From positions 1-64,000 of IMG/VR virus record IMGVR_UViG_3300046820_001014: 64,000 nt of DNA. One strand, given 5' to 3'. The translations under genes were made by a program, and so were the position numbers. The number at the start of each line of letters is the position of its first letter. The first letter of the stretch is position 1. Shown here in pieces: positions 1-64,000 of the stretch. This DNA is from a virus. The notes under the pieces were generated by a model. The model did no database searches. It saw only the letters and a program-made list of their open reading frames with translations, and was not told the DNA's origin.

Positions 1-10
1 GTTGTATTAA

Positions 11-45
11 TAGGAAGTGAGATTTTCTTGCTTTCTATTTTTTTT
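11..45 (+). terminator. Rho-independent terminator of an upstream gene
   Basis: Bases 11-22 pair with 26-37 over 12 base pairs (three of them G-U) around a TTT loop, and a run of eight T follows at 38-45. It would end transcription of a plus-strand gene lying left of the window. The remaining bases to 100 are an A-rich leader for the first gene. Confidence 0.7.
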
Positions 46-100
46 CAATAGATATTTGTAAAATTAAATTATTAAAAAACAACAAAAGATTTAAAACATT

Positions 101-961
101 ATGAAATATAGATTAAAAAGTTCTCCTAAAAGCTCATGGGGTTTTGTTAAAGGAGGTAAAAAGTATACACAGTTTGATAAAACTAAATATAGAGTAGTAG
201 CATATAAAGATATGTCTAATAACTTTATTACAGGCTTATCTAAAGACGATGAAAAGTATTTTGAAGAGAAACTAGGTAAACCTATGGGTTACTTTTCTGC
301 TAGAAGTAATTTTTGGTATGATAGTCCTATTGATTGTTTTGGTGAGATGCACCCAGGATTTTGGTATGATTATGAGGTAAACTTAGATGCTGAAGGAAAA
401 GATCAAGGTAAGATTATTGAGACAGGAGAAGCTGATATTGAGGAAGTATGGAATGAGTTAAGAATTAAGTTCTTAATGGTTAATCCTTCTGTAGCTTATA
501 ATAACTCTAACAATGCACAAGCTATGCTAGAACTATCTTCTCTTGCAGAAGTATCTAAACAGAAAGTTGAAAACAGAAGACATAAAGCTGAGGCTTATGC
601 TAAGTATCTCACCCTTACTCCGGAAGATAAGAGAAAATTCTTTACAGTTATTACTGGTAAAAGTGCTGCTAATCTTTTAGATTCTGCTATTGATGAGAGA
701 CTTACAGATTATATTGAGGGTTCTCCTACACAATCAGATACTCTAGTAGCACTTATTAATGATCCTTCTGTAGATGAGAAATATAAGTATAACCAACTAT
801 TCCTTGCAGGAAACATCATTAAAGATGCTAATGGTTATAAGTTTAATGGTATTCAATTAGGTTTTACATTTGATGAGGTTTATAAGTTCTTAAAAGATAA
901 GAAAAATCAAGAACTTAAAGATCTTATTAGTAAAGCGTATGATAAGATGCTAACAGTATAA
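101..961 (+). CDS. Virion-associated structural protein, unknown function
   Basis: This 286-residue protein opens the structural block after the terminator at 11-45 and is followed 3 bases later by a head-tail connector candidate. It is mixed alpha/beta with a charged helical middle (about residues 140-180) and no signal peptide or membrane segment. I recognise no catalytic motif. In crAss-like phages this position, between the capsid genes and the ring proteins, is held by head or neck components, so a virion role is inferred from position alone. The ATG at 101 is preceded by a long A-rich stretch typical of Bacteroidetes translation starts. Confidence 0.6.
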   Translation: MKYRLKSSPKSSWGFVKGGKKYTQFDKTKYRVVAYKDMSNNFITGLSKDDEKYFEEKLGKPMGYFSARSNFWYDSPIDCFGEMHPGFWYDYEVNLDAEGKDQGKIIETGEADIEEVWNELRIKFLMVNPSVAYNNSNNAQAMLELSSLAEVSKQKVENRRHKAEAYAKYLTLTPEDKRKFFTVITGKSAANLLDSAIDERLTDYIEGSPTQSDTLVALINDPSVDEKYKYNQLFLAGNIIKDANGYKFNGIQLGFTFDEVYKFLKDKKNQELKDLISKAYDKMLTV

Positions 962-964
962 GGT

Positions 965-1621
965 ATGAATATTATAGAATGGCATCAAGCATTTAAGGTA
1001 CAACTAGATACTCTAGATACACAGAGTGCTTTACGTTTACAACCTGAAGTGGTTGATGTCTTTCTAAATAAAGCTATCAATAAGATAATGATAGATCTTT
1101 ATGATTCTTATGAAGAGTCTCAGGAAATGTCTGATGCTATATCTTCACAAACAGTAATCTTAGAAATACCAAACCCAAGTTTTCCCTCACTTACTATAAC
1201 TCCAACCGGAGTTCCTAATCAATGGAAAGTAAGTATTCCTGATGAGTATTATCACCACTTACAATCTTATGCAACTCTTAAGATAGGTAATGCTACAGGA
1301 GTAGTAAGAACAGTTAAACAATTACTTGATACTGAGAATAAAGTATTAAGTAATCCCTTTGAGAGAGCTGATGATACAGAAGTTCCAATCTTCTTTAAAA
1401 ATGGTGGAATATATGTTTATACACCAGATGGATCTACTCTTGATAAATTTTCAATAACTTATCTAAAGAATCCTATTATTGTCTCGTATAAACAGAATAT
1501 CAGTAGTGATATTGATGAGTATCTTCATGAGAGAATCATTAATCTTGCAGTGATATATGCACTTGAGACTTATGGTTCTGAAAGGACACCATCTAAAGTG
1601 CAAATTAAAGATGTCAATTAA
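965..1621 (+). CDS. Head-tail connector / neck ring protein candidate
   Basis: This 218-residue protein has the layout of phage connector proteins: an N-terminal helical pair with FLNKAINKIMIDLYDSYE near residues 33-50, a beta-rich middle containing a PDEYYHH segment near 92-98, and a C-terminal helix. P22 gp4-like and crAss ring proteins share this kind of arrangement, and the gene sits among other neck genes. The identification rests on pattern and position rather than on a diagnostic motif. Its start lies 3 bases after the preceding stop, implying co-translation. Confidence 0.5.
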   Translation: MNIIEWHQAFKVQLDTLDTQSALRLQPEVVDVFLNKAINKIMIDLYDSYEESQEMSDAISSQTVILEIPNPSFPSLTITPTGVPNQWKVSIPDEYYHHLQSYATLKIGNATGVVRTVKQLLDTENKVLSNPFERADDTEVPIFFKNGGIYVYTPDGSTLDKFSITYLKNPIIVSYKQNISSDIDEYLHERIINLAVIYALETYGSERTPSKVQIKDVN

Positions 1622-1655
1622 AATAAATTTATAACTAAAAAACAAATTAAAAAAA

Positions 1656-2921
1656 ATGGAACTTTTAAAAGTTTTCGTAGGTGATGGGGCCAATACTGGA
1701 ACTACTGTTGCTACAATGGTAAAAGGAGACCTTCTGCTTCTTGATGCCACAACTTATGCTGCAGCTACTTCTGGTAGTACTGCAGTTGTAATTGCTGGTA
1801 AAAACGATAATGGGGTTTATTATTCTTCTCCAATTACTAACGCTAATGTACTTTACGCAAATCTTAAAAATGATGTTGCTGCAGTTGAGAAAGTAGTTAC
1901 TGCTGTTGTTGGTACTCTTGATGTAGTAGCTAATACTACTTACACTATTGGAGTACAAATTAAAGAAGATTTGAGGATGGGTACTTACAACAAGAATACT
2001 GAAATTCTTTCTTCTTATGTAGCTCCTCCTTCTATTGCTGGTCTTACTGACATTGTACTTAAAGCTGATATGGCTAGTACTATCGCTAAAGGATTTTCTG
2101 CTAACCCACTTACTTCTGCTGGCAGTCCTTCTCAACTTGTAAGGGCTATGAGAGTATTCACTGCTCTTCCAACTGGAGCTGAAGATACTGCAGCTACTTT
2201 TACATTAACGCCTGGTAGTAAACAAATTACTTGGGTTACTGGAACAGATACTCTTGCTGCAGGTGTTGTTGCTGGTGTTATTCTTAATCTTGGAGATAGT
2301 TGGTATCTTGTAGATAAAGTTGATAGTACTAATGGTATTATTACTCTTGATACTGCTTATCAAGGAACTAATACTACTGCTACAAAAAATGCTACAGAAG
2401 CTATTACTACTGCTTTTTATGTACCTGTTGCTAATTATCCTGATGGATTCACTTTTAAATTCACTGCAATTGCTCAAACTCAGCAAAACAGATATGATCA
2501 ATTTAGAATGACTGAATTTATAGTTATCACTCCTAAAGGATTTGATACTTCACTTGCTACTTCACTTGTAGTTACAGAAACAGCTGCAACTCAGCCAATT
2601 GGTTCTTATCGTCAAGTTAGGGATCTTGAAGAAAAAGCTTATACTAATAGTAATCCTTTGATTAACTATAGAGAGTTTCCTTTTCAAGATTTTGCTCTTA
2701 ACGCAAATCCTACTGTAAATACTTATGATATTTTTACAATTACTTATAATGCTGCATCAGGTTATAATTATTTGCAATCTTCAGGAAAAGTATTTCCACA
2801 AACTGTAGTGGTTGCTGCTCCTGCTCAATCAAGTGGTCAATTTGATAGAGGAGCATCAGGAAGTTTTGCAAATCTTTTTGATGCTTGGTATTCTGGTGCA
2901 AATATTTTTGCAGATATCTAA
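1656..2921 (+). CDS. Abundant virion structural protein candidate (auxiliary capsid or similar)
   Basis: The 421-residue product is rich in Ala, Thr, Val and Ser, nearly free of Cys, and predicted mostly beta, as expected of a capsid-coating or tail-coat protein. It has its own A-rich leader (1622-1655, with a run of eight A before the start), its codon use is dominated by GCT, ACT and GTT, and it is followed at once by a strong terminator at 2945-2977. Those traits fit a highly expressed gene. In crAss-like phages an auxiliary capsid protein is encoded near the neck genes, so that is my preferred reading, but a major tail component cannot be excluded. Confidence 0.5.
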   Translation: MELLKVFVGDGANTGTTVATMVKGDLLLLDATTYAAATSGSTAVVIAGKNDNGVYYSSPITNANVLYANLKNDVAAVEKVVTAVVGTLDVVANTTYTIGVQIKEDLRMGTYNKNTEILSSYVAPPSIAGLTDIVLKADMASTIAKGFSANPLTSAGSPSQLVRAMRVFTALPTGAEDTAATFTLTPGSKQITWVTGTDTLAAGVVAGVILNLGDSWYLVDKVDSTNGIITLDTAYQGTNTTATKNATEAITTAFYVPVANYPDGFTFKFTAIAQTQQNRYDQFRMTEFIVITPKGFDTSLATSLVVTETAATQPIGSYRQVRDLEEKAYTNSNPLINYREFPFQDFALNANPTVNTYDIFTITYNAASGYNYLQSSGKVFPQTVVVAAPAQSSGQFDRGASGSFANLFDAWYSGANIFADI

Positions 2922-2944
2922 GAAATAACGTAAACTCAAAATTT

Positions 2945-2977
2945 AAGAGGGAGGAGAAATCTTCCCTCTTTCTTTTT
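2945..2977 (+). terminator. Strong Rho-independent terminator after the 421-aa structural gene
   Basis: An 11-base-pair stem (2945-2955 with 2960-2970, one G-T pair) closes on a GAAA tetraloop at 2956-2959 and is followed by TCTTTTT. It is one of the most GC-rich hairpins in the window and separates the 421-aa gene from the next unit at 3000. Confidence 0.9.
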
Positions 2978-2983
2978 ATATAC

Positions 2984-2993
2984 TTTCGTATAA
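2984..2993 (+). promoter_or_regulatory. Promoter-like TTTCGTATAA element before the gene at 3000
   Basis: CGTATAA occupies 2987-2993, between the terminator at 2945-2977 and the ATG at 3000, with exactly 6 bases before the ATG. The same heptamer occurs at the same distance before the genes at 33080 and 34509. Lying directly after a terminator makes a promoter role likely. If it acts as a -10 box the transcript would be nearly leaderless. Confidence 0.5.
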
Positions 2994-2999
2994 AAACAT

Positions 3000-3656
3000 A
3001 TGTTACTATCTAAGATAATATATACCATTCAAGAACTTAGAAGCAAGTTCTCTCAATCAGATGATAACCCACTCTCTGATAGACAAGTACTATTTATCTT
3101 GAATTACTACAGATCTTTTCTTATTAGACAAGATATGGAAAAAGGTAGACCTTTATCTCCATTTATTATACAAGAGTTAACTTTAGATTTAGAGAAGGTA
3201 GATAAGGGTATTGGCTTTGTTACTAAGGATATGATTCTTAGAACTAAGATTACTATACCTAAGCCTATTGAAGGTCATATGCATGATTACTTAACTTATG
3301 TAGGTAGAGCAGATTTTGAAGATAGATGGACACAATTAGATTTACAGTCTCTAAAGTCAGTAAGCTATACTAGACACGCAGGTAGGTTTCCTAGATGGTT
3401 TGCTAGAGAGAACTTTATATATGTTAAGTTTCCTCCTACATGTACAACTAGTAAAGTATTAATTAGAGGAGTATTTGAGGAGCCAGAGTTAGTTGCAAAG
3501 TTAGCTGGTAAGATAACTCCTTTTGTAGGACAAGAGTGGGACTATCCTATCTCTAATAATATGTTATCTACTATCATTAGAATGCTTGAGGAATCAGAGT
3601 TTAAGTTTACCTTTGCTATTCCTAAAGACCATGAAAATGATGGAAGTCAACAGTAA
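3000..3656 (+). CDS. Neck ring / head-tail connector family protein
   Basis: This 218-residue protein begins with a helical segment carrying the pattern D-N-P-L-S-D-R-Q-V-x-F-x-L-N-x-Y-R (about residues 21-37) followed by L-I-R-Q. That pattern is common to crAss-like and related Bacteroidetes phage connector proteins. It is the first gene after the terminator at 2945-2977 and overlaps the next gene by about 26 bases. A role in the neck between portal and tail is inferred from family pattern and position. No enzyme motif is visible. Confidence 0.55.
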   Translation: MLLSKIIYTIQELRSKFSQSDDNPLSDRQVLFILNYYRSFLIRQDMEKGRPLSPFIIQELTLDLEKVDKGIGFVTKDMILRTKITIPKPIEGHMHDYLTYVGRADFEDRWTQLDLQSLKSVSYTRHAGRFPRWFARENFIYVKFPPTCTTSKVLIRGVFEEPELVAKLAGKITPFVGQEWDYPISNNMLSTIIRMLEESEFKFTFAIPKDHENDGSQQ

Positions 3657-4098
3657 GGGAAATTTCCTTGCTGTACACCCTAACCTAAAAGATCTGCCTT
3701 ATGATAAAATCATTAAGGAGTTTCAGAAAGTATTATACTCTCACCTATTTAAAGGTAAGACTATAGAAACTTATATAGGTACTTTTGAAGTAATAAGGTT
3801 TAAACCTATGAGAGAGTTTAAGAAGAAACCTATAGACTTTAAAGCAACTAGAGAAGAAGGGTTTACTATCAGGCACTTAAATGAGCATACTAATGGTTAT
3901 GCTTGTATGCTAAACTTTACTCCTAAACCTTTCTTTAGTAGATATAAGTTTAAGACAGTTAGAGTCTTAGCTAGGTCTCTTGCTGCTTATATACTTCAGA
4001 ATACAGAAGCGTATAAGTTATATTATGAAGTTAGCAAATATAAATACAGTAATATACAGGCTGGAACAACTGGTAGTGGAGCCACTCCCAATAGCTGA
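3631..4098 (+). CDS. Conserved structural/assembly protein, basic
   Basis: The reading frame is open from 3586, but the likely start is one of the ATGs at 3631, 3637 or 3640, which limits overlap with the previous gene to under 30 bases. The roughly 155-residue product is lysine/arginine-rich with an early helix (KEFQKVLYSHLF), a short beta element (YIGTFEVIRF) and a later helix. This resembles a family of small phage assembly proteins seen next to neck genes. Function is unknown. It overlaps the next gene by about 74 bases. Confidence 0.5.
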   Translation: MKMMEVNSKGNFLAVHPNLKDLPYDKIIKEFQKVLYSHLFKGKTIETYIGTFEVIRFKPMREFKKKPIDFKATREEGFTIRHLNEHTNGYACMLNFTPKPFFSRYKFKTVRVLARSLAAYILQNTEAYKLYYEVSKYKYSNIQAGTTGSGATPNS

Positions 4099-4834
4099 TT
4101 GTTATGAATGGATAGCTGCTGCATTACAGCATATTGGTGGAGATTATCCACAAGTTCTAAAAGATAAAGATCTTGAGATTGTTGATTATAGGGCAGAACT
4201 TCCTTGTGATTTAGTTAATTTTTTAAGACTATTAAAGGTTGAAACTCCTGATGGACAACAAGAAACTTTTGTAGAAGAAACTAGGCTTCCTAATTATCTA
4301 GAGACTTCTTATATCTATGCTAATAGGAGAGTAAACTTTTATGATCCTACACAACAGTATAATCCCTTTAATAACTCTATTAGACACTCAGTTAATAACT
4401 GGTTAACTCCTGAGAATGATTTAACTTGGAACTCAGTTCTTGATTATAGAATTGAGAATAACCACTTCCTATTTAATCTTGAGAAAGGAACTATTACTAT
4501 ACAGTACTGGGCTATTCCTACAGATGAGAATGAGTTACCAATGATTCCAGATACAGAAGCTTTTATAGAAGCTCTAATGTGGTATTGCTGTAAACAATTA
4601 TCCTATCAAGGATACAAGTTTAAGAACCCAGAGTTTAAGATGATGTTCTTTGAACAGAAGTGGAATAGGTATTGCTTACAAGCTAGAACAGAAGGTAGAA
4701 TGCCAGACATTCACATGCTACAAAGACTCTCTAATGAGAACATGAGGTTACTACCTATTACTAACCATTACTATACCTCATTCAGGTACTTGGGAATTAT
4801 GCAACAACAAAATAGACATGGTAGATTTAGATAA
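4025..4834 (+). CDS. Neck/tail ring protein candidate (P22 gp4 or tail-tube-A-like)
   Basis: The frame is open from 3980, but the ATG at 4025 is the better start because it leaves the conserved N-terminus (LVVEPLP, then CYEWIAAALQHIG) intact and shortens the overlap. That segment is a recurrent signature of crAss-like neck proteins. The rest is beta-rich with a helical C-terminal third, about 269 residues in all. It lies just upstream of the muzzle gene, matching the neck-then-muzzle order of crAss-like genomes. Exact ring assignment is not possible by eye. Confidence 0.55.
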   Translation: MKLANINTVIYRLEQLVVEPLPIADCYEWIAAALQHIGGDYPQVLKDKDLEIVDYRAELPCDLVNFLRLLKVETPDGQQETFVEETRLPNYLETSYIYANRRVNFYDPTQQYNPFNNSIRHSVNNWLTPENDLTWNSVLDYRIENNHFLFNLEKGTITIQYWAIPTDENELPMIPDTEAFIEALMWYCCKQLSYQGYKFKNPEFKMMFFEQKWNRYCLQARTEGRMPDIHMLQRLSNENMRLLPITNHYYTSFRYLGIMQQQNRHGRFR

Positions 4835-4837
4835 GAT

Positions 4838-7800
4838 ATGGAAGGAGTAAATAGTTTTGAGAAAGGTTTACATAGGACTAATAGTCCTGTAGAACAACCA
4901 GAAGGTAGCTATGTAGATGCCCTTAACTGGATTAGAAATGATAGTGGTAGATTAGTTAATGAAGAACTAGAAGAGCTTGTTAGAACTCTTCCTAACTCTA
5001 ATTATGAGCTGCTAGGACATACTCCTGTTAATGATTTATTTGTATGTTTATTTAGTGTTGGTCAAACATATTCAGAAATAGGTACTTTTAAAAAAGGAGT
5101 TTACGTACCTATTTTTAATGATATTAATCATAGTTATAAATTAAACTTTCAAAAAGAAATAGATTGTGTAGCTAGAATAAATAATCAAAATCAAACAATT
5201 GTATATTTTGTAGAAGAAGGTAATCCTATTAGAAGGTTTAATTTAGATACTTATAGTCCAACAAATAATACATACAATACTCTAGAAGATTTTAATCTTC
5301 AGTTAACCTTTAAAATGCCTTATTGTACACTAAAAGTTACTGAAGATACAGGAGGGTTATCCTCAGGAGTATACTCAATAGTTTTAAGGTATAGAGATGA
5401 AGCTAATAATAAAACTACTTGTAATATTCCAACAAAGTTTATCTCAATAACAGATGATGCTGCACCAATTATTAATGGTAAAAACTTTAGTGATTCTATT
5501 GATGGCTGTGCACCTGAGACTATTACTTCTAAAAGTATAGACATTACTTTAAAACATGTTGATACAAACTATAAGTTTATAGAGGTTATAGTTATTACTT
5601 ATATTGGAATTGCTAATAATCTTACAATTAAAAGTTTAGGTATTTATCCTAATATAAATAATAGTGTAATTAGTTTTTCATCATTACTTCAATTACAAGA
5701 CTCAGTACCTACTGAAGAAATAACTGAGGTTCCAACATTTTATAATACTGCAAAATCAATAGAACAAAAAGATAATGTATTAATACTATCAAACCTAACT
5801 TCTAAAAGATATGATGAAGATTTTCAAAAAGTTGCTGATAATATTGATTTATTCTGGTCTGTAAAAAAATATGACTTACAATCTCCAAGAGCTATAAACT
5901 CTATAGCTAGAACAGAACTAAATAGATCTGATGTTTGGGATTATAGGGTAAATTATAATGGTTATGGTGCAAGTGGTGATAATGCACCAACTATTGAATT
6001 ACCAAGAGATCAAGTAGGTAATAATACAGTTGATAGTACAGATTTTTGGCAAAGTAATATATATCAAGATCCTACTATTCTAAAAGGATTTACTAGAGGA
6101 GAAGTATATTCATTCTCAATTACTCCAATATTTAAAGATGGTAGTGTAGGGTTTGCTTATCATATTCCTGGAAAAGTTTCTAATAATCCTTTATTACAAA
6201 AACTAGAACCTTGGGTATCTTCAGAAGATTATCCTGACTATATGAATAAACCTTCTGGTACTAAAATTCAACATCATAAAATGCCAGATTTTAATAGAAC
6301 TGGTCCATTAGGAGGGCATAATTTTAGTGGATATGATTATACAGGAAGTTTTATAAATGTTTTACAAGTTGAGGCAAAGAATGTAAACTTTGGTTCTTTA
6401 ACTTCTTTAATTCAAGGTTATGTAATTGGTTATCAACAAAGAAATTCTGATTTAAATACTAGAATAATTGATTATGGTTTTATGAGACCATACTTAAAAG
6501 CGAAAAAAAGTGATAAGTATAGAAACTCTTTTTTTACAGGAAACTCATATTATTTTAGTTATTATACACCCGGAGATGTTGGACAATCTGATTCATGGTC
6601 TGCACAAGAATCTTTTAAGGCAAACTCACCATATGCTCAATACTATTCTATTGATACCTTATATTTAAATAAACAATTAACTTCTAGTTATTCTATTCAA
6701 GAAATTGGAAATGGAATAAATCTTATACCTAATTTATATTCAAATGCAGTAAAATCTTCAAGTCTTCCTTTATTAATAGCAAAAAATCAAACAACTGCAA
6801 AACAAGCTTTTTTGTATTTATTTTTTGAAGAAGGGAAAACTACATTTATTAGTAACCCTCCTATTAAAAAAATCGATAATACTGAGTATGTACCAAACAT
6901 ATTTAATGATGCTTCTACAACATTTATAGGAGGTTCTAATCAACCTATTGGTATTAAACAAACTTCTAGATTCTGGCATATAGAAGTAGAAACTGGTTTA
7001 AAAGCATTTAGTGATGTAGCAATTTCAGATCAAAATGCAGCTACTAGATCTCATCAATATAGAGTACATCAAAATGAAGGAGGTACTAGTGATGATGTGA
7101 TGCAAATTAATAATTCTCCAAGTATCAGATTAACTAGAATTGTTAATGATATTGGTTTTCAATATGGAAGACTTGAGAATGCTGAATATATACCATCTAT
7201 TGTAGTATTTGATGATCAAACTTTAAATACTGGAACTACTTCACTTCTTCTTGAGGGAGATACTTATGTATGTAAAACTTTTATGAGAAAGTGGGACTTA
7301 CTTCATAGTGCAGGTGAAAATATTGTTTCTGAAGAAGCTGATGATGTTATTGAATGGTTAGATGCTCATATGCTTATAGGTATGTATACTGAGACTAAAA
7401 ATAATTTAACATTAAGATATAAAGAAATTAATGGACCTGATTATTATCCTAAGTATAGAAAGATATGGGGAGCAGATGCTAATAATGCAGGTATTATGAA
7501 TGCTCCTTATGCTTCAGATACTTTCTCATATAATAAACAATATTCTGCACTTAGTAACATTAAAGTTAATATAGCAGAACCTTTATTTTTTACAGATGTT
7601 ACACAGTATCCTAATAGAAGTATATACTCTAATAAATCTTTTGAGAGTGAGTTAGTAGATCAGTATAGAATATTTCCTACTAATCAGTTTCATGATATAC
7701 CTAAAGATAGAGGAGTTATTACAGATACATTTGTATTTAATAATAACTTCTTTCATCATACAGAATTTGGATTATGGCAATCTTACTTTAATCCTAATAC

Positions 7801-8782
7801 AACTCAATCTACTTCTCAAGGAGAGATAGTTCTTGGTAATGGTGGAATATTTCAAATACCATCTAAGCTTGTACTTGATATTAAAGGAGGTTACATGGGT
7901 ACTAATGATAAGAGTGGTACTAATACCCCATTTGGTAGAGTATTTCTTGATCATTATCAAGGTAAAGTATTCTTATTTGCAGGTGAAGCTCCAGTAGAAA
8001 TATCTGATTTAGGATTATTTGAGTTTTTTAGAGGATTTGTAAATACTAATGATAAGTATTGTATGGGTTATGATTGGGCTAATAAGAGGCTTTTGATTAG
8101 TAACATTAATAAAGATAGAGCAATCTCTTTTTATCCTAAGACCCAAACATGGACATCTAGACATACCTTTGCTCCTACATCTTATCTTACACTTAATAGA
8201 GAATCTTATGCTTGGAGAAATCTTAATACTTCTTTCTACAACTTAACTAATTCTCAAGGAATTAGAAAAGATTCTTATATAACTTTTGTAGAGAATACTC
8301 AACCTGATGCATTTAAAAGATTTGATAAAATAGAAATAAATACTATGTCAGGAGGCAATCAAGGTATATTTGATCCAGGTTCTATTCCTGATGTTAGTAG
8401 TTATACATTCTTAGATAAATCTTTTACTCATATTCATTGTTGGACAGATAGACAAAATAGTACTGAATTGGAGTTTGCATATTCTCATGATTATAATACT
8501 AACTTTTTAAATGGTTATGATAATAATAAAGTACCTCTTGTTTATTATAAAAATTCATTTCATGCTGAGTTTCCATTAGATGCAGTTGTAAATCCTTATG
8601 TTAATATATTTGATAATAATAATTTACAAACTTCTGCAACTTTTAAATCTCATATGAAAGGTAAGTTTTTGTATACTAAGCTATCGTATAAAAATACAGT
8701 TAATAATGGGCTTAATATTCCCCCTGATAAACCTTTAGTATTAAACTACATTAAAACTTACTTTAAATCTACTGTAGCATAA
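4838..8782 (+). CDS. Tail muzzle / stabilisation protein, P22 gp10-like
   Basis: This 1314-residue, mostly beta protein starts with a characteristic N-terminus (FEKGLHRTNSP, then GSYVDALNWIRND at about 24-36) shared by the crAss-like stabilisation proteins related to P22 gp10, called the muzzle in the phicrAss001 structure. In that structure muzzle subunits close the distal end of the tail and hold cargo proteins before ejection. Its length, low Cys content, many Tyr/Asn-rich beta strands and position after the ring genes all fit. Its end overlaps the start of the next gene by one base. Confidence 0.75.
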   Translation: MEGVNSFEKGLHRTNSPVEQPEGSYVDALNWIRNDSGRLVNEELEELVRTLPNSNYELLGHTPVNDLFVCLFSVGQTYSEIGTFKKGVYVPIFNDINHSYKLNFQKEIDCVARINNQNQTIVYFVEEGNPIRRFNLDTYSPTNNTYNTLEDFNLQLTFKMPYCTLKVTEDTGGLSSGVYSIVLRYRDEANNKTTCNIPTKFISITDDAAPIINGKNFSDSIDGCAPETITSKSIDITLKHVDTNYKFIEVIVITYIGIANNLTIKSLGIYPNINNSVISFSSLLQLQDSVPTEEITEVPTFYNTAKSIEQKDNVLILSNLTSKRYDEDFQKVADNIDLFWSVKKYDLQSPRAINSIARTELNRSDVWDYRVNYNGYGASGDNAPTIELPRDQVGNNTVDSTDFWQSNIYQDPTILKGFTRGEVYSFSITPIFKDGSVGFAYHIPGKVSNNPLLQKLEPWVSSEDYPDYMNKPSGTKIQHHKMPDFNRTGPLGGHNFSGYDYTGSFINVLQVEAKNVNFGSLTSLIQGYVIGYQQRNSDLNTRIIDYGFMRPYLKAKKSDKYRNSFFTGNSYYFSYYTPGDVGQSDSWSAQESFKANSPYAQYYSIDTLYLNKQLTSSYSIQEIGNGINLIPNLYSNAVKSSSLPLLIAKNQTTAKQAFLYLFFEEGKTTFISNPPIKKIDNTEYVPNIFNDASTTFIGGSNQPIGIKQTSRFWHIEVETGLKAFSDVAISDQNAATRSHQYRVHQNEGGTSDDVMQINNSPSIRLTRIVNDIGFQYGRLENAEYIPSIVVFDDQTLNTGTTSLLLEGDTYVCKTFMRKWDLLHSAGENIVSEEADDVIEWLDAHMLIGMYTETKNNLTLRYKEINGPDYYPKYRKIWGADANNAGIMNAPYASDTFSYNKQYSALSNIKVNIAEPLFFTDVTQYPNRSIYSNKSFESELVDQYRIFPTNQFHDIPKDRGVITDTFVFNNNFFHHTEFGLWQSYFNPNTTQSTSQGEIVLGNGGIFQIPSKLVLDIKGGYMGTNDKSGTNTPFGRVFLDHYQGKVFLFAGEAPVEISDLGLFEFFRGFVNTNDKYCMGYDWANKRLLISNINKDRAISFYPKTQTWTSRHTFAPTSYLTLNRESYAWRNLNTSFYNLTNSQGIRKDSYITFVENTQPDAFKRFDKIEINTMSGGNQGIFDPGSIPDVSSYTFLDKSFTHIHCWTDRQNSTELEFAYSHDYNTNFLNGYDNNKVPLVYYKNSFHAEFPLDAVVNPYVNIFDNNNLQTSATFKSHMKGKFLYTKLSYKNTVNNGLNIPPDKPLVLNYIKTYFKSTVA

Positions 8783-9882
8783 TGAAAAATAAAAGAAAAT
8801 ATAAATTCAATAGTGGTATTCAGCAGATTGCAATGGATACTCCAGACTACAGTAAAGCTTATGAATTGCAAGCTGAAGAAGGAGCTAAGAATCAAAAAAT
8901 ACAAAATGCTGCAGGTATGCTTGCAGGACAATATAAAGGAGTTGCTGATGTTGCTAATATGGCAGGAAGTGTAATTAAGAGTCGTAGTAAAAGGAAAGGA
9001 GGAGCACAACTAGGTGGAGCTGTAGCTACAGGTGGAGCAGCTGGAGCAGCAGGGTTTAATATAGGAAATAAGATAGCACCAGGACTAGGTGGACTTATAG
9101 GAGGAGGAATTGGTTTAATAGGAGGTGGAATTTATGGAGCTTCTAAATCAGGTAAAGAATATACTGAAGGTAAAAGATTACAAGCAGAAGCTGATAGACA
9201 AGCTGAGTGGGATAATTATAATAAAGGTTTTAATATTAATGGATCAGCTACTGATGCACAAGCAAGAGTAGCTAAGAAAGGTAAGTATAAACTTAAGACT
9301 AAAGAACAAGCTAGAAGAATTGAGTTTGAAAAAGATGAACTTATTCTTGGTCCTAAAAAAGCTGATGGTACTAGAGATAAAATATTTATGTCTAAAAATG
9401 GTCCTACACATGAAGAAGGGGGAATTCCTGGTGTAGTTGTACCTAAAAAAATGTATACTAGTGGTACTAAACAACTTATGTCTCAAAGAAAACCTTATAA
9501 AAATCCAGAAATTACACCCCCTACTCCATATGAGTTATTACCTAAACCTCCAAAAAGCAGATATGAAAAAGGAGATAAGTATGTAAAAGTTTATGCTGAA
9601 GGTAGTAAAGGAGTATCCTTAGCTTTTAGTAGGGGAGAAAAAGATCCTAAAGGAGGATTAACTCAGAAAGGTGTAGACAAATATAACAGAGCTACTGGAG
9701 GTAATCTAAAAATGGCTGTTACTACACCTCCATCTAAACTTAAAGCTGGTAGTAAAGCTGCTAATCGTAGAAAGAGTTTTTGTAGTCGAATGAAAGGTAT
9801 GAAATCTAAATTAACTTCTGCTAAAACAGCAAATGATCCTAATAGTAGAATTAATAAAAGCTTAAGGAAATGGAATTGCTAA
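8782..9882 (+). CDS. Virion cargo-type protein with glycine zipper and DUF6321-like C-terminus
   Basis: The 366-residue protein has a Gly/Ala-rich stretch at about residues 75-120 that looks like a membrane-active glycine zipper. A GPTHEEGGI segment near 210 is common in cargo proteins of Bacteroidetes phages. The basic C-terminus carries R-R-K-S-F-C-S-R-M-K-G-M and ends in S-L-R-K-W-N-C, a pattern widespread in phages (DUF6321-like). The features suggest an internal virion protein that is ejected and may insert in the host envelope. That role is inference; the motifs are seen. Confidence 0.6.
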   Translation: MKNKRKYKFNSGIQQIAMDTPDYSKAYELQAEEGAKNQKIQNAAGMLAGQYKGVADVANMAGSVIKSRSKRKGGAQLGGAVATGGAAGAAGFNIGNKIAPGLGGLIGGGIGLIGGGIYGASKSGKEYTEGKRLQAEADRQAEWDNYNKGFNINGSATDAQARVAKKGKYKLKTKEQARRIEFEKDELILGPKKADGTRDKIFMSKNGPTHEEGGIPGVVVPKKMYTSGTKQLMSQRKPYKNPEITPPTPYELLPKPPKSRYEKGDKYVKVYAEGSKGVSLAFSRGEKDPKGGLTQKGVDKYNRATGGNLKMAVTTPPSKLKAGSKAANRRKSFCSRMKGMKSKLTSAKTANDPNSRINKSLRKWNC

Positions 9883-9892
9883 ATTTGCAAAT

Positions 9893-10501
9893 ATGGAATA
9901 TACACTTAAACATTGTACTCTTTGTGATTTAGATATAACTGAAGATTTTGTAAAATCTTTTAAACCAAAAGATTATGGAAGTCTTCATGGTTTTTGTAGA
10001 AGTTGTAGAAAGAAATTAAGAAATCTACAATTAAAAGTAGGAGGTAAAGTTTGTTCTAAATGTTCAGTAGATAAACCATTTGGGGATTTTCCTGTGCATA
10101 AAAAAACTTATGATGGTTTTGATAGTTGGTGTAAACAATGTAGAAAAGAATATAGCTATGAAGTTAATCAATCATTAGATACACATTTAAGAAAAAAATT
10201 AGCTTCAATAAAAGAAGATAAAAGAAAAATATTTTCAGATTTAACTCTTGAACAGTTAGTTAGTTTATGGAATAAACAGGAGGGCAAATGTGCTATAAGT
10301 GGTGTAGAAATGTCTTATCAAAGAAATAAAAGACAACATAATATGAATAATTGTAGTGTAGATAGAATTGATAGTTCTGGTAATTATACTATAGACAATA
10401 TACAACTTGTATGTTGGATTGTTAATAGAATGAAAGGTGAAAATACTACAGAAGATTTAATTCAATGGTGTAATCATATAATAAATAAACAAAACTGTTA
10501 A
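9893..10501 (+). CDS. Free-standing HNH homing endonuclease with N-terminal zinc fingers
   Basis: Residues 1-90 contain two CxxC...CxxC treble-clef-like units (C8-x2-C11 onward and C54-x2-C57 onward). The C-terminal half holds an HNH core: C-A-I-S-G, then S-V-D-R-I-D-x3-G-Y/N-T-I-D-N-I-Q, then N-R-M-K. It sits between two cargo genes as a selfish insert, 10 bases after one stop and 17 before the next start. Unlike the minus-strand homing genes it lacks a CGTATAA box. Neighbouring genes appear intact at both ends. Confidence 0.88.
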   Translation: MEYTLKHCTLCDLDITEDFVKSFKPKDYGSLHGFCRSCRKKLRNLQLKVGGKVCSKCSVDKPFGDFPVHKKTYDGFDSWCKQCRKEYSYEVNQSLDTHLRKKLASIKEDKRKIFSDLTLEQLVSLWNKQEGKCAISGVEMSYQRNKRQHNMNNCSVDRIDSSGNYTIDNIQLVCWIVNRMKGENTTEDLIQWCNHIINKQNC

Positions 10502-10517
10502 AACGTAAAATAATATT

Positions 10518-10922
10518 ATGAAATTTAAAATGGGTGGTTCTGGTATACACATTAAGCCAGAGAATAAAGGAAAGTTTACAGCTACTAAAAAAGCTACAGG
10601 TAAGAGTACTGAAGAACTTACTCATAGTAAAAATCCCGTTACTAAAAAGAGAGCTATCTTTGCTCAAAATGCTGCTAAGTGGAAACATGAAGATGGAAAT
10701 AAATCTATAAAAGTAGATAAAAAGATGTGTGGTTCTAAAGGTATGAAGTATGTTGAGGGGACTAAGAGCATTAAGTTTAAAAAGAAAGAGATGATTAAGA
10801 GAGCTGATGGTTCTACTTCTCAAAGAGGTTTGTGGGATAACATTAGAGCTAACAAAGGTTCTGGTAAAAAACCTACTCCTGAGATGCTTAAACAAGAAAG
10901 AAAAATTAAAGCAGGTAAGTAA
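10518..10922 (+). CDS. Small basic virion cargo protein with two phage-wide motifs
   Basis: This 134-residue Lys-rich protein combines two motifs common in phage virion proteins. The first (residues 10-56) runs I-H-I-K-P-x3-K-G-K-F-T-A-T and continues to A-I-F-A-Q-N-A-A-K-W-K-H. The second (about 102-128) contains G-L-W-D-N-I-R-A-N-K-G-S-G-K-K-P-T. Neither has an assigned biochemical role that I know of. KSIK is repeated at 62-65 and 83-86. The stop overlaps the next gene by one base. It is probably packaged or scaffolding-like, judging from context. Confidence 0.6.
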   Translation: MKFKMGGSGIHIKPENKGKFTATKKATGKSTEELTHSKNPVTKKRAIFAQNAAKWKHEDGNKSIKVDKKMCGSKGMKYVEGTKSIKFKKKEMIKRADGSTSQRGLWDNIRANKGSGKKPTPEMLKQERKIKAGK

Positions 10923-12196
10923 TGAAATATGTATCTGGTGCTAAAAGCGTAAAACAATATAGAGGGGATGAGAATCTTCCAGAAGCTAAAAATGGTATGA
11001 AGAACTGTGGATGTAAACACCCTAAAAGTAAATATAGATATGGTACTAGAGCAGTAGTAATTCCAGAAGGTTCTGCTATTGTTACTGCTAAAAATGGACT
11101 TGGTAGAATAGCTGAAAAACTTTGGGAAGAAGATAAACATGAAGAAGTAGAAAAAATTATTAAAGAGATGCCTGAAGATAAACCTACAGGTAAAAAGTAT
11201 AGATATAAAAATGATGATGGGAATAAGAAATTAAAAAGTTCCTCTGCTCTTGGTTATGTTCCGGCAGGGCAACATAAAGAAAAATATTATGGAAAAGTTG
11301 CAGATGCTGATTTTGATAAATTAAGAGCAAATAATCCTTGGTATGATTGGTCAAATTTTGATCCTTCTAGAAAAGGAGATGTTGAAAAATTTCAATCAGC
11401 TTTTAATAAACTTTCAGAAAGTTTAGGTAGTAAAGCAAAATTAGAAGTTGATGATAAACTAGGAGAACAAACAGCAACTGCTAAAGTAGATTACATGGGC
11501 AATGCTCCTGAGGAAAAAGAAGAGGAAAAAGAAGAAGAAGTTGTTGATGATAAAAAGAAACCTGAATTTAAAATGAAGAAAGGTTTTGATATTCCATCTC
11601 TTGCTGAGGCAAGTGCTAAAGCTTCTTTACTTAGTCAAGGAGTAGAAGGTGTTCCTGAGAATTATCTTAATTTAAAAACTCCTACTTATGTTTCTCAACT
11701 AGATAGAACTTTAAGAGAAAATGCTGTAGCTGCTAATGCTGCTAAAGAAACTATAAGAGATGCATCAGCTGGTAATGCTGGTAGTTTTCTTTCTAATGTA
11801 GCTAATGTTACAGGACAAAGATTTAATGCTAATGCTGCTGCTGTTGGTGATGATACTGTTGCTAGAAATGCTAATATGAATATTGGAGTTGGTATTAAAA
11901 ATACTGAAGCAGAATTTAATACAGGTCTTAAGAATCAATATGCTCAACAAAGATCAGCTAATAGAGGAGCATATAATAATATGTTAGTATCTTTAGGGCA
12001 AAGTGTAGACACTGCTGCTGATGCTTCTAAGTTAATGTCTAATCAAAAAGGAGCTGATAATCAAAGACTTGCTATATTAAAGAGTATGGCAGAAAGTGGT
12101 AATTATGATATTACAACTAATCCTGATGGTACTATGGGCTTCTCAGTTAAAAAAGCCAAAGGAGCTAAAAGATTAAAAACATATAAAAGAAAATAA
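10922..12196 (+). CDS. Virion cargo protein with peptidoglycan-binding-like segment
   Basis: The 424-residue protein begins MKYVSGAKSVK, echoing an internal segment of the preceding protein (MKYVEGTKSIK). At about residues 140-190 a W-S-N-F-D-P-S, then D-V-E-K-F-Q, then L-E-V-D-D-K-L-G-E-Q-T series resembles PG_binding_1 repeats (fQ...DGkfGpkT). A Glu/Lys-rich linker (about 197-225) leads to a long Ala/Asn-rich helical region and a basic tail. The pattern fits an ejected internal protein that may contact the cell wall. The wall-binding assignment is an inference from weak similarity. Confidence 0.55.
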   Translation: MKYVSGAKSVKQYRGDENLPEAKNGMKNCGCKHPKSKYRYGTRAVVIPEGSAIVTAKNGLGRIAEKLWEEDKHEEVEKIIKEMPEDKPTGKKYRYKNDDGNKKLKSSSALGYVPAGQHKEKYYGKVADADFDKLRANNPWYDWSNFDPSRKGDVEKFQSAFNKLSESLGSKAKLEVDDKLGEQTATAKVDYMGNAPEEKEEEKEEEVVDDKKKPEFKMKKGFDIPSLAEASAKASLLSQGVEGVPENYLNLKTPTYVSQLDRTLRENAVAANAAKETIRDASAGNAGSFLSNVANVTGQRFNANAAAVGDDTVARNANMNIGVGIKNTEAEFNTGLKNQYAQQRSANRGAYNNMLVSLGQSVDTAADASKLMSNQKGADNQRLAILKSMAESGNYDITTNPDGTMGFSVKKAKGAKRLKTYKRK

Positions 12197-12199
12197 GAC

Positions 12200-13783
12200 A
12201 TGGGAGTTAATGCATATACAACTAATCTTGGAGTAAGAGAAAGACAAAGTACTTATGTACCTCTACCTTTTGAAGAGATGTACAATGGTTTGCAACAAAA
12301 ACAAGCTATGTATGATAAAGTTGAGGAGTATGAGAGAGAACAGAAGAAAGCTGTTTCTGCTTTATCTTCACCTTTTGCTGCACATAATAACTACTTAACT
12401 TCTTATAAAGATAAGTTTTTAAAAGATGCTATGGCTCTTCATAGTAGTATGCCTGATAAAGGATCTGCAAACTATAGAAGAAAATTAACTGAGTTAGTTG
12501 ATGGTTATGCTGCAGATCCAAAATTGATTACTATAAACAAATCTAATGCTGCTTGGTTAGAAAGAGTAAAAACTGTTACTAAACAAATGTCTGATGGTAA
12601 ATACTCTAAAGCAGCAGATATTCCTTACCTATCATTTACTGGAGAAAATCCTGATGGTACTCTTCAAGAATTTGTTTATGCAGGTAATAGAGAAAAAAAA
12701 GATTGGCAAAAAATGATTAAGGAAACTATTGAGAAGGTTCCTACTCAAAAGTTTAGTAGAGATATTACAGATAAAAATACTGGAGAAAGAAGAAAAATTT
12801 CTACTGAGAGTAAAAGTGCTAGTGCTATTGCTAATAGTCTTTCTACTGTATTAGAAATGGATAGAGAAGCTTTACAAGATATGCAAGTAGAGTTAGGTAT
12901 TACTGATCCTAAAGAATTTAGTAAGTATATTAATGCACTTGCTAAAAACAATGCTCAATATAACTCTGAACAAGTTCTTGGTTATGAGGGGTCTCTTGTT
13001 AAGAGAGCTGATGAGACTGCTGAAAAGAATGCTATGGGAGGAAAAGATTTACTTGGAACTTATGGTAATCCTAATTACAATGCTGATGAGGTAGGTAGTT
13101 TGATTTCTGAAGATGGTAAAATTACAGCTTCTAGAAGTCTTCTTAGTGCTGGCTTATCTATGATTAATCCATTTGATAATGTTAATCCTGTACAAGAAAA
13201 TAGAAAACTATTAAATGAGAAGTATGGTTTGGATAAAGTAATTCAAAACTATAAAGGTCTTGGATATAGTGATGCACAAGCTGAGAAACAAGCTTTGCTC
13301 TCTATTAGAACTAGAGGTTCCTCAATGAATCTTGTAGGAACAAGAATTGCTGATGAGAAAACTAGAACTAATGTTGAGAATAATATTATTGCAGCTTGGA
13401 ATAACTATGGAGTTTATGATGAGAACTCACAACTTTTAGATAGAGAACAAAAAGATGAGTTGTATGCAAAATTAATGGAACAAAAAGGTTTTAATATGCC
13501 ATTTGTTTCTCATAAATTAGCACCTAATTCAATGTTCCCAGAAGGATATAATATTACCTTCAATGATGGGAAATCTTATAAAATTGGTATGCAAAACTTA
13601 GATCCTCTTGCTAAACAAAATCATGAACTTTATAAAGCAGGAGCTAATAGAGAACCAGTTAGATTTGATAATTACTTAAAAGAAGTTAATGGTAAATTAG
13701 TTGATGCTGGTCCTCATACAGTTTACACAGACATTGATGCAAATGGACAATTTGTAGTTACAGAAGTACCTGAGAAAGAATAA
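12200..13783 (+). CDS. Virion cargo protein candidate
   Basis: This 527-residue protein opens with Y-V-P-L-P-F-E-E-M-Y-N-G-L followed by QQKQAMYDKVEEYE (about residues 20-45). A proline, short helix, then K-Q-x3-Y-D arrangement recurs at the N-terminus of crAss-like internal cargo proteins. The rest is largely helical with no enzyme motif, and the C-terminal 60 residues look beta. It is separated by a single base from the giant RNA polymerase gene, so the two products are likely made together and may be packaged together. Confidence 0.55.
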   Translation: MGVNAYTTNLGVRERQSTYVPLPFEEMYNGLQQKQAMYDKVEEYEREQKKAVSALSSPFAAHNNYLTSYKDKFLKDAMALHSSMPDKGSANYRRKLTELVDGYAADPKLITINKSNAAWLERVKTVTKQMSDGKYSKAADIPYLSFTGENPDGTLQEFVYAGNREKKDWQKMIKETIEKVPTQKFSRDITDKNTGERRKISTESKSASAIANSLSTVLEMDREALQDMQVELGITDPKEFSKYINALAKNNAQYNSEQVLGYEGSLVKRADETAEKNAMGGKDLLGTYGNPNYNADEVGSLISEDGKITASRSLLSAGLSMINPFDNVNPVQENRKLLNEKYGLDKVIQNYKGLGYSDAQAEKQALLSIRTRGSSMNLVGTRIADEKTRTNVENNIIAAWNNYGVYDENSQLLDREQKDELYAKLMEQKGFNMPFVSHKLAPNSMFPEGYNITFNDGKSYKIGMQNLDPLAKQNHELYKAGANREPVRFDNYLKEVNGKLVDAGPHTVYTDIDANGQFVVTEVPEKE

Positions 13784-13784
13784 T

Positions 13785-16700
13785 ATGATAGAAAATAACA
13801 AACCAACAGTAAGTAAAAGAGTTTTAGATTTTTCACCTGCATCCTTTAATACAGGAATGGAAGGGTCTCAATATAAAAGAGACCTTTCTCCTTTTGAGAA
13901 GTCACAAGATGTACTAGCTAGTTCTCAAGGATTTTGGGATGCTAGTGGTAACTTTCTTGCTAACATTGTAGGTAGCACAGCTATTAATACTGCAGGACTT
14001 GGTGCAAGTTTATATGGTGTAGGTAAAGCTATTGGTACTGGAGAATTTAAAAATATATGGGATAATGAATTATCTCAAGGTTTAGATAAAGTACAAAAGG
14101 GTCTTGATGAGATCACTCCTTTCTACAATTCTGAAAAAGAAGATAAAGCAGGACTCTTTAGTACAGACTATCTTACATCTGCTGGATTCTGGGGTAATAC
14201 TGTAGGTAAAGGTGTATCCTTTATTGCAGGTGCATACCTTGGTGGAGCTTCTTTAGCTAAGGGTGGTAGTATGGCTCTTAAAGGTATGTCTAGAGCATCT
14301 AAGAGTTTTGGTAAACTTGTTAATGGTGAAGAAGCTACTAGTGGCTTAATTAATGCTGCTAAACAAGGTAATATTCCTGGATGGATTGAGAGAGCTGGAA
14401 AATCTTCTACAATTAAAAATGCTGCCTCATTTTATGCTCAAAAAATATCTGGCAATATGTTTGAAGCAGGAATGGAAGCTAAGGGAGTTAAGGAAGAAAT
14501 CCTTAGAGGTAAAGAAGAAGAATATGCTAAATTACATCCTAGTGCTCCTGTAGCCCCTGAGTGGTTAAAGAAAGAATGGGATGAGGATTCTAGTACATTT
14601 GGTAATGTAGCTTTTGGACTTAATATGTTACTTCTTCAAATAGATGGTTTAGGACTTAATAAAACCATGTATGGTTATAAGACTACTAAGAGAAGTATTG
14701 AAGCTGCTAAAGATGCTGCAGGTAAGTTTGTAGAACTATCTGCTAAGAGAAAGATGCTTAATAAAGCAGGTAGAATTATTGGTGGTGGACTAGAAGAAGC
14801 TGCACAGGAAGGTGGCCAATTTATTGTAGAAAAAACTTCTACAGAGTTAGGAGTAAATGATAAAGCTAAGAACTTTGCTGATTATGTTAATGCCGGATTT
14901 AAGGGGTTAGAACAAACTCTTGGTACTAAGGAAGGTCAGGAATCTATGCTTGCAGGTTTCCTTCTTGGAGGAGGAGGTAGAGCAGTAGGTGAACTTAAAG
15001 GAGCAACTGAAAGAAACTTACAGAATAAAATAGGTATTGAAGCATTGAATAAGTATATGCTTAAAGATACTATTAAACCTCTTGTAGACTTAGCAGGTAA
15101 AAGTTTTGATGATGGAAGTGGACAAATTCTTGAGAATGCTACTGAAGTTAATGATAAGAAACTTTTCCATGATACTAAGGCTAAAGACTTCTTTAACTGG
15201 GCATCTACTAGAATAGAAATGGGTAGATATGAAGATGCTGTTGATGAACTTACACAACTTAAGAATACTCCTGTAGATGTTCTTGATGGAATTTATCCTA
15301 ATCATAATCTTACAGAAGCTAAGAAACACATGATGTTTGATGGTCTTCTTAATGATATGAAGGACTTAAATAGTATGCAATCTGATGTAGAAATTAACTT
15401 TGGTAATAGTCCTTATAAAAAAAATATCTTAAATACTGCTTACAGAATTAAGAATATTGATAGAAGGATTAAGGAGATGAGTACTAAGGATAAGAGTATG
15501 CTTGATATTTATCATGATGAAGATCTGCAAAACCTTCTTGCTGAGAAGGAAGAACTCTCAAGAGATCTTGCAATCTTAATGATGACTAGACCTAAACCAT
15601 CTAGTAATACTCAGGAAGAAAAAACTGCTGCAGATAATACAGATACTAATAAGGCTCTTGCTCCTACTAATAATACTCCTACAAGTACTCCTGATGATAT
15701 TGTTAGTAAACAAGAAAGAAAAGAAAATAGTGTAGGTACTAAGATTCCTGGAATGGGAGTTATTACTAACATTAATAATAATATTGCTACTATTAAAGAT
15801 GAGAAAGGAAATATTACTCATGAAGAATTAGATAATCTTCCTAATGAGGCTTTTGATGAGAAGATATTTACTCCTGAACCTACTGAGGATGATGAGGAAA
15901 ATAGAATGCTTCCTGATTATAAACATCCTGATACTAAGAAAAAAGATGTATCTTTTGTAGATCCAGAAATTAATACTGAAGACCCTAACTATCAATTCTC
16001 TGGTAAAGAAGAATTTGTACAAGTATCAGATTTTGGTTTAACAAATCTAGATAAAATGGATGGTGGGCTTTCTGAAAGTGATGCTGCATTAGTTCCAGAA
16101 ATTACTGCTCTTAAAGAAGGTATCTTAGATAAACAAGTTGAGTTTGATAATTTAGATTTTAACTACTCACAAGATGATTCTGGTAGAACTTCTGTTACTA
16201 CTGGTACTAAAGGACAAACTACAAAAAATAAAATAGGATATATTCCTAATATTAATACTCAGTTAGCAGGTAATGCTAAAGAAGGTTCTAAGAGAAGTAT
16301 TCTTCAGTTTATGATGGATTACTTTAATAAACTTGCAGGAACCAATAGAAAGAAAAATAAGAACTCCTTTATTCCTGTTATTCAAGGAATAAGATCTCTC
16401 TTAGAGAAAGCAGGTCTTGATATTACTCCTTATATGAGACCTCATTCTAGAATTAGAAGAGGTGTTACTCAACTTAATGAGGTATTACAAAGTCCTAGAT
16501 TCTTAGTACAAGGTAAACTTGCTATGTCTTTCTTTAAAGATGGTATCTATCAACCTGATCCTAGCTTACCTAAAGATCTTCAAGATCTTATTAAAACACA
16601 ACTTCAACTACCTCATAACCAAAATAATCTTGGTACACAATATGTTCTTATGGTTGAAAGGCCAGGACAAAAAGGTGTATATACTTTTATTGGTGTAAAA

Positions 16701-19700
16701 GGTAGAAAACTTTCTGCTGATGAGAAACAAGCTTATGCTACAAGAATTGCTGAAAACCCACAAGGAGTTGTACAACTATTAAATAAAGAACTATTTATTT
16801 CCTCAGAAGGAGATCAGATTCAAGGTAATGATGGTAAGACTTATCCTCTTCACTATGAGTTTGATAGGTATGAAGAAAAGAATGCTAATGGTGAAGTTAC
16901 TAAAGCAGGTAAGCTTTATGTAAAAAGATTTATTAAGGGTACTATTGATAACTCTCCTATTAAAGATAAGAGAAGAAGTACTATCTCTATTCAAGAAGCT
17001 CTTGATAGAGCATCAGTTAGAACTGCTCCTACAGTAGATGAAGCCTTTACTCCAGAGAATCTTGCTAAACTTCAAATAAATACTGATAAACAACTTTTTG
17101 ATTTATACTTTCAATTTGATGCTAAGAAATTTGTTGCTGAACATCCATTAGAATTTAATGAAGGAGATATTATTAACAAAGCTCAACAAGAGTCTGATGA
17201 GAAAAAAGTTTCTGATAATGTAAAGTATTATAATACTATGACTAACAGACTTAAACAACTGGCTGGTCCTTTATATAATAGTATTAAAGAAAAAATAAAA
17301 ACTTTTCAAGAAAATGGAGAGAAGTTTAAATTTGGTAAAGAAACAGCTTTATTATTTCCTAAAGGACAACAAGAAATTTTAGGTAATCTTCTTTATGAAT
17401 TTGAAGAAAACTTTAATCCAGAAACAAATGAGTTTCCTATATATTTTTATGAAGATGATATTACTACTGAGCAACCACCTGTTAATACAGGTACTAAAGC
17501 TGGTTGGGCAAATAATTTATCTAGTATTAAAAATGAACTTAGTAAATTAAAAAATAAAGAAGAAAAACTTCAATGGTTAGCTGACAATAATTATCTTGAT
17601 CCATTTACTCAAGATGGTAAAACTAGTAATTATTTAAGAAATGCTACTGGTAGAGTTATTACTAAAATTAAAATTGGAAATATTACTATTCCATTTTACA
17701 TCTCAACAGGACAAGGTGGAAAAACTGATGTTGAAGTAGATAAATGGTATGTATTTTTTGGACAAGGTAATAATGGATGGTTTAATAAAACATCTGGTCC
17801 AGATATGAATAAGCAATATGGTGTAAAAATATTTCAAGATATTGCTAATATACTTAATGAAGTAGGTAGTAAAAAAGATGAATATAAAGTTCATCAAGAT
17901 AGTAAAGGTTTTATGGATTTAAAATGGACAAATACTGCTGAAGATCAACTTCAAACAGTTATTGATTTTATAACTCCTGTACAACCTACTATTATTAATG
18001 GAGAACTAAGAGCTACACCTGAACAAATTATTCAATTAAAACAAAATATACAAACTGTAAAAGATAGAGTAACTGCAGAACTAACTGCTTTAGAAAACAA
18101 ACAAGTTACTCAACAACCTACTGAAGATAATAAATTAACTGTTAATGTTGCTAAACAAATAGAAACAGCTTTATTAAATAATGTTGATATTGATAATATT
18201 GTAGACAGAGTTAAAGACGCTAAAGAAATAATAGCAGCATTTGATTGGGCATTAAAAAGTTTTCCAGAATCTGTTATTAGTGAATTTGTTAAAGGAAGTA
18301 TTTCAGCAAGAGATCAATTATTATCTCAAGTAAGAAGTTTTATTAAACAAAATGAACAACCTACTCAAGAACCAGAAGTAATTATTGTAGGTAAAGCTAA
18401 GATTATTAAGAATTCTGATGGTACTTATGCTGTTCTTGATGAGAATGATGAAGTAATGTTAGAAGGAGGTACTATTGAAGAAGCTAACCAAGCAGCAAAA
18501 AACATTAATGATTTTGATGAACTTTTTGGTCAAGGTAATACTCAAGGTAAAGATGATTTAGATCCTGATACTAAAGCTAAACTTCTTAAAGAGATTGAAG
18601 AAACAGCTCCTGAGGAGAAAGAAAAGATTCTTAGAGAAGTTGCAGTATTTGAGAATGAGTTAGCTAGAATACTTCCAGGAATTAAGGTTAATATAGACTT
18701 TACTAAAGGACATTCTTATTATAGAAATGCAGTTATTACTCTAACCTCTGGACAAGTTAGTAGAGCTAAGTGGCATGAAGCTTTTCATGCTATCTTTGAT
18801 TGCTTTAGTCCTGAGGAAAAGAATAGAGCTATTAGGATTGCAGCTGAGAACTTTGCTATTAATCCTACAGAACTCTTAATGTACAAAACATTTTATGATG
18901 AGTTATATAATAAAGAGTTAGCCTTATTTCAAAGTAAGCAAACTAGTAAGGAACCTAAGAAACTAACTGAGGAAGAACTTGTTAGAATTATGTATGAGGA
19001 AAAGATTGCTGATCTTTTCCAAGATTACATGGAAAATAGACCTGTAGAAAGAGGATTGTTTCAAAGATTCTTTGATGCTATTGCTAAGTTTATTATGCAT
19101 ATACTTGGTAGAACTGATGAAGCACCATTTACTGCATTATTTGATAGTATTAATAGAGGAGATTTTGCTAATAGAAATCCTAATCTAGGACAAGAAGGTA
19201 TTAAATTAAAATTACCAAACTCTTCTTCTGCACAATCAAGACAACTTGTTGCTAATCTTGGTGTACAAACTATTCAAGAATTAAGAGATTCTCCTAGAAC
19301 AGATGTAGGAATATTTATTAAGGGACAGATTGAGAAGTACAGAACTATGTACTCTAATAATATTAGTGCTAAAATTACTGATTTAAAAAAGAAATTAGTT
19401 AGTGGAAGTATTACTAAAGAACAACTTATAGAACAAGTTAGAATACTAACTAATACTAGACAGATTATAGATATTAATAATCTATATCCTCCTATGCTTG
19501 CTGCAGAAAATGAGACTTTAATTATTGATGCAGTTAAGAAGTTTGGTAACCTTACTGATAAATATGAGGTAGAACTTGAGGAGAATGATGAAGATAATAC
19601 AGAAGCTATTAAGAATCTTTCCTTAATGGAAAGTAATATGGATGAACTTATTGAAGCTCAAGCTGTACAACAGAGAATCTCTTATCTCCACTATCTTGAT

Positions 19701-22700
19701 GAGAGTGGAATGGTTACTGCAGTTGATGGTAAATCTCTTTATGATAACTTAAAGATGAATCTTGAGGGTCTTGAGAATGAGCAATTTATTCCTGTACTTG
19801 AGAAACTAGCTAGTAGTAAAAAAGAAACTCCTTATACTAAGAGTATGAAAGAGTTCTTAAAACTCTTTAAAGCTGATCAAACATTTAGAACCCAATGTTA
19901 CAATGCATTTTCTAATTACTTTGTACCATCATACTCATCTAAGATTGATATTGCAGCTACACTAGTTGATGAAGAAACAGGAAAATCTACTAGAGGATTT
20001 GAGAGTAAAGTTTATGCTAATAATGCTGAGAACTATGTTGAGACTCAAATGGATACTTGGAGAGCACAACTCTTCGGTAAAACTTTAGAAAGGATTGAAA
20101 GTCCAGAAGACTTATTAAAATACATTACCATTCAGGATGAGGTATTTGATAGTCCTGCAGGAATTCCACTTATTGAATCTCTTATTAACTCTATTAATAA
20201 TAAACTAGCTACTAGAACTTCAGTAGATATTATTAACATGATTACTACTGGTAAGGATAATATTACCTTACAAAAACTAGCTGCTGAGAATATTCAATAC
20301 AGAATGGATCTTGGAGACCTTACTTATAAGTTTGGTGGTAAAAACTTCTACTCTATGCTTAAACAAAATTATGTGTTTAAACAACTTAAGAATTCTGAGA
20401 AGTATAAAGGTAAGTGGGGAGTATTTACTGGTGTAAACTTTAGATTAAAAACTGATAGTAAAGCTGAACAAGAACTTTATAAAGAAATAGATCCTGCTAC
20501 ATATTTCTTAACCAACTTACAACTTTATGGTGACCAAGATAAAAATGGAAATAGCTGGTATATTCCACAACAGATGGAAAATAAGAGTACTGTAGTTATT
20601 GTTAAAGGTAAAGGTAAAAGTAAAACTGACTTAAGTCCTGCTATAACTGAAGAGATTACTAGACAGACTGCATTAATTGATAGGTATATTAAAGAACTTA
20701 AATCCGGTAAATCTCTTATTAAAGGATTTCACACTTATGATAAAGTTCCTGCTGAGATTAAAAGTTTAAAAAACTTTGCTAATACTCCTGAATTTATTTC
20801 TTCTCTTATTGAGAAAGGAGTTAAAAGAGAGTTGCTTCCAAGAGCATATCAGTATATAAATATTGTTGGTGCTAATGAAACTCTTTCTACTCAGAAACCT
20901 ACTTATAATGAAAGTCTAACTTTAAATTTTATTAGAGATGAAGTTTTAGATATTAAAGATATTATTACTGAGTTAGGTCTTCCTGATGAAATATTAGCTA
21001 AAACACTTAAGATTGGTAAACAAGAAGACGTTAATAAAACTTTAATAAATTTTGCAATCTCTCAATACTTAAATAGGATGGAGATGCTTGCTGCTATGAA
21101 TCCTGAGTTAACAAAGTATAAAGACTTTGTAGATATTACTAAGAGAGGTGCAGGTCTTCTTCTTGCTGGACCTTCTCATTATAATGCTGATAGACCTGCA
21201 ACTTTTGGAACAGTAGTTCTTAAAGATGTAGAGTATACTATTAATAAAAATACTATGGAGAGAGATTCTCTTGATGGATTAATAGATGAAGAAGAAATAA
21301 AAGAAAAGAAAAAATTACTTAAGGAAATAAAAGCTACTGATGGTCAGAGTATTGAGACTATTGGTAGAAGATTAGATAGACACCTTAGACTTGGTAGAGC
21401 ATCTGAAGATCCTAATAATGATTTTTATAAGAAAGCAGAAATACTACAAGCTTATAAAGATGATGATAGAGCTAAGATTGCTGAATTAGATAGTGGTGAT
21501 ATGGCTCTAATGGTAGATAAGACTGGAGGATTTGATGGAAAGAAATATATTAAAACTTCCATATTTCCTCTTACTAGAAGTTTTACTTCTATGCAAGTAC
21601 CTGCTGGTACTGAAGGGGCTGTAGTAGATACTTATAATGGTAAATCTTATCTTCCTTATCCTCATAGAATTGAATCTTATAACCAGTTTAATAAGTTACA
21701 AGCTCTTGAAGTTGAGGTAACTAATACTAAAAGAGCTAGTGGTGAGATTAAGAAAACAGATAATATATATTTTGAAGCTCATTTTGCTAGTGCTATTAAG
21801 TTAGGACTAACTGATATTAATCCATTAGATGCTGAGAAATATGAGTACTCAGAATATAATAATGCTGATTACAGACTTCAACAGGAGAATCCATCTGGTA
21901 AAGATGAGATTAAAGATGGCACTCAATTAATTCAACTTATTGGTGCATTCCTTCCTGATGATATACAGTTCTCAGGAGACTTTAAAGAATATATAGGACC
22001 TAATGCTAGACAAGAAATTCTTAAAGATATGTCAAGAATGTTGGCAGATCTTAGAGAGTTTGATAGAAGAATGATTCCTAATGCTTTTAAAAAGCTACAA
22101 CTTCTTGGAGAAAAGAATGGAGGTATTTATGTACCATTTATTAAGTATCTACAAGATAGTAAAGAAACTTCTTCTGGTTCTGATAATGATTCTGAGTTTC
22201 TAGCTTCTAAGGATGGAGAGTTTATCTACTCTCAGAATATGCCAAACCTTATTAATGGTTATGAGCAAGCATTTATATCCTACTTTAATAAGAATCTATT
22301 CTCTCAAAAAACTCCAGGAGGTAAGGCAACTCTAGTAGCTGCTACTTATTCTGAGGTTATGGAACTTAATGGTGAAGTAATTAGTACTTGGGAATTTGAG
22401 AATAAACTTACTGCTGAAGAAAGAGCACAAGTAACTACAAGACCTCTTAAGTGTCATAAACCTAGTGGTAATCTTGAAGATACTTATGCTGAGGTTGTTT
22501 TATCTGAGGAATACCTTGAAGATATTCTTGATATTAGTCTTGAGGAGTACCACAACTTAGCTAGTGAGATGAAGGAGAAAGTTAAAACTATTCTAGGTTT
22601 CAGGATTCCTACTCAGTCTCACCATTCTATGATGCCTTGTAAGGTAGTAGATTTTGCACCTAGACATTATGGTTCAATAGTTATTGCTCCTGCAGAAATT

Positions 22701-25700
22701 ACTTATCTCTCAGGTGCTGATTATGATGTGGATAGTTTATTCTTTCAAAGATATGGTTTCTATAAAAATAAAGAAGGTAAATTAGGTCAAGTACAACTAG
22801 ATGCTAATACTTACTTCTCTACAATTATGGATAACAAGATTGTTAAGGATTACATGAAGATGAATAATCCAGAGTTAGATGTTATTAAAGTAGACATTGC
22901 TAAAAATAAAGCTGCTGTTAAAGCTTATAATATTAAACTTAGAGAATATGAAACTAATCCTCCGTCAAATTTAGAGCTTATAAAAAGTGCACAATTTAAT
23001 TTAGCTGAGGCTAAAAGTTATATAAAACTTAGACAAAGAGATTTATATAATCAAAGTAGACAAGCACTTACAAGTATACTTGAGACATTAGGTTTTCCAA
23101 CTACTGAAAAAGAGTTTAGAGCTTTAGATAGTAAAGAAAAAGCTACTTTTATTAAGGATTATAGTAATAACTCACTTCTTTCTACACGTTTAAATATTCT
23201 TACTTCTAGTTTTGAAGGTAAGTTTGCTCCTGCTATTGATAAGTTTCAAGAAATATCTAAAATAGATGAAGGTAAATTTGCTAAGTATTTTCCTAAAGCT
23301 AAGGAATCTAAGATATATACCTCATTTGTTACATTCTTTAAACACTATCTAAATAACTACTCAGGAGGTAGAGCTATTGGTGCATCAGCAAATGGTAATA
23401 AAGTATTTGCTAACTTGCATGCTACTAATAGTACTATCTCTGAGACTCTTAAAGGTGATCTTGTAAGAAGTATTAATAGAGAACTATTTACTGATACTAA
23501 TCAAATATATGGTGTAGATTGTCCATTTATAGAGGTAGATGGGAAAATAAGATTTGGTGTTTTAGGTAGTGATTCTAAAGCAGATAATCTTTCTTCTGCA
23601 GTATCTATGACTGTAGATAATGTTAAGGAACAGACTCTTGTTAAGTTTAACTTAAATGATAAAACTATGCCACTACTTACTACTGCTTTTGGTATAGGTA
23701 TTGGTAATAATGTAATGGCAGCATTCCTATTAAATCCAATAACAAAACTATTCTCTCAAACTTTCATGAAGAAATCTTCTGCATTTGGAGAGAAAGGAGT
23801 TACTATGAGAACTGTTATTGCTGGTATGCAAACTGATGTACAAACTGAGTATTCTAGACCAGTTGATGCTGAAGGACTTTATCAAATAAATCAATCTAAC
23901 TTAAATGATTTCTTAAGTGATGCTACAGAAGATACTGCTAGAAAACTAGAGATACTTACTAAGTTTGTAAATGGAGATATTAAACTACAACAACTTGAGG
24001 ATGCAGATAAACAATTTATAGAAAGACAATTTGCATTACTTGATTTATACTCAAGTATTGCTGAGATTGCTGAAGACTCATTTGTAATTAATACTCTATT
24101 AAACTTAAATAAAGAACTTGGAGAACAATCTTCTGATGTAGATTATGTTCTTGCTAGATTTGATAAAGCTAAAAAAGGTGATGATCCTGAGGGGATGCCT
24201 CCATCAAGATTCTCATTTGATTATAAAATAACTTCTTCTGTACAAGCTAATATTAATAGTGTTGTTACAGCAAAAAAACTTCTTGATGAGAATTTATTAT
24301 TCTATGGAGAAAACATGCAAGAACTATTTAAGAATGTAGATAATGTATGTTTAGGAACTCCTAATAGTAAATCAGATTTTGAGAGTAGAGTAGAGATGAA
24401 GAAAGAATTCTTGAACTTTCTTACTATTAGAGCTTACTCTAGATTTAATCAAAGTTCTATGGATATTAATAATCTTGATTTGATTAAGGGAGGACTTGTT
24501 AAAATGTATGAGGAAAATAAAGATGCTATTCTTAAATATCCTTTTGGACAAATGCTTAAGCCTCTTGAACCTACAAGACAATATCCATTTGGAAGACTTG
24601 GTGTAGATTCTTTTAAGAAACTAGATCCAAGAAAGAAAGATGATATTATGGATAGTTTTGCAGGTATGCTTATTGATCCAGAAACTAAAGAGTTTGCAAT
24701 TGGATTACTATCCTTTATAGCTTCTCATGATAACTTTAGATTCTTAGGACAATCTGCAGTATCATTTATGAGACCAAGTATCTTTAATGCTCTTAATGAG
24801 ATTGTTAAAGGAACAGATTCTTTAGATGGTGTAGAAGAGTTCTTTGTACAAACAGATAAAGGTAAAGTTATAGATACACAGAAAGTAGCATCTAGTTTAA
24901 CTGATGATGGAAACTTTGATAAACTGTTTAAAGATTATCTCTCATTCTGGTTCTCTGATAATAGAAATGCTAAGAAACTTGATAAACTTACAAGTAAATT
25001 ACTTAAGAGTAAAGGTGGAGAACTTTATATAGAAACTAAAGATATTAAGAATATTCCTTTAGTAACATTCTTTAGTACTGAAGATGGTAGAGTTCCTGTA
25101 ATATTAGAAGGTAAGGCAGGAGGTAAAGCTTACTATAAAGTTATTAGAAGACCTAAGAATGGAACTAGTTTAAAACTTTATCAACTTACTAATACTGATA
25201 GTGCAAACTTTATTGATAGTGCTGCTAAAGCAACAACTCCTAGTCCTGAGGTTACTGCAAAAATCATTAGTATGATTAATAGCATAACTACTCTTCCAAG
25301 ATTAGAAGGATATATAGAAACTCAGAAAACTCAGTTTGATGCTCTTAATGATGAGATTATAAATGCTCTTAATGCTAAAAGAGCTGCATTAGGAAATGTA
25401 ACTACTACTCCAACATCTACTCAACCAAATAATACAAATAAACCTGAATTTGATAAACTTCCAAGTAAGTCTGCAACACCTACTATGACTTATGCAGGTA
25501 TAGGATCTAGACAATCTCCACAAGATGTTCTTAATTTAATGACTGAAGCTGCTAAATATCTTGAAACTAAAGGTTACACACTTAATACAGGAGTAACTTT
25601 TAATGGAAAAGAAGAAGGAGCTGATGGAGCATTCTCTAAAGGAACTTCTAAAAAGAATTTATTTTCTCCAGAAAATCAAGGTTCTAGAACAAAAGAACAA

Positions 25701-27923
25701 ACTATTGCTAAAGAAGTTCATCCTAATCCAAATGCTTTATCAGCTGCTGCATTAAAACTTATGGCTAGAAATACTAATCAAGTATTTGGTGAGAATTTAG
25801 ATACTCCTGTAGATTTTGTTTTATTCTATGCTAAAGAAAGTGGAGGTATCAGACCTGAAGGTGGTACTGGACAAGCTGTAGAAATGGCTAGAAGAAAAGG
25901 TATTCCTACTATTAATATGGCTGATGATAATTGGAGAGATCAATTAAAAACAGTTATTAGTAAAAAAACTACTAAACCATCTGAAGTTAAACCAGTAGTA
26001 ACACAAACTAATATACCTCCTGTACCAACAGGAAAAGCGTCTTTTAGTTATAAAAATAAAGAAATTGCTACTGAGTTTCCTTTATCTCAAGATCAAAATA
26101 CAGCTCTTGGTAAACTTGTAGATTTTGTAAATGCTCCTAGTAAAGATGTTATAACTCTTGAAGGTGCAGCTGGTACAGGTAAAACTACAATCATTGGATA
26201 TTTGCAAAAGTATTTTAAAGACTCTTCAAGTTTTGTTTATATGGCTCCTACACATGCAGCCACTGCAGAACTTGCTTTTGCTACTGTTAAAACAGGTAAT
26301 AACTCTCTTCCTGCAACAATACAAAGTTCTATTACTACTGATAAAATAACTAAACAACCAACTTTTACTGTAAAAATTAGAAGACGATTGGGAATAAATC
26401 CAGTTATTGTTGTTGATGAAAGTTCAATGCTTGGAGAAAAAGAAATCAAAGATCTTTTGATTGCTTCTAAAAATAATGGAGTTAAAGTTATTTTTATGGG
26501 AGATGAGAAACAGATTCCTAAAGTAATGCCTTCGGCAAAAGATGTTAAAGCTCTTTCACCGGCATTTACTGATTTTGATAAAGTTAGTTTACAATATGTT
26601 CATAGAACTAGCAATCAAAATATTTTATCTCTTCTTTCTGAAATGAGGAATAGTAAAACTTTTAATGTTCCTAGACCTGCAGAAAATACTAACTCTTTGC
26701 AATTCTTAGATAACTTTATTGAGTTTAAACAAAAGTTTATTGATGATTTAATGGTAGATCCTGAGAATACAGTAATGATTACTTATACCAATAGAGCAGT
26801 TAAAGATTATAATACTGATGCAAGAAAAGCTTTTGGTAGAGAAGGTGACCCAGTTGTTGGAGATGTTATTACTGGATACTTAGGGTATGCTAGTAAACAG
26901 ATTGAGAAAAAAGATATTGCTAATAGTATTCAATATACTATTACAGGAATCTTAAATAATGGTTCAGCAAAAGTTATTCAAGCAGAATCTTCAAGGTTGA
27001 AAAAACTTGCAGAAAGTGGTATTGAAGTTCCTCATGAGGCAACTACAATTTATTATCAACTATCAAGAAATGATAGTTTTGCTTTTGATGATTTAACTCT
27101 TGATGATTATCAAAATAATAATAAATATGTTTCTGGTATTTTTAGAGATTTACATAATATAACTCAAGCATTCTTAAATAAACAAGCTAGATATGAAGAT
27201 TTACTAGCAGCTCAAGCTAGTGTTTCTGAGCAAATGAGAAAAATTTCTCTTGGTCAAAATTACATCTACAATCCTAAAACTGATAGAATGGAAATATTTG
27301 ATCAGATGACTCATGAAAGTATTGATTCTAAATTAAAAGTTGAGAAGGATATAGATTATGGGCATGCTATAACTATACATAAATCTCAAGGTACAACTAT
27401 TGGTAATGTATACTTTGATTTAGCTTCTGTTAAAAGAATTAGTGATCTTAAAATTGTAGATAAAGCAGGTAACATTGTTACTACTGAAAAACAAGCTCTT
27501 GCTTATGTAGGTTTATCTAGAAGTAAGAATAAACTTATAGTATTTGATGGTGCTGGACAAGTAGGAATTAATTTTTTTAATGAAGATGAAGATGGTAATG
27601 TTCCTTCTAAAGAATCTTATACACCTACTAAAGAAGAACTTACAAACCTAAAACCAGCATTTAATCCTTGGGGAAATATTCCACCAACAGGTAATGGAGG
27701 ACCTATTATGGCAAAACTAAATAGAAGTCTATTTGGATTACCAGAACCTCAAGATGCTGGTCCTAAGCAAGTTAATGTTGATGCTGTTAATATTGTTATT
27801 GATAAAATAAAATCTAACTTTGCATTGTATAAAGATGTTCTAGGTGTTGAAAACGTAGAACAGTTAGATAACATGAATAGCTCTCAAGTAGCTACCTTAA
27901 TTAAAAACTTTTGTAAGATATGA
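13785..27923 (+). CDS. Giant virion RNA polymerase polyprotein: zincin + RNAP core + SLOG + Dda/RecD-like helicase
   Basis: This 4712-residue protein is the largest in the window. Near the N-terminus there are Gly/Ala-rich, possibly membrane-active stretches (about 55-180). A zincin motif HEAFH lies at 1664-1668 with a downstream E-E-K-I-A-D (1738-1743) that could give the third ligand. The DYDVD at 2979-2983, preceded by R-I-P and V-I-A-P-A-E, matches the DxDxD metal-binding signature of crAss-like virion RNA polymerases. A SLOG-like domain starts near 3901 (Y-A-G-I-G-S-R). A superfamily 1B helicase follows, with Walker A GAAGTGKTT at 4127-4135, Walker B VDESS near 4210 and H-A-I-T-I-H-K-S-Q-G near 4526. 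crAss-like polymerases are packaged and injected to transcribe early genes. Fusion to a protease suggests self-processing, which is inference. Confidence 0.85.
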   Translation: MIENNKPTVSKRVLDFSPASFNTGMEGSQYKRDLSPFEKSQDVLASSQGFWDASGNFLANIVGSTAINTAGLGASLYGVGKAIGTGEFKNIWDNELSQGLDKVQKGLDEITPFYNSEKEDKAGLFSTDYLTSAGFWGNTVGKGVSFIAGAYLGGASLAKGGSMALKGMSRASKSFGKLVNGEEATSGLINAAKQGNIPGWIERAGKSSTIKNAASFYAQKISGNMFEAGMEAKGVKEEILRGKEEEYAKLHPSAPVAPEWLKKEWDEDSSTFGNVAFGLNMLLLQIDGLGLNKTMYGYKTTKRSIEAAKDAAGKFVELSAKRKMLNKAGRIIGGGLEEAAQEGGQFIVEKTSTELGVNDKAKNFADYVNAGFKGLEQTLGTKEGQESMLAGFLLGGGGRAVGELKGATERNLQNKIGIEALNKYMLKDTIKPLVDLAGKSFDDGSGQILENATEVNDKKLFHDTKAKDFFNWASTRIEMGRYEDAVDELTQLKNTPVDVLDGIYPNHNLTEAKKHMMFDGLLNDMKDLNSMQSDVEINFGNSPYKKNILNTAYRIKNIDRRIKEMSTKDKSMLDIYHDEDLQNLLAEKEELSRDLAILMMTRPKPSSNTQEEKTAADNTDTNKALAPTNNTPTSTPDDIVSKQERKENSVGTKIPGMGVITNINNNIATIKDEKGNITHEELDNLPNEAFDEKIFTPEPTEDDEENRMLPDYKHPDTKKKDVSFVDPEINTEDPNYQFSGKEEFVQVSDFGLTNLDKMDGGLSESDAALVPEITALKEGILDKQVEFDNLDFNYSQDDSGRTSVTTGTKGQTTKNKIGYIPNINTQLAGNAKEGSKRSILQFMMDYFNKLAGTNRKKNKNSFIPVIQGIRSLLEKAGLDITPYMRPHSRIRRGVTQLNEVLQSPRFLVQGKLAMSFFKDGIYQPDPSLPKDLQDLIKTQLQLPHNQNNLGTQYVLMVERPGQKGVYTFIGVKGRKLSADEKQAYATRIAENPQGVVQLLNKELFISSEGDQIQGNDGKTYPLHYEFDRYEEKNANGEVTKAGKLYVKRFIKGTIDNSPIKDKRRSTISIQEALDRASVRTAPTVDEAFTPENLAKLQINTDKQLFDLYFQFDAKKFVAEHPLEFNEGDIINKAQQESDEKKVSDNVKYYNTMTNRLKQLAGPLYNSIKEKIKTFQENGEKFKFGKETALLFPKGQQEILGNLLYEFEENFNPETNEFPIYFYEDDITTEQPPVNTGTKAGWANNLSSIKNELSKLKNKEEKLQWLADNNYLDPFTQDGKTSNYLRNATGRVITKIKIGNITIPFYISTGQGGKTDVEVDKWYVFFGQGNNGWFNKTSGPDMNKQYGVKIFQDIANILNEVGSKKDEYKVHQDSKGFMDLKWTNTAEDQLQTVIDFITPVQPTIINGELRATPEQIIQLKQNIQTVKDRVTAELTALENKQVTQQPTEDNKLTVNVAKQIETALLNNVDIDNIVDRVKDAKEIIAAFDWALKSFPESVISEFVKGSISARDQLLSQVRSFIKQNEQPTQEPEVIIVGKAKIIKNSDGTYAVLDENDEVMLEGGTIEEANQAAKNINDFDELFGQGNTQGKDDLDPDTKAKLLKEIEETAPEEKEKILREVAVFENELARILPGIKVNIDFTKGHSYYRNAVITLTSGQVSRAKWHEAFHAIFDCFSPEEKNRAIRIAAENFAINPTELLMYKTFYDELYNKELALFQSKQTSKEPKKLTEEELVRIMYEEKIADLFQDYMENRPVERGLFQRFFDAIAKFIMHILGRTDEAPFTALFDSINRGDFANRNPNLGQEGIKLKLPNSSSAQSRQLVANLGVQTIQELRDSPRTDVGIFIKGQIEKYRTMYSNNISAKITDLKKKLVSGSITKEQLIEQVRILTNTRQIIDINNLYPPMLAAENETLIIDAVKKFGNLTDKYEVELEENDEDNTEAIKNLSLMESNMDELIEAQAVQQRISYLHYLDESGMVTAVDGKSLYDNLKMNLEGLENEQFIPVLEKLASSKKETPYTKSMKEFLKLFKADQTFRTQCYNAFSNYFVPSYSSKIDIAATLVDEETGKSTRGFESKVYANNAENYVETQMDTWRAQLFGKTLERIESPEDLLKYITIQDEVFDSPAGIPLIESLINSINNKLATRTSVDIINMITTGKDNITLQKLAAENIQYRMDLGDLTYKFGGKNFYSMLKQNYVFKQLKNSEKYKGKWGVFTGVNFRLKTDSKAEQELYKEIDPATYFLTNLQLYGDQDKNGNSWYIPQQMENKSTVVIVKGKGKSKTDLSPAITEEITRQTALIDRYIKELKSGKSLIKGFHTYDKVPAEIKSLKNFANTPEFISSLIEKGVKRELLPRAYQYINIVGANETLSTQKPTYNESLTLNFIRDEVLDIKDIITELGLPDEILAKTLKIGKQEDVNKTLINFAISQYLNRMEMLAAMNPELTKYKDFVDITKRGAGLLLAGPSHYNADRPATFGTVVLKDVEYTINKNTMERDSLDGLIDEEEIKEKKKLLKEIKATDGQSIETIGRRLDRHLRLGRASEDPNNDFYKKAEILQAYKDDDRAKIAELDSGDMALMVDKTGGFDGKKYIKTSIFPLTRSFTSMQVPAGTEGAVVDTYNGKSYLPYPHRIESYNQFNKLQALEVEVTNTKRASGEIKKTDNIYFEAHFASAIKLGLTDINPLDAEKYEYSEYNNADYRLQQENPSGKDEIKDGTQLIQLIGAFLPDDIQFSGDFKEYIGPNARQEILKDMSRMLADLREFDRRMIPNAFKKLQLLGEKNGGIYVPFIKYLQDSKETSSGSDNDSEFLASKDGEFIYSQNMPNLINGYEQAFISYFNKNLFSQKTPGGKATLVAATYSEVMELNGEVISTWEFENKLTAEERAQVTTRPLKCHKPSGNLEDTYAEVVLSEEYLEDILDISLEEYHNLASEMKEKVKTILGFRIPTQSHHSMMPCKVVDFAPRHYGSIVIAPAEITYLSGADYDVDSLFFQRYGFYKNKEGKLGQVQLDANTYFSTIMDNKIVKDYMKMNNPELDVIKVDIAKNKAAVKAYNIKLREYETNPPSNLELIKSAQFNLAEAKSYIKLRQRDLYNQSRQALTSILETLGFPTTEKEFRALDSKEKATFIKDYSNNSLLSTRLNILTSSFEGKFAPAIDKFQEISKIDEGKFAKYFPKAKESKIYTSFVTFFKHYLNNYSGGRAIGASANGNKVFANLHATNSTISETLKGDLVRSINRELFTDTNQIYGVDCPFIEVDGKIRFGVLGSDSKADNLSSAVSMTVDNVKEQTLVKFNLNDKTMPLLTTAFGIGIGNNVMAAFLLNPITKLFSQTFMKKSSAFGEKGVTMRTVIAGMQTDVQTEYSRPVDAEGLYQINQSNLNDFLSDATEDTARKLEILTKFVNGDIKLQQLEDADKQFIERQFALLDLYSSIAEIAEDSFVINTLLNLNKELGEQSSDVDYVLARFDKAKKGDDPEGMPPSRFSFDYKITSSVQANINSVVTAKKLLDENLLFYGENMQELFKNVDNVCLGTPNSKSDFESRVEMKKEFLNFLTIRAYSRFNQSSMDINNLDLIKGGLVKMYEENKDAILKYPFGQMLKPLEPTRQYPFGRLGVDSFKKLDPRKKDDIMDSFAGMLIDPETKEFAIGLLSFIASHDNFRFLGQSAVSFMRPSIFNALNEIVKGTDSLDGVEEFFVQTDKGKVIDTQKVASSLTDDGNFDKLFKDYLSFWFSDNRNAKKLDKLTSKLLKSKGGELYIETKDIKNIPLVTFFSTEDGRVPVILEGKAGGKAYYKVIRRPKNGTSLKLYQLTNTDSANFIDSAAKATTPSPEVTAKIISMINSITTLPRLEGYIETQKTQFDALNDEIINALNAKRAALGNVTTTPTSTQPNNTNKPEFDKLPSKSATPTMTYAGIGSRQSPQDVLNLMTEAAKYLETKGYTLNTGVTFNGKEEGADGAFSKGTSKKNLFSPENQGSRTKEQTIAKEVHPNPNALSAAALKLMARNTNQVFGENLDTPVDFVLFYAKESGGIRPEGGTGQAVEMARRKGIPTINMADDNWRDQLKTVISKKTTKPSEVKPVVTQTNIPPVPTGKASFSYKNKEIATEFPLSQDQNTALGKLVDFVNAPSKDVITLEGAAGTGKTTIIGYLQKYFKDSSSFVYMAPTHAATAELAFATVKTGNNSLPATIQSSITTDKITKQPTFTVKIRRRLGINPVIVVDESSMLGEKEIKDLLIASKNNGVKVIFMGDEKQIPKVMPSAKDVKALSPAFTDFDKVSLQYVHRTSNQNILSLLSEMRNSKTFNVPRPAENTNSLQFLDNFIEFKQKFIDDLMVDPENTVMITYTNRAVKDYNTDARKAFGREGDPVVGDVITGYLGYASKQIEKKDIANSIQYTITGILNNGSAKVIQAESSRLKKLAESGIEVPHEATTIYYQLSRNDSFAFDDLTLDDYQNNNKYVSGIFRDLHNITQAFLNKQARYEDLLAAQASVSEQMRKISLGQNYIYNPKTDRMEIFDQMTHESIDSKLKVEKDIDYGHAITIHKSQGTTIGNVYFDLASVKRISDLKIVDKAGNIVTTEKQALAYVGLSRSKNKLIVFDGAGQVGINFFNEDEDGNVPSKESYTPTKEELTNLKPAFNPWGNIPPTGNGGPIMAKLNRSLFGLPEPQDAGPKQVNVDAVNIVIDKIKSNFALYKDVLGVENVEQLDNMNSSQVATLIKNFCKI

Positions 27924-28411
27924 AATTAAATAAAAAAATTATAGATCTTCTAAATTATAGAATTCAACAAGAAGAAGCATCAGCTAGAGTTTATGAACAA
28001 TTTGCTTTATGGTTAGATGATAAAGGTTTTAAAAACTTTGCAGCATTGTATTACAAGTATGCTCATGAAGAGTTGACTCATGCTAAATTTGCTAAAGATC
28101 ATCTTCTTGCATTTGGTGTGCAACCGGAGTTAACAAAACTTCCTGCTCCTGATTATGAGTTTAATTCTTTAAAAGATATTCTAGAACTTACCTTAGAACA
28201 TGAGCAAGAAATTACTAGGCAATGTAATGAGTTAACTAAGACTGCTGCTGCTTTAGATGATTTTCCAACTATGACTTTAGGTATGAAGTATTGTGCTGAG
28301 CAAGTAGAAGAACTTGATAAAGCTCAAACTTTTGTAGATCAAATGGAAACCTTTGGTGATTCTAAAGAAGTTATGATTACTCTTGAGCACAATGTTAAAG
28401 ACATGCTATGA
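27920..28411 (+). CDS. ftn: Ferritin with complete ferroxidase centre
   Basis: The 163-residue product aligns along its length with bacterial FtnA-type ferritins. The iron ligands are all present: E18/E19 in helix A, E50/E51 and H54 in A-H-E-E-L-T-H, E95 in L-E-H-E-Q, and E127, Q128 and E131 in A-E-Q-V-E-E. Tyr25 matches the conserved ferroxidase-site tyrosine. It would oxidise and store iron and consume peroxide or oxygen. It overlaps the stop of the RNA polymerase gene (ATGA) and the start of the next virion gene (ATGA), so it is made in the late structural programme. A virion location is possible but not shown. Confidence 0.9.
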   Translation: MKLNKKIIDLLNYRIQQEEASARVYEQFALWLDDKGFKNFAALYYKYAHEELTHAKFAKDHLLAFGVQPELTKLPAPDYEFNSLKDILELTLEHEQEITRQCNELTKTAAALDDFPTMTLGMKYCAEQVEELDKAQTFVDQMETFGDSKEVMITLEHNVKDML

Positions 28412-31400
28412 TTAGTTGTCCAAATAAAAACTCTAAAGCTTGGAAATCTCTTGTAACTGCAAGAGGTGAGGAGATGTCTTATGTATTATGGAATGCTTAT
28501 GATGGAGATGTTCCTGAAAGTGAGTATTTTGTTGAGGAAGAACCTTCTGTACCTAAGTTTAAATTAGAGAATAAACCTGTATATACCTTAGAAGAAAATC
28601 CTGAAAGGAAACAAAGATTTCTTGAACAACTTAAAGTAGGTAATGCTATCTCATTTGAGTATTGGAGTAATATTTCTAAAGAAAGAGCTAAAAGAAGAAG
28701 TATTACAGTAATGGATTATGATCTGGATGCTGGATTTATTGTAGGATATGAGGATGGTGTTGAGAAGAAATTTTTAATTAATAATATAATTGATAGAACT
28801 AATCCTCTATCTAATAGATTAAATAATGAAGAAGTTGTAGAGTTTACATCATCATTAGAAGTAGGTAAAGCAGTAAGTTTCTTTGATGACTTGAGTGGTA
28901 ATGTTGCAGAAAGAATACTTCTTGTAGAATCTTTTGATGAAGATGGAGTTACAGGTATTGATGTAACTTCTGAAGAAAAAGTTACTATTCCTTATACTAG
29001 TATTGTACAAAGAGATACTATTGAGAATGAGCAGAAAGTTTCTGATTATGTAAGAAAGATTAGAGGTGTAATCTCTACTCAGTTACAATATCTTAAACCT
29101 AGAATTAAAGATGCTGCTGATCAAGATTTATATAACAGTATTCTTGAATCACAAGATGCACTTAATGATTATAAAGGTGTAGAACAATTAGAAAGCTTAA
29201 TTACTTTTCTTAAGGAGATTGATAATAACATTAAGAAGATTAAAGTCCTTATTGATAATATTGAGAATAAAGGTGGAGACATTCCATCTCAACTTAGAAG
29301 AATTGGATTACTAAAAGATTTTATTGATGGGCATAAAGACATTGAGAAGATTCTAAATCCTCTTAAAGAGTCTAATCCTAATAGTCAAATGAATGAGGTG
29401 GTAAATAATATTATTGCTAACATTCACTCAGCTGAAGTATATTACTTTAATACAGCTAGACCAAAGTTGGCTAAGTGGTTATATGATCATATGAGCCCTG
29501 AGTTAAATGATAACCTTAAGAAATATGGAATGGAGGTTATTACTATCTCTTCTCTTGAGAAGTTCTTAGCTAATCCTAATAATGACTTGACATGGATGGA
29601 TACATTTCTTGTAGCATCTTCTAATGTTAATGATAGTGTAACTAGTTTATTCTCACTTGCTCTTAAGAGATTATATAATATGGCAAGAAAGATGAATATT
29701 GCTTATAAGACATATCTTATGCCACTCTTTGATAGTTTTTCTAAACAAGGATATAAAGGTATGGTAGACTCTTATAGAAAAATGTTTTTCTATGAAGTTA
29801 TACAAACTTCTAATGGTCCTATTGCTAAGAGAAGATGGGTTACTGAGTTTAATGATTATATCTATTATGGTAAACTAAATGAGTTTAAAAGAAAACTTAC
29901 AGAATTAAATACAGCTTCATTATCTGCAGAAAATCCTAGACAAGCTGAAGCACTTAAAAGACAAGCTGATTCTTTAAAGTTAGAAAGAGATGCTTATATT
30001 AAGAGATGTAACATTAAACTTAACTTTAATCAAGCTAAAGAAATGATGGAAACTCTTCAAACTGAGGATCCTAATAAATTTAGAGATTTACTTAATAATA
30101 GATTTAACTTTAAATTAGCTGCAGTTACTGAGAAGAGTGTTAATGAGGATGGGTTTAAAGCTCCTGCTAACTCTCTTCTTGTAGATGGTAGATACTATGT
30201 ATATACCGGTGGTATGCAAATTCTAAATAAAGAACTATTTAGAAATACTCAATATGAGGCACTTAAGAATGATGCTACAGCATTCCCTATGTATGAGTAT
30301 CTTAAGAAAGTATATGATGAGTGTGAGAAAAAACTTCCTATAAAACAAAGACTTGGAGGATATGTACCTGCACAAGGTAAGACTAGTACTAAAGAAGATA
30401 TTAAAGAATTTATGTCTCTTGAGGAAAGTGCTAAGTACAGTAGTAATCTAGTAAAATTAGATGGAGATGTTTATAAAGAAATACCTTTATACTTTGAGAA
30501 ACCTAGTGTTAAAGTACTTACAGATAATGTAGATATTAATATGCTTGATGGTAATACAGACTTAATTGATGATAGTAATATTGATAATAATATGATTAAG
30601 GCAGTCCTTAATTATGCTGCACAAGCTAATATGTATAAATCATTAGATACTAGTATAGGTAGTATTACAGCATTTCTTGATACTGTTAAAACAAATGCTC
30701 CTAAGAATCCTGATGGTAGTAACATTGGTACTAATAGAAGATATGATAAATGTGTAAATCTTGCTAACCAACTTGTGTATGGTGAGAAAAAAGAAGCTCC
30801 TACGTTCTGGACAAGACTTGTAGATATTCTTGGAAAGATTACACAGTTTGTAAACTTAGGTTTTAGTCCTGCTGTTTATATCAATAACTTTATCATGGGT
30901 AATGTAGCTAATTTGTCTGAGGCTCAAGGTGGTAGAAACTTTAATAAGAAAGAATTAGCTCTTGCTAATAAGGAATTTTTTAAATTGATTCCAAACTTTA
31001 TTAAAGATAAAGAGAACTCTAAGCTTTATAAGATAATTACTAGGTATGATGCTATTCAAGGAGAGTTTAATACAGAATTGGGTAAAGGATTTGGTAGTAC
31101 TTGGAGTAACTTAAAAGAAGAAAGTTTCTATGCATTTACAGGTAGTAATTTGGGAGAACTTGAGATACAAGGAACTTCAATGATTGCCCTTATGATGGCT
31201 AGAGGTTTATGGAATAAGTTTGATGAGAATGGAAATCCTACTGAAGAAATAGGGGCTAGAGAAGAAGAAACTTTTATGAATGTTCTTCATGAGTTAAATA
31301 AAAGTAATCATGGTGTATACAATGATTTTGATAGATTATATCTACAACCTAATGCAATCTTTAGATTGATGTTACAATATAGAAAATATGTTGTACCTAC

Positions 31401-32037
31401 TTATAGAGCTAAATGGTATGGACTATTTGGAGCTAGAGATCAAGCTAAAAGAATTGATATGGAGGCAGGTACAGTAGAACAAGGTTATTATGCTTCTTTT
31501 AGATTCTTCTTAGAAGATAACTGGAGAAATGCACTTAAACTTCCAACACTTGTTGAGAATTATAATAATCTTTCTGATGTTGAAAGAGAAGGTGTTAGAA
31601 GAAGTTTACTAGATGTAATATACATATTTGCTGGAATGGTTCTCTTAAATGCTCTTCTACCAGATGAGGATGATGAAGATGCAGGATTTATTGCACAATG
31701 GGCAGCACTCTCTGTTAGAAAATCAGTCAGTGAGGTTTCAGCGTATATACCTTTATTTGGTACACAAGATCAATTAAGAACTGTAAGTACTCCATTTGTT
31801 GCTGCAAAAACAGTTAATAACTTCTTAAAAGTTATATCTCAAACTTGCGGTTATGATTTTGAAGATGGAGAATGGAAGATGTTTGAACAGTATGATAGAA
31901 AGTATGGTATGTATGAGAAGGGTGATTATAAACTTGAAGCAGCTGTTAATAAAGTAGTTCCTATACATAATGTTGTTGAAGCTTATTACCCAGGAATACT
32001 TTTAGATAATTTTGAAAAAGCTAATAGAAGAGGTTAA
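28408..32037 (+). CDS. Large virion protein (second cargo/polymerase-associated protein)
   Basis: This 1209-residue protein follows the ferritin with a 4-base overlap. It is mostly helical and acidic, with two hydrophobic patches: about residues 819-838 (I-T-Q-F-V-N-L-G-F-S-P-A-V-Y-I-N-N-F) and 1070-1085 (V-I-Y-I-F-A-G-M-V-L-L-N-A-L-L). The first resembles LPD38-type segments of large polyvalent phage proteins. It has no DxDxD motif, so I do not call it a polymerase. In crAss-like phages the gene after the giant polymerase commonly encodes another ejected cargo protein, and that is the favoured reading here. Confidence 0.5.
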   Translation: MISCPNKNSKAWKSLVTARGEEMSYVLWNAYDGDVPESEYFVEEEPSVPKFKLENKPVYTLEENPERKQRFLEQLKVGNAISFEYWSNISKERAKRRSITVMDYDLDAGFIVGYEDGVEKKFLINNIIDRTNPLSNRLNNEEVVEFTSSLEVGKAVSFFDDLSGNVAERILLVESFDEDGVTGIDVTSEEKVTIPYTSIVQRDTIENEQKVSDYVRKIRGVISTQLQYLKPRIKDAADQDLYNSILESQDALNDYKGVEQLESLITFLKEIDNNIKKIKVLIDNIENKGGDIPSQLRRIGLLKDFIDGHKDIEKILNPLKESNPNSQMNEVVNNIIANIHSAEVYYFNTARPKLAKWLYDHMSPELNDNLKKYGMEVITISSLEKFLANPNNDLTWMDTFLVASSNVNDSVTSLFSLALKRLYNMARKMNIAYKTYLMPLFDSFSKQGYKGMVDSYRKMFFYEVIQTSNGPIAKRRWVTEFNDYIYYGKLNEFKRKLTELNTASLSAENPRQAEALKRQADSLKLERDAYIKRCNIKLNFNQAKEMMETLQTEDPNKFRDLLNNRFNFKLAAVTEKSVNEDGFKAPANSLLVDGRYYVYTGGMQILNKELFRNTQYEALKNDATAFPMYEYLKKVYDECEKKLPIKQRLGGYVPAQGKTSTKEDIKEFMSLEESAKYSSNLVKLDGDVYKEIPLYFEKPSVKVLTDNVDINMLDGNTDLIDDSNIDNNMIKAVLNYAAQANMYKSLDTSIGSITAFLDTVKTNAPKNPDGSNIGTNRRYDKCVNLANQLVYGEKKEAPTFWTRLVDILGKITQFVNLGFSPAVYINNFIMGNVANLSEAQGGRNFNKKELALANKEFFKLIPNFIKDKENSKLYKIITRYDAIQGEFNTELGKGFGSTWSNLKEESFYAFTGSNLGELEIQGTSMIALMMARGLWNKFDENGNPTEEIGAREEETFMNVLHELNKSNHGVYNDFDRLYLQPNAIFRLMLQYRKYVVPTYRAKWYGLFGARDQAKRIDMEAGTVEQGYYASFRFFLEDNWRNALKLPTLVENYNNLSDVEREGVRRSLLDVIYIFAGMVLLNALLPDEDDEDAGFIAQWAALSVRKSVSEVSAYIPLFGTQDQLRTVSTPFVAAKTVNNFLKVISQTCGYDFEDGEWKMFEQYDRKYGMYEKGDYKLEAAVNKVVPIHNVVEAYYPGILLDNFEKANRRG

Positions 32038-32041
32038 TATT

Positions 32042-32500
32042 ATGAATGGTATAAAAGTAGTAGAGATTGCAGAACAAGAAGTAGGATATCAAGAATCTCC
32101 TAAAGGTTCTAATAAAACTAAATATGGTGAATGGTTTGGTATGGATGGTGTAGCTTGGTGTGGAATATTTGTAAGTTGGTGTTATGATAAAGCAGGTTTC
32201 CCCTTAGGTAATATTGGATTTACTAAAGGGTTTGCTGGTACACAATATGCATTAGCTCACTTTAGAGAAACTAGAAGAACTACTTTTGTTCCTGCTATTG
32301 GAGATTTAGTATTCTTTGATTGGAATCTAGATGGTAGAGTAGATCATGTAGGTATATTTGTCAAGTGGTTAGATAATGATTACTTTGAGAGTATAGAAGG
32401 TAATACCGGTACTACCTCACAATCTAATGGAGGAGAGGTAATGACTAAGAAAAGACATAAGAAGTTTGCCAAGTTTGTACATCCTAAATCATTAGATTAA
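32042..32500 (+). CDS. CHAP-domain endolysin
   Basis: The 152-residue protein is a single CHAP (cysteine/histidine amidohydrolase) domain. The catalytic Cys is C40 in V-A-W-C-G-I-F-V-S-W-C, the His is H102 in V-D-H-V-G-I-F-V, and E119/N121 in S-I-E-G-N-T completes the site. It would cut peptidoglycan at lysis. The frame is open from 32012, but ATG at 32042 starts right at the conserved domain and lies just after the preceding stop, so I choose it. There is no signal peptide, so export depends on a holin. The spanin follows immediately. Confidence 0.85.
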   Translation: MNGIKVVEIAEQEVGYQESPKGSNKTKYGEWFGMDGVAWCGIFVSWCYDKAGFPLGNIGFTKGFAGTQYALAHFRETRRTTFVPAIGDLVFFDWNLDGRVDHVGIFVKWLDNDYFESIEGNTGTTSQSNGGEVMTKKRHKKFAKFVHPKSLD

Positions 32501-33066
32501 TGAGTCAGATAAAAAAAATAACACGGGTAATCTTTTTTATCTATCTTACTTCTTGTAGGATGTTAAGAAGTGATGAGCAAAATGCTATACACGATGTTGA
32601 TAGGTATCAAAGAAAACTTAATAGAATTTATGCTGAGTTTCCTAAATTTAAGAAAGATACTATTAAAGGTGAAGTAGTTATACAAGTACCTATTAGAGTA
32701 GTAGATACTGTAGTACAGTATAAAGACTCTATTACTCAAAGAATTATCTATAAAAAGATTATAGAGAAATGTAAAGATTCTATTCTTGCTAAAGAGATTA
32801 TTAAGAAACTGGACAGGTACAAGTGTATTAAGGACAGCATTGTTGTTAGGGATAGCTTATTTAAAGCAGTTATTACTCAAGATAGTCTTGGTATCCACAT
32901 CAACATAATTCCAAGGGACACAGTTCTGAAAGCCAAATATGCAGTTGCCTGTCCACCAGTTATTTGTAAAGATGATATGTTCTGGGAACACTCAGAGTTC
33001 TGGTTTGTAAGTGGATTATTCTTAGTAATGGTTTTAGGAATACTAATACACTTAAAGCTTAGTTAA
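32500..33066 (+). CDS. Unimolecular spanin (u-spanin) candidate
   Basis: The 188-residue protein has both ends needed to bridge a Gram-negative envelope. The N-terminal hydrophobic signal carries a lipobox L16-T17-S18-C19, predicting an outer-membrane lipoprotein. The C-terminal transmembrane helix, about residues 164-186, predicts an inner-membrane anchor. The stretch between is charged and largely extended or coiled. Spanins fuse the inner and outer membranes as the last lysis step, and this architecture matches T1 gp11-type u-spanins. Its start overlaps the endolysin stop by one base and the holin candidate follows. Confidence 0.7.
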   Translation: MSQIKKITRVIFFIYLTSCRMLRSDEQNAIHDVDRYQRKLNRIYAEFPKFKKDTIKGEVVIQVPIRVVDTVVQYKDSITQRIIYKKIIEKCKDSILAKEIIKKLDRYKCIKDSIVVRDSLFKAVITQDSLGIHINIIPRDTVLKAKYAVACPPVICKDDMFWEHSEFWFVSGLFLVMVLGILIHLKLS

Positions 33067-33073
33067 CGTATAA
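33067..33073 (+). promoter_or_regulatory. CGTATAA element before the holin gene
   Basis: CGTATAA lies in the 13-base gap between the spanin stop and the ATG at 33080, with exactly 6 bases before the ATG, the same spacing as at 2987 and 34496. It is a candidate internal promoter or translation signal. Confidence 0.4.
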
Positions 33074-33079
33074 ACAAAT

Positions 33080-33385
33080 ATGTTAGATCTAGATAAAGTA
33101 TCTCTTAAACAAATGTTAAATAATTCTCAAGGAAAGAGTTCCTTAGGATTACTTATGGCTTTGCTTTGGGGAATTACTGGAGGTCTAATGATGATTACAG
33201 CAGTTGTAAGTGCTTTCTTTGGTATGAATTTTTACTCAGAAGTATTTACTTATGGAGGATTACTAGTAGGTGCATCTGCATCCTTATTGGGAGTACGCAG
33301 ATTAACTGCTGATAAACAGATACTTACAATAGATAAACAAGAAGAAGAAAATGGCGATAACATCAACAGCAACACAATCAACTAA
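33080..33385 (+). CDS. Holin candidate, two transmembrane helices
   Basis: The 101-residue protein has two hydrophobic helices (about 22-48 and 55-70) joined by a short loop. Its N-terminus is charged and amphipathic, and its C-terminal tail is acidic and hydrophilic. Size, topology and position after the endolysin and spanin fit a class II-type holin that permeabilises the inner membrane. There is no family motif by which to prove this; another small membrane protein is possible. Its 3' end overlaps the next gene by 35 bases in another frame. Confidence 0.6.
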   Translation: MLDLDKVSLKQMLNNSQGKSSLGLLMALLWGITGGLMMITAVVSAFFGMNFYSEVFTYGGLLVGASASLLGVRRLTADKQILTIDKQEEENGDNINSNTIN

Positions 33386-34493
33386 TAGTTACACTGTAAC
33401 TTTTAATGGTACTAGTGATCTTTATACTACACAACCTATTAATATTGTTATTAAAAGAAATGGTATTGGTATTAAAGTATTTGATAATGTAACTCAAGGT
33501 TTAAATTATTCACATACATTTGATGAAGCTTCAACAATAAATATAACTTATTCAGTTGAGTATACTGTATATTTTGATGAAACATTATTTGATGATGACT
33601 CATATAATTTTACAGTTAATGAATATAAACCAGTATTTGAATTACCTACAGTAACTTGTGTTGAAAAAGGACAAGTAGCTACATTTAAACCAGCTACTTT
33701 ATCTTTTGGAGATCAAGATTACTGTAAAGCAAGTCCTAATTATGAAAGTATACATTATGAGTACTTTGAATTTAATCAAAATTCTGGAGTATGGGTATCT
33801 AAAAATACTTTTTCTGTTTCTAATACTGCATTACTAACACCAATAGATGTTGATGATGTTGATTTAGATGCATTAGCATATACTTGGACACCTAATGTAC
33901 TAACTATGGTTAAGTTTATAGTTACTGTAACTAATTGTAATACTTCAGTAATACATGAAACAATTTTTCCTGTTTGTGGAGCATGGAAATTAAGAAGATT
34001 ATCTTGTGGTAATTATAGACTTTATAACTATAAAAGCTCAACTATAACATATAATATATATGATGATATGTCTGTAGGAGCTGTTCCTTTTTTAAGTAAT
34101 CAACAACTAGCATCTTTTAGTTATACAGATTTAAAGTTTAATGCTGAAGGTGTATATAAAATTTCAGCTGATGGAATTTCTCAATATTTATTTAATTTTT
34201 GTGAAATTGAAGCATGTGTTCTTTCTTTACAAAAGAAGATTCTTTTAGATGATAGTTTATGTGATGCTTGTAGAATGGATAAAGCTCTTTATCAAAAAGC
34301 TCTTCGTCTTATTCCTATTTATGAAACTTGGAAAAAATTACTAGATAAAGATTGGATATATGATATGCAATACTTAACTACAGATATTGATGATGAATTA
34401 GCTAGAATATATGATGCTCAAGAGTTATATACAGAAATTAAAAAACTGTGTGAAGATTGTGGAAACTCATCAACTAAAAAATGTAACTGTTAA
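33351..34493 (+). CDS. Tail protein with Ig-like beta domains and Cys-rich C-terminus
   Basis: The 380-residue product has a beta-rich N-terminal two thirds resembling tandem Ig-like folds. A helical C-terminal third (about 285-370) contains several paired cysteines (C-E-I-E-A-C, C-D-A-C, C-E-D-C) and ends in C-N-C. Similar Cys-rich tails occur in Bacteroidetes phage tail proteins. ATG at 33351 has an AGAAGAAGAA stretch just upstream and starts inside the holin gene. It heads the tail-fibre block, so a tail-tip or fibre-connector role is inferred. Confidence 0.55.
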   Translation: MAITSTATQSTNSYTVTFNGTSDLYTTQPINIVIKRNGIGIKVFDNVTQGLNYSHTFDEASTINITYSVEYTVYFDETLFDDDSYNFTVNEYKPVFELPTVTCVEKGQVATFKPATLSFGDQDYCKASPNYESIHYEYFEFNQNSGVWVSKNTFSVSNTALLTPIDVDDVDLDALAYTWTPNVLTMVKFIVTVTNCNTSVIHETIFPVCGAWKLRRLSCGNYRLYNYKSSTITYNIYDDMSVGAVPFLSNQQLASFSYTDLKFNAEGVYKISADGISQYLFNFCEIEACVLSLQKKILLDDSLCDACRMDKALYQKALRLIPIYETWKKLLDKDWIYDMQYLTTDIDDELARIYDAQELYTEIKKLCEDCGNSSTKKCNC

Positions 34494-34495
34494 TC

Positions 34496-34502
34496 CGTAT
34501 AA
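34496..34502 (+). promoter_or_regulatory. CGTATAA element before the gene at 34509
   Basis: This is the third plus-strand copy of CGTATAA placed exactly 6 bases before an ATG. It occupies most of the 15-base gap between two tail genes. Confidence 0.4.
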
Positions 34503-34508
34503 GTAATT

Positions 34509-35411
34509 ATGGCTACTTTAAAAACTCCAAGTTCTGTAAAGTTTTTTCTTAAAAATCCTGCTACAACAGCAGCATTTAAGAATACAACTTTTAGTTCAAC
34601 ATATCCAAATAGTAACTTTAATAATAGTACTCCTGTTAATCTTGTAACATTAAGTAATGAGAATGAAATAAAGCCACCTACTTTACTTGGCACTGCTTTT
34701 TTTGGAGATGATGCTTCTGCTCTTAATAAAGTTGAAAGTACAACTGCTATTTTTAATACTTGTGCTATTGGTGATTACATTTTATTTAATAATGGTGGAG
34801 GTATAGATGATTTGCAAGTATTAGGACAAATACTTACAATTGATACTACAGGAGATGATGCTTATGAAAATGTTACTTTAGTTAAAAATTCTCCTTTTGA
34901 TTCTGGTGCAACTGCTGTTAATATTTATATTTTATCATTAGCATCAGTTGGAACTCCATTTAAAGTTAGTGAACCTTTTTATATGGTAGTTAAAAATCCA
35001 AATATGTCACTTTCCAGACATGATGGTATTTTAAGTATTGAGGCTTTAATAAATGCCCCAAATGTTGATTTGTTTGGATATGGAGGTATTAGAACAATTA
35101 ATCCAACTTATTTTAAGTTTAGAAAAATTTCTAAAGTTCATTTAGCTGATGAAGGTTTAGATGATACTGAAATTGCTGCAGAAACTAATATTATGTGTAC
35201 AGTTACTGGTGTAAGTACTTTATCTTATCAATTTCAACAACCAGAATTGGATATTCCAGATTCAGCTATTCCTTATTGGTCAGTTTATGAAATAAATCCT
35301 TATGGAGATTCTACAACATATATAGATAAAAGTACTATATATAGAATTGAAGTTGATAATTCATTACCATTTAAAGCAATATTAGTTTCAGGAACTACTA
35401 GCACAGAATAA
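34509..35411 (+). CDS. Tail-fibre-block protein, paralogue 1
   Basis: This 300-residue beta-rich protein shares a C-terminal domain with the next gene product. Both have an F-R-K-I-S-K or R-R-I-S-K segment, and then P-Y-W-x3-Y-x2-N-P-Y-G and D-K-S/G, followed by I-E-V/I. The N-terminal half is Asn/Ser/Thr-rich. It likely forms part of the tail fibre or adsorption apparatus by position. I recognise no enzyme motif or named family. The pair probably arose by tandem duplication. Confidence 0.5.
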   Translation: MATLKTPSSVKFFLKNPATTAAFKNTTFSSTYPNSNFNNSTPVNLVTLSNENEIKPPTLLGTAFFGDDASALNKVESTTAIFNTCAIGDYILFNNGGGIDDLQVLGQILTIDTTGDDAYENVTLVKNSPFDSGATAVNIYILSLASVGTPFKVSEPFYMVVKNPNMSLSRHDGILSIEALINAPNVDLFGYGGIRTINPTYFKFRKISKVHLADEGLDDTEIAAETNIMCTVTGVSTLSYQFQQPELDIPDSAIPYWSVYEINPYGDSTTYIDKSTIYRIEVDNSLPFKAILVSGTTSTE

Positions 35412-35438
35412 ATTCTTAAAAATTAAAAAATTACAAAT

Positions 35439-36593
35439 ATGTCTTTCTTACAAAATTTTTCTAAAATACTTATATTTAAAAATAGTCCGGAATCAAAATT
35501 TTATTTTGATACAGATGGTACAACTGGACCAAAGATTTTTAATCAAACTTATCCATTACCTAATATAGCAGATGCTGGAGTACCTTGGCCAGATACTCTT
35601 CAACCTAATTTTGTTAGAGATAATCTATTACATACAATAGGTGTAGAAGAAAGTCAAGCTTTAGGTTATGATAAATCTCCTACATCATTTGGTCAAGCTT
35701 ATCTTGATGGTGATGAGATAATTCTTAAAAATGATGATGTTGTTGCAACTATAGGAGATTTGCCTACTGCATCAACGCACTCTGGAGAAACTTATGTAGT
35801 TACAGCTAATGGTATTAAATATCTTTCTGATGGTACAAATTGGATTAATAAAGGAGCTTATGATTTTATTGGTGGACTTAGTTCACCTTTAGTTGCAGGT
35901 GATTATATTTTTTATGGTCCTCCTGATGCTAGTGATCCTAATGATTTATTAATTGCTGGAAAAATAGATACAATTTCTACTACTGCATTTGGTACAGATT
36001 CATCTACTTTAAGAATTACACTTGAAAAAAGTTCAGGTGTATCTGATGATCTTGTAGATTTATATTACTATAGAAAATCTTGGAATGGTAAAAATATTCC
36101 AGTAGATGTTACTGAAGGTTTTTATATTCTTATTGGAGTAGAGCAAAATACTAATATAGGTGCAACTTCAAATAGAAGAACAGTATATCCTTGGTTAGAT
36201 CCATTTGCACCTGCAACTAATTCATCAAACAATCAGATTGTTAATACTTCTACTGGAAATAAAACTGCTTTTACAGATTTAATTAGAATTAGAAGAATTT
36301 CTAAAAAGTATATTTCTGATGAGAATAGGACTACTGATGAGACTATTCCTTGTACTATTAAAAGAACTAATGTATTTGATCCAGGAACTGTAGCAGATTC
36401 ATATTTTTCTAGTACAGATGCTTTTCCATATTGGTGTGCATATTTTGTAAATCCTTATGGAGGTTCTAGTAGTAAATTAGATAAAGGCAGTACTTACATT
36501 ATTGAAATTAATGAAATGCTACCTGCAATAAATTCTAGTGATACTGCAAATGATACAGCATTTTATACTTATGTTAAACAAGGAGTAGTTTAA
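35439..36593 (+). CDS. Tail-fibre-block protein, paralogue 2 with an inserted domain
   Basis: The 384-residue protein has the same C-terminal module as its upstream neighbour (P-Y-W-C-A-Y-F-V-N-P-Y-G near residue 332). It also carries an extra segment near residues 107-137 (G-D-L-P-T-A-S, then G-E-T-Y-V-V, then D-G-T-N-W), a common building block of phage fibre proteins. The insertion suggests modular exchange typical of receptor-binding regions. The 27-base gap before it is A/T-rich with no CGTATAA. Confidence 0.5.
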   Translation: MSFLQNFSKILIFKNSPESKFYFDTDGTTGPKIFNQTYPLPNIADAGVPWPDTLQPNFVRDNLLHTIGVEESQALGYDKSPTSFGQAYLDGDEIILKNDDVVATIGDLPTASTHSGETYVVTANGIKYLSDGTNWINKGAYDFIGGLSSPLVAGDYIFYGPPDASDPNDLLIAGKIDTISTTAFGTDSSTLRITLEKSSGVSDDLVDLYYYRKSWNGKNIPVDVTEGFYILIGVEQNTNIGATSNRRTVYPWLDPFAPATNSSNNQIVNTSTGNKTAFTDLIRIRRISKKYISDENRTTDETIPCTIKRTNVFDPGTVADSYFSSTDAFPYWCAYFVNPYGGSSSKLDKGSTYIIEINEMLPAINSSDTANDTAFYTYVKQGVV

Positions 36594-36606
36594 AAACTAA
36601 TAACAT

Positions 36607-37569
36607 ATGGCATTTCCCTTATATCTTTTAACAGAGAGTTCTTATAGCGTATACCTTTTAACTCAGGAATTGCAGAAAAAAGCTGCATACTTCTTTACTC
36701 CTGATTATAAAGCTCGTTATATTTTTTCTCAAGATTTAAAGTATATAGGAAAATATCTATTTACTCCTAACTTTAATAGTAAGTATATATTTACAAAAGA
36801 ATTAAGTTTTTTTTCTAAATATTTCTTTACTCCTAGTTCTAAATCAAAGTATTTTTTTACAAAAGATTTAGATGCAAATCCTGAAGATAATATTTGTATA
36901 TATCCTAAAGAATTAGAAAAATTAAGAAATAAAGCAATTTTATTATATTTTAATGAAGTTATAAAATCTTTAAGAAACTCTATTTATAAAGAAGGTTATG
37001 GTAGAGTTTGTGAAGGAGGTTATAATAGAACAGGAATGTTAAGAATTCTTTTAGATTACTTATCTTCTATATGGCTTGAGAGAGATACTGATAGCCGTTC
37101 TGGATTAGCTAGAGTATCTGATTACTATTATACTAAATATTCAATTAATGATATTATAGTAAACTTTAGAAAATGTGATATTAATATTAAACCAATAATT
37201 GCTCTGTTTAACTTAAATTCGTATAGTATTATAGACAATGATTGGAACAATTATTATTTAATAACTAATATAATTAATCCTCCAACAGAAGAAGTTGTTA
37301 AAACATTGAAACAGTTTACAGATATATTTACAACAGAATTTATTAATGTTGATGCTAATCAAAGGCAATATCCTATTTCTGATTCTCAATATATATTCCC
37401 TGTTACAAAAGGTATAAAATATTTAACTTCTTTTTCTATAAATGGAAATGATTATACAGCTTTTACTGATTATAATTTATCTTCTGTAACTTACTCTCAA
37501 TCAACGTTATTTGGATACACAATCACAAGTTCTGATACTGTAACTATAACATACTGGTATGAAGAGTAA
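36607..37569 (+). CDS. Tail-block protein with four 22-residue aromatic repeats
   Basis: The first 88 of 320 residues are four tandem units of 22 residues of the form Y-[FL]-[FL]-T-[PE]-x5-Y-[FIL]-[FL]-[TS]-[KQ]-[DE]-L, starting at residues 6, 28, 50 and 72. A helical middle (about 100-215) and a beta C-terminal domain follow. Repeats with alternating Tyr/Phe strands suggest a beta-solenoid or stacked surface. I do not recognise a named family. It overlaps the next gene by 11 bases. The location implies a fibre or baseplate-like role. Confidence 0.5.
   Translation: MAFPLYLLTESSYSVYLLTQELQKKAAYFFTPDYKARYIFSQDLKYIGKYLFTPNFNSKYIFTKELSFFSKYFFTPSSKSKYFFTKDLDANPEDNICIYPKELEKLRNKAILLYFNEVIKSLRNSIYKEGYGRVCEGGYNRTGMLRILLDYLSSIWLERDTDSRSGLARVSDYYYTKYSINDIIVNFRKCDINIKPIIALFNLNSYSIIDNDWNNYYLITNIINPPTEEVVKTLKQFTDIFTTEFINVDANQRQYPISDSQYIFPVTKGIKYLTSFSINGNDYTAFTDYNLSSVTYSQSTLFGYTITSSDTVTITYWYEE
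36622..36870 (+). repeat. Four tandem 66-bp coding repeats (22-residue units)
   Basis: The repeat is clear at protein level with a strict 22-residue period (Tyr at 6, 28, 50, 72 and second Tyr at 16, 38, 60, 82 of the host protein). It is weaker in the DNA, so it is an old or selected repeat rather than a recent slippage product. Confidence 0.75.
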
Positions 37570-38311
37570 ACAAGCATTTTTTGAAGCATTAACAGCTGGA
37601 AGTACAGTAGGAGGAATAACTGCAGGAACTAATTTAGAAGATATGAATCTTTATGAAGTATTTGATATGCTCTTAAATCCTTACCAACCACCTGCTTTTA
37701 CCTCATTTGGTATTACTGGACAATCTCAGACTTTAGAAATTGGAGATAGTATTGCTTCTGGAAGTAAATCATTTGCTTGGAGTATTAGTAACTCTTCTAA
37801 TGTAACTGCTAATACTCTTAGTATTACAGGAGAACCTGGAACTATAGTAAGTGCTGGAAGTATTACTTCTCCTTATTCTTATACTTTAGTATCTCCAATA
37901 ACTAAGACTACTGTAGGAAGTACTAGTACATTTAATATCTCTGCTACTAATACCAATTCTAGTACATTCTCAAGTAGTTTTACAGTTACTTGGAGAGCTT
38001 ATTTTTATACAGGTAAAAATACTTTAACAATTCTTACTGATGATGATGCAGTAGCTCTATCAACATCTTCCTTAGGAGGAGTTCCTACTGGAACTAAGAG
38101 TTACTCAGCAGGAGCAGGTTATATATATTATGTATATCCTTCTAGCTTTGCAAATATTAATACTATGAAAGATGTAGCTACTAACTTAGATGTACCTTAT
38201 ATACAACTTGCTAATATTACTATTAGTAATAGTTTTAGTGTTGGTACAACTTATAAAGTATTTAGAACCCTCAATCAACTTAATGGAGCTATAACCTTAA
38301 TAACTACATAA
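37559..38311 (+). CDS. Tail/baseplate-type structural protein
   Basis: The 250-residue protein starts with a helical segment containing V-G-G-I-x-A-G-T and N-L-Y-E-V-F-D-M-L-L-N-P-Y, a pattern seen at the N-termini of Bacteroidetes phage tail proteins. It continues as Ser/Thr-rich beta sandwich-like sequence. The start overlaps the end of the preceding gene and the next start follows 3 bases after its stop. A structural tail role is inferred from pattern and position. Confidence 0.55.
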   Translation: MKSKQAFFEALTAGSTVGGITAGTNLEDMNLYEVFDMLLNPYQPPAFTSFGITGQSQTLEIGDSIASGSKSFAWSISNSSNVTANTLSITGEPGTIVSAGSITSPYSYTLVSPITKTTVGSTSTFNISATNTNSSTFSSSFTVTWRAYFYTGKNTLTILTDDDAVALSTSSLGGVPTGTKSYSAGAGYIYYVYPSSFANINTMKDVATNLDVPYIQLANITISNSFSVGTTYKVFRTLNQLNGAITLITT

Positions 38312-38313
38312 AC

Positions 38314-41307
38314 ATGGCAATACAAGGAACAGTACCAGTAGGAGGAAGTTTTGCTCCAACAGATCCAGCAGATAGTTTTGGAACTCACAATGATAAGTGG
38401 GGTATTGGTGGTTATAGAATAGTTAAGAATCTTGAAGATAGAGCCCTCATTCCTGTTAATGAAAGTGGATTACTAAACTTAGATGATCCTTTAGCTTCTG
38501 GTAGAAAGAAATTAGGTATGATGGTTTATGTCTCTGATGAGGCTAAATTTTATGTATTAACAATAGATACTGCTACTTGGGATGGTTATACAGAAGAAGA
38601 GAAAGTTACTGCACTTGCAGATGATACTAACTTTGTAGAGTTCTCAGGTGGAGGTGGTAGTGGTATTTTATATGGAACTACTACTTATGATGAAATTGAA
38701 ACTTATACTGTTACTGTAGATGGTATAGTATCTTCTTATGAAACAGGAGATTCTTATTTAATTAAGTTTAATGCTAATAATATTGGCAATACTAAACTAA
38801 ATATTAACGGTGTTGGAGAAATAAGAATGTATAAAGATGGTTCAAATACTTTCTTAGAAGCTGATGATATTATTGCTGATAAAATTTATCTTATTACTTA
38901 TGATGGTGAAAACTTTCAATTAGTAACTAGTGGTGGAGGTGGTACTGCAAATACTGGAAATATTAGATTTCAAGGTTCTTGGATTAAGAATGTAAATACA
39001 GGTAATATTTTTATTAGTCCTCAAGATGGAACTACATGGTTAACATTACCTAGTGATACACAAGCTTCTGCAGGATCTTATGTACAATTAGCTTCCTCAG
39101 ACCCTGATAGTGGAGGAGTTTATATAAGTACATTTGATACTTCTTGGCACAATTGGGAATTTAGACCTGATGGAACATTACATGCTCCAGGAAGAATAGC
39201 ATTTGGAGATATAAATTATCAGAGTATTGGTATAGGTAATGTTAATGCTCATGGAGGTTCTTATGGGATATCTTTATATTGCTCAATAGGCTATGAGTTA
39301 AATTGGCAAGGAGGTTTTCTTGCTGCTAGAGATCCTAATAGTCCTTATGATTTAAGACCTATATACTTAGACTCTTTACTTAAGTATACAACTCCAGAAG
39401 ATTACCCTACATTCTATGCAACATTTGATAATGATACTTTAATTACTCAAGGTTATTTAAATGCACAAGGTTATCTTATCTCTTTTACAGAGAGTGATCC
39501 TATTTACACAGATTCTTCTTGGTATAGTACTACTAACAACGCAGGTAATTGGGATACCGCTTATGGATGGGGCAATCATGCTAGTGCTGGTTATCTTACT
39601 GATGCACCTAGTGACACCAAAACTTATGGTAGAAAAGATGGTGCATGGTCAGAGGTAATTTCTGGAGGAGGTTCTGGAGATATGCTTAAATCTACATATG
39701 ATGTAGATAATGATGGAATTGTAGATAAGGCTGAGAGAATAGAAATTATAGTTAGAAACAGTACAGGTTCTACCTTAACAAAAGGTCAGATTGTATACTT
39801 AAGTGGAGCTACTGGTAATAGACCTAATGCTCTACTGGCAGATGCTAGTGATGAAGCAACTTCCTCTAAAACTATTGGAATGGTTGTAGCTGATATTTTA
39901 AATAATGCTGATGGTAATGTTGCTGTAAATGGAACTTTACATGATTTAGTTACTAACTCTTTTGCAGCTGGAGATACTCTTTGGTTAAGTACAACTGCAG
40001 GAGAAATGGTAGCTAATACTCCACCTGCAGAACCTAATCATACAGTATTTATTGGATATGTAGCAAGAGCTCATCCTACTCAAGGAAGAATAGTATTAGC
40101 TATTCAAAATGGGTATGAGTTAAATGAGTTACATGGAGTAGATTTAGTTACTAGTGCTCCTGTAGATGGAGATGTACTTGCTTTTGTAGGAAGCCCTACA
40201 AACTTATGGAGAAATATTTCATCTACTTCCCTCAGTCTAAGTGCTTCTAATCTTAATACTGGTACAGTTCCTCTTGATAGGTTGGGTACTAATTCTCCTA
40301 CAACTAATACATATTTAGCATGGGATAATACTTGGAGAACAGCAACAGCTTCTGGAACTATTGCTTCCGGTACAGCAAGAAGACTTGCTATATACACAAG
40401 TACTACAGGATTAGATGATACTTTAGATGCTGGTAATACTGCTATTGTAGTTGCAGCACATGCTACAGGTAGAGTTTATACTATTGATAATGTTGGAGCT
40501 GCTGCTTCATTTGTAATGACTCAAGGTACTCAAAGTATTGTAGGAACAAAATCATTTACTGGTAGTGCAGGTCCTTTACAATTTACTCAAATAGGAGTTG
40601 GTACATTTACTGCTCCTGCTATTGGAGCAACACCATCTGCTGGAACAAGAATAGTTATAGCTCCTGGAGATGCTTCTAATATAGCTCTCTCATTAGGTTG
40701 GACCACTAATTATGAGTATTGGATAGCAGGAAGAAATATTATATCTTTTTATCCAAGAAATCAAACTTCATCTGTAGGTGCTTTTGAGTATGTTCTTAGT
40801 ACAGCAGGTACAACAGGTCTTACTCTTACTACTGCATATGGTGTTGCCCCAGCATTGAGAACACTTGGTTGGTTACATGTAGCAGGAGCAACTACTGGAG
40901 CTGTACCTACTCTTACAACTGCAAGAAGTGTTGGTACTAAAATTATTTTAAGAGATTCTTTCCTTGCTTCTACTAATTTAGATGCTGCTATAGGTACAGT
41001 TGATGAGCAAGTTGGATCAAGTTTTGCTACCTTATGGTTTACTGCTCCAAGAGATATTACTTTTTATACAAACAGTGGTACAACAGAAAGATTTAGAATT
41101 AATAGTACAGGTTTAAGTTACAATACAACAAAGATTTTAGGTTCTAGAATTACAGGTTGGGGAACTCCAGGAGGTACATTAACAAGGGCAACTATAGCAG
41201 CAGATAGTGCATTAGCTACACCTACACAAGCTGAATTTAATGCATTAGCTCAAAATGTTAGAGCTTTAATAACAGATTTAAGAACTCATGGATTAATAGG
41301 AACATAA
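38314..41307 (+). CDS. Major tail fibre / receptor-binding protein candidate
   Basis: This 997-residue protein is Gly, Ser, Thr and Ala-rich with many short beta modules. A segment near residues 400-430 (N-W-D-T-A-Y-G-W-G-N-H) recurs in Bacteroidetes phage fibres. Another near 575-600 (A-R-A-H-P-T-Q-G-R-I-V-L-A-I-Q-N-G) is a common siphovirus/podovirus fibre module. The N-terminal 120 residues probably attach to the tail, and the last about 40 are helical. No enzymatic depolymerase motif is visible. It is the longest protein of the fibre block and the best candidate for host recognition. Confidence 0.65.
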   Translation: MAIQGTVPVGGSFAPTDPADSFGTHNDKWGIGGYRIVKNLEDRALIPVNESGLLNLDDPLASGRKKLGMMVYVSDEAKFYVLTIDTATWDGYTEEEKVTALADDTNFVEFSGGGGSGILYGTTTYDEIETYTVTVDGIVSSYETGDSYLIKFNANNIGNTKLNINGVGEIRMYKDGSNTFLEADDIIADKIYLITYDGENFQLVTSGGGGTANTGNIRFQGSWIKNVNTGNIFISPQDGTTWLTLPSDTQASAGSYVQLASSDPDSGGVYISTFDTSWHNWEFRPDGTLHAPGRIAFGDINYQSIGIGNVNAHGGSYGISLYCSIGYELNWQGGFLAARDPNSPYDLRPIYLDSLLKYTTPEDYPTFYATFDNDTLITQGYLNAQGYLISFTESDPIYTDSSWYSTTNNAGNWDTAYGWGNHASAGYLTDAPSDTKTYGRKDGAWSEVISGGGSGDMLKSTYDVDNDGIVDKAERIEIIVRNSTGSTLTKGQIVYLSGATGNRPNALLADASDEATSSKTIGMVVADILNNADGNVAVNGTLHDLVTNSFAAGDTLWLSTTAGEMVANTPPAEPNHTVFIGYVARAHPTQGRIVLAIQNGYELNELHGVDLVTSAPVDGDVLAFVGSPTNLWRNISSTSLSLSASNLNTGTVPLDRLGTNSPTTNTYLAWDNTWRTATASGTIASGTARRLAIYTSTTGLDDTLDAGNTAIVVAAHATGRVYTIDNVGAAASFVMTQGTQSIVGTKSFTGSAGPLQFTQIGVGTFTAPAIGATPSAGTRIVIAPGDASNIALSLGWTTNYEYWIAGRNIISFYPRNQTSSVGAFEYVLSTAGTTGLTLTTAYGVAPALRTLGWLHVAGATTGAVPTLTTARSVGTKIILRDSFLASTNLDAAIGTVDEQVGSSFATLWFTAPRDITFYTNSGTTERFRINSTGLSYNTTKILGSRITGWGTPGGTLTRATIAADSALATPTQAEFNALAQNVRALITDLRTHGLIGT

Positions 41308-41311
41308 AATT

Positions 41312-41671
41312 ATGATATACAATATAAGTGATGAGCCTACATATGGCTTTAAAAGAAAAGTAGAATTATCTCAAATATATATAGGGTTTCAAGATTTTGT
41401 AGATAAATCTGTTAGTCTAGCTTTTGTGGTAAATTATTATGAAGAGGATGGAACTACCCTTATTACTCTTATTCCTAAAAAACAAGTGATTCTTAGAGCA
41501 GATGAAAGTACTTGGGTAAATTCAAATGGAACTATTGTACCAGAAGGAGACCCTACTGCAGTAATGACTGAGTATGATTTCTTTATAATGTTAATGAATG
41601 TACCTATAGTAATCTCTGATATTGTAGAGGCTAAGGTAGCTTGGGCAGATAACTTAGGTAGATTTAATTAG
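41312..41671 (+). CDS. Small protein following the tail fibre
   Basis: The 119-residue protein is beta-rich and acidic, with no membrane segment or catalytic motif. It starts 4 bases after the fibre gene and ends 1 base before the next start. By position it might be a fibre-associated protein or assembly chaperone. I do not recognise the family. Confidence 0.4.
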   Translation: MIYNISDEPTYGFKRKVELSQIYIGFQDFVDKSVSLAFVVNYYEEDGTTLITLIPKKQVILRADESTWVNSNGTIVPEGDPTAVMTEYDFFIMLMNVPIVISDIVEAKVAWADNLGRFN

Positions 41672-41672
41672 T

Positions 41673-42140
41673 ATGAAAGATTGGAGCATTATATTAGTTA
41701 AGAATACTAAAGGTAATATACTACAAGTAGTATACTGGTGGCTTATAAGGTTATGTACAGGGGCTAATTATAATCATGCTCAATTAGTTAGAAAACTTAA
41801 TGGTAGATTATATATCTGTGAGAGTGAGGTAACTGGTTTTAGAGTAACTAAACCTCTTGAGCAGTGGTACTTAGAACAAGAAACTAAACAAAGAGTTTAC
41901 TTAGTTATAGATCTACCAAACCCATCAATTACTAGATTTAATGAGGTACTTGGTAATAAGTATGATTTAGGTTATTGGATATATCTTACAAAAAGATTCT
42001 CAGATATGAAGAGTAGTAATTGTTTTCAAAGTATTTCTTATATCTTTGGGCTTGAAAAGTATTGGATAGCAACAGCTAATACTCTATTAGACTCGTATAA
42101 TAATTTAAATAATATACAACATGACAACAAAGACATTTGA
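41673..42140 (+). CDS. Permuted NlpC/P60-like (papain-fold) protein
   Basis: The 155-residue protein shows the circularly permuted NlpC/P60 order: the His comes first (H35 in Y-N-H-A-Q-L-V) and the Cys last (C117 in S-S-N-C-F-Q-S). Between them lies the usual Y-D-L-G-Y-W segment after K-Y. Such YiiX-like domains hydrolyse amide or ester bonds in peptidoglycan or lipids. The first helix (I-I-L-V, then V-V-Y-W-W-L-I) may be membrane-associated. It could aid entry or lysis, or be an adsorption factor. It overlaps the next gene by 20 bases. Confidence 0.6.
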   Translation: MKDWSIILVKNTKGNILQVVYWWLIRLCTGANYNHAQLVRKLNGRLYICESEVTGFRVTKPLEQWYLEQETKQRVYLVIDLPNPSITRFNEVLGNKYDLGYWIYLTKRFSDMKSSNCFQSISYIFGLEKYWIATANTLLDSYNNLNNIQHDNKDI

Positions 42141-42429
42141 TTTGACTAAGGGTGAAGCTTACATCCTGTTTACTGCAGTAATGGGTATTTCTGCTAGAAA
42201 CAAACAAGAAACTTTTCTAACCTATGATCTGAGTGTAAAGTTCCTCTCTATTAAGAAAGCTTTACAACTTACTATGGATGCTTTAGAGGAAGCTAAGGTT
42301 ACAGTTAATGAAGTATTTTCTGATGAGACACTTACAGAGTATAGTTTACCTACATTCTCTGAAGATGAATTGAAAGTTTTTATCAAAGGGCCAGATGAGT
42401 TGGAAGCATTTGAGAAACTAGTCAGTTAA
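42121..42429 (+). CDS. Small acidic helical protein of unknown function
   Basis: This 102-residue protein is mostly helical and acidic, without membrane segments or known motifs. A CGTATAA copy at 42094-42100, inside the end of the upstream gene, lies 20 bases before its ATG. It sits between the papain-fold protein and two small membrane proteins. I cannot assign a function. Confidence 0.45.
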   Translation: MTTKTFDLTKGEAYILFTAVMGISARNKQETFLTYDLSVKFLSIKKALQLTMDALEEAKVTVNEVFSDETLTEYSLPTFSEDELKVFIKGPDELEAFEKLVS

Positions 42430-42445
42430 AAAAAACTCCACGTCT

Positions 42446-42868
42446 ATGCAACTATTCCAAGATAATGATTTAGGACCTCTAGCTATACTAGCAACTACTT
42501 TAGTTTCTCTTGGAATAGTTACTAGTATATTCTTATCTCCTGTTGGACAAAAGGTTTACATTGATAAGAATCTAAATATCTCTAAAGATACTATAGTACA
42601 AGAGAGTAGTAGATGGTATTATACTTCTGATTCTAGTAATAAAGAGATTAAAATTAGTGTATATAAAGATAAGACAGGTACTCCTTATGAGGAGGTATAT
42701 ATACAACCTGATGATTATGTAGATTTACATCTAAAAAATGGTGTAAATATTATGCATATAAGAACTTTAGGTAGCTATCCATTCGTATATAAGAGGTATA
42801 AAATCCTTCAATATAAAGAAGAAAAAGTACCCAACTCTTATAAATTAAAACACATAATAGACAAATGA
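42446..42868 (+). CDS. Single-pass membrane protein, unknown function
   Basis: The 140-residue protein has one hydrophobic helix at about residues 9-31 followed by a beta-rich, charged domain. The topology (short N-terminus, helix, larger C-terminal domain) could place the domain in the periplasm. It overlaps the next gene by 4 bases. It may belong to the lysis or superinfection functions that often end phage late blocks, but no motif shows this. Confidence 0.45.
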   Translation: MQLFQDNDLGPLAILATTLVSLGIVTSIFLSPVGQKVYIDKNLNISKDTIVQESSRWYYTSDSSNKEIKISVYKDKTGTPYEEVYIQPDDYVDLHLKNGVNIMHIRTLGSYPFVYKRYKILQYKEEKVPNSYKLKHIIDK

Positions 42869-43227
42869 CTGGTTTAGAATCATTAGTATTAATTGGTAAA
42901 ATAATTACTCCACTTATAGTACTAGGACTTAGTACAGCTATTAAATTCCTCTGGGATATTAAAATAAACTCTAAACAAGTACAAGAAGAGTTTCATAACT
43001 TTAAGATACAATTTACATCAGAAATCTCTTCTATTAAGAATAAGATTGATGTGCTAGATAGCAAGACAAGAGATTCTTATACCAAGTCTGATAGTGATAA
43101 CAGATTACTTCTATTAGAGAATAAGTTGATGAAGGAGATGACAGATCAATTTACCAAGCTTAGAGATTTGATTTATTCTACATTAAATAGAAGTAAACAA
43201 ACCTCCAAACCTGATAAGGTTGATTAG
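42865..43227 (+). CDS. Membrane-anchored coiled-coil protein, holin-like
   Basis: The 120-residue protein has a hydrophobic helix at about residues 4-28 and then a long coiled coil (about 35-105). That arrangement resembles phage haemolysin XhlA-type or accessory holin proteins, though their helix is usually C-terminal. It is the last plus-strand gene. Its TAG stop (43225-43227) overlaps the stop of the convergent thyX gene. Confidence 0.45.
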   Translation: MTGLESLVLIGKIITPLIVLGLSTAIKFLWDIKINSKQVQEEFHNFKIQFTSEISSIKNKIDVLDSKTRDSYTKSDSDNRLLLLENKLMKEMTDQFTKLRDLIYSTLNRSKQTSKPDKVD

Positions 43228-43916
43228 TTATTCCAAGCTTCTAAAGTATATTGAAAAGGGTTCCCCTCAATAAACTTAACTAAGTTTAACATTTCTTGTG
43301 CTATCTCTCTAATTTCTAATTGAGCATGCTCACTATTCCTAAGTTTTAAGAAGTTAGCAAAGCTTCTCATATTAAATTGCACATCAGCTTGTATTTGAGA
43401 GTTATAAGTTTTAAAGTATCTAGCAGATTCTTTAGCTCTCTTTCTACCAATAATTGGAGTAAGATCTTCTAATGCTTTATGATATAAAGAATTACCAATT
43501 CTAGTATAGTTATCTAGTAACTCCATCCAACTAACACTTCCCCAATTAGCATCTACTTGAGTACCAATATAATTCATATTATGATGTTTTTCATCTACAA
43601 GAACATCTTTCCAATCTTCAGGTAAATAATACTTATCTTCCTTCAACTCTTTATACCTAGCACTTTCAGCGTTAATAGAGGCTATTCTATGCTTTAGTAA
43701 ATGAATATGAGATGCAATATCACAATTAACTAAGAAGTGTACAGAACCTTTTTCAAAAGGTGTTTCATGACCATTACTCCACAGTGAGTTAATTAATGCT
43801 GGTATTCTAGCTTTCTTATCTTCTGTAAGTTCTCTACTAGTACTTGTCCAAGCTGAGCAAGCTATTGTAGTGTCATCCCCGTAGTAACCTAACAAAATTA
43901 CTGTATTTTTATTCAT
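43224..43916 (-). CDS. thyX: Flavin-dependent thymidylate synthase ThyX
   Basis: This 230-residue enzyme converts dUMP to dTMP using FAD, NADPH and methylene-tetrahydrofolate. The ThyX signature RHRxxSxNxxSxRY is present as K75-H-R-I-A-S-I-N-A-E-S-A-R-Y88, with only the first Arg changed to Lys. H50-E51-T-P-F-E55 matches the second conserved segment. Its ATG lies inside the end of an HNH gene (ATGAATAA overlap, 43909-43916). A second, shorter copy of its N-terminus remains on the far side of that HNH gene at 44510-44572, so the present 5' end looks like a replacement brought in with the HNH element. Confidence 0.95.
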   Translation of the reverse strand: MNKNTVILLGYYGDDTTIACSAWTSTSRELTEDKKARIPALINSLWSNGHETPFEKGSVHFLVNCDIASHIHLLKHRIASINAESARYKELKEDKYYLPEDWKDVLVDEKHHNMNYIGTQVDANWGSVSWMELLDNYTRIGNSLYHKALEDLTPIIGRKRAKESARYFKTYNSQIQADVQFNMRSFANFLKLRNSEHAQLEIREIAQEMLNLVKFIEGNPFQYTLEAWNN

Positions 43917-44472
43917 TGATATAATATTTTTTATTTGTTTTATTAAATTTAATTACACCTAACTCAATAAGTTTAAATGCAATTTCTTGTAATTGGTTGT
44001 GTAAATTTTTATGTTCTATTTCATTATTATATAATAATAAATTATCTAAATCATTATTTAATTTATTACCATCAATATGGTGAATACCTTCTCCAGAACC
44101 TTTAGAATTTCTATTTAATTTTCTACCTAAAAATTCTTCCATAATATATACATGTTCTAATTTATAACAAGACCAACCACTAGTATTGCTAGATATATCA
44201 CCTGTTTGTATATATTTATAACCTCTTCCAGAAATGTATTCTCCTTTACCAGTTCTAAATATATGTTTAGGCTTATAAGAATGCTTTAATCCTTTAGCAA
44301 AAGAATTTCCAAAATGCTTTTTAAAACTTTCTCTATTTAAATAGAAAGTTCTTTTTGCTCTTAATTGTATTGCATCCCAAGTTCTGTTTGGTAATAAATC
44401 TAAAAGCTCTTCTTTACTTAAAGTTTCGTAATTTAATTTTAAAATATTATCTTCTATCGTTGTCCATTTCAT
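43909..44472 (-). CDS. HNH homing endonuclease interrupting the thyX locus
   Basis: The 187-residue protein starts with a Myb/SANT-like DNA-binding helix set (W3-T-T-I-E-D-N-I-L, then R-T-W-D-A-I-Q-L-R-A, about 1-45). It has an HNH core near 128-160 (I-H-H-I-D-G-N-K-L-N-N-D-L-D-N-L, then E-H-K-N-L-H). Its stop overlaps the ATG of thyX, coupling the two. Upstream lie a TGTATAA box (44484-44490) and the stranded old start of thyX. It probably cleaves phage genomes lacking the insert. Confidence 0.9.
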   Translation of the reverse strand: MKWTTIEDNILKLNYETLSKEELLDLLPNRTWDAIQLRAKRTFYLNRESFKKHFGNSFAKGLKHSYKPKHIFRTGKGEYISGRGYKYIQTGDISSNTSGWSCYKLEHVYIMEEFLGRKLNRNSKGSGEGIHHIDGNKLNNDLDNLLLYNNEIEHKNLHNQLQEIAFKLIELGVIKFNKTNKKYYINE

Positions 44473-44483
44473 ATATTTGATTT

Positions 44484-44490
44484 TTATACA
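44484..44490 (-). promoter_or_regulatory. TGTATAA promoter-like box before the thyX HNH gene
   Basis: Read on the minus strand this is TTTGTATAA, 11 bases before the HNH ATG at 44472. It resembles the CGTATAA boxes before the three other minus-strand homing endonuclease genes. It would let the HNH gene, and the coupled thyX, be transcribed from within the element. Confidence 0.4.
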
Positions 44491-44509
44491 AATATATGAA
44501 AATTATGGT

Positions 44510-44572
44510 TCAAATAAAAGCTATAACCTCATCAGAACCATAATATCCTAATAACTCTACTTTATTTCTCAT
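44510..44572 (-). pseudogene. thyX: Stranded original 5' end of thyX
   Basis: The minus strand from 44572 encodes MRNKVELLGYYGSDEVIAFI and then TGA at 44512-44510. Positions 7-18 match residues 8-19 of the intact ThyX (L-L-G-Y-Y-G-x-D-x2-I-A). Its ATG overlaps the TGA of the upstream 91-aa gene as ATGA, as expected for a native operon start. Homology breaks after the codons for I-A, the inferred insertion point. It encodes at most a 20-residue peptide. Confidence 0.75.
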
Positions 44573-44844
44573 AATTTAGTTTGATAAACAATTATTGTTT
44601 TTTCTACAGGTTCTACTTCAGTTAAATCAGAATCAATATCATCTTCTTTTAATCCAGCACCTATCCATTGATCATAACCAAAGTTATAGAATTTACCTTC
44701 TATACTTTTAATAATTACTACATGTGGATTAAAATCTCCATCATCTATATAATCATTAACTAAAGTATCTTGAATTATTTCAAATCCTTCAATTTCTCTT
44801 TCATCTATAAATTGTTCTATTTGTTCTTTTGTTAATTTTCTCAT
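44569..44844 (-). CDS. Small acidic protein of unknown function
   Basis: The 91-residue acidic protein has a helical N-terminus (L-T-K-E-Q-I-E-Q-F-I) and a beta-rich remainder with F-Y-N-F-G-Y-D-Q-W-I-G-A-G near the middle. I do not recognise a family. Its start overlaps the dNMP kinase stop by 4 bases, and its own stop overlaps the old thyX start, placing it in the nucleotide metabolism operon. Confidence 0.5.
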   Translation of the reverse strand: MRKLTKEQIEQFIDEREIEGFEIIQDTLVNDYIDDGDFNPHVVIIKSIEGKFYNFGYDQWIGAGLKEDDIDSDLTEVEPVEKTIIVYQTKL

Positions 44845-45638
44845 TCTATTATTTTAAAGTGTTGTAACATCTTTTTTACTTCTTCAATTAATTCTTCAAG
44901 TGATCCGTTATTTTCAATGACATAATCAAAAGCATAATCATCTAATTCATTTTCACTAGGATGAACAGGAATTCCATCAGGGAAAGAAATGTTTGAGTTG
45001 TAAAAAGTTTGTGTTTCAAAATGTCTATTAACTCTAACACAAATACCTCCTCTATCCTTAATAGCTTGATACTCATTAGGAAATCTAAGATCTGTTATAA
45101 TCCATCTACTAGGATTACGCTCACTCATCTTCTGAGGTTTCCAATCAGCAAATAGAGCATTAACCCACACATTAGGATGAAGATTATTTCTCATTGCTTC
45201 TGTACCTACTTTTTGAAGAAGTTCTCTTATTGTAATATTAACTTCTCTAGTTATGTCTGCATAATAATCAGCATATCTATCACAAGCATCTTTATTTGAG
45301 AATACTACTTCTTGTAAATTAGAGTTACGTGTTTTCCATAACCTCCATTCTTCACCAAGATTAGTCATTTTAAACTCTTGGTCTTCAAACTTCTCAATAG
45401 AAATGCCTGTAAGAATAGATGCTATTTGTTTTAATTTACCTGCAAACTTTTTGATCTGCCACCTATTATTTATATCTAATCCTCCAACTTCTAACCAATC
45501 ATTATACTCATTTAAAATGGTACTATTAGTATCATATTTATTTTTAATAGTTTCAAATTCAATAAGAAAATCAATTATCTTACCAACCGTATCTTTACCA
45601 CTACCCATCTTCCCTGAGATGCCTATTAAGTTATTCAT
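44841..45638 (-). CDS. Deoxynucleoside monophosphate kinase
   Basis: This 265-residue protein has a P-loop G-I-S-G-K-M-G-S-G-K-D-T near residue 6. A distal W-I-I-T-D-L-R-F-P-N-E segment is typical of the T4 gp1-like dNMP kinases. It would phosphorylate dTMP and other dNMPs on the way to dNTPs, working with the ThyX, NrdA/NrdB and MazG-like proteins encoded in the same cluster. It overlaps the genes on each side by a few bases. Confidence 0.8.
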   Translation of the reverse strand: MNNLIGISGKMGSGKDTVGKIIDFLIEFETIKNKYDTNSTILNEYNDWLEVGGLDINNRWQIKKFAGKLKQIASILTGISIEKFEDQEFKMTNLGEEWRLWKTRNSNLQEVVFSNKDACDRYADYYADITREVNITIRELLQKVGTEAMRNNLHPNVWVNALFADWKPQKMSERNPSRWIITDLRFPNEYQAIKDRGGICVRVNRHFETQTFYNSNISFPDGIPVHPSENELDDYAFDYVIENNGSLEELIEEVKKMLQHFKIIE

Positions 45639-45879
45639 CTTTTAATTTTTCAATTTTATAAGTACTATATGTAGTCTTAAATATACCTTCTTCATTTAAA
45701 GGTTCTGTAACTATAGATGTATCTAATATATCCCACATTCTTTTACCGTAAACTACAAATCTTTCCCCTACTGTAGGTGGAGTTTTGTATTCTCCAATAA
45801 AAGTATATCCTTCATTTACACCATTAGGGTGATTATTATTAAATACATCATCTGTTATTTTAGTTACTTTTACTTTCAT
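45631..45879 (-). CDS. Small conserved-type protein of unknown function
   Basis: The 82-residue protein looks like a compact beta domain. Its C-terminal segment (T-S-I-V-T-E-P, then G-I-F-K-T-T-Y-S-T-Y) resembles small phage proteins found in replication operons. No enzymatic motif is seen. It lies 2 bases after the ligase stop and overlaps the kinase start by 8 bases. Confidence 0.5.
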   Translation of the reverse strand: MKVKVTKITDDVFNNNHPNGVNEGYTFIGEYKTPPTVGERFVVYGKRMWDILDTSIVTEPLNEEGIFKTTYSTYKIEKLKDE

Positions 45880-45881
45880 AA

Positions 45882-46517
45882 TTATTTATCATATCTAATT
45901 CTTACAAATCTAGGATGTCTAAATTTACCATCTGGTGTTAATTGCATACATTCTACTTCTAAAGTTTCTCCTATTATATCTTTATTAAAATATAAAACTC
46001 TTTCTTCATCATTTAATCCTGTACCTACATTACCCATTTCAGTAATAAACCCTCCTAGTTTACCTGCTAATCTACCTTTACCTTCAAATATATTTAGTAT
46101 CTTAACATCATAAGTTTCTTCATTCTTAACTTTTAATCTTTTATCTCCTTGTCTAAGAATTAATCCTTCATGTCCTAAGTTATGATATTTATTAAATAGT
46201 GAAGTTATAAACTCTTTAGATGGATTTATATACTCTCCTATTAATAATCTATCATCTATTTCTGGAGAAAGAGTATAAACATGTTCTGATAATATAGTTT
46301 TTTCTTTAGTAAAAGTTCTAACATTTTCTATTGTAGTTTTAAAACTACCACAAAATATTTCAGCTACTTCAAAATCTAAATCTGGTATATTATATAAAGG
46401 TTTATTTTTTCTACTAATATATTGACCATCTATTTTATGACATCTTACACCATCTATCTTAATAGATATTTCCCAACTACCTTTTAAATCTTCTTTTTCC
46501 CAAAGTTTAAATTTCAT
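45882..46517 (-). CDS. Minimal ATP-dependent DNA ligase
   Basis: The 211-residue protein carries the nucleotidyltransferase motifs in order. Motif I is K20-I-D-G-V-R25, with K20 the adenylation lysine. S-R-K follows at 35-37, G-E-Y is at 94-96, motif IV is E117-G-L-I-L-R and motif V is K129-V-K131. An OB-fold-like C-terminus ends in R-H-P-R-F-V-R-I-R. It would seal nicks during phage replication. The adenylation domain is only about 130 residues, shorter than in T4 or T7 ligases, with nothing ahead of motif I but 19 residues. Confidence 0.8.
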   Translation of the reverse strand: MKFKLWEKEDLKGSWEISIKIDGVRCHKIDGQYISRKNKPLYNIPDLDFEVAEIFCGSFKTTIENVRTFTKEKTILSEHVYTLSPEIDDRLLIGEYINPSKEFITSLFNKYHNLGHEGLILRQGDKRLKVKNEETYDVKILNIFEGKGRLAGKLGGFITEMGNVGTGLNDEERVLYFNKDIIGETLEVECMQLTPDGKFRHPRFVRIRYDK

Positions 46518-46535
46518 TTATTTTAATTTTATAAC

Positions 46536-46853
46536 TTAAGTATAGCGTTTATTAGTGCCTTCTACATTTCTAGCAACTCCATCAGCAGTCCTTTTATTTA
46601 ACCACAATAAAGCTTCGTCTAATTTAGTAATAGCAATACTATTTTCTCTACAAGGAAACTTACCATTTAAATAATTAAGTCTATTAATAAGAACTGCTAA
46701 GAGTTCTTCATTAGTAGTACCATCATTTACAGTAATAAGTTCTGTAGAACCTTCTTGTTTAGGTTGTTTTTCAATAAATTGAATTGTTTGTCCATTACTA
46801 GAATTTTCAAAATTCTTGGCAATATATTTATGCCCTTCTGTTAGTATAATCAT
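46536..46853 (-). CDS. acb2: Acb2-type anti-CBASS cyclic nucleotide sponge
   Basis: In the C-terminal 60 of 105 residues the sequence D-G-T-T-N-E-E-L-L-A-V-L-I-N-R-L, then F-P-C-R-E-N-S-I-A-I-T-K-L-D-E-A-L, W-L-N-K-R-T and V-E-G-T matches the Acb2 (Acb2_Tad1 hairpin) family. Acb2 proteins bind cyclic di- and trinucleotides and so block CBASS, and some also sequester other signalling nucleotides. The first 40 residues are a variable tail. It sits among nucleotide metabolism genes transcribed early. The family call is firm; which signal it binds is not known. Confidence 0.82.
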   Translation of the reverse strand: MIILTEGHKYIAKNFENSSNGQTIQFIEKQPKQEGSTELITVNDGTTNEELLAVLINRLNYLNGKFPCRENSIAITKLDEALLWLNKRTADGVARNVEGTNKRYT

Positions 46854-46857
46854 AATT

Positions 46858-47340
46858 TTATTGTTTTAAATCATTCCAATTAGGTTCAAAGAAGTTAATA
46901 CCTTTAAGTACCTTATTATCTACAGTTCTTTTAATAATAAACTTACCATCAGGTAACTGAGTATAGTAAGTAGATATTTCTTTATCTGTATAAGCTTTAA
47001 CACTCCTTACAGCTTCTTCTTCAGTAAGACAAAGCTTACTCATATTACTAGTATACACTCTATCTATAAGCATCTCTGGATCTAATCCATGAATCATAGC
47101 TGCTTGAGTAACTACAAAGTATAAATCTCCTATAGCATCAGCAATTCCTGCTAAATTAGGTTTATATATTTGATCAGTATTATTAGAAGCTGTATATAAT
47201 TCATCTAAAAGCTCATTAGTTTCTTCTTGAATTAATCTCCAAGCTAATTCTGCTTCTTCTTCAGTAGTTACTTGTGGAGTATTTCTATTTGGCAATCCAA
47301 AACAAGAACGCCAATTTTTTATCTTATTTATTCCAGTCAT
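46858..47340 (-). CDS. MazG-like NTP pyrophosphohydrolase
   Basis: The 160-residue protein has the all-alpha NTP-PPase pattern: E-E-T-N-E-L-L-D-E-L (about 34-43) and later A-D-A-I-G-D-L-Y-F-V-V, giving the ExxE and ExxD-like metal site. A-M-I-H-G-L-D-P follows. Such enzymes hydrolyse NTPs or dNTPs, and phage versions may also alter host nucleotide signals. It overlaps the upstream gene by 17 bases and stops 4 bases before acb2. Confidence 0.75.
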   Translation of the reverse strand: MTGINKIKNWRSCFGLPNRNTPQVTTEEEAELAWRLIQEETNELLDELYTASNNTDQIYKPNLAGIADAIGDLYFVVTQAAMIHGLDPEMLIDRVYTSNMSKLCLTEEEAVRSVKAYTDKEISTYYTQLPDGKFIIKRTVDNKVLKGINFFEPNWNDLKQ

Positions 47341-47731
47341 TTTTTAATCTGTTTTCTAATTCATAAATAAATATTAAATGATAAGCTACCCATTGATTAC
47401 TTGCAGTAGCTTTATTCTCTGCAAGATTTTCAGTAAAGTATCTAAGGATACCTGCAATGTGAGGAGTAGTAAGATCTTTAAGAGGTTTATAAACAGTCTC
47501 AGGAAGCCTATTATTAAACTCATCATAGTTCTGTCCCCATATAAAGACTTCTCTTATCTCAGGCATCAAGTCATAAATAGTACTTTCCTTTAAGTTACCT
47601 ACAACTCTAGTATAATCAAAACCTCCATCTATTAAGATAAAGTTACCTTCATCATCAGTATCTTCTTTAAAATCATGTCTATGGAAAGAAAATAACTTTC
47701 CATTTTTATTCTCTACATATCCTATTCTCAT
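47324..47731 (-). CDS. Conserved phage protein of unknown function
   Basis: The 135-residue protein contains S-F-H-R-H-D-F, then I-D-G-G-F-D-Y-T-R and E-I-R-E-V-F-I-W-G-Q-N-Y-D, a pattern I associate with uncharacterised small proteins in Bacteroidetes phages. The C-terminal half is helical. Its ATG overlaps the stop of the HNH gene as ATGA. No catalytic assignment is possible. Confidence 0.55.
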   Translation of the reverse strand: MRIGYVENKNGKLFSFHRHDFKEDTDDEGNFILIDGGFDYTRVVGNLKESTIYDLMPEIREVFIWGQNYDEFNNRLPETVYKPLKDLTTPHIAGILRYFTENLAENKATASNQWVAYHLIFIYELENRLKNDWNK

Positions 47732-48240
47732 TTTGTTATTTCTTTACTTATTCTTATTTCTTTTAGTGCTGGTGCTAATTTCATAAAATCTTCATAACTA
47801 AATATATCTGATTTAAGTCTATTACATGTCCAACAACAAGGGGCAACATTATCTATTGTGTAACCTTTTAAGTTATCTTTTCTATCTAATTGATGTGCTC
47901 TAGAGAAATTTTTACCCCAATTTTTAGAATATTTATTATAAACTAGCTCTTTACCACAGTAAGTACATTCATTATGTAAAATTATTTCTTTAAATTCCTC
48001 AAAACTTAAAGTAAATTCTACTTTTCTGTTTCTGTGATTTTTTAATTCATTATAAATAAATAAATATTCCTCTCCTTTTTGAGTACAACTTCTACATTTA
48101 CAACTGTGAGTTTTTAAACTTCCAGCCTGTAAAGATAATTCTTTACCACAACCTAAACAATTATAGATGTAGATTTTATATCTAACTCCTTTTCCAGTTA
48201 CTCTTGTTTCTTTTCTTAAACAATTTTCTTTTAATAACAT
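47728..48240 (-). CDS. HNH homing endonuclease between nrdA and a conserved gene
   Basis: The 170-residue protein has two zinc-binding regions: an N-terminal set (C-L-G-C and C-K-C-R-S-C) and the HNH core near 112-150 (C-T-Y-C-G-K-E, then H-Q-L-D-R-K-D, G-Y-T-I-D-N-V, and C-C-W-T-C-N-R-L-K). It lies just after the nrdA stop. A CGTATAA box is 28 bases upstream, and a small hairpin (AGTGT/ACACT at 48248-48265) lies between box and start. Flanking genes seem whole. Confidence 0.88.
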   Translation of the reverse strand: MLLKENCLRKETRVTGKGVRYKIYIYNCLGCGKELSLQAGSLKTHSCKCRSCTQKGEEYLFIYNELKNHRNRKVEFTLSFEEFKEIILHNECTYCGKELVYNKYSKNWGKNFSRAHQLDRKDNLKGYTIDNVAPCCWTCNRLKSDIFSYEDFMKLAPALKEIRISKEITK

Positions 48241-48268
48241 ATTTGCAGTGTTTTATTATACACTACAA

Positions 48269-48275
48269 TTATACG
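48269..48275 (-). promoter_or_regulatory. CGTATAA box before the HNH gene at 48240
   Basis: On the minus strand this reads TTTCGTATAA, the same ten bases as at 2984-2993 on the plus strand. It lies in the gap between the nrdA stop and the HNH start and is a candidate promoter for the homing gene. Confidence 0.45.
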
Positions 48276-48283
48276 AAAAATAT

Positions 48284-49999
48284 TTAACCTTCACAAAACA
48301 CACACTCTTCAAATGTGCTACCTTTCATATCTCTAGACAAAATAGATTCTGTCCTTACATAGTATAAACTCTTAAGTCCTTCTTCCCAAGCTGTGTAATG
48401 TACTTTATTAAACCACTTAGGTTCTACATCAGCAGGAAAGAATAAGTTTAAGGATATACCTTGATCTATAAACTTTTGCCAAATAGCAGCTTGTTTAACT
48501 AACTCTAACTGATTAATCTCATAAGCTGTAAGGAAAACCTCTTTTTCTTCATCTGTAAGAAACTCACACCATTGACAAGAACCTTTATGCTCTACTGCTA
48601 ACTTATTCCAAAATTCAAATGTATTATGTTCTGAGTATTTCTTAGATATAAGTCTTTCAAAGTTATAATTTCTTCTGATAAAAGTTCCTTTAGCAGATTG
48701 TTGAGTCCAAGCATTAGCTACAATAGGTTCTAATCCTTGAGATACTCCACTACTAACTAATGAGTTTGTTGTAGTTGGAGCAATAGCAAAGAGTGCTAAG
48801 TTTCTATTCTCATCACACCACTCAGGTTTACTTAATAGATTACCATACTTCTTATTATAAGATTCTCCCTGCTCCTTCATCCAAGATCCTATCTTATAAG
48901 ATAGCCCTCTTGTTTGTAGAGATATAAATGGAATTTTCTTCTTTTGTAAATATGTATGCCAACCAAGTATTCCTAATCCTAGTAATCTACTCTTCTCAGC
49001 AAATCTTACAGCATTCTCAAATCCAGGTTTACCCTTAGCTTGAGATATAAAGTAAGACATATTAGTATCTAAGAATAATAGAGCTAACTCTATAAACTCA
49101 GGATCTTTCATTATATCATCTATATAAATAGCATTAATAGATGCTAAGTCACAAACTACAGTATGAAGCTTATCATGAGGAGCCATAATTTCAGTACAGA
49201 TATTAGTACCATCAATCTTTAAGTTTCTCTTAACCATATCTGCAGGTTTAAACTTATTAGCATTATGATAGTACATAATATAAGGCTGACCAGTCTTCAT
49301 TCTAGCAGATAATGTTTCTGCCCATAGCTCTAAGTTCTCGGAGTTAGTTTTTAAGGATTCCATAAAGTAATCATCAATAGTAAAACAGTGATTTAAGTTT
49401 AAACACTGTCTATTAACATCACCCTTAGGTTGTCTCATCTTTAAGAACTCCTTAGCATCCTTATGTCTAATAGGTAGATTAATAGATGCCGCACCTCTCC
49501 TAACAGAACCTTGATTAGCTGCTATAATAGCACTATCATATACCTTTAAGAAAGGTATTACACCTTCACTAAATCCTCCTACACTAATTGGTTCACCTCT
49601 ACCTCTAATCTTATCTACTGTAATACCAACACCACCTCCCATCTTAGTAAGAAGAGCTAACTCATGAGCTTTTAAGTAAATATTATCTAAGGAGTCTTCT
49701 ACTCTTTCTATAAAACAAGAAATTGTAAATCCTCTTGTAGTACCAGTATTCGCAAGTATAGGTGTGGCTGGGCATAACCAACCTTTCCACATATATTCAA
49801 ACCATTTATCTTTAATTTTACCTCTATCTAAATTAGTAAAAACCTCATGATCTAAATATTGAGATAAAGTAGTAGCAATTCTCCCATACATTTCTCTAGG
49901 AGTCTCATTATCTAAAAGATGTTGTCTTTTTAAGGTTTTTAAACCTTCCTCTTTCATCCATTCAGGATAATCTACACCTTCTTTCCAGTTATCTATCAT
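48284..49999 (-). CDS. nrdA: Ribonucleotide reductase large subunit (class I alpha)
   Basis: The 571-residue protein has the class I alpha hallmarks. An early redox Cys lies in F-T-I-S-C-F. The active-site segment is N-I-C-T-E, a second redox Cys lies in V-V-C-D-L-A-S-I-N, and the C-terminal C-V-F-C-E-G tail provides the relay thiols. There is no N-terminal ATP-cone: the first 70 residues lead directly to the barrel, so overall activity control by ATP/dATP is probably absent. It reduces NDPs to dNDPs with NrdB, whose gene is 4 bases upstream. Confidence 0.95.
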   Translation of the reverse strand: MIDNWKEGVDYPEWMKEEGLKTLKRQHLLDNETPREMYGRIATTLSQYLDHEVFTNLDRGKIKDKWFEYMWKGWLCPATPILANTGTTRGFTISCFIERVEDSLDNIYLKAHELALLTKMGGGVGITVDKIRGRGEPISVGGFSEGVIPFLKVYDSAIIAANQGSVRRGAASINLPIRHKDAKEFLKMRQPKGDVNRQCLNLNHCFTIDDYFMESLKTNSENLELWAETLSARMKTGQPYIMYYHNANKFKPADMVKRNLKIDGTNICTEIMAPHDKLHTVVCDLASINAIYIDDIMKDPEFIELALLFLDTNMSYFISQAKGKPGFENAVRFAEKSRLLGLGILGWHTYLQKKKIPFISLQTRGLSYKIGSWMKEQGESYNKKYGNLLSKPEWCDENRNLALFAIAPTTTNSLVSSGVSQGLEPIVANAWTQQSAKGTFIRRNYNFERLISKKYSEHNTFEFWNKLAVEHKGSCQWCEFLTDEEKEVFLTAYEINQLELVKQAAIWQKFIDQGISLNLFFPADVEPKWFNKVHYTAWEEGLKSLYYVRTESILSRDMKGSTFEECVFCEG

Positions 50000-50003
50000 A
50001 TTC

Positions 50004-50948
50004 TTAAAATAAATCTGTTCCTTTAAAAGTTACATCTGTATAATCACTTACTCTAACAGCAAAGAAATCTCCAAACTTTTGACCAGAACTTAACTCATCA
50101 AACCAACTCATCTCTTGTAAAAGAGTAGGATCTACATAGAACTGAGGATCGTAACCTAATTCCTTAGTCTTCATATTAATTCTATGAGTAATAAAGTTTT
50201 TAAGTTGTTCTTTAGTAAGAGTTCTAATAGAATCTTCAGCAAATAATTGATCTATAAAAGCAAATTCTAAATCTTTAGTTACTTTAGCAGCTTCATAAAT
50301 ATCTTCTCTAACCCAGCCTCTAGTAGAAGGACCTTCTTTACATAAAGTATTAAAGAGATATATACCTCCAATAGAGTGTAAATTTTCATCTCTAATAGAA
50401 TAGTTAACTATTTGAGATACACCCTTAAGTAAGTTTTCTTTCTGAAAAGATAAGAGTACTGCAAAACTAGAGAATAGTACACAACCTTCAGCAAATGCTG
50501 AGAAGATAGCTAAACTTGCTGCTACATCATGTGTGTCATAAGTGTTAGGTACTTCTAAGAAATAATCTAATTTATTCTTAGTTTTTTCATCATGTAAAAA
50601 AGCTTTAAAATCATCCAATCCTAATTCCTCATTAATCATGGCATAGTTATCCATGTGTATTGATTCAAAGTAAGAGAATGCACTAGCCATCATAGCTACT
50701 TCTGGTTTAGGGAACCATTCAGCTACTCTTCTCCAGTAATCTCCTACTAAAATTTCCATTTGAGTAAATCCTTTTAAGATTCCTCCAATAACATTTTTTT
50801 CTCCTTGAGAGAGTGTATTCCAATCTTGAATATCTTGAGAAAGTTTAATCTCATCTTTAGTCCAGTGAACTAATTGCTGCTTGCGATAAAAATCATAAGC
50901 TTCTGGATATTCAAATGGTCTATAATAAGACCTATTATCTGTTAACAT
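50004..50948 (-). CDS. nrdB: Ribonucleotide reductase small subunit (class I beta)
   Basis: The 314-residue protein carries the di-iron ligands in F-E-S-I-H-M-D-N-Y, E-G-C-V and D-E-N-L-H-S. A Tyr lies four residues after the His in E-S-I-H-M-D-N-Y, the place of the radical Tyr122 in E. coli NrdB, so a tyrosyl-radical enzyme is expected. It generates the radical used by NrdA, encoded directly downstream. Its C-terminus (T-D-V-T-F-K-G-T-D-L-F) is probably the NrdA-binding tail. Confidence 0.93.
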   Translation of the reverse strand: MLTDNRSYYRPFEYPEAYDFYRKQQLVHWTKDEIKLSQDIQDWNTLSQGEKNVIGGILKGFTQMEILVGDYWRRVAEWFPKPEVAMMASAFSYFESIHMDNYAMINEELGLDDFKAFLHDEKTKNKLDYFLEVPNTYDTHDVAASLAIFSAFAEGCVLFSSFAVLLSFQKENLLKGVSQIVNYSIRDENLHSIGGIYLFNTLCKEGPSTRGWVREDIYEAAKVTKDLEFAFIDQLFAEDSIRTLTKEQLKNFITHRINMKTKELGYDPQFYVDPTLLQEMSWFDELSSGQKFGDFFAVRVSDYTDVTFKGTDLF

Positions 50949-50951
50949 ATT

Positions 50952-51179
50952 CTAACTTATTAAATTTTCAAAACTTAAATCATACTTCTCTAAAAGATCA
51001 TTAAACTCTGTTCTAAGAGCTTCTATACTAATATCAGGACTCTCAGAGTAAGAATCTTTATTTATTATAAACCTATTTAAATCCCATAAGCATAAAGCCA
51101 TATCTAAAGCTTTAACACATCTAAAATGAGCCTGAATATCATCAGACTCATCTAGATTAAACTTTAATTCTGCTTGCAT
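50952..51179 (-). CDS. Small helical protein of unknown function
   Basis: The frame is open from 51212, but ATG at 51179 avoids overlap with the gene ending at 51181 and begins with the more conserved-looking M-Q-A-E-L-K-F-N-L. The 75-residue acidic helical protein has an A-H-F-R-C-V-K-A-L-D-M-A-L-C-L-W-D-L-N-R-F helix pattern common in small phage proteins. Function unknown. It lies 3 bases before nrdB. Confidence 0.5.
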   Translation of the reverse strand: MQAELKFNLDESDDIQAHFRCVKALDMALCLWDLNRFIINKDSYSESPDISIEALRTEFNDLLEKYDLSFENLIS

Positions 51180-51180
51180 A

Positions 51181-51510
51181 TTAAAATATCCACTTCTTAA
51201 ACCAAGTAGCAAAGAATCCTGGAGTCTTAATAGGTTGTTCTTCTACTACTTCTTCTTCAATACTATGTATATTATATTCTTCCATATGCTTCTCAAAAGC
51301 TGCTACTCTTTCCTTGTAAGCATCTAAATCAAAATCTGATCCTACCTCAACTATTTCTATAACTACCTGTTCTTGTGGAGCATTAAGTTCTGCAGTTTGA
51401 GTATGCTTCCTTCTTCTACTGTTATTCATAATTATCTTATTTTCTTTAGGCTGCAAAGATAACCATTCCTCTTTAGAAATAAATTTTCCTTTAGAATTTC
51501 TGTAACTCAT
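51181..51510 (-). CDS. Acidic small protein with basic N-terminus, unknown function
   Basis: The 109-residue protein begins with S-K-G-K-F-I-S-K-E-E-W and a basic N-N-S-R-R-R-K stretch, followed by an acidic helical middle and an aromatic end (F-F-A-T-W-F-K-K-W-I-F) that may contact membrane or a partner. I recognise no family. It overlaps the next upstream gene by 4 bases. Confidence 0.45.
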   Translation of the reverse strand: MSYRNSKGKFISKEEWLSLQPKENKIIMNNSRRRKHTQTAELNAPQEQVVIEIVEVGSDFDLDAYKERVAAFEKHMEEYNIHSIEEEVVEEQPIKTPGFFATWFKKWIF

Positions 51511-51920
51511 TCTACAGTGTATTTAGTGTTGTTAACAATTAAATATTGTATTTTCCTATTATTAACATTCTTAATAGTCTTACTATCTAAATCAAATACT
51601 TTAGAGTATCCAAAATCCTCATCAGCAGATACAAAATAACCTCTGATAGTTCTTTCCTCTTTGTTAATCTTTAAAAAGTTAACCTCAAATACATTCTTAG
51701 TATGTTGTAACACATTAATTATAGTACCTAAAGTTGTCTTTATTTCTTGATTAAAAGTACTAGAGTTAGTACAGTAATTTGTAAACATAGAAGAGTCTTC
51801 TATATAGAACTCTCTACCCTCAGTATCTATACACTTAAATACCTCTACATCTTCCTTCCTTTGCTTAGCAATAACTTTAAATAAAAGTCTACTGCTATTC
51901 CATCCACTCATGCTAATCAT
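51507..51920 (-). CDS. Hypothetical beta-rich protein
   Basis: The 137-residue protein is beta-rich and mildly basic, with no signal peptide or catalytic motif. Two Met codons (residues 1 and 4) could start it; both lie at the overlap with the upstream gene, so translational coupling is likely either way. Function unknown. Confidence 0.45.
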   Translation of the reverse strand: MISMSGWNSSRLLFKVIAKQRKEDVEVFKCIDTEGREFYIEDSSMFTNYCTNSSTFNQEIKTTLGTIINVLQHTKNVFEVNFLKINKEERTIRGYFVSADEDFGYSKVFDLDSKTIKNVNNRKIQYLIVNNTKYTVE

Positions 51921-52147
51921 AACTTATTTCCAATTTTGTTCTCAATTTCCTTTTTAACTTTTACCCAATAAGGTAGTAACATATTTGCATCATGATATTC
52001 TATATTACTTACAAGTTCTAATATCTCATTTACTGCCTCTAGTGCACATTGTTTAGCTGTATACTCATCAATGTTTCCTTGATAGCAATACAACATTATA
52101 TTTATTAAAAGCTTTGCTTTGTCTTCAGGACTAATCTCCATACTCAT
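51917..52147 (-). CDS. Small helical protein after phoH
   Basis: The 76-residue helical protein contains A-K-L-L-I-N-I-M-L-Y-C-Y-Q-G and Y-T-A-K-Q-C-A-L-E-A-V-N-E-I, a helix pair common in small phage proteins. It overlaps phoH by 17 bases. Function unknown. Confidence 0.45.
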   Translation of the reverse strand: MSMEISPEDKAKLLINIMLYCYQGNIDEYTAKQCALEAVNEILELVSNIEYHDANMLLPYWVKVKKEIENKIGNKL

Positions 52148-52781
52148 TAGCTAAAATTTTACCTACCAAATCACTTCTGTGGTTATGTTTAAGTTTTACC
52201 CATTCTATACCATCAATTTTTTTAGACAACTCAATAACATAAGCCAATCCATTAAAGGTTTCTCTAATATCTTGTTGTTCTAAATCACCATTAATAATAA
52301 TCTTACCTGTCTTACCAAGTCTAGTAAGAATAGCAAGCATCTCATGTTTAGTTAAGTTTTGAGCTTCCTCAACAACAAGTACATCATCAATAGTCTTACC
52401 TCTAATAAACTGTACAGGATAAGCTGCAATCTTCTTATCTTTTACAAGATCACTAATCTTAAGCTTATCATAACACTTTTCTAGATTCTCTCTAAAAGCT
52501 TCCAAATAGGGATTAAATTTTTCTTCTAAATCTCCAGGAAGAAATCCTAATGAGTTTCCAACCTCAATTGCTGCTCTAGTAACATAAATGTAATCACATT
52601 GTTTCTTCATTAAGAAGTCTAATGCTACTTGTGCACATATTAGTGATTTACCACTACCTGCTCTACCTGTTACTATAACAATTTGATTGTTAATAATAAG
52701 TTGTTTAGCAAGTTTTTGTTCTTCATTAAGAGTTACATTATACTTAATGTCATTCTTTCTTTCCCTATTTGGTTCTTTCAT
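52131..52781 (-). CDS. PhoH-like ATPase
   Basis: The 216-residue P-loop protein has Walker A G39-R-A-G-S-G-K-S46 and Walker B V-L-V-V-E-E-A-Q-N, the PhoH-type V-E-E-A-Q sequence. R-G-K-T-I-D-D and I-I-N-G-D-L-E-Q-Q-D complete the family pattern. PhoH proteins are RNA/DNA-associated ATPases of uncertain role, common in phages. It is encoded right after two nuclease genes, which suggests nucleic acid processing. Confidence 0.88.
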   Translation of the reverse strand: MKEPNRERKNDIKYNVTLNEEQKLAKQLIINNQIVIVTGRAGSGKSLICAQVALDFLMKKQCDYIYVTRAAIEVGNSLGFLPGDLEEKFNPYLEAFRENLEKCYDKLKISDLVKDKKIAAYPVQFIRGKTIDDVLVVEEAQNLTKHEMLAILTRLGKTGKIIINGDLEQQDIRETFNGLAYVIELSKKIDGIEWVKLKHNHRSDLVGKILANEYGD

Positions 52782-52787
52782 ATTTTT

Positions 52788-53726
52788 TTAAATATTAATT
52801 AAATAACTATTATTATACTCCTCAAGAGTATAATTCCACTCATTTTTCTCCATATGCCACTTAATTCTTTTTAAAAGATTGTTATATTCTATCTCTCCTC
52901 TATCAATTTGAGTATCAGAAATCTTATAACAATGTCTTGTAAAGAATTGAGTATCAACTACCGGCATATAACAAGAGAAAGAATAATCTGGAAATACTGT
53001 AGATAATGCAAGTTTATAGAAAGCCATTTGTCTGTAATACTTCCAGAACTCAAAACTCTCTGGAAAGAACTGTGCTCTCTTAGATGTAGTCTTTAGATCT
53101 ACAAGTACACAATACTTCTCCTTATGGTTTATAATAACTCTATCAAGTCTACTTTTACAAGGTATATCTAAGTACTCAAAGTATATCTCATACTCATTAA
53201 ATATCTCACAATTACTCCAATCTTGAAAGAGATACTTAGTACAAGCAGCATGAGATCTTAGAGCATTAACACATCCTTCTATAACTCCTTTCTGCTCTCT
53301 AGTCATAAACTGCTTACCTTGATTAAGTTCCAGTTCTGCTATATACTCATAAATATTACTTTTCTTAAGTGTATTTAAAAGAGTCTCATCTTTATAGTTA
53401 TTATAATAAGATGCTAATCTTGCAGCTTTAATAAGAACTTCATCCTGAGTCTCAACAAGATGAGAATCTTTAATCTGAAAGTATTGTGTAACTACATTAC
53501 ACAAACTCTCATTAGGTTTAGCTACCTCTGATACAACAAACTCTTCAGGACTCTCACAATACAGATGTAGGAGGCTTCCGTTTTCTAGACTTGGGCTTGG
53601 AGCTAACTTTTGTATTGTTCCCTCCAGATACATCTGAAACAGCTTTGGACTTCCTCCTTGCTCTGGGTTTATCAGGGATAGAGTGCTGTTGGCTATCTCC
53701 CTCCTCTCGTAATAATTGGTTATCAT
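52788..53726 (-). CDS. PD-(D/E)XK exonuclease, Cas4/RecB-like
   Basis: The 312-residue protein has the exonuclease VIII/RecB-like layout: an N-terminal segment leading to E-N-G-S-L-L-H-L-Y, then a nuclease core S-R-L-D-R-V-I-I-N-H, then V-L-V-D-L-K-T-T-S, giving the D...DxK site. A Q-M-A-F-Y helix follows, as usual. It would resect DNA ends for recombination with the SSB-like and Sak4-like proteins. Its first 58 codons overlap the upstream nuclease gene in another frame, and those residues are needed for the family N-terminus. Confidence 0.82.
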   Translation of the reverse strand: MITNYYERREIANSTLSLINPEQGGSPKLFQMYLEGTIQKLAPSPSLENGSLLHLYCESPEEFVVSEVAKPNESLCNVVTQYFQIKDSHLVETQDEVLIKAARLASYYNNYKDETLLNTLKKSNIYEYIAELELNQGKQFMTREQKGVIEGCVNALRSHAACTKYLFQDWSNCEIFNEYEIYFEYLDIPCKSRLDRVIINHKEKYCVLVDLKTTSKRAQFFPESFEFWKYYRQMAFYKLALSTVFPDYSFSCYMPVVDTQFFTRHCYKISDTQIDRGEIEYNNLLKRIKWHMEKNEWNYTLEEYNNSYLINI

Positions 53727-54087
53727 ATATTTTTTTAATTTGTTCTAATACTTCCCTACATTGTTCTTGATTTCTAGGCATAAAGAATAAGTGGTCAGAA
53801 TACTTAAATTTGAACATCTTATGCTTAATCTTAGCTTTCTCCTCAAGAAGTCCCTTTGTCTCAATAACTATCTTACTATCTGTAAGATAAAAATCAGACA
53901 CATACTCTATCTTTCTAATAGTTTTACCTTCATACTTAAAACTAGGTTGAATCTCAAAAGGTTCTTGTAGTTTTAAGCATGTAAGTAAATTATTACTTTC
54001 TAAGAGTTTGTAAAAATACAACTCTAATCCACTATCAAAGATTAAGTTGTTATACTTAATCTTCTTAGTGGCATAATATTTCCTCAT
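53554..54087 (-). CDS. DUF1064-like (T7 endonuclease I-type) nuclease with basic tail
   Basis: Residues 1-85 match DUF1064 phage nucleases: F-D-S-G-L-E-L-Y-F-Y (E catalytic), L-K-L-Q-E-P-F, Y-V-S-D-F-Y and I-V-I-E-T-K-G (D...ExK). The last about 60 residues are a disordered Arg/Lys/Ser-rich tail. That tail is encoded where the gene overlaps the next nuclease by 173 bases, so it may be a by-product of overprinting. A junction-resolving or debranching role is inferred from the family. Confidence 0.78.
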   Translation of the reverse strand: MRKYYATKKIKYNNLIFDSGLELYFYKLLESNNLLTCLKLQEPFEIQPSFKYEGKTIRKIEYVSDFYLTDSKIVIETKGLLEEKAKIKHKMFKFKYSDHLFFMPRNQEQCREVLEQIKKIYDNQLLREEGDSQQHSIPDKPRARRKSKAVSDVSGGNNTKVSSKPKSRKRKPPTSVL

Positions 54088-54098
54088 AATATTTTATA

Positions 54099-54689
54099 CT
54101 AAAATGGTAGCTCAACATGATTTATAAACTTAGTTCTTTCCTTAACTAAGTTCTCAACAAATCCAGCTAATAATTCTTCTTTAAAGCCTTTTACATCTTT
54201 AATACTATCAAACTCATATACTTTATGAAAGATATCATAAAGATTAGTAAATTCCTCATGTATAACCAACTCAGGTGTATAATCCGGATTTCTACCTTCT
54301 ACTCTACCTCCTATACTAGTATAAAATCTTTCTACATGCTCAGAATATGTATTATAAAATGCTTTAGTTACATGTATAACATTTTTTGTATAATAACCAA
54401 TATCTACTTTCTTTTTACACAAAAGAAATACTATGTTACCATCTAAATCATAAATACTATCATAGAATACATAATATGGAAAGAAAGACTTTAAGTACTT
54501 TCTATTATGAGTGCTTTTTGTATTACAAAGTAATTTTGCAAAACAATCAAATAGAGTAGTTCTAGTCTTCTTAATTGAGAATGGTTCATAATTAAAAAGA
54601 TTTACTTTCCACTTATTTATGTGAGGTATTTTAGTGGAAGCATAATACTGTCTTACTAAAGCTCTTAATTCATCTGTTGTTACTGCCAT
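54099..54689 (-). CDS. Unknown protein linked to the ubiquitin-like cassette
   Basis: The 196-residue protein is mixed alpha/beta and aromatic-rich (F-F-P-Y-Y-V-F-Y) with a helical C-terminal third. It overlaps the E1-like gene by 10 bases, so it is probably co-expressed with the Ubl, E2-like, JAMM and E1 proteins and may be a substrate, adaptor or target. I recognise no motif: no JAMM, no E2 cysteine context and no P-loop. Confidence 0.5.
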   Translation of the reverse strand: MAVTTDELRALVRQYYASTKIPHINKWKVNLFNYEPFSIKKTRTTLFDCFAKLLCNTKSTHNRKYLKSFFPYYVFYDSIYDLDGNIVFLLCKKKVDIGYYTKNVIHVTKAFYNTYSEHVERFYTSIGGRVEGRNPDYTPELVIHEEFTNLYDIFHKVYEFDSIKDVKGFKEELLAGFVENLVKERTKFINHVELPF

Positions 54690-55351
54690 GTCAAACCATT
54701 AAAAGTATGAAAGAAAGGTACTTCTCTAATCTCTTCACCAATATCTTCAATATGTTTCTGATTAGCAAGATAATTACATAAGAGTGCTACAGCTTGAGTT
54801 GCTACCATAGCTGCATAATGTCCTGTCTGCTTGTAGCTACAAGGTAAATCAGGTATCTCATCATCTCTTCTCAAAGAATCAAGATACATCTGTACATGTT
54901 CTTCCTTATGTACACAGAATATTTGAAACTCTTCTGCTTGCAATCTGGTATCTATAAAGATTTTTCTATCTTCTGTCTTACACCACTCCTCAAACATAAG
55001 TTTTCTAGCTTCCATATTGTCAAACATAGCAAAGCAGTAAGGAGTTACCTCACAACCTTCTTCATATTTACCAAGATCATCTAAGATACCATTAGAATAT
55101 TCTTTAATCATAACAGCAACTGCTGCAGCTTTAGGTTTACCTAAATCATCATACCTAAAGAATTGACAATCTAAATTTACATCCTCTACAGTATCCATCT
55201 CATAAGCAATTAAATGATGCCTAAGTCTGGATAGAAAGAAAGCTACATAAGCACCTACACCACCAAGTCCCCCTAGAATAATTTCTAGGGGTTTTTCTGT
55301 TACAAATGGTGCTGCTGAGAATCTACTAAATTCTAAACGATTATACCTCAT
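54680..55351 (-). CDS. E1-like (ThiF/MoeB family) adenylyltransferase
   Basis: The 223-residue protein has the ATP-binding G28-x-G-G-x-G33 and D53-x-V-E-D-V-N59, as in E1/MoeB/ThiF enzymes. Q63, D-L-G-K-P-K74 and D111-N-x3-R116 also follow the family pattern. A P170-C-S-Y-K segment resembles the E1 catalytic-cysteine crossover loop, making C171 the likely thioester residue. Unusually, the Arg of N-L-x-R-Q is replaced by C62. No zinc CxxC pairs are seen. It would adenylate the C-terminus of the Ubl encoded three genes upstream. Confidence 0.85.
   Translation of the reverse strand: MRYNRLEFSRFSAAPFVTEKPLEIILGGLGGVGAYVAFFLSRLRHHLIAYEMDTVEDVNLDCQFFRYDDLGKPKAAAVAVMIKEYSNGILDDLGKYEEGCEVTPYCFAMFDNMEARKLMFEEWCKTEDRKIFIDTRLQAEEFQIFCVHKEEHVQMYLDSLRRDDEIPDLPCSYKQTGHYAAMVATQAVALLCNYLANQKHIEDIGEEIREVPFFHTFNGLTWQ
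55270..55296 (+). terminator. Intrinsic terminator-like hairpin antisense within the E1 gene
   Basis: CCCCTAGAA (55270-55278) pairs perfectly with TTCTAGGGG (55283-55291) around TAAT and is followed by five T and then C. It would work only for transcription on the plus strand, against the resident gene, whose codons here specify the start of the nucleotide-binding glycine motif. Confidence 0.4.
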
Positions 55352-56369
55352 TGCTTAAAAGATATTCTTGCCACTCCTTATCAGTCATTCTGGAAATATC
55401 TTTAACAGGTTTACTACTTCCAAAGGTAACTTCCTCAAAATCATCTTTAAGATCATCTAGAAGAGAATAGATAGCACCTAAACCATCAACAATAAGAGTC
55501 TTATGTTTATGTTTACTATCAACATCATCAATAAAGTTAATTAATTGAAAGAGAGAAGCTTTAGTAGCAATATCTTTACCTTGCTCTACATGATCTATGC
55601 AAAGTTTTTCTACCTGATCTAGGTATACCTCAACATCTTCTGGAGTTCTAATCTCATCCAGAGCTTCTTTTAAAGACCTAAACTTAAAATTAATAGTACC
55701 AATAGAGTACTTAGTAATAGGAGAAACTTTATAGTGGGGAGTATAAAAAGGTAAATGAGTTTGGGCATTAACAACTTTAGTAGCTTCTTTAGCTTTAAAG
55801 ATTGTATCAAACTCTTCTTGAAAATCACTACCATTTGCACCAGAGATACTTACAGGTAAAGAAAACTCCATAATAATTTTACCATCAGTAATATCTTTAG
55901 ATGTATAGTTACTATCCATACCTCTAACACCTACAGTTTGAATAATCATATCAGTAGCAATCCTAGCATTAAAATCTAATTTATTATTAACAATAACAGA
56001 TAGATGAAAAGGAAAGTTACTTATATTATCATATAGATGTTTATCATCTACACCTGATGGGCTTACACCCATATTATGATGAGAGTGAATACTGAAAAAC
56101 ATTACAGGCCACTTCTCTGAGTTATCCTCAAAATAATCAGCTAATGTTGATCCCCAATCATATTCTGTGTAACCAGAAGTACCTACATCTTTAAGTATCA
56201 AATCTATTACATGTAGTTGTAGAGTATCATCATAGATATCTCCCTCAACCTTCATGACACCTACTCCACTCCACTCTATATTAGAGCACCTGGAATTGAA
56301 ATACTTGATTTTCTCCAACACTCTGTTCTCCAGAGTTATTGGATTCTTTAGATTTTTTTTTATAATCAT
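55341..56369 (-). CDS. JAMM/MPN metallo-isopeptidase
   Basis: The 342-residue protein has a complete JAMM zinc site: E32 in E-W-S-G-V-G and H95-S-H97-x7-S105-x2-D108. JAMM enzymes remove or mature ubiquitin-like proteins. The C-terminal half (about 200-342) is a helical extension of unknown role. Its first 29 codons overlap the E2-like gene by 89 bases, and E32 shows that this early start is needed. It overlaps the E1 gene by 11 bases. Confidence 0.87.
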   Translation of the reverse strand: MIIKKNLKNPITLENRVLEKIKYFNSRCSNIEWSGVGVMKVEGDIYDDTLQLHVIDLILKDVGTSGYTEYDWGSTLADYFEDNSEKWPVMFFSIHSHHNMGVSPSGVDDKHLYDNISNFPFHLSVIVNNKLDFNARIATDMIIQTVGVRGMDSNYTSKDITDGKIIMEFSLPVSISGANGSDFQEEFDTIFKAKEATKVVNAQTHLPFYTPHYKVSPITKYSIGTINFKFRSLKEALDEIRTPEDVEVYLDQVEKLCIDHVEQGKDIATKASLFQLINFIDDVDSKHKHKTLIVDGLGAIYSLLDDLKDDFEEVTFGSSKPVKDISRMTDKEWQEYLLSNEV

Positions 56370-57411
56370 TGTAAATTTTATTTATTAAGTCTTCTTTAGC
56401 ATAATTATTCATAAAATACTGCAACCAATCATCAATATCAGTGTAAAGTACTCTTGAGTTTTTATATATTGTAGTATGTTTTTTATGTTTAATGTGTCTA
56501 CAATCAAACATTACATGACTTGAGAGTTTCTCTAATTTATCTTGTTTAATAGTATTATCCTCAGAAAACAAATGAAAATAATCTTTCTTAAGATCAGAAC
56601 TATTAAGGTTAAGTTTAACTTCATTCTTAAGTACAGAAATAGAGATATACTTATGAATATTATTTAATAGTTCTTCATTATTAAAGATAATACTCTGAAA
56701 TTCTGATTTTGATAAATTTTTACCTTTATTTAACTTATCTAAAGCATAATAATGATCACCATGTTCTGTCTTTTGAGAAACAGTTCTATAGAAATTTACC
56801 CAAAATATATCAGCATCATTCTCATCAAATGTATCATGATCATAATGCAAATTAGTAAGAGACATTGATAGTGGAGAAGATCCCATACAAAAAGAACTAA
56901 AATCACTACTTAAGTGAGGATGTATAAATTTAGGATTATTAATATCTACAGTAGTTCTAAAACCTCTTAGAGAAACAGTATCTATATAAAAATACATATC
57001 TCTAAGCTCAATAGGATTTCTACCAGTATTAACTTCTTGTAACATTATTTTTGGAAAATGAAATCCTAGATAATAATTTCCACTAACAGTAATTAATCCT
57101 ATTTTACAAACACTCTCATCATATAACTCAGAAGCTTTAAGCTTTCTATATTTCTGTATAAGACTAAGTTGAGTGTGATCTAGAGCATTTTTATTAAAGT
57201 TACTTAAGTTTGTAAAAAAACTAGTATCTCTACCATTAATTTTCTCATTAAGACTTGTAAAACCTAATGAGTAATACTCATAAATCCTCCACTTATTATA
57301 TTGTTTGGTATACTCCTCAACATCAATATCTAAACTGAAAATAGGTCTAAGAGCTCGGGGCCTCCTAAGAAGCCCCTTAATCTCTTTAAACTTATTACTT
57401 CTGAGTTGCAT
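56281..57411 (-). CDS. E2-like conjugating protein candidate
   Basis: In the 376-residue protein, H164-P-H-L-S-S-D-F-S-S-F-C175-M-G matches the E2 pattern of H-P-N/H, a short loop, then the catalytic Cys. It is preceded by beta-strand-rich sequence (V-C-K-I-G-L-I-T-V, then Y-Y-L-G-F-H-F-P), as in E2 and bacterial E2-like folds. Its place between Ubl and JAMM/E1 genes supports the call; related E2-like proteins occur in bacterial PRTRC-type clusters. The C-terminal 150 residues are charged and helical. A GC-rich hairpin lies in the early codons. Confidence 0.65.
   Translation of the reverse strand: MQLRSNKFKEIKGLLRRPRALRPIFSLDIDVEEYTKQYNKWRIYEYYSLGFTSLNEKINGRDTSFFTNLSNFNKNALDHTQLSLIQKYRKLKASELYDESVCKIGLITVSGNYYLGFHFPKIMLQEVNTGRNPIELRDMYFYIDTVSLRGFRTTVDINNPKFIHPHLSSDFSSFCMGSSPLSMSLTNLHYDHDTFDENDADIFWVNFYRTVSQKTEHGDHYYALDKLNKGKNLSKSEFQSIIFNNEELLNNIHKYISISVLKNEVKLNLNSSDLKKDYFHLFSEDNTIKQDKLEKLSSHVMFDCRHIKHKKHTTIYKNSRVLYTDIDDWLQYFMNNYAKEDLINKIYNDYKKKSKESNNSGEQSVGENQVFQFQVL
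57357..57376 (-). promoter_or_regulatory. GC-rich hairpin in the 5' coding region of the E2-like gene
   Basis: On the minus strand GGGGCTTC and GAGGCCCC pair over 8 bases (one G-T) around a TTAG loop, 36-55 bases into the E2-like gene. There is no T-run, so it is not a terminator. It stands out in such AT-rich DNA and might slow translation or mark an RNA processing site. Confidence 0.35.
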
Positions 57412-57928
57412 ATTTAGCCTCAGCTAAAACTCTCTCATTGAATTGTGTAGCATTAGAAGTATTTCTAATACCTAGTGCATACTCAACCTCAAATAGTCTT
57501 GCCTCAAGAACAGAACTATCAAATTGTCCTGTTGTTCTCCTTTGTAGTGTTTGCAAAACATCCTCAAGTTTTGCCTTCATTTGAGCTAGAGAATCATGAG
57601 TATAATTACCAATAATATCAATGATTACCTCATCATCATTGGTTACAGCATCAAGTCTGTACTGCTTAAGAGCAGCTCTAACTTCATGATACTCAGCCAT
57701 TGCAGCCTTCATATCCTTAGGAGAGATAAATACTTTAAGGTTACCTTCTGGAAGAGCAGCATCAGCATGCTCTAGAGAGTAAAGAGCCTTACCAACAGTA
57801 ACTGTCTTGTTACTGAAATCTACTGCAGGAAGAGCAGCTACTAGTTGAGAGAAGGTAGATACACCAGCTTCTACCTCAAATTGATTAACCTGTGAATTGT
57901 TTGTTGTTACAACAGTTACTTTACGCAT
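57395..57928 (-). CDS. Ubiquitin-like beta-grasp protein with helical extension
   Basis: Residues 1-70 of 177 look like a beta-grasp fold: strand V4-T-V-V-T, second strand to V19, a helix T25-F-S-Q-L-V-A-A-L, then K41-T-V-T-V. The ubiquitin-like L52-E-H-A-D-A-A-L-P-E-G and final strand L64-K-V-F-I-S-P follow. The remaining about 105 residues are helical. No glycine pair follows the beta-grasp domain or ends the protein, so conjugation chemistry is not typical or needs a cleavage I cannot identify. It overlaps the E2-like gene by 17 bases. Confidence 0.68.
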   Translation of the reverse strand: MRKVTVVTTNNSQVNQFEVEAGVSTFSQLVAALPAVDFSNKTVTVGKALYSLEHADAALPEGNLKVFISPKDMKAAMAEYHEVRAALKQYRLDAVTNDDEVIIDIIGNYTHDSLAQMKAKLEDVLQTLQRRTTGQFDSSVLEARLFEVEYALGIRNTSNATQFNERVLAEAKYATQK

Positions 57929-57939
57929 AACTTTAAGTT

Positions 57940-58896
57940 TTATAAAATTGAATTTAACAAATCCTCTATATATTCATGCCCGAGGATCTTATAGGCATCA
58001 GAGAAATCTTTAATCCCCATTTCTCTGTATTCTTTAGGGAATAATAATACTGGAATATTGAATTTCTTTCTTATAAGTATAGCAGCTTTTTTACCAGCAT
58101 TATCATTGTCTGCAAGATACAAACAATTATACTTATTTACAAGCCATGCTGGAGGGAGAACACTCTCCCCCTGCATAGCTACAGCTTGTATACCAAATAA
58201 TGATAAACATACTACATCCTTATAACTCTTAGTTATTACTAATAGTTTAGGATCATTAATATATTCTATACCTTGTATACTTTTACTATTACTTATAAAT
58301 CTATACTGTTTTCTCTCAGGAAAATAAGCTTTAACAGATGTGTCTGAGAATATGTATAAGAAACACATTTCCTCACCTCTAATGCAATTGACAAAGTTTC
58401 CTTCATTGTTTTTTACATATAAATGCTTGCATGAGTGTATATTGAATTTCTGTAAAACCTCTAAGCCTATACCATATTGTTGCCAGTATTCTAACTCCTT
58501 ATTAGAGAACTCTTTAAAGTTAACTCTTATTTCTGCACTTTTCTTCTTATCCACAAAGCTCAATCTTGCAATCTGTGTTTTATTATTTTTGTTATTTAAT
58601 AAATGATAAGGAATAGTGCTCTTTAAAGTATTATAAATATCCAACAGTGCTTCTTGGTAACTAAGTTTCTTTAGATACATAACAAAAGATATTGCGTCTC
58701 CACAAAACTCTCCTGGTCTGTTATCATAATAACGTAGTATGTTACCATAATATTGAAATGCACATGTTGGAGACTTATCTCTCCTCAAAGGACTTATAAA
58801 GTTACCTTTAACTACTGGAACGCCATAAGCTTCAAATATACTTTCCTGTGAAAAGGTTTTATAAACATAGTCCCTACTTAAATTAGAGACATACAT
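57940..58896 (-). CDS. DnaG-like DNA primase
   Basis: The 318-residue protein begins with a compact zinc-binding-like domain (F-I-S-P-L-R-R-D-K-S-P-T-C and later G-D-A-I-S-F-V), as in DnaG primases. A Toprim region follows: L-V-I-T-K-S-Y-K-D-V, where the usual first Glu is Lys, and L-Y-L-A-D-N-D-N-A-G-K-K-A, the DxDxAG motif. It primes phage DNA synthesis with the helicase encoded upstream. Zinc ligands look incomplete. The gap to the Ubl gene is only 11 bases. Confidence 0.78.
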   Translation of the reverse strand: MYVSNLSRDYVYKTFSQESIFEAYGVPVVKGNFISPLRRDKSPTCAFQYYGNILRYYDNRPGEFCGDAISFVMYLKKLSYQEALLDIYNTLKSTIPYHLLNNKNNKTQIARLSFVDKKKSAEIRVNFKEFSNKELEYWQQYGIGLEVLQKFNIHSCKHLYVKNNEGNFVNCIRGEEMCFLYIFSDTSVKAYFPERKQYRFISNSKSIQGIEYINDPKLLVITKSYKDVVCLSLFGIQAVAMQGESVLPPAWLVNKYNCLYLADNDNAGKKAAILIRKKFNIPVLLFPKEYREMGIKDFSDAYKILGHEYIEDLLNSIL

Positions 58897-58899
58897 TTA

Positions 58900-59484
58900 T
58901 TAAAATGGCAAGTCGTCTGCTCCAGTAGGAGCACTAGTAAAGTCAGCACTTACTTCAGGCTTAACTACTACATCAGTAGGAGTAACATTTAGCTTATCAC
59001 TATTAGGAGCAGCAATGTAACCACTCTTTGCAAATTCCAGATATCCAGATTTGCCATAGACAAGCTTAACATCAGCAGTCTTATCACTACCTACTGCAGT
59101 CACAAAGTTCTTGCAGAACTCATTGTAGTTTTTACCCTCTACTACTACATCACCAATAACAGCAGTCAATACTGTTTTGGTATCTCTAATAAAGCCCATC
59201 ATCTCAAGTGCATTAGAAACTTCATCAGTCATTTCTACACCTTTCTGACCTTTAACACCATTAAACTCAAAGTTAAATGGACAAGCTCTACCCATTGGGT
59301 TACCAGCTTGTTTAGGTTCCCACATAATTTTCTTAATGTTGCTATCAACAATTCTAAGAGACAAGACAGGATCACCAGAACCATCTTTTCTAAGAGGTTC
59401 AAAAATAGCTTCTACAGGTACATTAACATTGATACCTGGTTTTACTGAAGCAGCAGGGGCTTTTACACTATTAGTATTAAACAT
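58900..59484 (-). CDS. Single-stranded DNA-binding protein candidate
   Basis: The 194-residue protein ends in T-G-A-D-D-L-P-F, closely matching the SSB C-terminal tip (D-D-I-P-F) used to recruit replication proteins. The body is beta-rich and followed by a Ser/Thr/Ala-rich linker, like SSB. The OB-fold sequence itself is too divergent to recognise. It lies between primase and a Sak4-like ATPase, which fits a role in replication and recombination. Confidence 0.65.
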   Translation of the reverse strand: MFNTNSVKAPAASVKPGINVNVPVEAIFEPLRKDGSGDPVLSLRIVDSNIKKIMWEPKQAGNPMGRACPFNFEFNGVKGQKGVEMTDEVSNALEMMGFIRDTKTVLTAVIGDVVVEGKNYNEFCKNFVTAVGSDKTADVKLVYGKSGYLEFAKSGYIAAPNSDKLNVTPTDVVVKPEVSADFTSAPTGADDLPF

Positions 59485-59501
59485 ATTTTTTATTTATTTT
59501 A

Positions 59502-59933
59502 TTAAAAGTTAACTTGATAAGCATTTTCTGCAATAGGACCTTCTGTATGAGGCTCTAGTACTTCTACTTCTTCCTCTACTTCCTCTTCTTGAGGAGTAAT
59601 GGCTACAAATTTATAGAATTTACCACTCTCATTATTCTCAAATACCTCTAACTTAAAGGTATTTCCTACAGATGTAAGATACTGACAAAGAGTAGGATTA
59701 GAGAAAGTTTTACTCTTATTTTCTCCTCTAGCAGTCTTCTTATAGAACTGACCATTAGGAGAGATTAATAGCAGATATGTATCATTACTCTTACCAAAGG
59801 TAAGTTCATTGTTCTGCATATTATTTAATCCAAAGAATGTTTGAGAGAACTCAAGTCTATCATTCTTAATGCGAAGATCCCAATTCTGTGTGGTATTCCT
59901 CTTTCTTGTTGTGGTTGCAATTACTTGAAACAT
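59502..59933 (-). CDS. Conserved replication-block protein of unknown function
   Basis: The 143-residue beta-rich protein has an acidic run of Glu near 115-127 and ends Y-Q-V-N-F, a possible interaction tail. Position between the SSB-like protein and the Sak4-like ATPase suggests DNA binding or a partner of them. No motif identifies it. Confidence 0.5.
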   Translation of the reverse strand: MFQVIATTTRKRNTTQNWDLRIKNDRLEFSQTFFGLNNMQNNELTFGKSNDTYLLLISPNGQFYKKTARGENKSKTFSNPTLCQYLTSVGNTFKLEVFENNESGKFYKFVAITPQEEEVEEEVEVLEPHTEGPIAENAYQVNF

Positions 59934-59953
59934 AAGTTTTTTGTTTTTAAATT

Positions 59954-60637
59954 TTACTTGTTATAAATTTCTATTTGTTTAATGATTTCATTTAAATCAT
60001 TAGGGATTTCAATAGTATTGAAAAGTCCCATCGGAGATTTAGCAGTATTGTTGCCATCATTTTGAGTAACAAAAACATATTCTAAACTTCCATCATCTTT
60101 TTTGTACACTTTTGTATACAGAACAATAGAATATAAACCTTCTAAAGTTACATACTGAGTAAACATTTTACCGATAGTTTTAGCTTGAACTACCTGTTTA
60201 CCAAATTCATCTTTATCTACTTCTATATGATTGTTAACAACAACATATAAATCATCTCTTAGATTTTTAAGAGAATCTGCTAATTTAAAAGCATTCTGAG
60301 AAATATCCAGAAATTTTTGAAAACCTGTTTCTTTAGCTCTCTTCATATACTCATTAGCCATAAGATATTGATTATCATCTATAATAATAACCTTTATCTC
60401 AGGTCTTTTAGTATTAATATGCTCTAAAATATTCATTATAGTAGCATAATTATCAGATGATAACATATTACCTGTAGGGTTTTCTTTACTTATCTCAGTA
60501 TAAACACTCTTCCAACCCTTAAAAGGAAGAGGTTTTTTAGCTACATTTATTATAAATGTAGATTTAGGACTTAAGTTCCTAGCAGCAGTACTTTTACCTG
60601 TACCACTTTGTCCTAATATTAGCATTCCTATTGCCAT
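59954..60637 (-). CDS. Sak4-like RecA-fold ATPase
   Basis: The 227-residue P-loop protein starts almost at its Walker A (G9-Q-S-G-T-G-K-S16) and has Walker B V-I-I-I-D-D-N-Q, a Q-N-D-G-N-N-T segment and a single RecA-type core. Phage proteins of this kind (AAA_24/Sak4) promote single-strand annealing. Its start directly follows the stop of a GIY-YIG gene (TAA then ATG) and only 8 residues precede Walker A, so the N-terminus may have been altered by the insertion. Confidence 0.72.
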   Translation of the reverse strand: MAIGMLILGQSGTGKSTAARNLSPKSTFIINVAKKPLPFKGWKSVYTEISKENPTGNMLSSDNYATIMNILEHINTKRPEIKVIIIDDNQYLMANEYMKRAKETGFQKFLDISQNAFKLADSLKNLRDDLYVVVNNHIEVDKDEFGKQVVQAKTIGKMFTQYVTLEGLYSIVLYTKVYKKDDGSLEYVFVTQNDGNNTAKSPMGLFNTIEIPNDLNEIIKQIEIYNK

Positions 60638-61267
60638 TTATTCTTTATATTTAAAAATCCATTTGTTTTCATAATTACTTTTAACTCTTTTTTCTAATCT
60701 TGGTTTAATTTTATTTAAACTGATATTTAATTTTAAAGAACATTCTTTAATAGAGTCAAACTCATAAATAATATTATCTTCTAGATCTGTAACAATAATA
60801 GCTCTTTTATTATTTTCAGCCATTACCTTACATCTTTCAGATATAATATTTATAAATTCAATATTTTCTTTCAAAGATTTAGATTGAGCTTTTCTATGAG
60901 ATTCTGGTTTATTAGCTAAATATACCTCTAGCTTTTTTCTTCTATCTGCTCCCCAAGTTACTCCTAAAGTATTACCTGCTGTTTTGCAAATATCATAACC
61001 AAAATTATCATCATAAGACTTCCATAAATCTTTATAATATTGTTCTCTTATTAAACAATCCTCTGAGTTGCAAAACTCTACTATTTCAAACTTAAAATTA
61101 CTTTCACCATATTTGTTAAAAGCATTTTGTAAATGAGTACTAGTATGTTTGTTTAATCTTAATCTATAAAGATGTTCCCACAATCTTCTTTTAATAGTCC
61201 TTGTTGAACTTCCAACATAAACTTTACCATCTAGCAAATTTAATATTTTATAAACTCCTGACAACAT
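60638..61267 (-). CDS. GIY-YIG homing endonuclease
   Basis: The 209-residue protein has the GIY-YIG catalytic start G4-V-Y-K-I-L and K-V-Y-V-G-S-S, and then R-R-L-W-E-H-L, N-A-F-N-K-Y-G and E-Q-Y-Y as in the family. The C-terminal part holds NUMOD-type DNA-binding elements (H-R-K-A-Q-S-K-S-L-K, and Y-E-F-D-S-I-K-E-C-S). It sits between two small open reading frames and the Sak4-like gene and has a CGTATAA box 33 bases upstream. Confidence 0.9.
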   Translation of the reverse strand: MLSGVYKILNLLDGKVYVGSSTRTIKRRLWEHLYRLRLNKHTSTHLQNAFNKYGESNFKFEIVEFCNSEDCLIREQYYKDLWKSYDDNFGYDICKTAGNTLGVTWGADRRKKLEVYLANKPESHRKAQSKSLKENIEFINIISERCKVMAENNKRAIIVTDLEDNIIYEFDSIKECSLKLNISLNKIKPRLEKRVKSNYENKWIFKYKE

Positions 61268-61300
61268 ATTTTTAATACATTCTTGAATATAATGTACTTA

Positions 61301-61307
61301 TTATACG
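61301..61307 (-). promoter_or_regulatory. CGTATAA box before the GIY-YIG gene at 61267
   Basis: The minus strand reads AAACGTATAA here, in an 82-base gap otherwise holding only a 9-codon reading frame. It is a candidate promoter of the homing gene. Confidence 0.45.
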
Positions 61308-61322
61308 TTTAAACAGGTAAGA

Positions 61323-61349
61323 TTAAATTTTACTTTTTGGAAGTTTCAT
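61323..61349 (-). other. Nine-codon reading frame, possible 5' remnant of the Sak4-like gene
   Basis: Directly after the TAA of the 79-aa gene comes ATG and the frame M-K-L-P-K-S-K-I-stop. It sits where the next native gene should begin if the GIY-YIG gene had inserted near a gene start, as seen at thyX. It shares no residues with the present Sak4-like N-terminus, so it may equally be chance. Confidence 0.3.
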
Positions 61350-61589
61350 TTATAACTTTAATTTTAAAATACTTTCTTTATTTACTTGTGCAGCTACATC
61401 ATCGTCCCTCATAACATCTGTATAATCAAATATTTCATCAGAAGTTAAATCAACATATTCTACATAAGCATTATCAGCAGCATCTTGTATACCTGTATTA
61501 TAAGCTCGTTTAAGCAAATCAAGAATTAATGCATGTTCCCAAAAATCATGCTTACCAAGTTCTTCTATTATTTTTTTTATTTCTCTCAT
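61350..61589 (-). CDS. Small acidic protein of unknown function
   Basis: The 79-residue protein has a helical N-terminus with a segment A-Y-N-T-G-I-Q-D-A-A-D-N-A that recurs in small phage proteins of replication operons. No catalytic or DNA-binding motif is visible. It overlaps the preceding gene by 4 bases. Confidence 0.5.
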   Translation of the reverse strand: MREIKKIIEELGKHDFWEHALILDLLKRAYNTGIQDAADNAYVEYVDLTSDEIFDYTDVMRDDDVAAQVNKESILKLKL

Positions 61590-61846
61590 AATGAAGCTAA
61601 TAAATCTTCTTTAGTTTTAAATAAAGCAATTGGTAAAACTGTGACTTGTTGTTGGCCTACTATTTGTACACAATATTCTATTTTATTACCCCAATCACAT
61701 AAATTATTAGATCTACATATTCTAACTCCATTAATATCACCAACATTAGGTTTATTATTATACATAAACCAAACTCTATCATCTATATTATATTTTGTTT
61801 CTATTGTCATAAGTTGTTGTAAATTACTTGCATTATTGTTTTTCAT
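61586..61846 (-). CDS. Small beta-barrel-type protein
   Basis: The up to 86-residue protein has a Tudor/SH3-like beta pattern (Y-N-I-D-D-R-V-W-F, then I-N-G-V-R-I, and I-E-Y-C-V-Q-I) and ends F-K-T-K-E-D-L-L-A-S-L. It may start at 61846, inside the end of the GIY-YIG gene, or at the Met 13 codons later (61810), where the domain begins. The later start may be native and the extension a consequence of the homing gene insertion. Confidence 0.55.
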   Translation of the reverse strand: MKNNNASNLQQLMTIETKYNIDDRVWFMYNNKPNVGDINGVRICRSNNLCDWGNKIEYCVQIVGQQQVTVLPIALFKTKEDLLASL

Positions 61847-62510
61847 AATACCATTTAAAATTTTTACACGTTTGTCTGTTATTTACATTCTTACAACATC
61901 TCGAAATATTAGTTGAATCTATGTTAAAAAATCTAGCTGCTTCTCTGGTGCTTTCCCATTCTTTAATAAAGTTACCTTCTAAATCATATTGATAAACTTT
62001 TTTACTCTTTACTTCTGCTAATCTTTGCATAGTAAATTCAGAAGGTTTATTTCCTTTATTAGCTTTAGATATTTTATCCTTAGTTTCTTGAGATTTACGT
62101 CTACCAGATTTTATAAAACCACAAGCAATTAATTCTTCTGTAGTTCTTGTTTTTCTAGGAGAAGTAATATGTGACATACTAATTTTCTTCTTTGTTTCCT
62201 CTGACACTTTTAAACCACTGTTATTCTCAGCTATTTTTCTAATGTTATATTGAGGATTCAAAGAGTCTAAATAATATTGTTCTCTCTCAATTAATATTTC
62301 TTTGCTACACTCTTCAATTATCTCAAAAATAAAACTTTCTTCTTTATGTTTATTCCAAGATACTTGAATATGTTTATTCCGATGTTTGTTATTTCTTAAC
62401 AAATGTTTATGAAGTGTTACTCTTTTTCTATAATTAAAAGCACTTCCTATGTAAATTTTATTATTTACAGTATTTGTTATTTTATAAATAACAGTAATAT
62501 TTAAATTCAT
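61833..62510 (-). CDS. GIY-YIG homing endonuclease with NUMOD domains
   Basis: The 225-residue protein begins V-I-Y-K-I-T-N and K-I-Y-I-G-S-A, the GIY-YIG core, with R-K-R-V-T-L-H and E-Q-Y-Y-L-D-S-L. NUMOD3-like repeats follow (S-E-E-T-K-K-K-I-S and S-Q-E-T-K-D-K-I-S-K-A-N-K-G). A NUMOD1-like helix comes last (E-W-E-S-T-R-E-A-A-R-F-F-N-I). It lies just after the helicase gene with a CGTATAA box 18 bases before its start. Confidence 0.92.
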   Translation of the reverse strand: MNLNITVIYKITNTVNNKIYIGSAFNYRKRVTLHKHLLRNNKHRNKHIQVSWNKHKEESFIFEIIEECSKEILIEREQYYLDSLNPQYNIRKIAENNSGLKVSEETKKKISMSHITSPRKTRTTEELIACGFIKSGRRKSQETKDKISKANKGNKPSEFTMQRLAEVKSKKVYQYDLEGNFIKEWESTREAARFFNIDSTNISRCCKNVNNRQTCKNFKWYYEKQ

Positions 62511-62528
62511 ATAATCATTTTTACTGAT

Positions 62529-62535
62529 TTATACG
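62529..62535 (-). promoter_or_regulatory. CGTATAA box before the GIY-YIG gene at 62510
   Basis: The minus strand reads AATCGTATAA in the 39-base gap after the helicase stop, 18 bases before the homing gene ATG. Confidence 0.45.
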
Positions 62536-62549
62536 ATTTAAATAGAAAC

Positions 62550-63611
62550 TCAATTGCAGACTGTTATAGGAGGCAACTCATAAAAATGATTAACAGCACC
62601 ATTGAAAAACAAATTAACATTCTTAAAACCTGATCCTTGTCTATTCAAAGAAATAGAGAGTTCTCTATGATTATCTTTTAGTTTTGTTAAATCATAACCA
62701 GACCAACTTTTAATCTCATGTCTATATGGAGCAAAGAGACCAATTAAATAGTTAACATCTCTACCAGTAAGTTTGCTATCTCCTAAACCATCTGGTGATG
62801 GTCTAAGTTTTTGTTCTATTAAACCACCTCCTTTAGTAAATTCTAAGTTTTCTTTAGCAGCAGCTTGTTGCTGTACTCCTACTATATGTGCTTTAAATTT
62901 ATCTCTAAGAGTAAGTGCATAATCAGAACTAAACTTTTCCATAGCATCCTTCAATGTTCCTCCTTTTTCTGGAGTAAGAAGATTATAGTTATCTATAATA
63001 ATAATTGTATAAAGATCAGGATCAGTAGGTTCATAAAAATCCATAATCTTATGTTCCTCATTTCCAATCATTATAGTTTTATAATGAATAGTACCATTCT
63101 TCTCAAACCAATCTCTGCAATATTTATAAATTCCAAAAGGATTCCTAATAGAGTCAATAATAGTAACAGTATCTTCAAACACTTCTATCTTTTCTTTAAT
63201 CTCTTTAACTTTACCTAACACTTCATCTGTTAAAATATAGCTTTGAAATTTACTTTCAAGATTTTGAGAGTCTATGACTATACCATAATCTGTAAATAAT
63301 CTATTAGAAATAATACTTAAGAGTTTTGCACTTTTAGATATTTCTAAACTAAAGTACAATATTTTAATTTTAATATTACTTTCATTTTGCGAAATAAACT
63401 TATAAGGTTGATACATATACATAAAATCAGCTATCTGAGTTTTACCAACTTTACTAGAAGCTGTTACTATAGTGTATCTTTCTTTCTCTATTCCAGGAAT
63501 AACTGTACTAAACTTTGGTAAATCTACCCAAGGAATACATGTATAAAGACCATTTTCTCTTAGAAGTTTATTTTTCTCAATATCTACATAAACTCTTTCA
63601 AAAATACTCAT
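62550..63611 (-). CDS. DnaB-like replicative helicase (superfamily 4)
   Basis: The 353-residue protein has a RecA-type core: Walker A A51-S-S-K-V-G-K-T58, Walker B I-I-I-I-D-N-Y-N-L-L, then V-G-V-Q-Q-Q-A and D-V-N-Y-L-I-G-L, the late DnaB motifs. There is no DnaB N-terminal domain; only about 40 residues precede the core. It would unwind DNA at the phage fork together with the primase at 57940-58896. Confidence 0.85.
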   Translation of the reverse strand: MSIFERVYVDIEKNKLLRENGLYTCIPWVDLPKFSTVIPGIEKERYTIVTASSKVGKTQIADFMYMYQPYKFISQNESNIKIKILYFSLEISKSAKLLSIISNRLFTDYGIVIDSQNLESKFQSYILTDEVLGKVKEIKEKIEVFEDTVTIIDSIRNPFGIYKYCRDWFEKNGTIHYKTIMIGNEEHKIMDFYEPTDPDLYTIIIIDNYNLLTPEKGGTLKDAMEKFSSDYALTLRDKFKAHIVGVQQQAAAKENLEFTKGGGLIEQKLRPSPDGLGDSKLTGRDVNYLIGLFAPYRHEIKSWSGYDLTKLKDNHRELSISLNRQGSGFKNVNLFFNGAVNHFYELPPITVCN

Positions 63612-64000
63612 TATAAAGTTTCTGATAAATTTGATTTTAACTCAGTCATTTCTAACTTTTCCCACAATTTAGCTTTGATGAAGTTTTCTATCTTCATATT
63701 AATGTTACTATAATTAGCTTTAAGTTTGGCAATTACCTCATTATGAAGATTAATATCCCTCTTAATATTCTTAGCATACAAGATAGACATTAGATTTCTA
63801 TCTGCAGCAGTAAGAAATGCTTGTTTACCATCAATAATAATAAAAGCTGGATAAGCCTCATATAACTCATCAATGTGCTTATCTACCTCAAAGAAAAGTT
63901 CTTTAGCAAGTTTCTCAGTAACCTCAAAGTAATCCAATTGGAATGTACTCTTAGTACTAGGAATTACTTGCTCAATAAGACCTCTCTCTGCAAGGGAAAT
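63611..64000 (-). CDS. Partial gene running off the right edge, unknown function
   Basis: The frame on the minus strand stays open to the last base of the window. The first visible codons give I-S-L-A-E-R-G-L-I-E-Q-V before the region starting L-D-Y-F-E-V, so the gene begins outside. The visible 129 residues are helical and charged. In other phages a DnaB N-terminal-like or helicase-loading protein often precedes a truncated DnaB, so this might be the missing DnaB N-terminal part, but that is only a guess. Its stop overlaps the helicase start by one base. Confidence 0.5.
   Translation of the reverse strand: MSLAERGLIEQVIPSTKSTFQLDYFEVTEKLAKELFFEVDKHIDELYEAYPAFIIIDGKQAFLTAADRNLMSILYAKNIKRDINLHNEVIAKLKANYSNINMKIENFIKAKLWEKLEMTELKSNLSETL

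What the first reader, a model, noticed from the sequence alone, without database searches (positions are those of the whole stretch)
54680..57928. A complete ubiquitin-like conjugation cassette inside a crAss-like phage replication operon
Four adjacent, overlapping genes encode a beta-grasp Ubl (57395-57928), an E2-like protein with HPH...C (56281-57411), a JAMM protease with full HxH(x7)S(x2)D site (55341-56369) and an E1-like ThiF protein (54680-55351). Similar sets are known from bacterial PRTRC clusters and from anti-phage Bil and CBASS operons. Here the set is on the phage side, between primase and recombination nucleases. It might modify phage replication or tail proteins, label host targets, or interfere with host Bil/CBASS conjugation. 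I cannot say whether it has been described before.
Basis: partly seen in the sequence, partly recalled or inferred. Interest (0 to 1): 0.88.

Follow-up and report, generated by a model that had tools for sequence, protein, structure and literature searches.

The report
Phage-encoded ubiquitin-like protein tagging cassette
A crAss-like phage, and dozens of its relatives including the lab-grown gut phage crAss001, carry four side-by-side genes that look like a complete ubiquitin-type protein-tagging kit, a kit so far studied mainly on the bacterial side and here apparently used by the virus.

Summary
Four overlapping minus-strand genes encode a beta-grasp protein, an E2-like protein, a JAMM protease and a ThiF/E1 protein. 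Among viral loci found through the E1, 71 of 71 with enough upstream sequence have profile matches to all four in this order (some are near-copies, a few have a broken ORF), as does cultured crAss001 (gp79-gp76). Catalytic residues are invariant in the alignments: E1 C171 43/43, E2 H166/C175 47/47, JAMM E-HxH-S-D 46/46. New here: the beta-grasp domain ends at K-S-Gly (Gly 44/44 outside the window clade; Ala in 6/6 window-clade rows), followed by a variable tail, which predicts maturation by the JAMM. Conservation inside the window clade drops at the same point. Fold support is good for the Ubl, modest for the E2. It resembles PRTRC, Bil, CBASS and UBA5-UFM1, but failed the PRTRC, Bil and CBASS membership tests. 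Two sister phages lacking it carry other modules there (rIIA-type; ATP-grasp/COOH-NH2 ligase), so I favour a host-conflict role over core replication. Substrates are unknown and no activity has been shown. I saw no description of it in the papers searched.

The parts
57395..57928 (-). Ubl gene, 177 aa: beta-grasp modifier plus C-terminal tail
   Evidence: ORF; model; fold match; family A2
57701..57928 (-). Predicted mature modifier, residues 1-76, ending K-A-A (codon 76 = 57701-57703); K-S-G in relatives
   Evidence: Gly at this column in 44 of 44 non-clade rows, Ala in 6 of 6 window-clade rows; 72 of 76 columns identical in the 6-row clade versus 39 of 101 in the tail; omega 0.05-0.16 versus 0.21-0.56
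57398..57700 (-). Tail of the Ubl precursor, residues 77-177, helical in the model; predicted to be removed by the JAMM protease
   Evidence: Variable length (5 to 217 residues after the Gly) and no conserved last residue in the 44 non-clade rows; stand-alone tail homologue in cr116; no convincing Pfam domain
56281..57411 (-). E2-like gene, 376 aa
   Evidence: ORF; family A3; model
56767..57177 (-). UBC-like region (residues 79-215) with H164-P-H166 and C175 (codons 56914-56922 and 56887-56889)
   Evidence: H166, C175, G177 invariant in 47 of 47; H164 in 42 of 47; UBC/UEV rows Z 3.4-4.5
55341..56369 (-). JAMM (JAB) metalloprotease gene, 342 aa; catalytic core residues 32-108 (56046-56276)
   Evidence: E32, S34, H95, H97, S105, D108 invariant in 46 of 46; Prok-JAB in 25 of 46 members
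54680..55351 (-). E1 (ThiF-like) gene, 223 aa; candidate thioester Cys171 (54839-54841)
   Evidence: Pfam ThiF; phrog_15670; best solved relatives UBA5 (E 1.5e-12); R10, G28, G30, G31, D53, N59, K74, D111, R116, C171 invariant in 43 of 43
54099..54689 (-). Gene X, 196 aa, next gene after the E1 and overlapping it by 10 nt; possible fifth member, unproven
   Evidence: An ORF of 90 aa or more starts near the end of the E1 in 76 of 79 parsed loci, at least three of them (L081, L090, L091) being E1 remnants rather than X; versions of the two other groups related to each other (96.8%), the window version not shown to be (1.5 and 34%)
57940..58896 (-). DNA primase gene directly upstream (context)
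   Evidence: phrog_12622 E 6e-34
53554..54087 (-). Holliday-junction-resolvase-like endonuclease gene downstream (context)
   Evidence: phrog_190 E 1.8e-20
52788..53726 (-). Exonuclease VIII-like gene downstream (context)
   Evidence: phrog_412 E 1.4e-24

Best explanation
This is a phage-encoded, reversible ubiquitin-like protein conjugation system. Proposed steps: (1) the JAMM protease trims the Ubl precursor after residue 76 (Gly in relatives, Ala here); (2) the small UBA5-like E1 adenylates that carboxyl end with ATP and carries it as a thioester on Cys171; (3) it passes to Cys175 of the E2, whose HPH motif stands where classical E2s have HPN; (4) the E2, without a visible E3, attaches the modifier to amino groups of target proteins; (5) the JAMM protease can remove it again. 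Shown here: the genes, their conserved order, invariant catalytic residues, a predicted beta-grasp fold, the conserved terminal residue and purifying selection. Inferred: every chemical step, and the target. I think the target most likely lies in host take-over or counter-defence (host proteins, or phage proteins shielded from host attack), because two sister phages that lack the set carry other conflict-type or protein-modifying genes at the same place.
For: Four genes in fixed order in 71 of 71 E1-bearing loci with at least 5.2 kb upstream, E2/JAMM genes overlapping in 70 of 75; in crAss001, Fpv3 and cr85, with motifs read. Invariant catalytic residues. In the 44 non-clade Ubls the Gly of K-S-G never varies, while the true C-terminal residue is not conserved; one relative's Ubl is 82 aa and ends only 5 residues after that Gly. 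Ala at this place is compatible: Jenson et al. report that the conjugated CD-NTases end in Gly or Ala and that an Ala-ending one conjugates (PMC10097602, passages). E1 nearest to UBA5. Residues 1-76 nearly frozen within the window clade. Conflict role: at the same primase-adjacent locus cr116 has an rIIA-like gene (HATPase_c E 5.8e-5, just below Pfam's cut-off) and two genes annotated 'protector from prophage-induced early lysis' without Pfam hits, and cr108 has ATP-grasp, COOH-NH2 ligase and glutamine amidotransferase genes, all above cut-off; cr108 nests among cassette bearers, and cassette presence needs 9 changes (7 forced) on the primase tree; 15 of 15 relatives without the set lack E1 and JAMM in the whole record held, 12 of which may be incomplete; the E2 evolves fastest (omega 0.38-0.66, five comparisons).
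Against: No biochemical data. E2 fold support is moderate: no PDB hit at E<=0.001 (best 0.17), VIA Z at most 4.8 with THO-complex chains ranked 1 and 2, no sequence match to any solved protein at E<=10 and no Pfam UBC hit in 47 members. Model pTM is 0.45 (Ubl, whole chain) and 0.63 (E2). The window's modifier lacks the Gly its relatives have, and in CBASS changing that Gly to Ala reduced conjugation of the E. coli protein. Once present the set is well retained and sits in the replication operon, which would also fit a replication role. No E3 and no substrate is visible. The high omega of the E2 could be relaxed constraint rather than an arms race. The slot argument rests on two phages.
Confidence: 0.72

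Rival explanations
1. Core replication regulator: the same conjugation chemistry modifies phage replication or recombination proteins (for example primase, SSB, nucleases), much as PCNA is modified by ubiquitin or SUMO in eukaryotes.
For: The set lies between primase and recombination nuclease genes; the primase is directly upstream of the Ubl gene in 31 of the 75 complete sets and in all 12 window-clade primase contigs that extend past the primase.
Against: Many phages with a related primase lack it: 0 of 64 more distant primase loci hold any cassette gene in the fetched flank, several of these flanks being under 1 kb; 15 of 15 whole records without it lack E1 and JAMM. In two crAss-like relatives the slot is filled by unrelated modules.
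Confidence: 0.25
2. Direct counter-defence against bacterial Ubl conjugation: the phage set competes with, or its JAMM strips, host CBASS/Bil tags.
For: Host Bil and CBASS use the same chemistry; the E1 has weak matches to PADLOC E1-E2 models (E 0.00047).
Against: A JAMM protease alone would do; keeping E1, E2 and the modifier under purifying selection suggests they are used for conjugation. Whether hosts of these phages carry such systems was not examined.
Confidence: 0.12
3. Sulfur-carrier system: Ubl, ThiF-like E1 and JAMM make a thiocarboxylate used in modifying tRNA, DNA bases or a metabolite.
For: Ubl-JAB-ThiF trios exist in sulfur-transfer operons (Iyer et al. 2006, PMC1779556, passages). 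NCBIfam's best E1 matches are ThiF adenylyltransferases, far below cut-off.
Against: A fourth protein with an invariant His and Cys and a UBC-like model accompanies them in the complete loci, which the sulfur trios do not need; no rhodanese, sulfurtransferase or cysteine synthase was seen among the ten proteins scanned. The same paper describes E1-JAB-E2 operons as separate systems.
Confidence: 0.08
4. Degenerate or non-conjugating version in the window clade: relatives conjugate, but the K-A-A ending has turned this Ubl into a binding partner only.
For: Ala replaces Gly in 6 of 6 window-clade Ubls; Gly to Ala weakened conjugation in one CBASS system.
Against: The catalytic residues of E1, E2 and JAMM are kept in the window proteins and residues 1-76 including K-A-A are nearly frozen; naturally Ala-ending CD-NTases conjugate.
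Confidence: 0.12

Closest known systems
PRTRC cassette (type 6d operons of Iyer et al. 2006; the equation of the two is mine): proteins C (Ubl), B (E2), A (JAB), ThiF
   Same: Same four component types in the same relative order; E1s clearly related (98.7% profile probability), JAB site detectable (45%)
   Different: Ubl and E2 show no profile similarity (<1%, with only 5 PRTRC sequences each); PRTRC proteins E and F and ParB sit with it on plasmids; the five PRTRC_B sequences have an Asn (YFN, YYN or FPN) before CxG where the phage has HSH/HPH (read)
Bil (BilA-D), bacterial anti-phage Ubl conjugation
   Same: Four genes: Ubl, E2, JAMM, E1
   Different: BilA has two Ubl domains, BilD has two adenylation domains and a Cys domain, BilB has a CEHH motif (PMC11354881, passages); the phage Ubl is single, the E1 is a 223-aa minimal form and the conserved His precedes the Cys
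Type II CBASS Cap2/Cap3
   Same: E1, E2 and JAB chemistry; modifier ending in Gly or Ala
   Different: Cap2 is an E2-E1 fusion (PMC12355090, passages) and the modifier is the CD-NTase, not a beta-grasp protein; no CD-NTase noticed beside the phage set
UBA5-UFM1-UFC1 pathway
   Same: Minimal E1 without Cys half-domain, nearest solved relative of the phage E1; UFM1 ends in Val-Gly, not Gly-Gly (PMC12355090, passages)
   Different: Eukaryotic, with an E3; matures by another kind of protease (recalled)
Lambda tail-assembly TAPI/TAPK
   Same: Phage Ubl with a C-terminal extension and a JAB protease predicted to cut at the Gly (PMC1779556, passages)
   Different: No E1 or E2 in that module; tail module rather than replication module

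Membership tests
Ubiquitin-like (beta-grasp) modifier | beta-grasp fold | tested here: met
   Model elements E3-10, E13-20, H26-32, E41-45, E64-70; Z up to 9.3 over residues 1-71, 69 aligned, 1.9 A; Foldseek E only 0.002 at best
Ubiquitin-like (beta-grasp) modifier | C-terminal Gly exposed by processing | tested here: inconclusive
   Gly conserved 44 of 44 in relatives, Ala in 6 of 6 of the window clade; cleavage not tested
E2 (UBC fold) | UBC fold | tested here: inconclusive
   19 of the top 24 VIA rows are UBC/UEV chains by title but at Z 3.4-4.5; Foldseek not significant
E2 (UBC fold) | Invariant catalytic Cys with HPN-type motif before it | tested here: met
   C175 47 of 47, H166 47 of 47, H164 42 of 47; the Asn position of HPN would be His
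JAMM/MPN+ protease | E ... HxH(x7)S(x2)D | tested here: met
   46 of 46 for each residue; Prok-JAB 25 of 46
E1/ThiF | Adenylation domain with ATP-site residues | tested here: met
   Pfam ThiF above cut-off; invariant residues in 43 of 43; which residues form the ATP site is recalled
PRTRC system | ThiF above the PRTRC_ThiF cut-off | tested here: not met
   22.3 bits against 144.75
PRTRC system | E2 matches PRTRC_B | tested here: not met
   PRTRC_B not among matches of 47 members at E<=0.1; hhalign 0.4%
PRTRC system | Proteins E and F and ParB in the operon | not tested
   Only near neighbours were scanned (primase, nucleases, Sak4 and others)
Bil | Two-domain Ubl, E1 with two adenylation domains and a Cys domain | tested here: not met
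   One beta-grasp domain in the model, 223-aa E1
Bil | CEHH motif in the E2 | tested here: not met
   Apart from M1, the invariant positions in 47 E2s are H166, C175, G177, G218: no Glu or His after the Cys
Type II CBASS | CD-NTase modifier and E2-E1 fusion | tested here: not met
   E1 and E2 are separate genes and the small Ubl is beta-grasp; no CD-NTase match among the five proteins given to PADLOC

The most novel reading that the evidence does not exclude
A complete, viral lineage of ubiquitin-like signalling, separate in its modifier and E2 from the bacterial systems I could compare, is spread through crAss-like and flavobacterial phages, and is used by the virus during infection to tag host (or its own) proteins, occupying an exchangeable conflict slot next to the primase that in sister phages holds rIIA-type or amide-ligase modules.
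Probability: 0.45. Interest if true: 0.92.

Novelty: new variant of a known kind. Interest (0 to 1): 0.78.

Why it matters
Bacterial ubiquitin-like conjugation has been studied as a host weapon against phages or described as a plasmid cassette. A complete set held by phages, with the catalytic residues and a conserved terminal residue in place and with members in cultured phages (crAss001, Flavobacterium phages), would show viruses running the same chemistry. It also gives a likely identity to two crAss001 proteins annotated as hypothetical (gp79, gp78) and re-reads a third labelled 'thiamine biosynthesis protein' (gp76), and makes the question testable with existing phage-host pairs.

Tried and rejected
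Pfam, PHROGs and NCBIfam scans of the window Ubl and E2 found nothing useful, and Pfam (both families) and NCBIfam (E2 family) scans of their relatives gave only scattered single-member matches. tblastn of the window E2 against phage records found nothing and of the E1 against plasmids nothing; the named phages were reached through the E1. PDB sequence searches with the E2 profile gave no hit and with the Ubl profile only unrelated ones, and with the JAMM profile mostly helical designs, with JAMM1 at E 0.98. A Foldseek search of the PDB with the E2 model gave no significant hit, while the viral library returned five hits at E<=0.001, unnamed or uncharacterised phage proteins including two crAss-like ones.

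A possible SAP/HeH DNA-binding domain in the Ubl tail (one of 50 members each) was not confirmed and is dropped. The cr116 hit that first looked like a retained Ubl (so noted in the notebook) is a tail-only homologue. Gene X as a fifth cassette member is left open for the window. A search with PRTRC_B in the window's record and 14 control genomes rang nowhere, so it says nothing. The genome-contig scan found two loci, both of which look like phage contigs in MAGs. BilB and UFC1 chains do not appear in the listed VIA rows of the E2; this excludes nothing.

Literature: ten searches of open-licence PMC; among the papers listed I saw none joining crAss-like phages with ubiquitin-like conjugation. 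Searches listed only 15-25 of 110 to 1,555 matches. By term search in main texts, the crAss001 paper (PMC6235969), the crAss genome survey (PMC7886860) and the crAss001 virion atlas (PMC10172136) hold none of the terms sought for these genes. The jumbo-phage review (PMC7824862, passages) has no JAB or ThiF. A paper on archaeal Borg elements reports JAMM-type deSAMPylases there (PMC12660748, passages), which is the nearest virus-like case I saw. The Bil papers asked for are not held, nor the Cap2 paper.
Full report
What is there. The window is bases 1-64000 of an 88,419-base phage record. On its minus strand lie, in transcription order, a primase (57940-58896), a 177-aa protein (57395-57928), a 376-aa protein (56281-57411), a 342-aa protein (55341-56369), a 223-aa protein (54680-55351), a 196-aa protein (54099-54689), a Holliday-junction-resolvase-like gene and an exonuclease gene. 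The middle four overlap by 17, 89 and 11 nt. The phage is crAss-like in the broad sense: its large terminase is phrog_6681, with tblastn matches in 158 phage records, most of them uncultured, Bacteroides or Flavobacterium phages, the best being Flavobacterium phages at 35% identity. I did not establish a formal family.

Conservation of the set. Close relatives came from IMG/VR through the E1 (7 loci). An alignment of five E1s then reached 103 relatives, of which the tool kept 80. With profiles built from these loci, 75 of the 80 have matches to Ubl, E2, JAMM and E1 in this order. In the other five the E1 starts within 2 kb of the contig end, and all 71 loci with at least 5.2 kb upstream of the E1 have the full set. 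Some loci are near-copies, and by eye a few have one cassette ORF in pieces (L046, L058, L078, L081, L086, L090, L091). The profiles match their own members by construction, so I also compared sub-alignments, grouped by me: the window clade against a group around crAss001 and against the rest, which holds the Flavobacterium phages. This gave 92 and 98.5% (Ubl), 80 and 96.5% (E2), 99.6 and 100% (JAMM), 100 and 100% (E1), while four mismatched-family controls gave 0.1-2.0%. Named phages carry the same order: Flavobacterium phage Fpv3, cr85, cr111 and the cultured crAss001, gp79-gp78-gp77-gp76, with motifs read. Bajarodcaudo virus 1 has an E1 with three unannotated genes between it and the primase, not examined further, and phage DAC15 has hits to E1 and E2. 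In the crAss001, cr85 and cr111 records the E1 is called thiamine biosynthesis protein and the protease carries a metalloprotease product name or note; the Ubl and E2 are hypothetical.

Active sites. In the family alignments the counts are: E1 R10, G28, G30, G31, D53, N59, K74, D111, R116 and C171 in 43 of 43; E2 H166, C175 and G177 in 47 of 47, H164 in 42 of 47 (Gln in 5), Ser or Pro at 165 in all 47; JAMM E32, S34, H95, H97, S105, D108 in 46 of 46. The stretch between H166 and C175 varies from 8 to 30 residues and is 8 in the window. Classical E2s have HPN followed by the Cys a few residues later (recalled), so H[SP]H-Cys reads as an HPN variant. The E1 profile's best solved relatives are UBA5 chains (E 1.5e-12), then MccB, PaaA and tRNA threonylcarbamoyladenosine dehydratase. 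UBA5 is a minimal E1 with its catalytic Cys250 in the crossover loop (PMC12355090, passages). That C171 sits at the equivalent place is my inference.

The modifier. The 177-aa protein was modelled with a 50-row alignment (best model mean pLDDT 83, the other four 72-75; pTM 0.45). Residues 1-71 have the strand-strand-helix-strand-strand pattern and match ubiquitin-fold and DIX domains with Z up to 9.3 and 69 residues at 1.9 A. Foldseek's best E is 0.002, with a bacterial Ubl-deubiquitinase complex (8tyx) among the top ten. In the 44 rows outside the window clade, one Gly after Lys-Ser never varies and the Ser is in 43 of 44, whereas the true last residue of the protein is not conserved and tails range from 5 to 217 residues. 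In the window clade the motif is Lys-Ala-Ala in 6 of 6 rows. Inside that clade, 72 of 76 columns up to this point are identical against 39 of 101 beyond it, and omega is 0.05-0.16 against 0.21-0.56 in five comparisons. Two comparisons thus mark residue 76 as the end of the functional modifier. The natural reading is that the JAMM protease removes the tail. For Ala in place of Gly there is a precedent: the conjugated CD-NTases of CBASS end in Gly or Ala, and the Ala-ending E. cloacae system conjugates, although changing Gly to Ala in the E. coli protein reduced conjugation (PMC10097602, passages).

The E2. The model (mean pLDDT 76.6, pTM 0.63) has a helix (79-92), strands between 103 and 156, the HPH and Cys in the following stretch, then helices, which is the UBC order (recalled). 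Of the top 24 VIA rows, 19 are E2 or UEV chains by entry title, at Z 3.4-4.5 and 3.7-5.5 A; Cap2 is at Z 2.8; the first two rows are THO complex chains at Z 4.8 and 4.7. No Foldseek PDB hit is significant. This is suggestive and not proof. The viral library returns uncharacterised phage proteins, including two crAss-like ones.

Distribution and role. Phage records with an E1 relative number 78 with the window query and 83 with the cr85 query (these include a few weak ThiF-like hits in Xanthomonas, Erwinia, Moraxella and Acinetobacter phages), against 139 with the crAss001 primase and 45 with the crAss001 E2. In the window clade, all 12 primase contigs that extend past the primase have the Ubl next, and four others end at the primase; 0 of 64 more distant primase loci hold any cassette gene in the fetched flank, though several flanks are under 1 kb. 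For 15 relatives without the set I searched the whole records: 0 of 15 have E1 or JAMM, while 3 of 3 positive controls do; 12 of the 15 are IMG/VR records that may be incomplete. On a primase tree of 87 rows the label 'cassette' needs 9 changes, at least 7 forced by well-supported branches, against 25.5 in shuffles; rows called 'none' include some with short flanks, so the number is rough. In Steigviridae, cr108 nests among cassette bearers but at the primase-adjacent locus has ATP-grasp, COOH-NH2 ligase and glutamine amidotransferase genes. cr116 has an rIIA-like ATPase fragment and genes annotated 'protector from prophage-induced early lysis', plus a stand-alone homologue of the Ubl tail. 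rIIA homologues are counted among poorly understood counter-defence systems (PMC7824862, passages). I therefore favour a host-conflict role. Against it: the set, once present, is well kept; E1, Ubl and the JAMM core are under clear purifying selection; and the place is a replication operon. The E2 is the fastest gene (omega 0.38-0.66 against 0.13-0.21 for the E1), fitting changing targets or weaker constraint.

Known systems. PRTRC plasmid cassettes have the same four kinds of protein in the same relative order, but only the E1 (98.7%) and weakly the JAB protein (45%, two PRTRC sequences) are related by profile, and the phage proteins fail the PRTRC models. Bil and CBASS differ in architecture. 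The mechanism class is known; the phage-borne lineage with its own modifier and E2 is what seems new. I saw no description of it in the listings of ten searches of open-licence papers nor in the crAss papers I checked by term (see Tried and rejected), but subscription papers, supplements and preprints were not available, so this is not proof of novelty. GenBank annotators had already labelled the E1 and the protease.

Noticed in passing
L111 7277-12863 (cr108, NC_055878): At the same primase-adjacent locus cr108 carries ATP-grasp, peptidase C26, COOH-NH2 ligase and glutamine amidotransferase genes: an alternative protein- or peptide-modifying module in a sister phage.
   Followed up: partly
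L112 8120-8368 (cr116, MT774389): An 82-aa stand-alone homologue of the Ubl precursor's tail lies downstream of the primase, without E1 or JAMM in the record and without E2 in the stretch fetched; the tail may be a domain with its own role.
   Followed up: partly
L104 4241-7615 (Xanthomonas phage PhiXhv-12): A 228-kb phage has an E1 relative next to an 893-aa protein containing, by eye, an HPH...CLG stretch like the phage E2 motif, with cysteine-rich ends and no JAMM hit in the stretch fetched.
   Followed up: no
L046, L058, L078, L081, L086, L090, L091: One cassette ORF is in pieces, in some with a further ORF between the pieces, perhaps intervening elements; not examined.
   Followed up: no
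window 54099-54689 and the genes after the E1 in other loci: A gene follows the E1 in most loci, often overlapping it; versions of the two non-window groups are related to each other (96.8%).
   Followed up: partly
window 60638-61267 and 61833-62510; 47728-48240: Proteins that look by eye like GIY-YIG and HNH homing endonucleases sit between replication genes (names recalled, not scanned).
   Followed up: no
window 13785-27923: A single 4712-aa ORF, possibly a crAss-type RNA polymerase protein (recalled); not examined.
   Followed up: no
window 48284-49999: A ribonucleotide-reductase-like large subunit of only 571 aa next to a small-subunit-like gene (50004-50948), seen by eye.
   Followed up: no
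L101 (Clostridium MAG contig) and L100 (Spirochaetia MAG contig): Contigs that look crAss-like binned into unrelated bacterial MAGs; L101 has matches to all four cassette genes, L100 to the E1.
   Followed up: no
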